From: Sinimarinibacterium flocculans
GTDB lineage: Bacteria; Pseudomonadota; Gammaproteobacteria; Nevskiales; Nevskiaceae
NCBI RefSeq assembly: GCF_003201205.1
Contig: NZ_QICN01000017.1
Location: 1-32,113 of the forward strand
Direction of reading: 5' to 3'
DNA: 32,113 nucleotides
Part shown: one piece after another, positions 1 to 32,113 of the stretch
Layout of the letters: each line of letters opens with the position of its first letter
How positions within the stretch are numbered: the first letter of the stretch is position 1
Program-made: the position numbers and the translations under genes
Notes under the pieces: generated by a model
Told to the model about the DNA's origin: nothing
The model's input: only the letters and a program-made list of their open reading frames with translations
Database searches by the model: none

Positions 1-1
1 A

Positions 2-184
2 CGCGAATCGGGGTTCATCTATCACCGCGCCAGGGCCAGCCTGATTCCGCTGGCCGTACTGCCTTGGGTGACTTACCTGGCACTGCCGGTCAGCGTGAAC
101 CCGCTGCTGATCCTGCTGCCCAGCGCCGCATTGCTCGGCGTGGCGGTGTGCATTGCGGCGGCGACGTTCAAGAAGTATCTGTAG
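2..184 (+). CDS. ICE membrane protein, TIGR03747/DUF4400 family, C-terminal part
   Basis: This is the last 60 codons of a gene that begins before the window; the reading frame opens at base 2 and ends at TAG 182-184. The fragment has two hydrophobic stretches separated by a short polar turn and ends in a basic FKKYL tail. This matches my memory of the C-terminus of the TIGR03747 (PFL_4697-type) membrane protein encoded in the conjugation locus of clc/PFGI-1-type ICEs. Its role there is presumed to be inner-membrane and linked to the type IV secretion apparatus. In such elements the RAQPRD gene usually lies close downstream; here that gene is at 31654, beyond the whole catabolic island. The family call rests on recall of the tail sequence and on the matching right-hand ICE genes. 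Confidence 0.72.
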   Translation, partial: RESGFIYHRARASLIPLAVLPWVTYLALPVSVNPLLILLPSAALLGVAVCIAAATFKKYL

Positions 185-185
185 A

Positions 186-965
186 TCACTCCGGCTGCCA
201 GGCGCAGTCTGCCCAGTGCGTTTCGTAGCGTTTTACGAAGTCTTTCATCTCCCGGATGTTGACGGCAGGTTCGCGGCAGGCCCGGGCGCAGGTAGAAACG
301 ACATCCCGGTAGAACTCCGGAGCGACAGTCCTGATGCCGTCATAATTCATAAGCAAGTCCGGAAGACGCTCCGTGATATTTGCTCCGCGAGGTGCCATCA
401 CAATGCTCGGGGGCTCTCCATACGTATTGATCAACACGTATCGCCAGCTTGGGTCTGCGGCTCCCTGGCGAGGGACAATCTCACAGGGACGTGCGTCTCC
501 GCCTTTGGAAATGGCTTCGTAGACCTCCTTGATGGCCTGGGGTTTGTGGGCCACCAGGACATAAGGCCCGGCCCCTACATAGCCACCCATGCGTTCGTCG
601 TATTCGATGCCGAGCAAGTCTTCCAGGTCAAAGCGTGCATGTCGGTCCAGGGGAGCCTTTCCTGAGGTGAACCATTGAAGTTCCCGCAGGGTGATCCCTG
701 CACACTTGGCAACGTCGGCAGGCGAATTGGGCCAGCACGCCACGAGGTTCTTGGCGATTTCGGCTGCGTTGTCATAGTCACTGTCGGCCCAGAAATCATC
801 ATCCTCAACGATGTCCTCCGGTGCCTTCTCACCTGTCACCAGCCAAGTCCTGCCATCGAACCCGTCGAGATTGAAATAACGGGGCTGATCGGGCGGCAGA
901 GAGGTCTCCCAGGACGACATCCATGGGCCGGGTTCCCAGTCGAGCCCACCTGTCACTGTTGGCAC
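186..965 (-). CDS. Hypothetical protein, convergent with the ICE membrane gene
   Basis: I do not recognise this protein. It ends at TGA 188-186, two bases from the stop of the convergent ICE gene. The protein is acidic and soluble with no signal peptide or membrane segment. A central stretch (roughly residues 75-120 from the chosen start) has a helix-turn-helix-like pattern, including CAGITLRELQWF and FDLEDLLGIEYDER. The C-terminal third is rich in Arg, Glu and Cys. The start is uncertain. The frame stays open to 1160, but bases above 1020 overlap the transglutaminase reading frame. GTG at 965, GTG at 956 or ATG at 920 are all possible, and none has a clear ribosome binding site. The link to the ICE is positional only. 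Confidence 0.5.
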   Translation of the reverse strand: MPTVTGGLDWEPGPWMSSWETSLPPDQPRYFNLDGFDGRTWLVTGEKAPEDIVEDDDFWADSDYDNAAEIAKNLVACWPNSPADVAKCAGITLRELQWFTSGKAPLDRHARFDLEDLLGIEYDERMGGYVGAGPYVLVAHKPQAIKEVYEAISKGGDARPCEIVPRQGAADPSWRYVLINTYGEPPSIVMAPRGANITERLPDLLMNYDGIRTVAPEFYRDVVSTCARACREPAVNIREMKDFVKRYETHWADCAWQPE

Positions 966-1020
966 CGGTACTTGCGCCGGTAAGGCCAGCCACTGCTGGA
1001 TTCTGTCCTCGACCTCGCGG

Positions 1021-1530
1021 CTACTTGTTGAAGTAAACGGCCAACCCCTCGCTACTCCGAAAGCGATGGAAGTCGCCCAGTTCGTTTCGCGCGGCAGAGG
1101 AGATAATCCTAAAAGCAACGTAATTTTCGGAGTTGTGAAACAGGTTCCCTTTTTGGGCATCGGCTAACTGCCAAGAGCCATCGACGTAAACTTCGGCCCA
1201 GTTGTGATAGTCAGTCGCCTGCGGAACGAAGCCGCGATCGCTGACATAACCACCGAGGACGCGGGCGGGGAAGCCGTTGGCGCGGGCCAACGCAGCGACC
1301 AGATAAGCGTACTCGGTGCAATCACCACTGCGCTGCCGCAGCGCGTGTCGCGCACCGAAGTCTGCGGCGGTGAAGCCTTCATAGCGCAGGTTACCCTTCA
1401 CCCACTCGTAGATCGCCTGGACCGTTTGACGTGACGTGACGAGTCGCGATGCAGGCTGCGCGCAAGACTCACGATCTCCGGGGCGTCAGCGTCGATATAG
1501 GGGTCGGCGTCTCCTACGTCGTGCAAGGCC
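1021..1530 (-). pseudogene. Transglutaminase-like protein, frameshifted by a 5-bp duplication
   Basis: The intact 3' part (1401-1021) encodes a transglutaminase-core domain (papain-like fold): Cys in RSGDCTEYAYLVAALA, His in ATDYHNWAEVYVDG and Asp in WQLADA form the Cys-His-Asp triad. The usual N-terminal lead-in is present but in another frame. Bases 1530-1445 read DADAPEIVSLARSL, while bases 1434-1402 read TVQAIYEWV joined to the GTG-headed ORF. At the join the pentamer TCACG (minus strand, about 1431-1440) occurs twice in tandem. Removing one copy fuses the frames into one continuous domain. The gene is therefore either broken or carries a sequencing error. The upstream frame stays open to 1607 with no convincing start. 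Its product is not an obvious part of the catabolic pathway. Confidence 0.6.
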
Positions 1531-1892
1531 TCGGCACGCCGCCGATCGCGCAAACCACGCTTGACGATTCGAGCCTGAACTACGGCGCCAACGGCCGTGC
1601 AGTGGGGCTACCGGACGAGGTGCTGCTGCGCTGGGCCGGCTGGGCACACAAGCCTCCGGACTGCATCGCCCGGACTGGGGGCGCTGGCATGAGCTGCCAC
1701 CCTATGGCGACGACCCGCAAGGCCGCGCCAAGATCCGCCAGGGCATCGAGTACTACGCCGAAAACGGTCGCAACCCGGGCTGAGGTCGGCCGAGGCCGCT
1801 GGCCGCGGGCGCAGTCGAACGATCTGTCGCGGAATCGCGATGCACTCGAAGTTCCCCGGTCAGGAACATTCAGAGCAGGCTGCCGGCTCGCA
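1531..1892. other. Inter-gene stretch with possible gene remnant
   Basis: No intact gene is supported here. On the plus strand one frame ends at TGA 1781-1783 after protein-like sequence (WGRWHELPPYGDDPQGRA and IEYYAENGRNPG), which looks like the tail of a lost gene, but I cannot name it. Its upstream part is in a different frame from the longest plus-strand ORF. The minus frame of the transglutaminase gene stays open to 1607. Bases 1784-1892, downstream of the glutathione-transferase-type gene, hold no clear terminator. Confidence 0.3.
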
Positions 1893-2537
1893 TCACTCCG
1901 CGTCCGATTGATTCGCTGGATGCGCATCCTGGAAAGCCTTCAGAGCGTTGCAGGCCTGCTCGATGCACCGCAGGGTCGGATAGGCGTCCAGCGACATGCC
2001 GAAACGCTCCGCATTGAACAGTTGGGGCACCAGGCAACAGTCCGCCAGGGTCGGTCGATCGCCGAAGCAAAATGCTCCGCGGCGCGGCGATGTGGCCAGC
2101 CTGCTCTCCAGCGCTTGCAGCCCGAGATCGATCCAGTGGCGTATCCAGGTCTGCTTCTGCTCCTCCGACAGGCCCATCGGTCCGGTCAAGTACTTCAGGA
2201 CGCGCAGATTGTTTAGCGGGTGGATGTCGCAGGCGACGGCCAGCGCGATCTGCCGGACCCAGGCGCGGTCCGCGGCGGCGGCTGGCAGCAATGACGGTTC
2301 AGGATGGCGCTCATCGAGGTACTCGATGATTGCCAACGACTGCGCGATGCGCTCGCCACTATCCTCCAGCACCGGTACCAGCGCCGCGGGGTTGGTGGCA
2401 CGAAACTGCGCCCGGAACTGCTCGCCCCCATCGCGCGTCAGATGCACTGGCAGGTGTTCGGCGCGCAGGCCTTTGAGGTTCAGCGCAATGCGGACACGGT
2501 AGGAGGCGGAACTGCGGTAGTAGGTGTGGAGTTTCAT
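1893..2537 (-). CDS. nagL: Zeta-class GST, maleylpyruvate (maleylacetoacetate) isomerase
   Basis: This enzyme isomerises maleylpyruvate, the product of gentisate ring cleavage, to fumarylpyruvate using glutathione as cofactor in the cytoplasm. The 214-residue protein begins like MaiA/NagL proteins, with the zeta-class active-site motif SSASYRVRIALN at residues 9-20 followed by a thioredoxin-fold N-domain. The helical C-domain contains the GDRPTLADCCLVPQL signature. The length matches the family. Maleylacetoacetate isomerase is the same fold and cannot be told apart by sequence alone, but the gentisate dioxygenase and fumarylpyruvate hydrolase in the same operon favour maleylpyruvate. The ATG overlaps the stop of the transporter gene by 4 bases, and the gene is the last of the lower-pathway operon. 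Confidence 0.88.
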   Translation of the reverse strand: MKLHTYYRSSASYRVRIALNLKGLRAEHLPVHLTRDGGEQFRAQFRATNPAALVPVLEDSGERIAQSLAIIEYLDERHPEPSLLPAAAADRAWVRQIALAVACDIHPLNNLRVLKYLTGPMGLSEEQKQTWIRHWIDLGLQALESRLATSPRRGAFCFGDRPTLADCCLVPQLFNAERFGMSLDAYPTLRCIEQACNALKAFQDAHPANQSDAE

Positions 2538-3877
2538 AGAGGCAGGGTTCGGGGGACGTAGTCAGGATCCCGGGCACGCAGCCGCGCCAGGCCGAGGATC
2601 GCCGCGGCCGTGATCAGCGCCGGAATCGCGCAGGCCAGCACCAGCTGGTCCGGGGACCATCCCCAGCCCAGCAGCACGCCACCCAGCAGCGGACCGGTGA
2701 CCGAGCCTGTGCGGCCTATGCCCAGAGCCCAGCCCACACCGGTCGCGCGGATCGCAGTTGGATAGGTCTCGGCAGCCAGGGCGTTGAGGCAGAATTGCGC
2801 GCCGACCACGCCCGCTCCGGCCATGAAGATCGCCGGCATTGTTAGCCGCGGTACCGCGGTCACGTTGGCCAGCGCCGCCACGATGCCGCCGACCAGCACG
2901 AAGGCCGTTCCCAGGGTCCGGTAGGGCCCATAGCGTCGCACCAAGGCGGCCAACAGGATGCCACCGCCGATCCCGCCCAGGTTGAGCAGCGACGAGGCAA
3001 GGATCGCGAGGCTTAGCGAGTAGCCGGCGAGCGTCAGCAGGGTCGGCAGCCAGTTGACCATGAAGTACATGACGAGCAGATTCATGAAGAACGCGGTCCA
3101 TAGCAGCACGGTGACCTTCGTGCGGGAGCCGCGGAACAACTCGCGCAGCGGAAATCCCGGCTCTGGCGGTTCGCCGGCAGTGACGCTCCGCAGGTCATGA
3201 GGCCTGCGCGGGTCCAGCCGTTCCAGCACGCGCAGGAGTTCACGGCTACGCGCGCGCCGCAAAAGCAGGAACCCGGGCGACTCCGGCAGGCGCCAGGCCA
3301 GCACCAGCGCCAGCAGCAGCGGCGCAGCGCCACCCAGCAAGAAAAGCGACGGCCAGCCTAGGCTTGGAATCCACAGCGCGCTAAGCACGCCACCGAGGAT
3401 CGAGCCCAGCGGGAAGCCGCAGAACATCAGCGTCACCAGCATGGTACGCAGGCGCGCCGGGGCATACTCGGAGGTCAGCGCGATCAGGTTGGGCATCGCG
3501 CTGCCCAGGCCCAGCCCGGTCAACAGGCGCAAGGCGAGCAATTGACCGGGCGTCTGCGCCCAGGCCGTCGCCAATGCGAACGCCCCAAACAGCAAGGTCG
3601 AAACCACAATCGTCCACTTGCGCCCCCAACGGTCGGCCAGCGGCCCGCCGATCAGAGCACCGGCCATCAGGCCCAAGAGCCCGGCGCCGAACACCGGTCC
3701 CAACGCCGACGGCGCCATACCCCATTGCTCAGTAATCGCGGGCGCGACGTAGGCGATGACCTGGGTATCGAAGCCGTCGAGCAGGGCCACCAGAGCGCAC
3801 AGCGTCGCAACTTCGAACTGCAGGCGTCCCAGCGGGCGTGAGTCGATCAGCTCGGTGATCCGGAGCACACCGGTCAT
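2534..3877 (-). CDS. MFS aromatic acid:H+ symporter (AAHS family)
   Basis: This is a 447-residue inner-membrane transporter with about 12 hydrophobic segments. Two features place it in the aromatic acid:H+ symporter family with PcaK, BenK and GenK. DGFDTQ lies at residues 34-39 in the first membrane segment, where the family has an essential Asp, and GPLADRWGRKW occupies the loop between segments 2 and 3. The expected substrate is an aromatic carboxylate; its place between salicylate 5-hydroxylase and maleylpyruvate isomerase genes points to salicylate or gentisate uptake. It lies 7 bases after the hydroxylase small-subunit gene and overlaps the isomerase start by 4 bases, so the three are surely co-transcribed. 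The precise substrate is inference. Confidence 0.85.
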   Translation of the reverse strand: MTGVLRITELIDSRPLGRLQFEVATLCALVALLDGFDTQVIAYVAPAITEQWGMAPSALGPVFGAGLLGLMAGALIGGPLADRWGRKWTIVVSTLLFGAFALATAWAQTPGQLLALRLLTGLGLGSAMPNLIALTSEYAPARLRTMLVTLMFCGFPLGSILGGVLSALWIPSLGWPSLFLLGGAAPLLLALVLAWRLPESPGFLLLRRARSRELLRVLERLDPRRPHDLRSVTAGEPPEPGFPLRELFRGSRTKVTVLLWTAFFMNLLVMYFMVNWLPTLLTLAGYSLSLAILASSLLNLGGIGGGILLAALVRRYGPYRTLGTAFVLVGGIVAALANVTAVPRLTMPAIFMAGAGVVGAQFCLNALAAETYPTAIRATGVGWALGIGRTGSVTGPLLGGVLLGWGWSPDQLVLACAIPALITAAAILGLARLRARDPDYVPRTLPL

Positions 3878-3884
3878 GAATTTC

Positions 3885-4367
3885 CTAGATTGGGTAGATG
3901 ATCGCGTTGGGGATCATTTCGCTGTCGTAGATGCAGGACCGCGACGCGAACTTCAGCGCACCCTCCACCCTGACCACCTCGTCCAGGTAGCGGCCGACAT
4001 TGAACACCGTGCTGAGTTCCCCAAGCTTGGTGCGGAACACCGCGTAGTTCGCCTCCAGAAACCAGCGCCCGCCGTCCACCGACAGGACGCGCGGCAGGCT
4101 TACGACATGCCGCTGGTAGTAAGGATCATGGAACAGGGTCTCGCGGATTCCGTAGACGCGATCCTGCAGCATGCCCTTGCTATGGAAATGCAGCGTCGCC
4201 AGCGGCAGCCCACGCTCATGGTTTTCGCGCGGCTGCAGCTTGTAGATGCAATCCTCGGTGAAGAACTCGGGCCAGCGGTCCCAGTCGCCCGCATCGATGG
4301 CGGCCGTGTACTCTGCGTAGAGCTGCAGCAGTTCGGTGTAGGCCTGCGCTTCGAGTGCCTGATTCAT
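3885..4367 (-). CDS. nagH: Salicylate 5-hydroxylase small (beta) oxygenase subunit
   Basis: This is the 160-residue beta subunit of a Rieske non-heme iron oxygenase, with the SnoaL/NTF2-like fold. It should pair with the large subunit encoded immediately upstream to hydroxylate salicylate to gentisate. Family features are the N-terminal helix with FFTEDCIYKLQ, the ENHERGLPLATLHFHSKGML stretch shared with NagH-type subunits, and a C-terminal strand ending in IYDSEMIPNAIIYPI. It carries no cofactor ligands, as expected. Its ATG overlaps the large-subunit stop by 4 bases, indicating translational coupling. Other possible substrates are substituted salicylates or hydroxynaphthoates. Confidence 0.85.
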   Translation of the reverse strand: MNQALEAQAYTELLQLYAEYTAAIDAGDWDRWPEFFTEDCIYKLQPRENHERGLPLATLHFHSKGMLQDRVYGIRETLFHDPYYQRHVVSLPRVLSVDGGRWFLEANYAVFRTKLGELSTVFNVGRYLDEVVRVEGALKFASRSCIYDSEMIPNAIIYPI

Positions 4368-5626
4368 ACGCCCATCACCCGGCGCCAGTATTGGTACATG
4401 CCCCGGATCAGCGTCTCCGAGGCAATGTTGGTTGCCTCCTCACTGCCGTGCCCACCCATTTCCAGCAGGCATTGCTGGTCGGGCTTTTCCTGGAATCCCA
4501 TCTGCGAGAACTCGATGACCTCGCCGTCGTCCGCTGAGACATAGCCGGACGGGCCGAACAGGTTGGCCTGCAGCAGGCGGCGCTGGATCATCTCGTCGTT
4601 GTCGTCTTCGAAAGCGAAGTGCGTCCACACGAAATCGAAGACACCGGGCCCGCGCGGCTGGATGTGCCGCATCGATAGACTGTTGACCTGCTGCTGGATG
4701 ATCAGGCTCGGGAACAACGTCAACATCACCGCAGTCGGGCCCTTCCACCATTCCTCTGGCACGATGTCGAGCTGGCGCGGGTCACGCAGGCTCATGTCGG
4801 CCTTGTAGCTGGTCACGCCGGAGACGACGTCTCCGGCCGGCTTACCGACGCTGCGTACGCCGATCATCGCAGCGTGGCGCTTGTGCGCATCCATCTTCAG
4901 CGAGGTCTTGCTGTCGGCGCGCCACAGGCCGAAGGTCACGAACCAGCTGTGCAGCAGCCCCGGGTGATACGGATCCTTGATGTTTTCCTGCATCAGCTTC
5001 CAGTTTCCCGGGATACGCTGTCGGTTGTAGCCGAGAACCTTCAGCTTGCGGCCGTCGAAAACGCGGTCGAAGTAGGACAGGATCGTCGGACCGAGGTAGT
5101 CCTCGAGGGATTCCACGGAGTGGTCGAAGCTGGCAAACACCACGCCGCCGCGCACCGCGACCTTGAGCGAGGTCAGGCCGCGGCCCTCCATCTGGAAGTC
5201 CGCCGGCATGCCGCCGCTGAGCTGGCCGTCCTGGCGGATGCCGCGGCGATAGGGAATGCCGCGCAACTTTCCTTCCAGATCGTAGGCCCACTGGTGGTAG
5301 GGGCAGACGAACTCCTTGCGGTTGCCCTGGCGCTCGCGGCAGAACTGCGCGCCGCGATGGGCGCAGACGTTCTCCAGCACGCGCACGCTGCCGTCCTGCG
5401 CGCGCACCATGATCACCGAACGCTCGCCCACGGCCGAGCGGCGAAAGTCACCCGGGTTCGGAATCTCGGCTTCGAGGCCGATGTAGCACCAGTGGCCGGC
5501 GTAGTAGAAGCGCTCGAGTTCGCGGCGATAGGTGTCCGGATCGGTGTAGACCCAGTAGGGCACGCGGTGCACCCCGTCGCCCGGCCAACTGAGCGACGAA
5601 GGTAGCGTGATGGCGGTGTCGTTCAT
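4364..5626 (-). CDS. nagG: Salicylate 5-hydroxylase large (alpha) oxygenase subunit
   Basis: This is the catalytic subunit of a three-component Rieske oxygenase that converts salicylate to gentisate. Cys88-x-His90 (CAHRG) and Cys108-x2-His111 (CPYHQW) bind the [2Fe-2S] cluster. Asp218, His221 and His226 in ENIKDPYHPGLLH form the bridge and mononuclear iron site. The 420-residue length and overall pattern match NagG-type large subunits rather than the roughly 450-residue naphthalene dioxygenase type. A good ribosome binding site (AGGAGA) precedes the ATG. It sits 18 bases after the fumarylpyruvate hydrolase gene and overlaps nagH. Electrons should come through the ferredoxin at 11783 and the reductase at 7451. 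The exact hydroxylation substrate is inferred from the pathway context. Confidence 0.87.
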   Translation of the reverse strand: MNDTAITLPSSLSWPGDGVHRVPYWVYTDPDTYRRELERFYYAGHWCYIGLEAEIPNPGDFRRSAVGERSVIMVRAQDGSVRVLENVCAHRGAQFCRERQGNRKEFVCPYHQWAYDLEGKLRGIPYRRGIRQDGQLSGGMPADFQMEGRGLTSLKVAVRGGVVFASFDHSVESLEDYLGPTILSYFDRVFDGRKLKVLGYNRQRIPGNWKLMQENIKDPYHPGLLHSWFVTFGLWRADSKTSLKMDAHKRHAAMIGVRSVGKPAGDVVSGVTSYKADMSLRDPRQLDIVPEEWWKGPTAVMLTLFPSLIIQQQVNSLSMRHIQPRGPGVFDFVWTHFAFEDDNDEMIQRRLLQANLFGPSGYVSADDGEVIEFSQMGFQEKPDQQCLLEMGGHGSEEATNIASETLIRGMYQYWRRVMGV

Positions 5627-5644
5627 GGCGGTTCTCCTGTGCGC

Positions 5645-6340
5645 TCAGCTCGCCACGCGTACCTGGATTTCGCCTAGACCGTCGATCCGTCCCAGCATCA
5701 GGTCGCCGGCGACAACCGCGCCGACACCTTCCGGCGTGCCGGTCATGATCAGATCGCCCGGCTGCAGGGTCTCGAACTGCGACAAGAAGGCGATGCACTC
5801 CGGCACGCTCCAGATGAGCTTGGCGATGTCCGAAGCCTGGCGCGGCTGGCCATTGACAGCGAGCGATATGGAAGCGGATTTCGGATGGCCAACGTCGGCG
5901 ACCCGACGGATCGCTCCGATCGGTGCGGACTGCGAGAAGGATTTGCCGAACTCCCAGGGGCGACCCTTGTCGCGGGCTTCCAGTTGCAGGTCGCGGCGCG
6001 TCATGTCCAGGCCCACGGCGTAGCCGTAGACCAGCGATTCGGCCTCCGCCTGCGACACCGCCGTGCCCTGCCGGCCGATCGCCACCACCAGCTCGATCTC
6101 ATGGTGGAAATTGCCGGTCATCGGCGGATATGGAATCTCCGCGACCTGGCCGTTGACGGCCACGATCGCGGAGGCGGGTTTCATGAAGAAGAACGGCGGC
6201 TCGCGCTCGTCCTGCCCCATTTCACGGGCGTGGGCAGCATAGTTGCGGCCGACGCAGAAAATGCGATTGACCGGAAATTGTTCGTCGCTGCCGGCCACCG
6301 GCAGCACATAGCCCGGCGCGGGCGAAAAAGCGTACTTCAC
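5645..6340 (-). CDS. nagK: Fumarylpyruvate hydrolase (FAH family)
   Basis: This enzyme hydrolyses fumarylpyruvate to fumarate and pyruvate, the last dedicated step of the gentisate route. The 231-residue protein is a short FAH-fold enzyme: CVGRNYAAHAREMG near the N-terminus, the metal-binding HHEIELVVAIGR motif, KSFSQSAPIG, and the closing GDLIMTGTPEGVGAV. The frame is open to 6469, but I choose GTG at 6340 because GAGGAGAG lies 6 bases upstream and the resulting protein starts and ends like NagK. The gene follows gentisate dioxygenase by 50 bases and precedes nagG by 18. A second FAH-family gene is present at 14818-15684. Confidence 0.87.
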   Translation of the reverse strand: MKYAFSPAPGYVLPVAGSDEQFPVNRIFCVGRNYAAHAREMGQDEREPPFFFMKPASAIVAVNGQVAEIPYPPMTGNFHHEIELVVAIGRQGTAVSQAEAESLVYGYAVGLDMTRRDLQLEARDKGRPWEFGKSFSQSAPIGAIRRVADVGHPKSASISLAVNGQPRQASDIAKLIWSVPECIAFLSQFETLQPGDLIMTGTPEGVGAVVAGDLMLGRIDGLGEIQVRVAS

Positions 6341-6390
6341 CAAAACTCTCCTCGAGTGCTGTGAATCGGGTTGTGACCGTGGAAGGGCCA

Positions 6391-7440
6391 TCAGGCCTTC
6401 TGCTCGCGCCACAGACCCAGCAGTCGCTGGACCGGGCGGTCGGAATAGCTGAACAGGATGGTTTCGCAAGCCGCCTGGAGACGCAGTTCATTCCAGGACG
6501 GGACGACGAACACGTCGTTCTCGCCGAAACGCAGTTCGGTCTCGCCGATGCGCGCCACGCCGCCGCCCTGCAGGCAGACAAAGATGCTGCTGTCGGTACT
6601 GCGGCAACCACGGGTCTCGAAGCCGGCGGGCAGCAGTTGCGCCGCCGCGCCGATCGTCGGCATCGGCGAACCTCCGGTGGCCGGGTTGACGTAGCGCAGC
6701 TTGTAGCCGTGATGCGGGTCGATGTCGCCTGCGGCGATCCCACGCAGCGCCTCACGCGTCCGGGCGTAGGGATAGACGAAGACCTTGGTCGGATCCTGGC
6801 GCTGCGGCTCGAAATCCACCGGCAGCATGTTGTACCCGTAGCGCGCGAGTGCATCGCCCTCGCGCCGTGTCAACGCTTGCTCGTCCTGCTCGTTCTTTTC
6901 GGCGAAGCCGGCGTCGAGCAGTTGCACGATCGGGATATCGAGGCCATCGAGCCAGATCACCGGCTGCGTGCCGGAGTTTCCGTGATCGTGGAAGGTCCAG
7001 GCCGGCGTGATGATGAAATCGCCGCGGCGCATCGTCGTGCGCTCGCCATCGACCGCGGTGTAGGCGCCCTCGCCCTCCAGCACCAGGCGCAGCGCCGACT
7101 GCGTGTGGCGATGCGCCGGCGCGACTTCACCCGGCAGGATCAGCTGCAGGCCGGCATAGAGGCTCTGGGTGATGCGCGACTGCCCGCGCAGGCCGGGATT
7201 CTCCAGCACGAGCACGCGGCGCTCGGCCTCGTGCGCGCTGATCAACCCGCCGGCTTCAAGCAGGTAGGCGCGGGCCTGCTCGTAGCGCCACAGTGCCGCC
7301 TGTGCCGGGCTTCGCGGCGTCGGTGGCACCAGCGTACCGAGCACTTCCCAGAGCGGCGTGAGGTGGTGGCGGTCGATGCGCTCGTAGTACCGACGGCGGG
7401 CATCGAGGCCGGCGGAATCGATCATGGCAGCGGAGGTCAT
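6391..7440 (-). CDS. nagI: Gentisate 1,2-dioxygenase
   Basis: This Fe(II) ring-cleavage enzyme of the bicupin fold opens gentisate between C1 and C2 to maleylpyruvate. The 349-residue length is typical. The first cupin holds the metal histidines in APAHRHTQSALRLVLEG (His110, His112) and FHDHGN (His151/His153). The second cupin, with FVCLQGGGVARIG and FVVPSWNELRL, is degenerate, as usual in the family. I choose ATG at 7440; the frame is open upstream to 7578, but that extension overlaps the reductase gene. Close relatives cleave salicylate or 1-hydroxy-2-naphthoate directly, and this cannot be excluded from sequence. The neighbouring nagL and nagK genes make gentisate the best substrate. Confidence 0.88.
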   Translation of the reverse strand: MTSAAMIDSAGLDARRRYYERIDRHHLTPLWEVLGTLVPPTPRSPAQAALWRYEQARAYLLEAGGLISAHEAERRVLVLENPGLRGQSRITQSLYAGLQLILPGEVAPAHRHTQSALRLVLEGEGAYTAVDGERTTMRRGDFIITPAWTFHDHGNSGTQPVIWLDGLDIPIVQLLDAGFAEKNEQDEQALTRREGDALARYGYNMLPVDFEPQRQDPTKVFVYPYARTREALRGIAAGDIDPHHGYKLRYVNPATGGSPMPTIGAAAQLLPAGFETRGCRSTDSSIFVCLQGGGVARIGETELRFGENDVFVVPSWNELRLQAACETILFSYSDRPVQRLLGLWREQKA

Positions 7441-7450
7441 GGCAGCCTGG

Positions 7451-8434
7451 TTAGTTCCCGGTGATGTGAAAGGGTTCGGCGTAGATGCTCGGTTCCGCCA
7501 TCTGCTTCTCACGCAGCGTGCGCACCGTCGCCTCCACCGCGTGCGGCGATCCGAAGACGTAGCCACGCCAGCCCGCAAGGCTGGGGAAGTCCGCCGCGAT
7601 CACGCTCGTCAGCAGGCCGCGCCTCATGCCACGGTCGATAGATCCGGCGGCGACCACGATGTGCGCACGCGCCGCCGGCAACTGCTCCAGGACCTGCGCC
7701 AGTTCGTCCTGGCCGTAGACATCCTCCCGACAGGTGAACCCCAGGTAGATCTGCAGCGGATTCTTCATGCCTGCGGCGGCAATGCCGCGCAGAATCGACA
7801 GCGTCGGCGCGAGGCCGGTGCCGGCACCGACACAGAGAATGGGATCTTCGTTGCGCGATCGCAGGAAGGTGATCCCCAGGGGCCCACGCAACTTGAGCAT
7901 GTCGCCGGGCTTGAGCTCTCCGGAAAGGCGGGCGGAAGCACGGCCGCCTGGATGGAGACGCACGTGAAACTCCAGTTCGTTGCCCGGCAACCCGCACATC
8001 GAATACGGACGCGCAAGGCCGCGCTCGAATTCCAGCTCGACGTACTGTCCCGGGGAAAATGACAGCGGCGACTGTGGCCGGACCCTCAACCGCAGGGTGT
8101 CGCGGCACAGCGGCGCCACCGCCACCACCTCGGCCTTCATCGTGCGCGCCGGATGAACTACCACATCTTCCGGCGCAGGAATCTCGATCACACAGTCTTC
8201 GGTCAGCACGCTCTGGCAGGCCAGCACGCAGGACGATCCCGGAACAGACGATGGCCGCATCTGCCGCGCCGGCCCCACGACCTTGCCGTGCAGAAGCCGG
8301 CAGCGACAAACGCCGCAGCGTCCGTCCTTGCAGCTGTGCGAGATAGGAACCTGGTTGCCCAATAGCGCGTCCAGCAGGGTCTCCCCCGCCTGTACTTCCA
8401 GGACACGCCCGCTGGGTCGCACCACCAGTTCCAC
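7451..8434 (-). CDS. nagAa: Ferredoxin reductase of the oxygenase system (NagAa type)
   Basis: This NADH-dependent flavoprotein passes electrons to the Rieske ferredoxin. Domains in order are a plant-type [2Fe-2S] domain (Cys35, Cys40, Cys43, Cys73), an FAD domain with RPYSMCGLP, and an NAD domain with CVGAGTGLAPTLSIL. I choose GTG at 8434, giving 327 residues (NagAa is about 328). GAGGAGAG lies 5 bases upstream, and the predicted transcription start (near 8458) falls below the alternative ATG at 8461. It is the first gene of the lower-pathway operon. In Ralstonia U2 the homologous reductase serves both naphthalene dioxygenase and salicylate 5-hydroxylase. A second reductase lies at 13735-14757. 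Confidence 0.87.
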   Translation of the reverse strand: MELVVRPSGRVLEVQAGETLLDALLGNQVPISHSCKDGRCGVCRCRLLHGKVVGPARQMRPSSVPGSSCVLACQSVLTEDCVIEIPAPEDVVVHPARTMKAEVVAVAPLCRDTLRLRVRPQSPLSFSPGQYVELEFERGLARPYSMCGLPGNELEFHVRLHPGGRASARLSGELKPGDMLKLRGPLGITFLRSRNEDPILCVGAGTGLAPTLSILRGIAAAGMKNPLQIYLGFTCREDVYGQDELAQVLEQLPAARAHIVVAAGSIDRGMRRGLLTSVIAADFPSLAGWRGYVFGSPHAVEATVRTLREKQMAEPSIYAEPFHITGN

Positions 8435-8464
8435 CCTCGCTCTCCTCTGATCCACTTTCATTGC

Positions 8465-8530
8465 AGAATCGGAGATGCTCCACCATAAGTAAATCGTATG
8501 GGGTGAATGATGCAGTTCACTCTCGTGAAT
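8465..8530 (-). promoter_or_regulatory. LysR-activated promoter of the lower-pathway operon
   Basis: On the minus strand the box ATTCACGAGAGTGAA (8530-8516) is followed after 22 bases by TTTACT (8493-8488), then after 17 bases by GATTCT (8470-8465). The box is close to the NahR consensus ATTCACGCTNNTGAT. It is also an inverted repeat (TTCAC-TCTC-GTGAA on the plus strand), with a further GTGAA half-site at 8503-8507. Counting from the -10, the box would span about -72 to -58, a normal LysR activation position. The same layout occurs at 11668-11733 and 28776-28841. The divergent CoA-transferase gene may share the palindrome. Confidence 0.7.
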
Positions 8531-8588
8531 GTTGCGCCCGGAGGATCGCGGGCTAGTCTGCGCACTCCAACATCGACAGGGATCAACG

Positions 8589-9797
8589 ATGAGCAGCGAC
8601 GCACGCACCGACCCGCCGCCTCTGACAGGACTCAAGGTTCTCGAATTGGGACAGCTGATAGGCGGTCCCTTCGCCGGCAAGGTCCTCGGCGACTTCGGCG
8701 CCGAGGTGATCAAGATCGAGCCGCCGGGACAGGGCGACCCGCTGCGCAACTGGCGCCTGCTGCGCAACGGCACCTCGGTCTGGTGGCAGATACAGTCGCG
8801 CAACAAACGTTCGGTGACGCTGGACCTGCGCCAGCCCGAGGCGCAGGACATCGCGCGACGGCTCGCGGCAGAGGCCGACGTGTTGATCGAGAATTTCCGC
8901 CCCGGGGTGCTGGAGGACTGGGGACTGGGATGGAAGGAGCTATCGGCGCTTAACCCGGGCCTGGTGATGCTGCGCATCTCCGGTTATGGCCAGACCGGCC
9001 CTTACCGCGACCGTCCGGGCTTTGGCGTCATCGGCGAAGCCATGGGCGGCCTGCGCCACCTCAGCGGCGAGCCCGGACGCCTGCCGGTTCGGGTTGGCGT
9101 CAGCATCGGCGATACCCTGGCCGCACTGCACGGCGTGATCGGCATACTGCTGGCGCTGTACCACCGCAAGGTCAACGGCGGGGCCGGCCAGATGATCGAC
9201 GTGGCGCTGTACGAGGCCGTGTTCAACTGCATGGAGAGCCTGCTATCGGAGTACAGCGCCGCCGGCGTCATCCGTGAACCAGCGGGCAGCGCGCTGCCGG
9301 GTATCGCACCCAGCAACGCCTATCCCTGCAGCGACGGCCACGTCCTTATCGCCGGCAACGGCGACAGCATCTTCAGGCGGCTGATGGAGACGATCGGCCG
9401 CCATGACTTGGCGCAGGACACGGCACTAGCCAACAACGAAGGCCGTGTTGCGCGCGCCTCGCAACTCGATGAAGCGATCGGCGGCTGGACCCGGCTACGC
9501 CGCGTCGAGGAGGTACTGAGGGAACTGCAAGCAGTAAGCGTACCCTGCGGCCGGATCTACTCCGCCCGAGACATTGCCGAGGACCCACAATACCGTGCAC
9601 GCGGCATGATACAGACCGTGACCACGCGGGACGGCGACATGCTGGAAGTTCCGGGCATCACCCCCCAGCTCTCGCTGAGTCCTGGCGGAATTCGCCACCC
9701 CGCGCCACGGCTAGGCGAGGACACCGAGGCCGTGCTGGCCAGCCTTGGGATCGAGGGCGAGCGCCTTTCTGCCTTGCGCGGGGCGCGCATCGTATGA
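8589..9797 (+). CDS. Family III CoA-transferase (CaiB/BaiF)
   Basis: This 402-residue protein is a family III acyl-CoA transferase, moving CoA between carboxylic acids through an aspartyl-CoA thioester. Family marks are LTGLKVLELGQLIGGPFAGK near the N-terminus, DFGAEVIKIEPPGQGDPLR, NFRPGVLEDWGLG, and the candidate nucleophile Asp175 in SIGDTLAAL. I choose ATG at 8589 with CAGGGA upstream; an in-frame extension to 8529 would run into the promoter region. It overlaps the HMG-CoA-lyase-like gene by 4 bases, so the two form a unit. No step of the plain naphthalene-gentisate route needs a CoA-transferase. Methylated substrates would give citraconate or citramalate-type acids, which do pass through CoA esters. 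The acid substrate is unknown. Confidence 0.86.
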   Translation: MSSDARTDPPPLTGLKVLELGQLIGGPFAGKVLGDFGAEVIKIEPPGQGDPLRNWRLLRNGTSVWWQIQSRNKRSVTLDLRQPEAQDIARRLAAEADVLIENFRPGVLEDWGLGWKELSALNPGLVMLRISGYGQTGPYRDRPGFGVIGEAMGGLRHLSGEPGRLPVRVGVSIGDTLAALHGVIGILLALYHRKVNGGAGQMIDVALYEAVFNCMESLLSEYSAAGVIREPAGSALPGIAPSNAYPCSDGHVLIAGNGDSIFRRLMETIGRHDLAQDTALANNEGRVARASQLDEAIGGWTRLRRVEEVLRELQAVSVPCGRIYSARDIAEDPQYRARGMIQTVTTRDGDMLEVPGITPQLSLSPGGIRHPAPRLGEDTEAVLASLGIEGERLSALRGARIV

Positions 9798-10735
9798 CCC
9801 ATGCAATGAATCCGCGTCCCCGCATCCACCTCACCGAGGTCGCCCCGCGCGACGGCCTCCAGGCCGAAGCCTGCTTTGTGCCCAGCGCCGACAAGATCGC
9901 GCTGATCGACATGCTGTCGCGCAGCGGCCTGGCCAAGATCGAAGTCACGTCCTTCGTATCGCCCCAGGCCATCCCGGCGCTGGCCGATGCGGACGCCGTG
10001 CTAGGCACGATCCATCGCGCGCCGGAGATCATCTACACGGTCCTGGTGCCGAACCTGCGGGGAGCCGAACGCGCACTGCCATTGCGGCCGGACGAATTCA
10101 ACCTGGTGATGTCGGTCAGTGAGAGTCACAACCGTGCCAACCTGCGACGCAGCTGCGAAGAGTCCTTCAGCGCCTTGCGCGAGGTCGTCGCCCTGGCACG
10201 CACGGCCGGCATCGCCATCAACGTCTCGCTATCCACCGCCTTCGGCTGTCCTTACGAAGGTGAGGTCGCTCAGGCACGTGTGCTCGACTGGGCATGGCAG
10301 TTCTTCGATCTCGGCGTGGACAGCATTGCGCTCTGCGATACCACCGGCATGGCCTACCCCGCCCAGGTGTCCACGATCTGCGCCGCCTGGGCGCGACGAT
10401 GGCCGCTGGAGACGCTGACACTGCACTTCCACAACACCCGCGGCATGGGCCTGGCCAACGTGCTGGCCGGCGCAGTTGCAGGCGTCAGGCGCTTCGACGC
10501 TTCGCTGGGCGGATTGGGCGGCTGCCCGTATGCGCCGGGTGCCACAGGAAATGTCTGCACCGAGGACGTCGCGCACATGCTGGAACTGCAGGGCTACGAT
10601 TGCGGCATCGACATCGACATCCTGCTCACCGCTTCCGAGAGGCTGCAGAAGCTGGTCGGCCACGAAGTACCCGGTCAGATCCTCAAGGCCGGACGGCGCC
10701 TGGAACGACGCCCCGCGGCCATCGTCAATCGGTAA
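9794..10735 (+). CDS. HMG-CoA lyase family enzyme (possible citramalyl-CoA lyase)
   Basis: This 313-residue TIM-barrel lyase belongs to the hydroxymethylglutaryl-CoA lyase branch of the HMGL-like family. VAPRDGLQAE carries the metal-binding Asp20, His211 and His213 lie in LHFHNTRGMGLAN, and the catalytic Cys244 lies in the signature GGLGGCPYAPGATGN. Such enzymes cleave 3-hydroxy-3-methyl acyl-CoA esters, releasing acetyl-CoA from HMG-CoA. Citramalyl-CoA has the same tertiary hydroxyl arrangement and would yield acetyl-CoA and pyruvate. The overlap with the CoA-transferase suggests that it acts on that enzyme's product. Its 3' end overlaps the convergent LysR gene by 11 bases. Role in this island is inference. 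Confidence 0.86.
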   Translation: MTHAMNPRPRIHLTEVAPRDGLQAEACFVPSADKIALIDMLSRSGLAKIEVTSFVSPQAIPALADADAVLGTIHRAPEIIYTVLVPNLRGAERALPLRPDEFNLVMSVSESHNRANLRRSCEESFSALREVVALARTAGIAINVSLSTAFGCPYEGEVAQARVLDWAWQFFDLGVDSIALCDTTGMAYPAQVSTICAAWARRWPLETLTLHFHNTRGMGLANVLAGAVAGVRRFDASLGGLGGCPYAPGATGNVCTEDVAHMLELQGYDCGIDIDILLTASERLQKLVGHEVPGQILKAGRRLERRPAAIVNR

Positions 10736-11630
10736 ACAGCTCGAACATCAATCGCCGCAGCCACTGGTTGGCCGGGTCGCGATGCAGCTTGGCATGCCAA
10801 AACAAGTCGATGGAGTGATCCGGCAGTTTGACCGGATGCGGCACGCATGTGAGCTTGAAGGGACCTTCGAGGCGTTTCGCGAGACGCTCCGGCAGAGTCG
10901 CGATCAGGTCGGTTTCCTGCAGGATATGGCCCATCGCCACGAAATGCGGCACGGACAACTGTATCCTGCGCTCGGCGCCCTTGCGGTCAATCAGCTTGTC
11001 AATTTCTCCGTGACCGGTGCCATGGAGCACCACCACGGCGTGTTTCGCCGAGTAGAAATCTTCCTTGCTGACGATCTTGCGCTTGGCCAGCGGATGCTGG
11101 TTGCGGAACACGCAAACGAAGCGCTGACGAAACAGGCGCTGGCGGAAGAAGCTGCCCTGCAGCTGCGGCAGCAGGCCGATCGCAAAATCCGCGCGGCCGC
11201 TCTCCATGTCGTCCTTCAGGTTTGCCGGGTTGTGGCGGATCGTCGACAGGGTGACGCCCGGCGCCATCTCCGCGAGCCGGTTCAGCAGCGGCGGAAGGAA
11301 ATAGATCTCGCCGATGTCGGTCGCCGCAATGGTGAAGCTGCGCGTGCTGGTCGCCGGTTCGAACACACTCTCCTGGCTCAGCGCGCTCTTGATCGTATCG
11401 ATCGCGTAGGCGATCGGTTCGGCCAGATGCAGCGCACGAGGCGTGGGTTCCATGCCGTGAGAGGTACGAAGGAACAGGTCATCGTTGAGCAGCTTGCGCA
11501 GGCGGTTAAGCGCATTGCTCACCGCTGGCTGCGAGACACCCAGGCTTTCGGCTACGCGCGACACGCGCCGCTCGATTACCAGCTGGTTGAACACAAGCAA
11601 TAAGTTCAGGTCGACCTTATTCAGATCCAT
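10725..11630 (-). CDS. nagR: LysR-family regulator, NahR/NagR type
   Basis: This 301-residue regulator should activate the island's operons in response to salicylate or a related aromatic acid. The N-terminal winged helix-turn-helix lies at about residues 20-50 (RRVSRVAESLGVSQPAVSNA). Stretches shared with NahR, as I recall that sequence, include LFLRTSHGMEPTPRALHLAEP, the TDIGEIYF segment at the start of the effector domain, GTGHGEID, VPHFVAMGHILQ and the C-terminal LRRLMFELFTD. The length matches NahR (300). I choose ATG at 11630 because TGGAGG lies just upstream. It is divergent from the ferredoxin-aldehyde dehydrogenase block and overlaps the convergent lyase gene by 11 bases. Confidence 0.9.
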   Translation of the reverse strand: MDLNKVDLNLLLVFNQLVIERRVSRVAESLGVSQPAVSNALNRLRKLLNDDLFLRTSHGMEPTPRALHLAEPIAYAIDTIKSALSQESVFEPATSTRSFTIAATDIGEIYFLPPLLNRLAEMAPGVTLSTIRHNPANLKDDMESGRADFAIGLLPQLQGSFFRQRLFRQRFVCVFRNQHPLAKRKIVSKEDFYSAKHAVVVLHGTGHGEIDKLIDRKGAERRIQLSVPHFVAMGHILQETDLIATLPERLAKRLEGPFKLTCVPHPVKLPDHSIDLFWHAKLHRDPANQWLRRLMFELFTD

Positions 11631-11667
11631 GGCGCCTCCATTTGAACCCGATGCGCGCCGGACCGAC

Positions 11668-11733
11668 ATTCAGTGGAGTGATGAGGTCCATTACTCTCAT
11701 TCTATTGAATGATGCTCCGTCGTTCACGATCCT
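11668..11733 (+). promoter_or_regulatory. LysR-activated promoter of the ferredoxin-aldehyde dehydrogenase block
   Basis: The box ATTCAGTGGAGTGAT (11668-11682) is followed after 22 bases by TTGAAT (11705-11710), then after 17 bases by GATCCT (11728-11733). Spacing is identical to that of the promoters at 8465-8530 and 28776-28841. The predicted start near 11740 leaves a leader of about 43 bases before the ferredoxin ATG. Hexamers are weak compared with the sigma-70 consensus, as usual for activator-dependent promoters. Confidence 0.65.
11696..11712 (-). promoter_or_regulatory. Inverted repeat, second LysR-like box near the nagR promoter
   Basis: TCATTC-TATT-GAATGA (11697-11712) is a perfect 6-4-6 inverted repeat. 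Read on the minus strand, 11710-11696 is ATTCAATAGAATGAG, one core base away from the ATTCA-N4-AGTGA pattern of the three activation boxes. It overlaps the -35 region of the plus-strand promoter and lies 66 bases upstream of the nagR start. It could be a contact site for autoregulation or for repression without inducer. Confidence 0.45.
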
Positions 11734-11782
11734 TTCGCAACAGCTAACGGACCAACGGTCGCGAATCGGAGCGCGCAGTTCA

Positions 11783-12103
11783 ATGACAAGAAAGATACGG
11801 CTTTGCAGCAGGGCCGATGTCCCCGCGAGCGGCATGATGCCACTGGACATCCCCGGCCTTCCGCCGCTTGCCGCGTTCGATGTCGGCGGCGAGATCTACG
11901 TCACCAGCAACGTCTGCACCCACAACGTCGCCTTGCTGAGCGACGGCTTCTTCGAGGGCGACACCATCGAGTGCCCCCTCCACGGCGGCTGCTTCAACGT
12001 GAGAACCGGCGAGGCCACGCAGTTCCCCTGCGAAGTGCCGCTGCAGACCTTCCCGGTGATCGTCGAGGGCGACGATCTCTATACCGAAATCAAGGATCGC
12101 TGA
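11783..12103 (+). CDS. nagAb: Rieske-type ferredoxin of the oxygenase system
   Basis: This 106-residue soluble electron carrier links reductase to oxygenase. Its Rieske [2Fe-2S] ligands are Cys45-x-His47 (CTHN) and Cys64-x2-His67 (CPLHGG), with the GDTIECPLHGG and FNVRTGEAT stretches typical of bacterial ring-hydroxylating dioxygenase ferredoxins. NahAb/NagAb are about 104 residues. ATG 11783 is chosen because upstream in-frame sequence (open to 11642) crosses the promoter. It is the only Rieske ferredoxin in the window, so it probably serves both the naphthalene-type dioxygenase and salicylate 5-hydroxylase. The aldehyde dehydrogenase gene follows after 34 bases. Confidence 0.86.
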   Translation: MTRKIRLCSRADVPASGMMPLDIPGLPPLAAFDVGGEIYVTSNVCTHNVALLSDGFFEGDTIECPLHGGCFNVRTGEATQFPCEVPLQTFPVIVEGDDLYTEIKDR

Positions 12104-12137
12104 CGGACAAGCCGCCAGCCGAACGAGGAGACCACGA

Positions 12138-13664
12138 ATGACCAAGAGCGAACCCCGGAACCGCAGCGGCGATGCCGCCCAGGCAGCGAAGCACTTCCAG
12201 AAGGAGTATGGCCACTTCATCGGCGGCAAATGGGTCCAGGGTGCCAGCGGCGAGCGGATCCCGATGATCAACCCCGCCAACGGCCAGGTCCTGTCGCACA
12301 TCCAGTCCGGCAACGCCGAGGACGCGCGCCGTGCAGTCGACGCCGCCGCGCAAGCCTTTCCGGCCTGGTCGCAGACACCGCGCTCCGAGCGTCAGCGCAT
12401 CCTCTACGAGATGGCGCGCCGCCTACGCGTGCGCATGGCCGACTACGCAATGATGGATTGCCTGGACAACGGCAAACCCGCGATGGAAGCGATGCATTTC
12501 GACCTGCCGATGGCGATCGAACAGTTCGAGATATTCTCCGGAGCCCCTTGGTTCCTGCATGGCCAGTCGATCGACGCACCGAACACCCTGGGCATCGTGC
12601 TGCGCGAACCGCTGGGCGTCGTCGCGCAGATCATTCCGTGGAACGTTCCGCTGATCATGATGGCTGCGAAGCTGGCGCCGGCGCTGGCTGCTGGCAACAC
12701 CGTGGTGCTGAAGCCCTCCGAGATCGTCTGCCTGTCGGTGCTGGAGTTCTTCCGCGAGATGGCAGATCTTCTGCCGCCAGGCGTGGTCAACGTCGTCACC
12801 GGATATGGCCCCAGCGTCGGTGAGGCACTGGTGACGCACCCGAAGGTGCGCAAGGTCGCCTTCACCGGCTCCCGTCCGACGGCACAAAAGCTGATGCAGT
12901 ACGCCAGCGTCAACATCATTCCGCAGACCATGGAGTTGGGTGGCAAGTCCGCCAATATCGTCTGCGAGGATGCCGACCTGGATGCCGCCGCCGAGGGCGC
13001 GGCGATGTCGACCGTGCTCAACAAGGGCGAGGTCTGCCTGGCTGGTAGCCGCGTGTTCGTGCACGAAAAGGTCAAGGACGTGTTCCTCGACAAGTTCACT
13101 TCCCTGCTCAAGCGTGTAAAGGCAGGAGACCCGCGCGAGCCGACAACGCAGATCGGCCCGCAGGTCTCCAAAGCGCAGTACGACAAGATCATGGGCTATC
13201 TCGAACTCGGCCAGCAGGAAGGGGCCAAGCTCGCCGCCGGCGGTCGCAAGGCCACCCCGCCCGGATTCGAGGATGGTTTGTTCATCGAGCCCACAGTGTT
13301 CTTCGACGTCGACAACAGCATGCGCATCGCCCAGGAAGAAATCTTCGGGCCGGTCAGCTGTGTCATCGGCTTTCGTGACGACGACGAAGTCGTGCGCATG
13401 GCCAACGACTCGGTCTACGGCCTCGGCGGCGGCCTGTGGACCAAAGATCTCTCCCGTGCCCATCGTATTGCGCGGGCCCTGGAAACCGGCACGGTCTGGG
13501 TCAACCGCTATTACAACTTCCTCGGCGGCATGCCAATCGGCGGCTACAAGCAGAGCGGTTTCGGCCGCGAATTTGCCGCCGAGGTGATGAATCACTACAC
13601 GCTGACCAAGAGCGTGATCATCAACCTTGCAGAAGGTCCGATCGGCGTCTTCGGGCAGCAGTAA
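12138..13664 (+). CDS. nahF: NAD(P)+-dependent aldehyde dehydrogenase, probably salicylaldehyde dehydrogenase
   Basis: This 508-residue enzyme of the aldehyde dehydrogenase superfamily should oxidise salicylaldehyde, the product of the NahE-type aldolase, to salicylate. Visible elements are the cofactor region IIPWNVPLIMMAAKLAPALAAGN, KPSE (residues 192-195), FTGSRP, the general base Glu266 in MELGGK, the nucleophile Cys300 in KGEVCLAGSR, and the EEIFGPV motif. A strong GAGGAGA precedes the ATG. By sequence alone it looks like a generic betaine-aldehyde-type member, so the substrate is assigned from context: it lies in one unit with the ferredoxin, and no other aldehyde dehydrogenase is present. 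A strong terminator follows. Confidence 0.82.
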   Translation: MTKSEPRNRSGDAAQAAKHFQKEYGHFIGGKWVQGASGERIPMINPANGQVLSHIQSGNAEDARRAVDAAAQAFPAWSQTPRSERQRILYEMARRLRVRMADYAMMDCLDNGKPAMEAMHFDLPMAIEQFEIFSGAPWFLHGQSIDAPNTLGIVLREPLGVVAQIIPWNVPLIMMAAKLAPALAAGNTVVLKPSEIVCLSVLEFFREMADLLPPGVVNVVTGYGPSVGEALVTHPKVRKVAFTGSRPTAQKLMQYASVNIIPQTMELGGKSANIVCEDADLDAAAEGAAMSTVLNKGEVCLAGSRVFVHEKVKDVFLDKFTSLLKRVKAGDPREPTTQIGPQVSKAQYDKIMGYLELGQQEGAKLAAGGRKATPPGFEDGLFIEPTVFFDVDNSMRIAQEEIFGPVSCVIGFRDDDEVVRMANDSVYGLGGGLWTKDLSRAHRIARALETGTVWVNRYYNFLGGMPIGGYKQSGFGREFAAEVMNHYTLTKSVIINLAEGPIGVFGQQ

Positions 13665-13683
13665 GCCTCCCTTCTCCCCCATG

Positions 13684-13723
13684 GGCGGCCGCGCGCGCAG
13701 TGTCGACGCCGGCCGCCTTTTCT
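13684..13723 (+). terminator. Rho-independent terminator after the aldehyde dehydrogenase gene
   Basis: GGCGGCCG (13684-13691) and CGGCCGCC (13710-13717) form a perfect 8-bp GC stem with an 18-base loop, followed directly by TTTTCT (13718-13723). It lies 20 bases after the aldehyde dehydrogenase stop and 11 bases before the next ATG, so it should strongly limit read-through into the reductase gene. Confidence 0.7.
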
Positions 13724-13734
13724 ATTCCATACAC

Positions 13735-14757
13735 ATGGCCAGGCACCTGATTACCCTCGAAGCCAGCGGTCAGAGCTTTCCTTGCGATGCCGGAGATACG
13801 GTGCTGCGTGCCGCGCTGCGCGCCGGAATCGCCTTCCCCTACGAGTGCAGTTCCGGTGGCTGCGGCTCCTGCCAGTTCGAAAGGGTTTCCGGAGACCTCG
13901 AGGAATTGTGGCCTCAGGCCCCGGGCCTCACGCCACGGGCCCGCGAGCGCGGGCGGCAGTTGGCCTGCCAAACGGTCCCCAGGGGTGACTGCACACTGCG
14001 CGTCCGGCTCAAGCCGGACTGCCAGCCGTCGCTGCGACCCACGCGGCGGCGTGCCACCCTGGTGTCGAGAACGCGGCTGACTGCCGACATGGCCGAGTTC
14101 AGCTTCCGCGCAGGGGAGCCAGCGGACTTCCTGCCCGGCCAGTACGCCTTGCTGGACCTACCAGGCGTCGCCGGCGCCCGCGCCTACTCCATGTCGAACC
14201 TGCCGAACGACGAGGGCCTCTGGCAGTTCGTGATCAAGCAGATCGGTGCCGGTCGCGGTGGCATGGCCCTGTTCGAGTTCCTGCAGCCCGGCGACACGAT
14301 CGGTCTGGATGCCCCCTACGGCATGGCACACCTGCGCCTGGGCAATGACCGCGACATCGTCTGTGTCGGCGGCGGCTCGGGCATTTCGCCACTGCTGTCG
14401 ATCCTGGCCGCTGCGGCGCGCGCCCCGGAGCTGGCGTCACGGCGCCTGCTGCTGTTCTACGGTGGCCGTACGCCGGCAGACCTCTGCGCGCCAGCCCTGC
14501 TGGCGCGCGACGAGGCGCTGGCCAGAAGGGTCGAGTGCGTCACCGCGATCTCCGACCCAGCGTATGCCGGGGCCTGGGAGGGCCAGCGTGGCTTCGTGCA
14601 CCAGGTGCTGCAGGGCTGGCTGGAGTCGGCAGGCGATGCCAGCGGATACGACTACTACTTCTGCGGCCCGCCGCCGATGACGGACGCGCTGCAGCGACTA
14701 CTGATGCTGGAGAAGCGCGTGCCGACCGCGCAGCTGCACTTTGACCGCTTCGTCTGA
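13735..14757 (+). CDS. Second oxygenase-type ferredoxin reductase
   Basis: This 340-residue protein has the same layout as NagAa: a plant-type [2Fe-2S] domain (Cys38, Cys43, Cys46, Cys78), an FAD domain with RAYSMSNLP, and an NAD domain with CVGGGSGISPLLSIL and YFCGPPPM. It should take electrons from NADH for a ring-hydroxylating or other oxygenase. The frame is open from 13627, but that overlaps the aldehyde dehydrogenase and the terminator; ATG 13735 gives a normal N-terminus. No ribosome binding site is visible and the terminator ends only 11 bases upstream, so its expression signals are unclear. It is clearly diverged from the reductase at 7451-8434 and may serve the upper-pathway dioxygenase. 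Confidence 0.82.
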   Translation: MARHLITLEASGQSFPCDAGDTVLRAALRAGIAFPYECSSGGCGSCQFERVSGDLEELWPQAPGLTPRARERGRQLACQTVPRGDCTLRVRLKPDCQPSLRPTRRRATLVSRTRLTADMAEFSFRAGEPADFLPGQYALLDLPGVAGARAYSMSNLPNDEGLWQFVIKQIGAGRGGMALFEFLQPGDTIGLDAPYGMAHLRLGNDRDIVCVGGGSGISPLLSILAAAARAPELASRRLLLFYGGRTPADLCAPALLARDEALARRVECVTAISDPAYAGAWEGQRGFVHQVLQGWLESAGDASGYDYYFCGPPPMTDALQRLLMLEKRVPTAQLHFDRFV

Positions 14758-14764
14758 GCGGATA

Positions 14765-14793
14765 CACCGCGCCGGCAAGATGCCGACGCGGTG
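14765..14793. terminator. Hairpin between convergent operons
   Basis: CACCGCG (14765-14771) pairs with CGCGGTG (14787-14793), and CGGCA (14773-14777) with TGCCG (14781-14785), with one C/A mismatch and an AGA loop. It lies between the stop codons of the reductase gene and the convergent FAH-family gene. No T-run follows on either strand, so it may be a weak bidirectional terminator or an mRNA-end stabiliser. Confidence 0.5.
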
Positions 14794-14817
14794 AATGGAG
14801 ACGAGCCTTCTGTCCGA

Positions 14818-15684
14818 TCAGGCGTAGCGGTCCGCCACCTGGATGCTGAACCGGCCAATCTGCGCGATCTCCGCATCCACCCGGTCACCGGGCAGCAATG
14901 GCCCCACCCCTTCCGGCGTGCCCGTGAAAATCAGATCACCCGGATGGAGCGTGTAGAAGCTGGACGCATACTCGATCAGGCGCGGCACATCGTAAATCAG
15001 CTGCCGGGTATTGGCCGACTGCCGCAGCGCGTTGTTGACCCAGAGGCGCAGGTCCAATACCCCGGGATCCGGGATTTCGTCGCGCGTCACCAGCCAGGGC
15101 CCGCAGACCGCATAGGTGTCCGGCGACTTGCGAAAGCTCTGCAACTCGGGGCCTCGGATCGTGATGTCCAGACCGATGGCGTAGCCGGCGACGTAGTCCA
15201 GAGCCGCCTCACGGGACACCTGGTGGCAGCGTCGACCGATGACCACCGCCAGTTCCACCTCATGATCATTGCGGCGGTCGGGAAAGCGCAGGCGAATCTG
15301 TTCGGAGGGACCGATCAGCGCACTGCTGGCCTTCAGGAACAGCCCCCAGTCCGAGATGCTCCGGGTCATGTCACGCCCATGCGCGATCGCTGCGTCCCGG
15401 CTGGTCTCTTCGATGTGCGCCCTGTAGTTGATCGGCGCATTGACGATCTTGCCGGGATTGGCCACCGGGGAATCCATCGCCAGGCCATCCAGCGGCAGGC
15501 GCGGCGCGGTGGGCAGCAGCTCCGACACCCGCTCCAGCACGGCGTCGAGATTCAGAATCAGGGGATCGCCCTGTGCCAGCGGCCAGTGCTGCAGGGGAAT
15601 CACGGCCAGCGCCGGCGTCACGTCCAGCACCCCGTCTCCCACCAGAACTCCCAGGCAATTGCCGTTGAATCGACAGAGTTTCAT
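14818..15684 (-). CDS. FAH-family hydrolase/hydratase, last gene of the upper operon
   Basis: This 288-residue protein has an N-terminal FAH extension (MKLCRFNGNCLGVLVGDG) followed by the catalytic fold: NAPINYRAHIEE, KASSALIGP, the metal motif DHEVELAVVIGR, and GDLIFTGTPEGVGPL near the C-terminus. Members hydrolyse C-C bonds of acylpyruvates or act on 2-hydroxydienoates. It is longer than and different from the NagK-type enzyme at 5645-6340, so it is not a simple duplicate. Lying 15 bases after the GST gene at the end of the upper operon, it may act on a ring-cleavage product of an alternative or larger substrate, or back up fumarylpyruvate hydrolysis. The substrate is unknown. Confidence 0.8.
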   Translation of the reverse strand: MKLCRFNGNCLGVLVGDGVLDVTPALAVIPLQHWPLAQGDPLILNLDAVLERVSELLPTAPRLPLDGLAMDSPVANPGKIVNAPINYRAHIEETSRDAAIAHGRDMTRSISDWGLFLKASSALIGPSEQIRLRFPDRRNDHEVELAVVIGRRCHQVSREAALDYVAGYAIGLDITIRGPELQSFRKSPDTYAVCGPWLVTRDEIPDPGVLDLRLWVNNALRQSANTRQLIYDVPRLIEYASSFYTLHPGDLIFTGTPEGVGPLLPGDRVDAEIAQIGRFSIQVADRYA

Positions 15685-15699
15685 GCCATGCCCCGCCGC

Positions 15700-16320
15700 T
15701 CAGGCCATGTCCTTCAGCAAGCCCTCCGAGCGCAACGCGGCTTGCACCGCTGGGCGAGCGGCAATGCGCTGCTGGTACTCCCCGATCACCGGCCAGCGGC
15801 CAAGATCGAAGCCAATGAAAGCGCCCCATCCGTTGACCGTGAACAAGTAGGCGTCGGCGACCGTAAAGCGATCGCCGACGAGATAGGCACTGCCGCGCAA
15901 CTCGTCGGCCAGCCAGAGGTAGCGCCGCTCCAGCGCGGCGGTTGCAGCCTGGCGTTGTTCGGCGGTGCACGCAGGGTTGAACAACGGGCTGTACTGCTTG
16001 TGCAGTTCCGTGGAGATGAAGTTCAGCCAGGCCTGCAGCTGGTAGCGTTCGCGGCTGCCAACCGGCGGCGCCAGTCGCAGTTCCGGATTCTGGTCCGCGA
16101 CGTACTGCAGGATCGCCGGCCCTTCGGTCAGTACCGAGCCGTCGGCAAACTGCAGAGCCGGCACATAGCCCTTGGAATTGATCGAGAGGTAGTCGCCGCC
16201 GGAGGCGGTCCGGCGGTTGGCGAGGTCGACCTTCTCCAGTTCGAACGACAGGCCTGACTCGCGCAGGGCAATGTGCGGCGCCAGCGAGCAGGCGCCGGGA
16301 CTGTAGAACAGCTTCAACAT
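15700..16320 (-). CDS. Beta-class glutathione S-transferase (BphK-like)
   Basis: This 206-residue cytoplasmic GST starts with LFYSPGACSLAPHIALRE, the beta-class hallmark containing the active-site Cys (Cys11). It continues with GYVPALQFADGSVLTEGPAI in the thioredoxin fold and ends with the helical domain holding VGDRFTVADAYLFTV. BphK-type enzymes of this class are often found in biphenyl and PAH operons, where they may dehalogenate or detoxify ring-cleavage products; they are not essential for growth. It lies 23 bases after the dehydrogenase gene and 15 before the FAH-family gene. It differs in class from the zeta GST at 1893-2537, so the two should have different jobs. Confidence 0.86.
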   Translation of the reverse strand: MLKLFYSPGACSLAPHIALRESGLSFELEKVDLANRRTASGGDYLSINSKGYVPALQFADGSVLTEGPAILQYVADQNPELRLAPPVGSRERYQLQAWLNFISTELHKQYSPLFNPACTAEQRQAATAALERRYLWLADELRGSAYLVGDRFTVADAYLFTVNGWGAFIGFDLGRWPVIGEYQQRIAARPAVQAALRSEGLLKDMA

Positions 16321-16343
16321 GGTTTTTTCCCTATGTGATGGGG

Positions 16344-17159
16344 TTACAGGTTCTCGCCGCCGCAGACATTCATGATGCCGCGTACGCCAAACCCGCCGTC
16401 GCTGTTGATAACGACGCCGGTGATGGGCGCCGCGTTGTCGCGCGAGGCCAGCAGGACGTAGGGTCCGCAGGTCTGTGCCGTCGTCGGCGCCATGCGCAAC
16501 GGCGTGATACCGACGATCATCTGGTCGAAGTCGTCGATCTGATTGAGCGCTTGCTGCGCGGTGCCGGTCGCGGCCAGGCCGCTCAGGTTGGTGCGCAGGC
16601 CGCCGGGAGCGACGCCGTTGACGCGCACCTTTGGCGCCAGCTCATGCGCGAGCTGCCTGACCAGGCCTACCAGCGCATGCTTGGACGCGGTGTAGATCGG
16701 GCCGCCGCCGCCGGCGTAGAAGCCGGCATTGGAGATCGTGAAGATGATGCTGCCCCGAGTCTTCAGCAGCTCCGGCAGCGCGGCCCGGGCACCGAGCAGG
16801 CCGCCCTTGACGTTGACCGCGAACAGTTCATCGAAGGCTGCGGAGATCTTCTCCGGCTCCAGCTGCGGCAACGCCTGGAAAAAATCAAAGATACCGGCGT
16901 TGGCGATGAAAGTGTCCAGCCGGCCGAAGCGCGCGGTGGTCCGTTCCACCACGCGGGCATTGTCCGCCCAGGTGGCGACGTCACCCGTCACGACCTCGAC
17001 CTGATCGCCGAACTCGCGCCGCAGTTCGTCGCCGCGCTCGGCACTGCGCTCCAGCACGCCGATCTTCGCGCCCTCCTTGATGAAGCGCTCGACCAGGGCC
17101 CTGCCCAGGCCGGAACCGCCGCCGGTGACGATCGCCACATTGCCTTCAAGCCATCCCAT
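16344..17159 (-). CDS. nahB: cis-Dihydrodiol dehydrogenase (SDR family)
   Basis: This 271-residue short-chain dehydrogenase oxidises the cis-dihydrodiol made by the dioxygenase to a catechol-type diol, reducing NAD+. The Rossmann motif GGGSGLG lies at residues 13-19, NAG at 87-89, and the catalytic Ser143, Tyr156 and Lys160 in the YTASK context. Its opening (LEGNVAIVTGGGSGLGRALV) and size resemble BphB/NahB dehydrogenases. I choose ATG 17159, giving MGWLEG, because GGAG lies at suitable spacing; ATG 17174 is an alternative five codons upstream. It follows the dioxygenase beta-subunit gene directly, as expected for the second step of the upper pathway. Confidence 0.86.
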   Translation of the reverse strand: MGWLEGNVAIVTGGGSGLGRALVERFIKEGAKIGVLERSAERGDELRREFGDQVEVVTGDVATWADNARVVERTTARFGRLDTFIANAGIFDFFQALPQLEPEKISAAFDELFAVNVKGGLLGARAALPELLKTRGSIIFTISNAGFYAGGGGPIYTASKHALVGLVRQLAHELAPKVRVNGVAPGGLRTNLSGLAATGTAQQALNQIDDFDQMIVGITPLRMAPTTAQTCGPYVLLASRDNAAPITGVVINSDGGFGVRGIMNVCGGENL

Positions 17160-17189
17160 GCTTCGCTCCGCCATGTTGTTTCCCGCCCG

Positions 17190-17762
17190 TCAAAGGATCA
17201 TCACCAGGTTGCGGCCTGCCACCGAGCGCTCGTCGAAGTCGATGCGCCGCTGCACCAAGCGCAGCGTGCCGAAGGGGCAGCGCCGCAGGACGTCCTCCCG
17301 GCAGTACACGAACTGGTCGATCTCGTAGGCGCGGCGCGTGCGGACCGCCAGGCAATTGCTGCGCGCCGCGATCTCGCCGGCCTTGCCGGTCTCGAACACC
17401 TCGATGTTTGTCACCAGGCGCCGGTAGCGCTCCGGCGGATCGACGCGCCATTGCATGCCGCTGTGGAACTGTTCGACACGCGCCTTGAGGAAGTCATAGT
17501 CGTCGTCGTACATGAAGACTTCCGCTGGCTGTCCATAGCGCTTTTCCTTGCGGAAGCGCAGTTCCCTGCTCACCACCATGTAGCGGATCGTCGGATCCAC
17601 GATCTGCTCCAGCCAGTCGGACAGACGCTCGGTGTCGAGCAGCCGGGCCTCGCGGTACAACAGCCGCTCGGCCTCGCGCCAGATCGCGTCCGGCGCGTAC
17701 TGTTCCTGCGGCACAGATCCGGCCGGGTCTGGTTTCACCGCTAGCGTTGCATCGTTTGCCAT
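17190..17762 (-). CDS. nahAd: Aromatic ring-hydroxylating dioxygenase beta subunit (NahAd type)
   Basis: This 190-residue beta subunit has the NTF2-like fold and should form an alpha3-beta3 complex with the alpha subunit encoded just upstream. Features are an N-terminal region leading to EAERLLYREARLLDTERLSDW, VDPTIRYMVVSRELR, the central HSGMQWRVDPPERYRRLVTNI and a C-terminal LVQRRIDFDERSV. The length is close to NahAd (194). A GGAGA lies before the ATG, 16 bases after the alpha-subunit stop. It has no cofactor ligands, in keeping with a structural role. Confidence 0.88.
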   Translation of the reverse strand: MANDATLAVKPDPAGSVPQEQYAPDAIWREAERLLYREARLLDTERLSDWLEQIVDPTIRYMVVSRELRFRKEKRYGQPAEVFMYDDDYDFLKARVEQFHSGMQWRVDPPERYRRLVTNIEVFETGKAGEIAARSNCLAVRTRRAYEIDQFVYCREDVLRRCPFGTLRLVQRRIDFDERSVAGRNLVMIL

Positions 17763-17778
17763 GTTGGGTCTCCGGGGT

Positions 17779-19146
17779 TCAGGCCGCTGCCGCGACGGAA
17801 GCCGGCTCGGACCCCGCCTCGATCAGCTGCCGCTTCCACTGCGAGTCGTTGGGATCCATGTCGTGCCAGCTCTTCGCCGACATCACTTCCTGGTAGAAGC
17901 GGAAGTAGCCGCGGTAGGAGGTCTCGCCGATGGCCGACTCGCCGACCACGCCCGGCAGTTCCGGGTCCTCGCGGTCGCCGCCGATGCCCATTTGCGCGTT
18001 CATGAAGCCTTGGCGCGTGACATAGCCACGTGACAGCTGGCTTTCCGATTCCATGTTGTCGTTGTCGTCCGCTTCCCAGTAGCCCGCCACGCCGAAGGTG
18101 CGGTGCATGGAGTTGGCGATGCGCTGCTTGAGCTCCGCGGGCATGTCCTTCTCCACGATCGCCCAGGTGAAGCACTCGGTGCGATCGGGCCCGTGCGGCT
18201 GCCAGACCTTGAACAGGTTGGATCCCCAGAGGTAGGTATTGTTGGGAAATATCGAGCCATTGATGTGCGAACCGTAGTAGCGCGCACGCAGGGCGCCCAC
18301 CGCTTTCTCGATCCCGGGGCGCTTGCGGGCCTGCCAGGCGAGCAGGTCGGCGGCCAGCTTGCCGTCGTGCGCGCCCGGGGCGACGTCGTAGAGGATGCCC
18401 AGGCCATGGCCGTAGCGCGTTGCCACCTGCAGGCCGGCGCCCTCCGGCGGCAGACCCGCGTTGCCGGCCATCGGCGCCAGCATGCCGCCACCAGCCTTCA
18501 GCGCGGCGGCGTGGGTCCAGCCGACGTGATAGGCATCGCCCACGAAGTTCTCGCTCGGCGCCTTCCAGTTGCAATGCACCATCGAGCGCCCGGGCGGTCC
18601 GATCAGCTCGACGCCGCCGCTGGCCTCCATCCAGATATCCAGGTACCAGCGCGCATCCCCCAGGTAATCCTCCAGGCTCGGCGCGGCCGCATCGAAGCAG
18701 CCGTAGACGAAGCCGTGATAGCTCTTGACCTTGGCGACCTCGCGCAGGCCATGCGTGGACTTGTCCAGGCGCCCCTTGTACAGCTCTTTCTCGAACGGCA
18801 CGGACTGCAGCGAACCATCCGATCCGTAGGACCAGCCGTGGTAGTTGCAGACGAAGCCGCGCGAGTTGCCCGCCTCGACCGGGCACAGGCGCGCGCCACG
18901 ATGACGGCAGACGTTGAGGAAGGCCTTGATGCCCCGATCCTTCTGTCGCACGACGATGACCTCGTCCTGTCCCATGCGTGCGGTGACGAAGTCGCCCGGA
19001 TTCGGGATCGCGCTCTCATGCGTCAGGAACAGCCAGCAGCGCGCGAAAATCTGTGCCATCTCCTGCTCGTAGATGTCGCGATCATGGTAGATGCGCGCGC
19101 TCTGCAGGCCGTTCCGCACATCGATCAAGGTATTGATGGAACTCAT
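17779..19146 (-). CDS. nahAc: Naphthalene/PAH dioxygenase alpha subunit (NahAc type)
   Basis: This 455-residue catalytic subunit should add O2 to a fused-ring hydrocarbon to give a cis-dihydrodiol. Rieske ligands are Cys80-x-His82 (CRHRG) and Cys100-x2-His103 (CNYHGW). The mononuclear iron site is Asp204, His207 and His212 in ENFVGDAYHVGWTHA, a stretch I recall as identical in NahAc, with Asp361 as third iron ligand. Phe351 matches the position of Phe352, which sets regioselectivity in naphthalene dioxygenase. I choose ATG 19146, with AGGAGA upstream, over an in-frame extension to 19230. Its ATG overlaps the isomerase stop by 4 bases. Group membership is clear; whether naphthalene, a methylnaphthalene or a three-ring compound is preferred is not. 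Confidence 0.9.
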   Translation of the reverse strand: MSSINTLIDVRNGLQSARIYHDRDIYEQEMAQIFARCWLFLTHESAIPNPGDFVTARMGQDEVIVVRQKDRGIKAFLNVCRHRGARLCPVEAGNSRGFVCNYHGWSYGSDGSLQSVPFEKELYKGRLDKSTHGLREVAKVKSYHGFVYGCFDAAAPSLEDYLGDARWYLDIWMEASGGVELIGPPGRSMVHCNWKAPSENFVGDAYHVGWTHAAALKAGGGMLAPMAGNAGLPPEGAGLQVATRYGHGLGILYDVAPGAHDGKLAADLLAWQARKRPGIEKAVGALRARYYGSHINGSIFPNNTYLWGSNLFKVWQPHGPDRTECFTWAIVEKDMPAELKQRIANSMHRTFGVAGYWEADDNDNMESESQLSRGYVTRQGFMNAQMGIGGDREDPELPGVVGESAIGETSYRGYFRFYQEVMSAKSWHDMDPNDSQWKRQLIEAGSEPASVAAAA

Positions 19147-19766
19147 GGTGCGTTCTCCTGAATCGCAATGTTGAAATCGGGCTGCGCGAGGTACTCCTCG
19201 AGGAAGTCCAGGCGGTCGTTGCCCCACCACATCTGATCGCCGATCCGTATCGTCGGTACCCCGAAAACACCCAGTTCCTGGGCGCGCCGGTTGCCGGCTT
19301 CGTATCGCGCGTCGGCTTCTTCCGAGCGGACGAACCCGAGGAAGTCGCCGGCATCCCAGCCGAGTTCTTCCGCGACCTCCTGCAGAAGCACGGGGTCGCC
19401 CATGTCGCCGCCCTCGCCCCAGCAGCGGCGCCAGGCGACGCCTGCATAGGACTCCTCCTGGGCCCGGTCGATGGCGTAGTACAGACCCTTGTTCATCAGC
19501 CCCGAGTCCAGCGACACCGGGAATTTCAGCGGCACGCCGTAGCGCCGCGCCCAGCGATCCATGTCGGTCATCAGGTAACGCAGCTTCACCGGGATCTTCA
19601 CGTTGGGCGGGCCGCTGTTGCCGGCGGCACGCTTGGCCGCCGGCAGATCGATCGGGCAGTAGGAAATGCCGCGTCCGTAGCGGCGCGCCAGCGACGGCAG
19701 CCGCTGGTGCGCGAGGTAGGCAAAGGGACTCATGAAGTCCAGGAAGAACTGCAGCTCGCCGGACAT
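19143..19766 (-). CDS. nahD: 2-Hydroxychromene-2-carboxylate isomerase (DsbA-like fold)
   Basis: This 207-residue GSH-dependent isomerase should convert 2-hydroxychromene-2-carboxylate to trans-o-hydroxybenzylidenepyruvate, the step after 1,2-dihydroxynaphthalene cleavage. It has the kappa-GST/DsbA-type fold with the family's N-terminal LQFFLDFMSPFAYLAHQRL (candidate active-site Ser13), the FGVPTIRIGDQMWWGNDRLD motif near the C-terminus, and no CxxC pair. ATG 19766 lies 8 bases after the LigB-like gene; the open frame to 19880 overlaps that gene and is not used. The presence of this gene separates a bicyclic pathway from a monocyclic or biphenyl one. Confidence 0.87.
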   Translation of the reverse strand: MSGELQFFLDFMSPFAYLAHQRLPSLARRYGRGISYCPIDLPAAKRAAGNSGPPNVKIPVKLRYLMTDMDRWARRYGVPLKFPVSLDSGLMNKGLYYAIDRAQEESYAGVAWRRCWGEGGDMGDPVLLQEVAEELGWDAGDFLGFVRSEEADARYEAGNRRAQELGVFGVPTIRIGDQMWWGNDRLDFLEEYLAQPDFNIAIQENAP

Positions 19767-19774
19767 GGGCACGC

Positions 19775-20602
19775 TCAGGCCGCCTTCAGTTCGGCGAAGC
19801 CGATGCCGGTGATCCACTGCGGCACCGGCTCGTAGAGCATCAGCTCCGCTCTCACCTTGCCGAGCGCCGCCATCGCGCAAATCCAGTTGCGGATCTCCAG
19901 CGCGCCATTGCCGCCTTCGCGCAGGATCTCCTCGTCGGACAGCGCGATCAGGCCCTCGACGTCGCCACGGCCTGCGAGATCGAGGATGCGGCGGTCGAAG
20001 CTCTCATTGATTCGGCCCATCTCGGCGCTGCCGACCCAGTGGCTGATGCCGCCGGTGCCGAACACCACCACACGCTCGTCGCCGCTCCAGCTGTCGATGG
20101 CGCGGCGGATACTCTGGCCGATCTGCTGCGCGCGACGGCCCTGCACCACCGGCATCACACCGCAGTTGATATACACGGGAATGGTGCGCAGCCCGGCATT
20201 GGACTTGACGCAGTAGTGATGCGGCACGGCCACGCCGTGGTCCACCGTCAGGGCCTTGGCAAAGGACCAGTCGATACCATCGTCATAGCCACTGAACAGG
20301 ATGTGCTTGGCCAGCGGCTCGTTGTTCTCGATCACGCCGGTCTCGAAGCCGAGCCAGTTCTCGGCCGGCCCCTCGACATCGCCGATGCCGATCAGGCAGC
20401 GCGGGATGCAGTGCGGTCCAAACAGTGCGTAGTGATCGTCGCCGATGATGATCGCAGTGTCGGCATCAAGTTCATCGACCCGGCGCGCGATTTTCTCGAA
20501 GGCACCGAGCACGCGGTCGCGCTGCGCCGGTTCCGCCGCATCGGGAATGCTCGGGATCAAGGGGTCATGCGGCATCAGGAAGCCGCCCACTATTTCTGCC
20601 AT
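19775..20602 (-). CDS. Class III extradiol dioxygenase beta subunit (LigB type)
   Basis: This 275-residue catalytic subunit is of the LigB superfamily. Fe(II) ligands are His12 (FLMPHDP), His57 (GDDHYALF) and Glu237 (GALEIRNW), with the acid-base His188 in TGGISHWVG. It should need the small LigA-like subunit encoded 24 bases upstream. A strong AAGGAGA precedes the ATG. LigAB is best known as protocatechuate 4,5-dioxygenase, but the flanking dioxygenase, NahD and NahE genes imply that it opens the diol made in the upper pathway, such as 1,2-dihydroxynaphthalene. Classical nah, nag and phn clusters use an unrelated vicinal-oxygen-chelate enzyme (NahC) for this step, and no such gene is seen here. 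Confidence 0.87.
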   Translation of the reverse strand: MAEIVGGFLMPHDPLIPSIPDAAEPAQRDRVLGAFEKIARRVDELDADTAIIIGDDHYALFGPHCIPRCLIGIGDVEGPAENWLGFETGVIENNEPLAKHILFSGYDDGIDWSFAKALTVDHGVAVPHHYCVKSNAGLRTIPVYINCGVMPVVQGRRAQQIGQSIRRAIDSWSGDERVVVFGTGGISHWVGSAEMGRINESFDRRILDLAGRGDVEGLIALSDEEILREGGNGALEIRNWICAMAALGKVRAELMLYEPVPQWITGIGFAELKAA

Positions 20603-20626
20603 TTCTATCTCCTTCGTAGGTCGGCC

Positions 20627-20887
20627 TCAGGCCGGACGGTTCATGCTCTGCATGTACTCGCCCATCGATCCAGGCCCGCGCACCGCCAGGAAGGCCATCA
20701 TCAGCAGCAGCGTGCTGGTCTCGCGCCGCGCCATGGCGCCGACGTCCAGCTCGGCCAGGATGGCCCGCTCCGCTTCGTCCAGCCGGAACTCCGCTGCGTA
20801 GGTCTGCGGGCTGGCGCGGTAGCGCTCCGTCTCCACCGGGTTGGTGCCGATCTGCCACAAGGCCTTTTCCAGTGCATTGGTACTCAT
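20627..20887 (-). CDS. Class III extradiol dioxygenase small subunit (LigA type)
   Basis: This 86-residue, mainly helical protein is of the LigA family. Visible are the region around residues 1-20 (ALEKALWQIGTNP), a central FRLDEAERAILAELDVGAM and a C-terminal LMMAFLAVRGPGSMGEYM. In LigAB enzymes this subunit caps the active site of the catalytic subunit. It is shorter than LigA of protocatechuate 4,5-dioxygenase, which is about 139 residues, and closer to the small subunits of heterodimeric diol cleavage enzymes such as CarBa. It lies one base after the aldolase gene and 24 bases before the LigB-like gene, so both subunits should be made together. Confidence 0.8.
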   Translation of the reverse strand: MSTNALEKALWQIGTNPVETERYRASPQTYAAEFRLDEAERAILAELDVGAMARRETSTLLLMMAFLAVRGPGSMGEYMQSMNRPA

Positions 20888-20888
20888 G

Positions 20889-21881
20889 TCAGGCTCCCTT
20901 GGTGTCGTATTCGCGGTGCAGCTGTGCCCAACGCCGGCCGGACTCGCGGGCGCCTTCGAGATAGGCCTCCGGCACCAGCGTGTACGGCGGCCGGGCCGGG
21001 CCCGCTCGCATCCAGCCGGCGGCGTCCATGCGCGCCTTCTCCAGGCCGATGTTGTAGAGCGAGAACTCCTTGAACGAGCCTTGCGGGAACAGGGTCTGGT
21101 AGGTGCGGCCGATGGCGCCGGTCAGCGCCTGCGCCTGGGCCCAGTCGCCGGATTTCTTCGCCCGTTCCACTTCGTCGCGCAGCCGCAGCACTGGCGCCGG
21201 GCCGCAGACTGCGCCGCTGGTCCAGAACGCGGTGCAGGCCTCCGGCGCGATACGTGCGGCGGCGTAGTAGTCGGCGTCAATCGGCAGGAAGCGGATGCGC
21301 CCTTTGGTCAGGTTCAGATCCGCCATCAGTGCGCCGATGCCCAGGTACTTCGCCGTGATGACCTGCGGGATCTCCGCGACCTGCGCCCAGAACGGCCGCG
21401 GGAAATCGAACTTGAAGGCCTCCGGGTTGGCGTAAATGCAGATCGCCGTGTCCGGACACGCCTCGGCGACGTCGCGATAGAACTGCACCGCGGTCGGCAC
21501 GTCGGGCGCGCACCACATCGGCGGTCCGAGCATGACGCCGTCAATGCCGATGTCACGCGCCTCGCGAGTCTGGCGGATGGTCTCGCGCGTACCTAGGCTA
21601 CTGGTGCCGCCGAACAAAGGCACGCGGCCGCGCACGGTCTCGACCAGCGTACTCAGGTAGGCGCGCTTCTCCTCCCAGGTCAGCGTCGCGCACTCGCCCA
21701 GGGAGCCCAGGGTCACGATCGCATCGACTCCGGCGGCGATCAGCTTTTCGGCCGCTCTCGCGGTTTCGTCGAGGTCAACGGTGTTCTGGACGCGCCAGTC
21801 GCCGGCGTCCGGGGTCGCGGGTGTGGGCATGATCGCCCAGCACCCACGAACCTCATCGACGGTGAGCAGCTGCCTGCCCAT
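20889..21881 (-). CDS. nahE: trans-o-Hydroxybenzylidenepyruvate hydratase-aldolase
   Basis: This 330-residue enzyme of the class I DapA-like aldolase superfamily should cleave trans-o-hydroxybenzylidenepyruvate to salicylaldehyde and pyruvate. Elements are [17 protein letters not shown] (substrate carboxylate binding), GPPMWCAP, Tyr150 in CIYANPEAF, and the Schiff-base Lys178 in [15 protein letters not shown]. Length and motifs match NahE/PhnE-type hydratase-aldolases rather than dihydrodipicolinate synthase, which is about 290 residues. The ATG shares one base with the DUF1329 stop. Putting this gene right after the envelope module and before the ring-cleavage genes departs from the usual nah order. 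Confidence 0.88.
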
Positions 21882-23194
21882 CAGGCACCACCGCTGCGCA
21901 TGAACTGCGGGGTGAACATGCGCACTGGGCTCTTGCTGGCGTCAATCTCGGTGCGGAACTGCCCGGTTGTGCAGCGCTGGTTCTGCACATCGAACATTCC
22001 GAAGCTGTCGTAAATCGCCGCAAACTTGCCCTTGTTACTCGGCAGATGATGCTCGGTGGAGGTATGGCCGATGGTCCAGGACTTCCACAGCTTGTCGGCG
22101 CGGTCGTAGATCAGCGTGCGCGGCGCGACGAAGGTCTGCGAGTCGAGGTACATCACGCGGCGACCCACCGGCGAGGATTTGTCGACCGGCGTCATCTCCA
22201 GTTCGTGCACCTGTCGCAGCTGCCAAGTGACATTGGGGAAGCACTCACCCTGGCCGGTCATTGCAACGAACTTGTAGCCGTCTGGCTGCTCGTACTCATC
22301 CGACAGCTTCTGCTCGTTGTGGCGATACAGCGGCATCAGCAGGGTCTTGGTTCCCTTGAAGTTCCAGTTCATCTCGGCCACGCGGCCGAAGTAGCCCTCG
22401 AAGTCCTGGATCATCAGGTCGGAGCCAAGGAAGGCATCCGTGGTCTGGCTGGTCTCCAGGCGACGCACGCGGCGCTGGAAGCCCAGATACAGGTAGCCGT
22501 CGCTGGCCTTCTGGTCCTGGTCGAAAGCCAGAATCATGAGCTGCGTGTCTTGCACGTCCTGCGGGCTGAAGGCCTTGCCGTAGATGCCACGGAAGTAGTC
22601 GTTGGGATTGGGCGAGACCGCCGGGATCGGCTCCTCGGCGACGCGGTGCTTGAAGTTCAGGAAGTTGAACTGGAATTCGACGGTGCGATCCACCTTTCCG
22701 GTGGCGGCATTGCGGTACTTCCAGTAGAACGGCTTGATCTGGACGTTGTCGCCCGCCGAAAACGTGTGACGGAAATTGAACGCCAGCTTGCGACCGGCGT
22801 CGGCATCGCTGCTCGACGGCAGCTCCGGAAACGGCCGGCCGGCGCTGTAGCCTTCGAGGTTGCCGCCGACGATCTTGACCTTGCCGATGTTCTGTCGCGT
22901 CGCCTCCACGTACTTCGGATGCACCTCGAAGGAATCGGTCGGACCCACTTCGATCGATGGGTGCACACCTTCCTTCAACAGTTCGTAGGTGACCGGGTCC
23001 AGCACCGCCTTGAACTGGTCGGCGTTGTTCTTGTCGATCACGACACCGACGTCAACGCCGGGCACCGTCGGCACGCCGGCCTTGTAGGGGTAGAAGGCCT
23101 GGTTGATCACTTCGTCGGCGCTCTGCGCCAGCGCCGGAGCGGTGAACAGCGTGCCGGCGAACATCGCCAGTACGGATCGGGAGATTCTCTTCAT
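21881..23194 (-). CDS. DUF1329 protein, exported envelope component
   Basis: This 437-residue protein of the DUF1329 family has a Sec signal peptide ([23 protein letters not shown], about 23 residues) and is therefore periplasmic or peripherally attached to the outer membrane. The mature part has many short beta-strand-like segments and family stretches such as [26 protein letters not shown] and [14 protein letters not shown]1329 proteins commonly occur with DUF1302 and RND genes in clusters for hydrophobic compounds such as steroids or terpenes. I know of no settled biochemical role; transfer of hydrophobic substrate between outer membrane and RND pump is a reasonable guess. It shares one base with nahE, tying the envelope module to the catabolic genes. 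Confidence 0.84.
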
Positions 23195-23231
23195 CTTGGA
23201 TTCCTCTCTGGGGTTTCTGAGCAGGGCCGGA

Positions 23232-25307
23232 TCAGAAGAACTGGTAGCTCAGGGTGATAAAGACCTCATCTTCCTTGTCCGATGAGCCCAGGGGGCCCTG
23301 GCGGAATCGGCCCAGCGGCTCGAAGCCGGTGAGACCGATGGGGCCGGCCTCCAGCAAGGGGCCGCCGGATGAGGCATAGGCGGTAAACGGCGGATAGGGG
23401 TTGCAGTCGCGGCAGTCGTTGAACTTCTGCGCACCGTCGCCGAACTTGACGTTGGCGCCGATTGAAACCTTGAAGTTCTGCGACAGCAGGTAATCCACCG
23501 AAGGCTGCATCGCGTAGGCCCCGGCCTTCCAGTCGCGCGCCATCACGAATTTCGGCTGCAGGCGGTCCTGCAGGTACCAGGTCTGTATGAAGAGCGTGGC
23601 GATCCAGTTGTCCTTCCAGTCCGGCATGCCCACCTGCCCCAGTTGACGCTGCTCCAACTCGTGGTCGAGCAGGTGCTGGCCAAAAATCTGCAGCGAGAAT
23701 AGGAAGGTGCGGTCGGCGTTCAGGAAGGGAATGAAAGTCAGGCGATCCAGGCCGACGACGTAGCGCACAACGCGCGACTCGCTATACAGGTTCGGCCGCA
23801 GGGTGTTGGGGAACTGCTCCCCCCAGGTCATCGCCGCCTCGACGCGCGCCACCGTCTTGATCGGCGCGATCGTGAAATCGAGCGAACCGCCGAGCAGCTT
23901 GACGCGCGGGAAGGCGATGTCGAAGGCGATGAGGTACGGCACTTGGCGCGGCACGGTGTTGTACTGGCCCAACCCTGGCAACAGTTCCGGCAGCTGCAGG
24001 TCCACCGGCAGCAGCAGGTTGGCAAAGGGGCTGATCGCCGGCGGACCCTCGGAGCCGCCGTGCAGGCTGGGAAGCTGCGAGCGGTACAACAGGCCGTTGA
24101 GCGAGAAGCTCACGTCGCCGAGCACACCTTCGAGCTTGGTACCGATCTGGGTGTTCGACAGCGTCCAGTTCGGCAGCTTGGCCTCGCGGATGCCGACCTG
24201 GTTGGGCCCGAAGTCCGTCGTCATGGCCCTACCCGGCTGCCCGAGGATTGGCGGCACCAGGGCAAAGTTGGACACCGTACCTCCGTTATCCCAGAGATTC
24301 TTCATGCCGCGGAAGAAGCAGCCGGCATCCAGGATGACGTTGGCGGTGCCGCATTGACCCAGGGTGCTCGGACGGAACTTGTCGAAGTTCCAGACCACCT
24401 GCCAGTTGAGATCCTGCAGGGCCGCCACCGGACCCATGCGGTACTCTGCCGTGGCGATCCACATCGGGATGCGGATGTCCTGCAACTCGTCGTAAATATT
24501 GTTGCGGGAGAAGTCGACCGGGTTGATGACGTCGAGCACGCGGAACAGATCGGTGCGGCCCCAGATGACCTGCTGCTTGCCGACGCGGAGGAACAATTCC
24601 TGCTCGTTATCGCTGAACGGCGAGAAGAACATCAGCGAAGTATCGAAATAGACCTCGCGCAGCCAGTCGAGGCGATCGCCGTCCGCGAATTCCGGGAAGC
24701 GCAGATCGTTCTCGCTGCCGTCCATGTAGCCGCTCAGGCAGCCGCGGGAATCGACGTCGCAGGGCCGTACCGGTACGCCGAAGGCGACGCCACCGCCGGG
24801 CCGATGCAGGGGCTCGCCCAGCACGATCATGCCGTCGTTGGGATTGTTCGCCAGGTCGAAGCCGAACTGTCCGAGGCCGATGCCCGGCACCCCATTGAAC
24901 AAGCCGTATCCGAGGTTGTTGCCGCCAAAGGCGCCCCGCCCATGCGGCACACAACCCGCCGGGATCAGGCGCGAAGTGTCCTCGAGACAGATCGAGCCGC
25001 CAGCATCCTTGCCATACTGATCGGAGTTGAGATCGTAGACCGCGTCGTAGGTACCCCGCAGCTTGAAGGTAAACGAGTTGCCGATGAATGGACCGAAGTC
25101 ATCGAACTCGCGGTTCCCCTCGAGCCTGACGGTGTTGCGCAGCTTCGACAGTCCCACGTCCTTGCGGTAGCGGGTGTCGTTCTCGAGGAAGCCATTGATG
25201 CGCCACTCGCCCAGGTACCCGGCCTGCACCGTCGGGCCATGCAGGACCATGCCCCATGCACACAAACCCATCGCAAGGCATCTCGATGCCTTTCCGGCAA
25301 TCCTCAT
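23232..25307 (-). CDS. DUF1302 outer-membrane protein
   Basis: This 691-residue protein of the DUF1302 family has a signal peptide (basic start, hydrophobic core, cut likely after VQA near residue 29). The mature chain opens with GYLGEWRINGFLENDTRYRKD, continues as alternating strands with Cys-containing loops, and ends in ITLSYQFF; a terminal Phe is typical of beta-barrel outer-membrane proteins. Conserved family elements include RVGKQQVIWGRTDLFRVLDVINP. ATG 25307 has GAGGAG upstream; ATG 25325 is an alternative. It probably forms a pore or receptor for a hydrophobic compound. It lies between the RND and DUF1329 genes, 29 and 37 bases away. Confidence 0.84.
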   Translation of the reverse strand: MRIAGKASRCLAMGLCAWGMVLHGPTVQAGYLGEWRINGFLENDTRYRKDVGLSKLRNTVRLEGNREFDDFGPFIGNSFTFKLRGTYDAVYDLNSDQYGKDAGGSICLEDTSRLIPAGCVPHGRGAFGGNNLGYGLFNGVPGIGLGQFGFDLANNPNDGMIVLGEPLHRPGGGVAFGVPVRPCDVDSRGCLSGYMDGSENDLRFPEFADGDRLDWLREVYFDTSLMFFSPFSDNEQELFLRVGKQQVIWGRTDLFRVLDVINPVDFSRNNIYDELQDIRIPMWIATAEYRMGPVAALQDLNWQVVWNFDKFRPSTLGQCGTANVILDAGCFFRGMKNLWDNGGTVSNFALVPPILGQPGRAMTTDFGPNQVGIREAKLPNWTLSNTQIGTKLEGVLGDVSFSLNGLLYRSQLPSLHGGSEGPPAISPFANLLLPVDLQLPELLPGLGQYNTVPRQVPYLIAFDIAFPRVKLLGGSLDFTIAPIKTVARVEAAMTWGEQFPNTLRPNLYSESRVVRYVVGLDRLTFIPFLNADRTFLFSLQIFGQHLLDHELEQRQLGQVGMPDWKDNWIATLFIQTWYLQDRLQPKFVMARDWKAGAYAMQPSVDYLLSQNFKVSIGANVKFGDGAQKFNDCRDCNPYPPFTAYASSGGPLLEAGPIGLTGFEPLGRFRQGPLGSSDKEDEVFITLSYQFF

Positions 25308-25336
25308 CTGACTCACTCCTCTCATTTAGTCTCTGG

Positions 25337-27769
25337 TTATTCGGTGGCTGCCTGACGCCCGCAGACGGGCATGGCGAGAGCCGGGGACGATGCCGCCTTG
25401 GTTGCACCGGCGGGCACGGCGGACGAGGCCGTCACGAAGCCGGGGCGGAAGGCGAGAATCCAGGCGGGCACCACGACCATGGCGCCAATGGCGTTGAGTA
25501 CCAGCATCACAATCAGCAGCAGTGCGGCCGAGGACTGAAAGCGCAGGTCTGAGAAGAACACCCACATGACCACACCGGCGACAAGGGTCGCGGCGGTGAA
25601 CATCACCGCAAGGCCGGTGGTGCTGATGGCATGGGCGACGGCGTCGTGCAGCGCTCGCCCCTTCTCTATCTCGTCGCGAACGCGGTCCATGACGTAGATC
25701 GCATAGTCGATTCCTACGCCCATTCCCACCGCGACCACCGGAATGATGTTGACGTTGATGCCGACGTTGGCGATGCCCAGATAGCCGTAGCTGAGCACCG
25801 TGGCGAAGATCATCGGCAGGATCATCAGCCAGCCGGCGTGCGCCGAGTTGTAGTAGATCGCCACCATCAGGAACGATGCGATCAGCACGAAGGCCGTGAC
25901 CATGACACTGTCATGGAAGTTAGCCTGGTTGATCGCGGCGTTGACGCCGACGACACCGGCCGCCGGTTCGATCGTGAAGCCCTCTATGCCCTTGCCGAAA
26001 AGCTCGGCGCCCTGCTTCGCGCGCTGCACCGCCGCCTCGATCGTCTTGGCCTGCAGATCCGGCAGGTAGAAGCTCAGGTTGGCCAGCGTCTCCTCGGGGT
26101 TGACGTACTCACGCAGGGCTCCGGGTACCGGGCTGGAATACTCGAAGGCGTACATCAGGCTGCCGACGCCGCGCGCATCTCCGGGAATCTGCAGCCAGCG
26201 CGGATCGCCCTCGTGCGTCAGGCGGTTGACCTGCTTCACCAGGTCAGGGAGGCCATTGGCCGCACCCACCACCGGTTCTTCGAGCATGTAGCGCTCGAAT
26301 TTCTCCATGGCGGCCATTGCCTCAGGCCTGCGCAAGCCCTCGCGCTCGCTGGAGCGGGCCACCACGAACAACTCCTCGCTGCCGGGGAAGCGCTCCGAGA
26401 TCAGGTGCGCCGAGCGGTTGTAGTCGTGGTCACGCTGGAGAATCGGTGATCCAGGCTCGGACTCTCCGAACTGCACCTGGGTCGCACCCCATGCGCCCAG
26501 CCCGACCAGCGCCAGGGCTCCCAGCAGCACCGCACGGCCGACGCCGGGGCTGGAGACCGGCTCCACTATCCGGTGCAACGTCGCCGAAGTCTGGTCGCGG
26601 TTGTTCTCGGTGCGCCGGGGCTGCGGCAGCACGGTCAGCGCCAGCGGCACCATGAAGTGCACCGTGAAGATCACCGAGAAGGCCCAGAAGCCGGCAAAGG
26701 CGCCGAGATGCTTGTTGAACGGCGCCGCACCGATCGCTACCGCGGCGATACCAATGGCGTCGACGATGATCGCCAGCGAGCCCGGGCGGAACAGCGCATC
26801 GAGCGCGTTGCGCGCGGCCTGGCGACCGTTCTGGGTGCGCGCCAGTTCGTAGTAGTAGCGTTCAACCAATTGCACGCCGTGTGAGGTCGCACGGGCAGCA
26901 ATCAGGAAGGGGATCGGCATCGACAATGGATCGAGATGAATGCCGACCAGATTCATGAAGCCCAGGCCCCATGCCGAGGACAGGAGAATGCCCAGCAAGG
27001 GCAGCACGATGCCGTAGAGTCGGCGGAAGTATCCCGCCAGCAACAGCACAATCAGGGCCGCGGTGTACAGCAGAATCTCGACGATCTGCGGCAGATAGGT
27101 GTAAACCCAGCCGGTCAGCACCGGGTTTCCGACCGCGTAGATGCGCAGGCCGTCGCGTGCTTCCGCCTCGCGGATTTTCTGCAGCCCGGCGAAGGCCTCG
27201 ATCAGTTCGTCGGAAGTCGAACTGTTCATCTGTGCCCGGACGATCGCCACCTTGCCATCGGCCGACACCAGGCGTCCGCTGACGCGCGGGTCCGCCTGCA
27301 CCTGCGATTGCAAGGCCTTGAGTTGCGCCGCCGTCAGGGTCTCGGCATTAGGGTCATAGTAGGGCTCGGAGCGGATCGTGCCCGCTTCGTTGATGTAGAC
27401 CCGCCGCGTCGTGCGATGGGTGATGCTGGACACGAGGTTGTGGTTGACGCCGGGCAGCACATCGATGCCCTGCGTGATGCGCTCGATCGCAGCCAGCGTC
27501 TCGTTGCTGAAGATCGTGCCTTGCTCGACCTCCACCGCCACCGTGATGACGTTGGCCCCGCCGAAGATCCCGCGCACCTCGTTATGCAGCTGGATATAGG
27601 GGTGCTGCTGCGGCAGGAGGTCCTCGAAATCCGAAGCCATTTTCATGCCGGGGATCTGGCTGGCGAAGAACGCCGACAGACCAAGAATCAGCGCGAGCAC
27701 GAAGCGCGGGCTGGCAAAAATCCACTCTTCGCCCCGCTGCAGGGCGGCGACTATCTTCTGGCGAATCAA
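25337..27769 (-). CDS. RND/MMPL-type transporter of the hydrocarbon cluster
   Basis: This 810-residue inner-membrane RND-superfamily protein has two repeats of one membrane helix, a large periplasmic loop and five helices. Signature stretches are ASDFEDLLPQQHPYIQLHNEV after helix 1 and the paired PIPFLIAARATSHGVQLVERY and GVGIDYAIYVMDRVRDEIEKG segments, typical of MMPL/sterol-sensing-like members. I choose the TTG at 27769. GGAGGG lies 6 bases upstream, the codon overlaps the YCF48 gene's TGA, and no ATG fits the N-terminus; the open frame to 28087 lies inside the upstream gene. The role is presumably transport of the hydrocarbon or a metabolite across the envelope together with its neighbours. 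Direction of transport is unknown. Confidence 0.86.
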   Translation of the reverse strand: MIRQKIVAALQRGEEWIFASPRFVLALILGLSAFFASQIPGMKMASDFEDLLPQQHPYIQLHNEVRGIFGGANVITVAVEVEQGTIFSNETLAAIERITQGIDVLPGVNHNLVSSITHRTTRRVYINEAGTIRSEPYYDPNAETLTAAQLKALQSQVQADPRVSGRLVSADGKVAIVRAQMNSSTSDELIEAFAGLQKIREAEARDGLRIYAVGNPVLTGWVYTYLPQIVEILLYTAALIVLLLAGYFRRLYGIVLPLLGILLSSAWGLGFMNLVGIHLDPLSMPIPFLIAARATSHGVQLVERYYYELARTQNGRQAARNALDALFRPGSLAIIVDAIGIAAVAIGAAPFNKHLGAFAGFWAFSVIFTVHFMVPLALTVLPQPRRTENNRDQTSATLHRIVEPVSSPGVGRAVLLGALALVGLGAWGATQVQFGESEPGSPILQRDHDYNRSAHLISERFPGSEELFVVARSSEREGLRRPEAMAAMEKFERYMLEEPVVGAANGLPDLVKQVNRLTHEGDPRWLQIPGDARGVGSLMYAFEYSSPVPGALREYVNPEETLANLSFYLPDLQAKTIEAAVQRAKQGAELFGKGIEGFTIEPAAGVVGVNAAINQANFHDSVMVTAFVLIASFLMVAIYYNSAHAGWLMILPMIFATVLSYGYLGIANVGINVNIIPVVAVGMGVGIDYAIYVMDRVRDEIEKGRALHDAVAHAISTTGLAVMFTAATLVAGVVMWVFFSDLRFQSSAALLLIVMLVLNAIGAMVVVPAWILAFRPGFVTASSAVPAGATKAASSPALAMPVCGRQAATE

Positions 27770-28737
27770 TGGATACCCTCCGATTCGATGCTCACCATCG
27801 CCGGCGTGCTGGCGCCGGAACCGCCGACCACGATCAGGGACGAGCCCCCCGGCAGGGCGATGCCGCCACGCAGGTAACCGCCGCCGGAGGTCGCGCTCGG
27901 CAAAACCCGCCATTCGCCATTGGATCCGCGCTGCTGGACCAGACCGAGTTCGCCGACAGCAAACAGGCGGCCACCGGCACCCGGCACAAAGCCGTACATC
28001 GGCACCCCGGCGGCATTGGTCTCCGACGTCCAACTCTGGCCGCCATCGCGGGTGCCGAGGATGATCCCGCCGCGGCCCGTCAGCCATCCGGTATCGGTGT
28101 CGGTGAACCAGGCGTCGAAAGCGTAGAAATCGTCCGGAATGGGGGGCAGCATCTGCCAGCTGGCGCCGCCGTCACTGCTGCGCGCAACGATGCCAAACTC
28201 TCCGGCCACAACCGCATGGTCGGCGTCGAGGAAACGGATGGTGTTGAGGATCGCGTCCTCGCCGAACTCGGTCTTCTGCCAGCTCGCCCCGCGATCGCTG
28301 CTATGCAGCACCGTGGAATAGGTTCCGACCACCCAGAATCCACCGTCCGGCGCACATGCCAAGGCCATGGGGGTGAAGTCCTCGGGCATGGAGCCCTCGG
28401 CACGGCGCCAACCGGTACCTTGCGCCTCCCCGGTCCAGACATGACGATGGAAGTCGAGTGCAACGAAGCTCTCGTCAGCGCAGGCCGCGACGTCGATCAG
28501 CGCCGCTCGCCTCTCGAGCTTTTGCGCCTCCCAGGTCTTGCCGGAATCGGTCGAACGGTACAGCACGTCATTGCCGACAGCCACCATGGCCTGGCCATTG
28601 GAGGCAATTTTCTGCAGGTCGTCAGCAACGTGCGCGGCACCATGAACGGTTGGCGAAAAGGCGGCAACCGACGCAAAAATGGCCAGGATCGCGCAGTGCA
28701 ATCCAAGATGGGGCGCCAGTGGCGCGCGACGGCTCAT
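27766..28737 (-). CDS. YCF48/BNR-repeat exported protein, first gene of the upper operon
   Basis: This 323-residue protein has a signal peptide (about 33 residues, ending near VHGAA) and a beta-propeller fold of YCF48/BNR type, seen as repeated Asp-box-like units: YRSTDSGKTW, HSSDRGASWQ, ARSSDGGASWQ and LGTRDGGQSWT. Such proteins recur next to RND and DUF1302/DUF1329 genes and may assemble or stabilise the envelope complex; this is inference. GGAGGAGA lies 8 bases before the ATG. It is the first gene after the LysR-type promoter at 28776-28841, with a leader of about 32 bases. Confidence 0.85.
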   Translation of the reverse strand: MSRRAPLAPHLGLHCAILAIFASVAAFSPTVHGAAHVADDLQKIASNGQAMVAVGNDVLYRSTDSGKTWEAQKLERRAALIDVAACADESFVALDFHRHVWTGEAQGTGWRRAEGSMPEDFTPMALACAPDGGFWVVGTYSTVLHSSDRGASWQKTEFGEDAILNTIRFLDADHAVVAGEFGIVARSSDGGASWQMLPPIPDDFYAFDAWFTDTDTGWLTGRGGIILGTRDGGQSWTSETNAAGVPMYGFVPGAGGRLFAVGELGLVQQRGSNGEWRVLPSATSGGGYLRGGIALPGGSSLIVVGGSGASTPAMVSIESEGIH

Positions 28738-28775
28738 TGCCGAGTCTCCTCCGAGTAGTTGTGAACTGCGGACAG

Positions 28776-28841
28776 AGAATCAGTGAAGCAGCGATATAAG
28801 TGAACCCGATTGCGGGAATGAGCGCCATCACTCAGATGAAT
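28776..28841 (-). promoter_or_regulatory. LysR-activated promoter of the upper-pathway operon
   Basis: Minus-strand box ATTCATCTGAGTGAT (28841-28827), then 22 bases, TTCACT (28804-28799), 17 bases, GATTCT (28781-28776). Layout and spacing are the same as in the promoters at 8465-8530 and 11668-11733. The predicted start is near 28769. A truncated transposase gene begins only 85 bases upstream of the box. Confidence 0.68.
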
Positions 28842-28925
28842 AACCCGAAAAACCGCATGCCCTTCCGGCGTAGCCAGGGAATGCTGACGGGATGAGGGCG
28901 GCAGCGATCCGAGGAGGATCACCCA

Positions 28926-29450
28926 ATGGGTGAGGCACGGCGGAGGCTGAAAGCGGCGCGGGGAGCGGTGGCGGAGATCGCCGGCTTGGAGGTTCCCGCG
29001 GGCAAGGTGCCGGTACTGTGGGACCGGCGCGCGGCGGCCACGCCGCTGGGCCAGTTGCCGTACTTCATCGAGTTTTTGCACATATCGGGGCTGTGGCAGC
29101 GTTGGGTAGACGAGTGCCCGCTGGAGTACACGAGCCCGAATGCACCTGGTAAGCAGGATGTTCTGGGCACGTGGCTGCTGTCGATCCTGTCGGGGCATCG
29201 GCGCCGTGCGCATGTGACGGCACTGCGCAATGACGGCGTGAATCCCGGGATGCTGGGGATGCAGCGCGTGCTGTCGGAGGACGCGCTACGACGTGGGCTG
29301 AAGCACCCGGCGGAACGCGAGGCGGCGACGGCGGCCTGGATGGAGCGGCACCTGCGTGAAAGCGCCTGGGGGCTGTTGTCGGCGGGCGACTGGATTCTGG
29401 ATGTGGATGCGACGGTCAAGCCGCTGTACGGGCATCAGGACCAAAAGTAG
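28926..29450 (+). pseudogene. Truncated DDE transposase (N-terminal part)
   Basis: The start is intact: GGAGGATC lies a few bases before ATG 28926. About 170 residues follow, including the segment WILDVDATVKPLYGHQ, which holds the first Asp of a DDE catalytic triad. The frame then ends in DQK and a stop, so the rest of the catalytic domain is missing. The sequence recalls IS1380-like or unclassified transposases; the family call is tentative. The break just after GHQ marks a junction with unrelated DNA. I could not identify the element's terminal inverted repeats. Confidence 0.65.
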
Positions 29451-29543
29451 GCGCCTCTAGGCGAACCGCCTCGCCACGGTTCAGGATGGCCTGGGAGAAA
29501 GCCACCGGGCCGCCATCGTTGGAGGCCGACCTGGCGGCAACCA

Positions 29544-30254
29544 TCACGGTTGGGCGCCTGCAGCGACTTTGCCGACCGACGACACAACGGCGAGCGGCCA
29601 GCGCCGGTCGCGTAGGGCGCCACCGAAAATACGGTCGGCGTAGTCGTCAATCGGCCAGTGCAGCGTGCCGCGAAGATTCACGTTCCAGAGACGAGCCGGG
29701 CCAACATGCGCCAGCACGCCGGCCGGCGCGATGATCTGCCTCGCGGCCAGGCGCTCGGACGCCGCCTGAATCTGCTGCGTGGTCCAAGTCATCACCAGGT
29801 TGGTTAGCAGCGTCAAGCTGCCCGAAATCGCTTCGAGAGACTCGTTCGTGCGGCCCTTCTGATGCGGCATCCTTCCAGAGTAGATCGCGCGTTGCAGCAC
29901 ATGCACGGCTTCACCGCGGTTGAGCACACGATGCAGTTCCCGCCGGAAATTGGGCTTCGTGTAGTAGTCGCACAGGAACAGCGTTCTCTGCAGTTGCCCG
30001 AACTGGTTTCCCGCCGCTCGAACGTCATCGCCCACGGCATCCGACCCGAACTTCTGGCACGCCAGAATCGCGGTCAGCGTACCGTCCTTGACCGATGCGG
30101 CGACGCGCATGAGCTGATCATAGCTCTTGATGAACACCTTCAGTGAGATGAACTTCGTCACCGGCTTGAGTATCTCCGGCACCTCAGTGCCGTACGGCAC
30201 CAGCAGCTTTCTCTCGTCCAGATCGCGGATGCGCGGGAACAGATCCAGCCGCAG
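29544..30254 (-). pseudogene. Tn3-family transposase, C-terminal remnant
   Basis: The reading frame holds the end of a TnpA transposase. RLDLFPRIRDLDERKLL leads into the segment with LFLCDYYTKPNFRRELHRVL and LNRGEAVHVLQRAIYSGR, then ERLAARQIIAPAGVLAHVGP near the C-terminus. This corresponds to roughly the last quarter of a protein that is normally near 1000 residues. The frame is closed by TAA just upstream, at 30257-30255, and I see no Tn3 terminal repeats or resolvase gene. It is a dead fragment left by an earlier transposition or recombination event at the right border of the island. Confidence 0.75.
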
Positions 30255-30288
30255 TTATTGCCTATAGAGATGTCTGTCATGAAGACTT

Positions 30289-30300
30289 AGACTGCAGTCT
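30289..30300. promoter_or_regulatory. 12-bp palindrome upstream of the ABM gene
   Basis: AGACTGCAGTCT is a perfect 12-bp palindrome 46 bases before the ABM gene start. Such a symmetric site fits an operator for a TetR-family or similar dimeric repressor, but no regulator gene is adjacent, so this is only a candidate. Confidence 0.35.
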
Positions 30301-30346
30301 CGTCGATCCCTTCACCCACTTTTCCATTTACCCAAAGGAATACAGC

Positions 30347-30649
30347 ATGACCAAGCTCGCCCTGTTTGTTCGCCTCGAAGCTAAACCCGGCCAGGAGGCT
30401 GCGCTTGCCGACTTCCTGGCCAGCGCACTGCCGCTCGCCAACGCCGAGTCCGGCACCACGGCCTGGTTCGCATTGAAGTTTGGCCCTTCGACGTTTGGTG
30501 TGTTCGATGCCTTTGCCGATGAGGCAGGTCGCCAAGCACATCTGAACGGCCAGATCGCCGCGGCCTTGATGGCCAACGCCGCGACCTTGCTCAGTTCTCC
30601 GCCCAATATCGAGAAGGTCGAACTGCTTGCAGCCAAACTGCCTGCATGA
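30347..30649 (+). CDS. ABM-domain protein, putative quinol monooxygenase
   Basis: This 100-residue protein has the dimeric ferredoxin-like ABM (antibiotic biosynthesis monooxygenase) fold: LALFVRLEAKPGQEAALADFL at the N-terminus, WFALKFGPSTFGVFDAFADE in the middle and IEKVELLAAKLPA at the end. Members can oxidise quinols without cofactors or act in oxidative-stress handling. AAAGGAA lies before ATG 30347. The gene stands alone between a Tn3 remnant and an IS3 remnant, so a role in the PAH pathway is not shown; handling of dihydroxy-aromatic or quinone by-products is possible. It looks intact and may have been carried in with one of the flanking mobile elements. Confidence 0.78.
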   Translation: MTKLALFVRLEAKPGQEAALADFLASALPLANAESGTTAWFALKFGPSTFGVFDAFADEAGRQAHLNGQIAAALMANAATLLSSPPNIEKVELLAAKLPA

Positions 30650-30847
30650 CAACCCGGCCTTGACCCAATCAGGTCACGCTGCAGGATGGGGGGCACACGG
30701 CCCTACGAGTGATCCCCCTCCAATTGCACTTGCCCAGGGAGCTACCTTCCACAGCGATTGGGGGGGCAATATTGCGTAAGCTTCCCCGATCCGCAGACAC
30801 CCCATAAGTAGAACTTTCTGGCATGTTTTCCCCAGCCAGGAGGTTCC
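30650..30847. other. Non-coding stretch before the IS3 element
   Basis: No gene is supported. The stretch runs from the ABM stop to the IS3 OrfA start and must contain the left end of that insertion sequence; I could not fix its terminal repeat. AGGAGG at 30839-30844 is the OrfA ribosome binding site. Confidence 0.4.
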
Positions 30848-31114
30848 ATGAAGAAGTCCCGTTTCACCGAGACCCAGATCGTCTCGATCCTCAAGCAGGC
30901 CGACGCCGGCGTGCCGGTCAAGGACATCTGCCGGCAGGCCGGCATCAGCGTTCCGACCTACTACAAGTGGAAGTCGAAGTACGGCGGCCTGGAGGCCTCC
31001 GAGCTGCGGCGTGTCAAGGACCTGGAAGCGGAGAACGCCAGGCTCAAGCGGATGTACGCCGAGCTGGCGCTCGACAACGCCGCGATGAAGGATCTGATCG
31101 CAAAAAAACTGTAG
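30848..31114 (+). CDS. IS3-family transposase OrfA
   Basis: This 88-residue helix-turn-helix protein of an IS3-family element starts MKKSRFTETQIVSILKQADA. GVPVKDICRQAGISVPTYYKW is the DNA-binding helix-turn-helix, and a leucine-zipper-like stretch (SELRRVKDLEAENARLKRMY) follows. AGGAGG precedes the ATG. The end of the gene carries an A7 run just before its TAG, the normal place for programmed -1 frameshifting into OrfB. OrfA itself looks complete, but its partner is truncated, so the element is probably immobile by itself. Confidence 0.88.
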   Translation: MKKSRFTETQIVSILKQADAGVPVKDICRQAGISVPTYYKWKSKYGGLEASELRRVKDLEAENARLKRMYAELALDNAAMKDLIAKKL

Positions 31115-31458
31115 GGCCGGAGCAGAAGCGCGAGGCCGTGCGGTACCTGGTCGAGGTGCACACGCGGCCCCTGAGCCGGTCCTGTGATTGCGTTGGGTTG
31201 TCGCGGGCAGCGTGGTACCAGCCGCCGGTGCACTGGACGGTACGGGATGCCGAGATCATCGCGGCCCTGGCCGAGGTGGTCGAGAATCGCCCGAGCCGCG
31301 GCTTCTGGAAGTGTTGCAAGGTCCTGCGCCGTGCGCGTCCGGACTGGAACCACAAGCGAATCTACCGAGTGTACAAGGCGATGAAGCTCAATCTGGCGCT
31401 GTTCGATGACTTCTGGGCGGCGACCCAGGATGACGAGCGGTTGTGGGCTAGCGACTGA
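31099..31458 (+). pseudogene. IS3-family transposase OrfB, truncated
   Basis: This frame overlaps the end of OrfA and continues as GPEQKREAVRYLVEVHTR, CDCVGLSRAAWYQPP, VVENRPSRGFWKCCKVLR and HKRIYRVYKAMKLNL. That is the N-terminal quarter of an IS3 OrfB, before the DDE integrase core. After KLNL the sequence turns into an unrelated tail that ends at TGA 31456-31458. The catalytic domain is absent, so no active transposase can be made. The junction near 31395 is a recombination scar next to the ICE core. Confidence 0.8.
31102..31108 (+). promoter_or_regulatory. A7 slippery site for -1 frameshifting
   Basis: Seven A residues lie in the context GC-AAAAAAA-CTG-TAG, four codons or fewer before the OrfA stop. 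A -1 slip here joins OrfA to the OrfB frame, the usual way IS3 elements make the OrfAB transposase. With OrfB truncated, the signal now leads to a non-functional fusion. Confidence 0.7.
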
Positions 31459-31653
31459 GCAAGGAAATAGTTTGATGGTCGAAGCGGGTAAGGAGGGATT
31501 GCTTGCCCTGCTACGTGACAGTAGATAGAGCGTCGGCTAGCAGATCAAGCAACACATCTGAAATACGGTTGACCACCGGTTCCGTTTGATTGCGGCGCGA
31601 GCCGCGCAAGGGACACAGCATCAAGGCCATTCGCTTCACTTGGGAATGGCTCG
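31459..31653. other. Junction between IS3 remnant and ICE core
   Basis: I see no gene here. The right end of the IS3 remnant and the leader of the ICE conjugation genes must lie in this stretch. No terminal repeat, target duplication or clear promoter could be fixed by eye. Confidence 0.35.
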
Positions 31654-32013
31654 ATGGGTCAGACCAACCGCCGCGCATCCGCATGGCCTTCGCTGGCCGT
31701 GCTGCTGGCCGTGTCGCTCTCGGCCCTGCAACCCGCCATTGCCGACGACACTCCGGAGCGTGAGCAGCTCGCCGCGCTCGCCCGCCAGCTCAACCTGATC
31801 GACCGCCTCGCCGAGCACGCCGCCAATACCGCTCCGCAGGAACGCGCCCGCTATCACTTCGACTACGCCCGACTGCGCTCAGACCTGAAGCGCGTTCGCT
31901 CCGGCCTGCAGGACTACCTCGTGCCTCAGCGCGCCCAGCCGCGCGATCCCGTCCCGCTGGCCGGCGATTACGTCCGCCGTGACCGCGCCGACGACGAGGA
32001 ACCGTCGCCATGA
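31654..32013 (+). CDS. RAQPRD-family ICE conjugation protein (TIGR01690)
   Basis: This 119-residue exported protein starts with a signal peptide (basic start, then LAVLLAVSLSAL, cut probably after AIA). The mature part is helical with ERARYHFDYARLRSDLKRVR, and it contains the family's naming motif RAQPRDP at about residues 92-98. Family members are encoded in the type IV secretion locus of clc/PFGI-1-type ICEs; the exact role is not known to me. Its stop overlaps the next ATG (ATGA), as expected for the conserved ICE operon. Its usual upstream neighbour, the TIGR03747 gene, is at the other end of this window. Confidence 0.9.
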   Translation: MGQTNRRASAWPSLAVLLAVSLSALQPAIADDTPEREQLAALARQLNLIDRLAEHAANTAPQERARYHFDYARLRSDLKRVRSGLQDYLVPQRAQPRDPVPLAGDYVRRDRADDEEPSP

Positions 32014-32113
32014 CGCCCTCTGCCGATCAGGTCGCCGCCTTCCAGGCCAACGGCGGCTTTGCGCCTTCGGCCGTCTCCGCCGTGGTGCTGGGCTTCGTGT
32101 TCGCCGTGTTGCT
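32010..32113 (+). CDS. ICE conjugation membrane protein, TIGR03758 family, N-terminal part
   Basis: The first 34 codons are visible before the window ends. The opening (MTPSADQVAAFQANGGFAPS) and the following hydrophobic stretch (AVSAVVLGFVFAVL) match the small membrane protein of the TIGR03758/DUF3262 family, which follows the RAQPRD gene in this class of ICE. It overlaps the RAQPRD stop by 4 bases. It confirms that the right edge of the window is conjugation-module DNA rather than cargo. Confidence 0.8.
   Translation, partial: MTPSADQVAAFQANGGFAPSAVSAVVLGFVFAVL

Follow-up and report, generated by a model that had tools for sequence, protein, structure and literature searches.

Three promoters of NahR-type layout probably place naphthalene and gentisate genes of Sinimarinibacterium flocculans under one LysR-type regulator

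Genes and promoter sites of the locus

The window (the whole stretch of DNA analysed, 32,113 nucleotides of Sinimarinibacterium flocculans) contains a gene for a LysR-type regulator, a CaiB/HMG-CoA-lyase-like (CaiB/HMGL) gene pair, and three runs of closely spaced genes, each of which is preceded by a 66-bp site, named P8530, P11668, or P28841 (Table 1). All three sites have the same layout: that is, a 15-bp box, 22 bp, a −35 element, 17 bp, and a −10 element (15-22-6-17-6). An earlier, sequence-only reading of the window had claimed this layout at three places, and we find it there, at exactly the coordinates and on the strands given in Table 1. The −10 hexamers of the three sites match TATAAT at only three of six positions. 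The predicted starts give leaders of 24, 43, and 32 nt for P8530, P11668, and P28841, respectively, which end at GTG 8434, ATG 11783, and ATG 28737.

Table 1. Positions of the promoter sites, the regulator gene, and the gene units in the window
Feature	Position	Strand	Description
P8530	8465..8530	minus	box 8516-8530 ATTCACGAGAGTGAA; CATT half-site 8506-8509; −35 TTTACT 8488-8493; −10 GATTCT 8465-8470; predicted +1 8458
P11668	11668..11733	plus	box 11668-11682 ATTCAGTGGAGTGAT; CATT half-site 11689-11692; −35 TTGAAT 11705-11710; −10 GATCCT 11728-11733; predicted +1 11740
P28841	28776..28841	minus	box 28827-28841 ATTCATCTGAGTGAT; CATT half-site 28817-28820; −35 TTCACT 28799-28804; −10 GATTCT 28776-28781; predicted +1 28769
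P8530 unit, 7 genes	1893..8434	minus	reductase, gentisate 1,2-dioxygenase, FAH-family hydrolase, salicylate 5-hydroxylase large and small subunits, MFS transporter, GST
CaiB-type CoA-transferase	8589-9797	plus	between LysR gene and gentisate operon
HMG-CoA-lyase-like protein	9794-10735	plus	between LysR gene and gentisate operon
LysR regulator, NahR/NagR/DntR-like, 301 aa	10725..11630	minus	assigned by domain and structure-database matches and by identity to relatives
P11668 unit, 3 genes	11783..14757	plus	Rieske ferredoxin, aldehyde dehydrogenase, 2Fe-2S/FAD reductase
P28841 unit, 13 genes	14818..28737	minus	YCF48/BNR, MMPL transporter, DUF1302, DUF1329, hydratase-aldolase, LigA-like, LigB, DSBA-type isomerase, naphthalene-dioxygenase-like alpha and beta, SDR, GST, FAH-family hydrolase

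From the small gaps between genes, we infer that each of the three runs is one operon. In the P8530 unit, whose reductase was scanned as 7451-8437 with its start taken as the GTG at 8434, the gentisate 1,2-dioxygenase scores over its NCBIfam cut-off, the salicylate 5-hydroxylase large subunit matches PDB 7c8z with 708 bits, the GST, of maleylacetoacetate-isomerase type, is above its cut-off, and the MFS transporter, of aromatic-acid type, is below its NCBIfam cut-off. In the P28841 unit, the hydratase-aldolase matches PDB 6dao with 502 bits, the naphthalene-dioxygenase-like alpha subunit matches PDB 1eg9 with 567 bits, and the LigA-like protein is below its Pfam cut-off. Judged by sequence kinship only, the target genes would encode naphthalene-to-salicylate and salicylate-to-gentisate enzymes: that is, enzymes that make and consume salicylate. 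The order naphthalene, salicylate, gentisate follows from established knowledge of these enzyme families. Of the 30 proteins of the window that were scanned, just one is a Rieske ferredoxin, and it is encoded in the P11668 unit; therefore both oxygenases probably need P11668 to be on, which provides a reason for a shared switch.

Two further groups of genes stand out. The YCF48/BNR, MMPL, DUF1302, and DUF1329 genes (window 21881-28737) head the upper-pathway operon; DUF1302 and DUF1329 are named in work on an RND transporter for monoterpenes (PMC6394551). As for the CaiB/HMGL pair (8589-10735), our guess is that it handles citramalate or mesaconate from methylated gentisates. The model searches reported no further NahR-type promoter near this pair, and a mirrored promoter for the CaiB gene, reading off the P8530 box, was considered and rejected, inspection by eye showing no −35/−10 pair at the layout distance.

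The regulator carries HTH_1 and LysR_substrate domains and, in a comparison with ten NahR/NagR-like proteins, shows 51-59% identity. Its best solved-structure matches, at about 400 bits and over the full length, are PDB 1uth, 1utb, 5ae4, and 5ae5, which are titled LysR-type regulatory protein and which we take to be DntR. Among the best 25 of 38 NCBIfam matches there is no NahR model, and the best model among these 25 is BsrA, far under its cut-off (220 of 480 bits). The regulator gene adjoins P11668 and is divergent from it, with 37 bp between the box, which begins at 11668, and the LysR start codon at 11630. A second LysR relative, 34% identical, is encoded elsewhere in the genome (G000:C10:141254-142129; L022).

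The promoter layout inside and outside the window

The sequence-only reading had proposed a genome scan with the pattern. In such a scan of the source genome, which comprises 39 contigs and 4,401,070 bases, the three sites are the only matches of the full pattern, and its backward-read control has none; the box ATTCANNNGAGTGAW alone gives exactly the same three matches, and its control again none. A chance origin of the pattern had been called very unlikely, and this agrees with the 0 matches obtained in 100 dinucleotide-preserving shuffles of the window. Both the full pattern and the box pattern were derived from the sites themselves, and tests without window training were therefore added.

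Two earlier statements about the box hold in part. The 15-bp consensus stands in its arms and fails in its inner GAG, which is common to the three window sites but variable at the third site in relatives, where the box centre is TCCCAG, TCCTAG, or TCTGAA; we therefore rejected ATTCANNNGAGTGAW as a definition of the box, the conserved part being ATTCA-N6-TGAW. The equation of the outer arms with the NahR consensus ATTCA-N6-TGAT is exact at P11668 and P28841 and breaks down at P8530, which has TGAA. The published NAH7 box centre, YGYTGR, is not kept in the window, where the boxes have CGAGAG, GTGGAG, and TCTGAG. It is likewise not kept at pBN2, AR20, and the Nevskia locus, and therefore it is not taken as defining the wider NahR/NagR family.

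On plasmid NAH7, the nah and sal promoters have the same spacing as the window's three: ATTCACGCTGGTGAT, 22 bp, TTGACA, 17 bp, and CATCAT at the site before the naphthalene dioxygenase genes, and ATTCATGTTGATGAT, 22 bp, TTTATC, 17 bp, and TATCGT at the site before the salicylate hydroxylase gene. The NAH7 box is given as TATTCAyGyTGuTGAT, about 60 bp ahead of the start (PMC3901652, excerpt), and a box about 60 bp before the start is consistent with the predicted −10 elements at the three sites. The dnt, ntd, and nag promoters are described as identical from the NahR binding region through the −10 region (PMC3180648, excerpt). At 16 loci with a related LysR gene, an adjoining site with 11-15 of 16 layout letters is present in 12; in the remaining four (L011, L013, L019, and L030) the best sites have 9-10 layout letters, and second-best sites everywhere have 8-10. 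Among the eight box matches from the ten outside loci examined first, two (L014 32870 and L018 20000), which do not fit and fall within annotated genes, were left out, and L018, a near-duplicate of L029, was left out of site alignments A1 and A2. When sites are scored for summed resemblance to TTGACA/TATAAT at a 17-bp spacer, the highest score falls at a 22-bp gap, both for the six box-chosen outside sites (46/72, next 31) and for the window's three sites (21/36, next 16).

With a weight matrix from 13 outside NahR/NagR-type promoters, six of them chosen by box alone and seven being the best layout fits beside the regulator, 11668, 8530, and 28841 rank first, second, and third of 64,096 window positions. 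The six box-chosen sites by themselves again give ranks 1, 2, and 3, with position 30171 (minus) almost tying with the third site (20.86 vs. 20.96); leave-one-out versions of this six-site matrix give the three sites ranks from 1 to 4, and a matrix from the two NAH7 promoters alone gives ranks 1, 3, and 7. To these we added two models: model R1, from 15 sites including the window's three, and the calibrated model R2, from 12 outside sites. Position 30171 was rejected as a fourth site: it falls within a Tn3 transposase gene, and neither R1 (E ≤ 1) nor R2 (E ≤ 10) reports it.

In the window, R2 finds P11668 alone significant (E 1.3e-6). P8530 is the second match (E 0.65, not significant), and P28841 is the third (E 7.6, not significant, and matched over model positions 1-28 only), with a fourth match close behind at E 8.5. 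On the whole own genome, P11668 is the only match of R2, and R1 at E ≤ 10 gives just the three window sites. Within reach of these searches (R1 at E ≤ 10, or R2), whose first-look step may miss weak sites, we accordingly rejected additional targets in the rest of the genome. Since R2 is significant for P11668 only, we regard P11668 as secure by itself, and P8530 and P28841 as candidates that rest jointly on layout, conservation, and gene content.

Applied to 85 genomes of the order (own genome included) at E ≤ 0.01, R2 gives 15 matches, spread over 13 genomes. P11668 and its counterparts account for seven of them, and an eighth seems, from its coordinates, to be training site L012. The other seven all lie between a LysR gene whose product is 53-59% identical to the window's and a divergent gene, which in six of the seven heads a cluster for gentisate dioxygenase, FAH-family hydrolase, and salicylate 5-hydroxylase. 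In the seventh (L070) the divergent gene encodes a reductase, and the site is 62/66 identical to that of L012; L070 is therefore not independent. The layout model picks out NahR-type promoters in other genomes of the order.

Model R1 also reports sites at some distance from the regulator gene. On two plasmids there are further NahR-type sites beyond nahR (L029 17319-17382 and L018 22593-22656, plus strand); after the L029 site comes a gene for an FAD-dependent monooxygenase at 18518, with an IS5-like transposase gene between. On an Acidovorax plasmid (L019), a NahR-type site at 1496-1548 (plus) lies about 100 bp before a salicylate-5-hydroxylase-like operon, and a NahR-like regulator is encoded about 8 kb from that site.

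Conservation and mutual likeness of the three sites

The three sites persist in six related genomes. The strict pattern is present in 7 of the 85 genomes of the order; all three sites are present by strict pattern in only the window's genome and G003, and the other five genomes keep the third site with a single mismatch, which lies in the box centre. We compared the element columns (the arms, −35, and −10 of the three promoters; 63 columns) with the remaining 135 promoter columns, that is, the spacers. Over all seven genomes, the window's among them, variation is seen in none of the 63 element columns and in 19 of the 135 spacer columns (Fisher p 4e-4). Two of the six relatives, G003 and G035, had come to light through the pattern, and such a choice is biased toward unvaried elements; for the window plus the four relatives found by LysR protein search, the counts are 0/63 vs. 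13/135 (p 0.006). Both p values are, on related genomes, guides and not strict probabilities.

At the third promoter, conservation has a sharp edge. Its 66 bp are 91-100% identical among the seven genomes, whereas the 60 bp before it have diverged among G003, G035, and a near-identical group of four (G008, G039, G051, and G052); conservation therefore drops sharply at the box. The window's 60 bp are unlike those of all six relatives (z −0.6 to 0.8), and BLAST matches end, in six relatives, at 28843-28848, just beyond the third box. The unlikeness of the window's upstream DNA indicates that a rearrangement came within a few bases of the third box and left the box whole. A transposase-like frame at 28926, below its Pfam cut-off, lies in the window's unrelated DNA upstream of P28841. 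The idea that several genomes had recombined exactly at the third box was considered and rejected, since some relatives can be seen to have an upstream region in common, though a diverged one (z 6.0 for G003 and G035; z 9.8-12.8 for G035 and the group of four); for G003 and the group of four, z is −0.1 to −0.3.

The ends of the homology bear on the block as a whole. Homology to relatives ends at 28843-28848 (six relatives) and at 1839-1875 (five relatives, without G035), and the 27-kb block between (window 1839-28848) looks like a movable unit. The transposase-like frames at 28926-30200 comprise one below its Pfam cut-off and one Tn3 DDE; a 100-aa open frame (30347-30649) without a Pfam match at E 0.001 lies between transposase-related frames. 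When the flank 28790-29520 was searched for at the DNA level, no second copy was found, the window itself being the only match.

The spacers of the three sites also share letters. The 22-bp spacer holds CATT at columns 22-25, and AT is present at columns 32-33 and 45-46, in all three window sites; when 15 sites are aligned, T24 never varies, and conservation reaches 90% or more at A23, A45, and T46. Columns 22-46 are where LysR-type activators usually make their second contact. Spacer agreement is 23/45 for P8530/P28841 (0 of 2,000 shuffles as high), 21/45 for P8530/P11668 (0.2% of shuffles as high), and 17/45 for P11668/P28841 (5.75% of shuffles as high). In the 60 bp upstream of the promoters, agreement is at chance level in all three pairs; in the 40 bp downstream, P11668 and P28841 agree at 18/40 (11 of 2,000 shuffles as high), and the other pairs are at chance level. 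The spacer and downstream agreement makes common descent of a promoter unit possible, and such descent could account for part of the likeness.

A putative salicylate-responsive regulon and its known relatives

We conclude that the three sites are very probably NahR/NagR-type activator-dependent promoters read by one NahR-like LysR protein, the product of 10725-11630. The sequence-only reading had tied the upper and lower pathways to this protein, and that tie draws support from the NAH7 geometry, the kinship of the regulator, the gene content, and the conservation of the sites. Protein binding, salicylate as inducer, the transcription starts, and the operons are predictions of this regulon. 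In the proposed mechanism, a regulator tetramer would sit on the ATTCA-N6-TGAW box, with its centre at about −65, and on half-sites between the box and the −35 element, CATT among them; salicylate, the product of the upper pathway, would shift the regulator; and sigma-70 RNA polymerase would then use the weak −35/−10 pair 22 bp downstream of the box. The three units would be switched on together: P28841 would serve the transport and naphthalene-to-salicylaldehyde genes, P11668 the ferredoxin/aldehyde dehydrogenase/reductase genes, and P8530 the genes leading from salicylate to central metabolism. The proposed tetramer and half-site working follows general knowledge of LysR activators.

A different inducer for the same regulon, for example a substituted salicylate or a hydroxynaphthoate, is unlikely, though it is the alternative to which we give most weight. 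Naphthalene-type oxygenases often accept several arenes, and residue 169 of the regulator is Q, vs. N in NahR (PMC3901652, excerpt) and H in DntR, where its change together with others broadened the inducer range (PMC3180648, excerpt). However, the gene set makes and consumes salicylate, and Q169 is also present in 4 of the 10 compared relatives (L012, L015, L017, and L027), three of which (L015, L017, and L027) are encoded beside salicylate-5-hydroxylase-like genes. Moreover, the regulator keeps the stretches TDIGE, TGHGE, and VPHF, which are presumably part of the ligand pocket.

Less likely again is a situation in which the LysR protein controls P11668 only, with P8530 and P28841 alike by descent or chance and constitutive or otherwise regulated. 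It would fit the finding of the outside-only model that P11668 alone is significant, and the more-than-chance resemblance of the P8530 and P28841 spacers. It fits poorly with the unvaried arms, −35, and −10 at three sites in seven genomes, and in five genomes when the pattern-found relatives are set aside, with the second and third ranks of P8530 and P28841 in the outside matrix, and with likeness only at chance level in the 60 bp upstream (the 18/40 agreement of P11668 and P28841 downstream notwithstanding). That the likeness is due to chance and has no function we consider extremely improbable: the pattern was indeed derived from the sites themselves, but the shuffled windows contain no match, the genome contains just these three, the sites are conserved in relatives, and all three stand before gene runs with leaders of 24-43 nt.

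Building on the preferred reading, of three promoters under one NahR-like protein, we lean slightly toward a wider account. In it, the regulon of the NahR-type protein would span 23 genes and three promoters; the upper operon would begin with an envelope module of four genes (YCF48/BNR, MMPL transporter, DUF1302, and DUF1329) for hydrocarbon uptake or export, switched by salicylate along with degradation; and the regulator-adjacent promoter would have moved to the ferredoxin unit, while the gentisate and upper operons were given layout copies of their own. For the naphthalene/gentisate cluster of Solimonas, Hydrocarboniphaga, and their relatives, the regulon provides a clear, testable proposal, and it would place transport-like genes of uncertain role (DUF1302, DUF1329, MMPL, and YCF48) under a probable salicylate switch. 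It also indicates that the NahR promoter layout accompanies regulators that share only 51-59% identity with the NahR/NagR proteins used for comparison. Judged by titles and the starts of abstracts, we recognised no literature on this cluster.

The layout is the known NahR layout and is not particular to this cluster. As in the window, the NAH7 regulon has a LysR-type activator and, at both of its operons, an ATTCA-N6-TGAT box, 22 bp, a −35 element, 17 bp, and a −10 element, and its upper and lower pathways are under one regulator (PMC3901652, excerpt). NAH7 differs in having two such promoters rather than three and in its lower pathway, which proceeds through salicylate 1-hydroxylase and catechol 2,3-dioxygenase, whereas that of the window proceeds through salicylate 5-hydroxylase and gentisate. 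The NAH7 regulator is 51% identical to the window's, its gene being unannotated in the record and its C-terminus, as read, departing from the others. The DntR structures (PDB 1uth, 1utb, 5ae4, and 5ae5), the best structure matches, have H169 where the window's protein has Q169. NagR-type clusters on pNIN2 (Sphingobium sp. JS3065) and pBN2 (Paraburkholderia aromaticivorans), with regulators 58-59% identical, resemble the window in the salicylate 5-hydroxylase and gentisate route and in the promoter layout. There the regulator-adjacent promoter leads reductase/salicylate-5-hydroxylase/naphthalene-dioxygenase genes, whereas in the window it serves the ferredoxin/aldehyde dehydrogenase unit, a separate promoter 3 kb away serving the gentisate operon.

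In the same bacterial family, six loci (L069 and L071-L075), with regulators 53-59% identical to the window's, likewise have a NahR-type promoter between the LysR gene and a divergent operon. Under stricter filters, one such promoter was reported in each of their stretches (8-12 kb) at E ≤ 0.01 and, unlike in the window, no separate match to upper-pathway proteins was seen in them. The regulator-beside-gentisate arrangement of these six outside R2 places is the plainer one; in the window, by contrast, the CaiB/HMGL pair lies between the LysR gene and the gentisate operon, which has its own promoter. What is particular to the window is that the system is split three ways, that envelope genes come first in the upper operon, and that a different gene follows the regulator-adjacent promoter.
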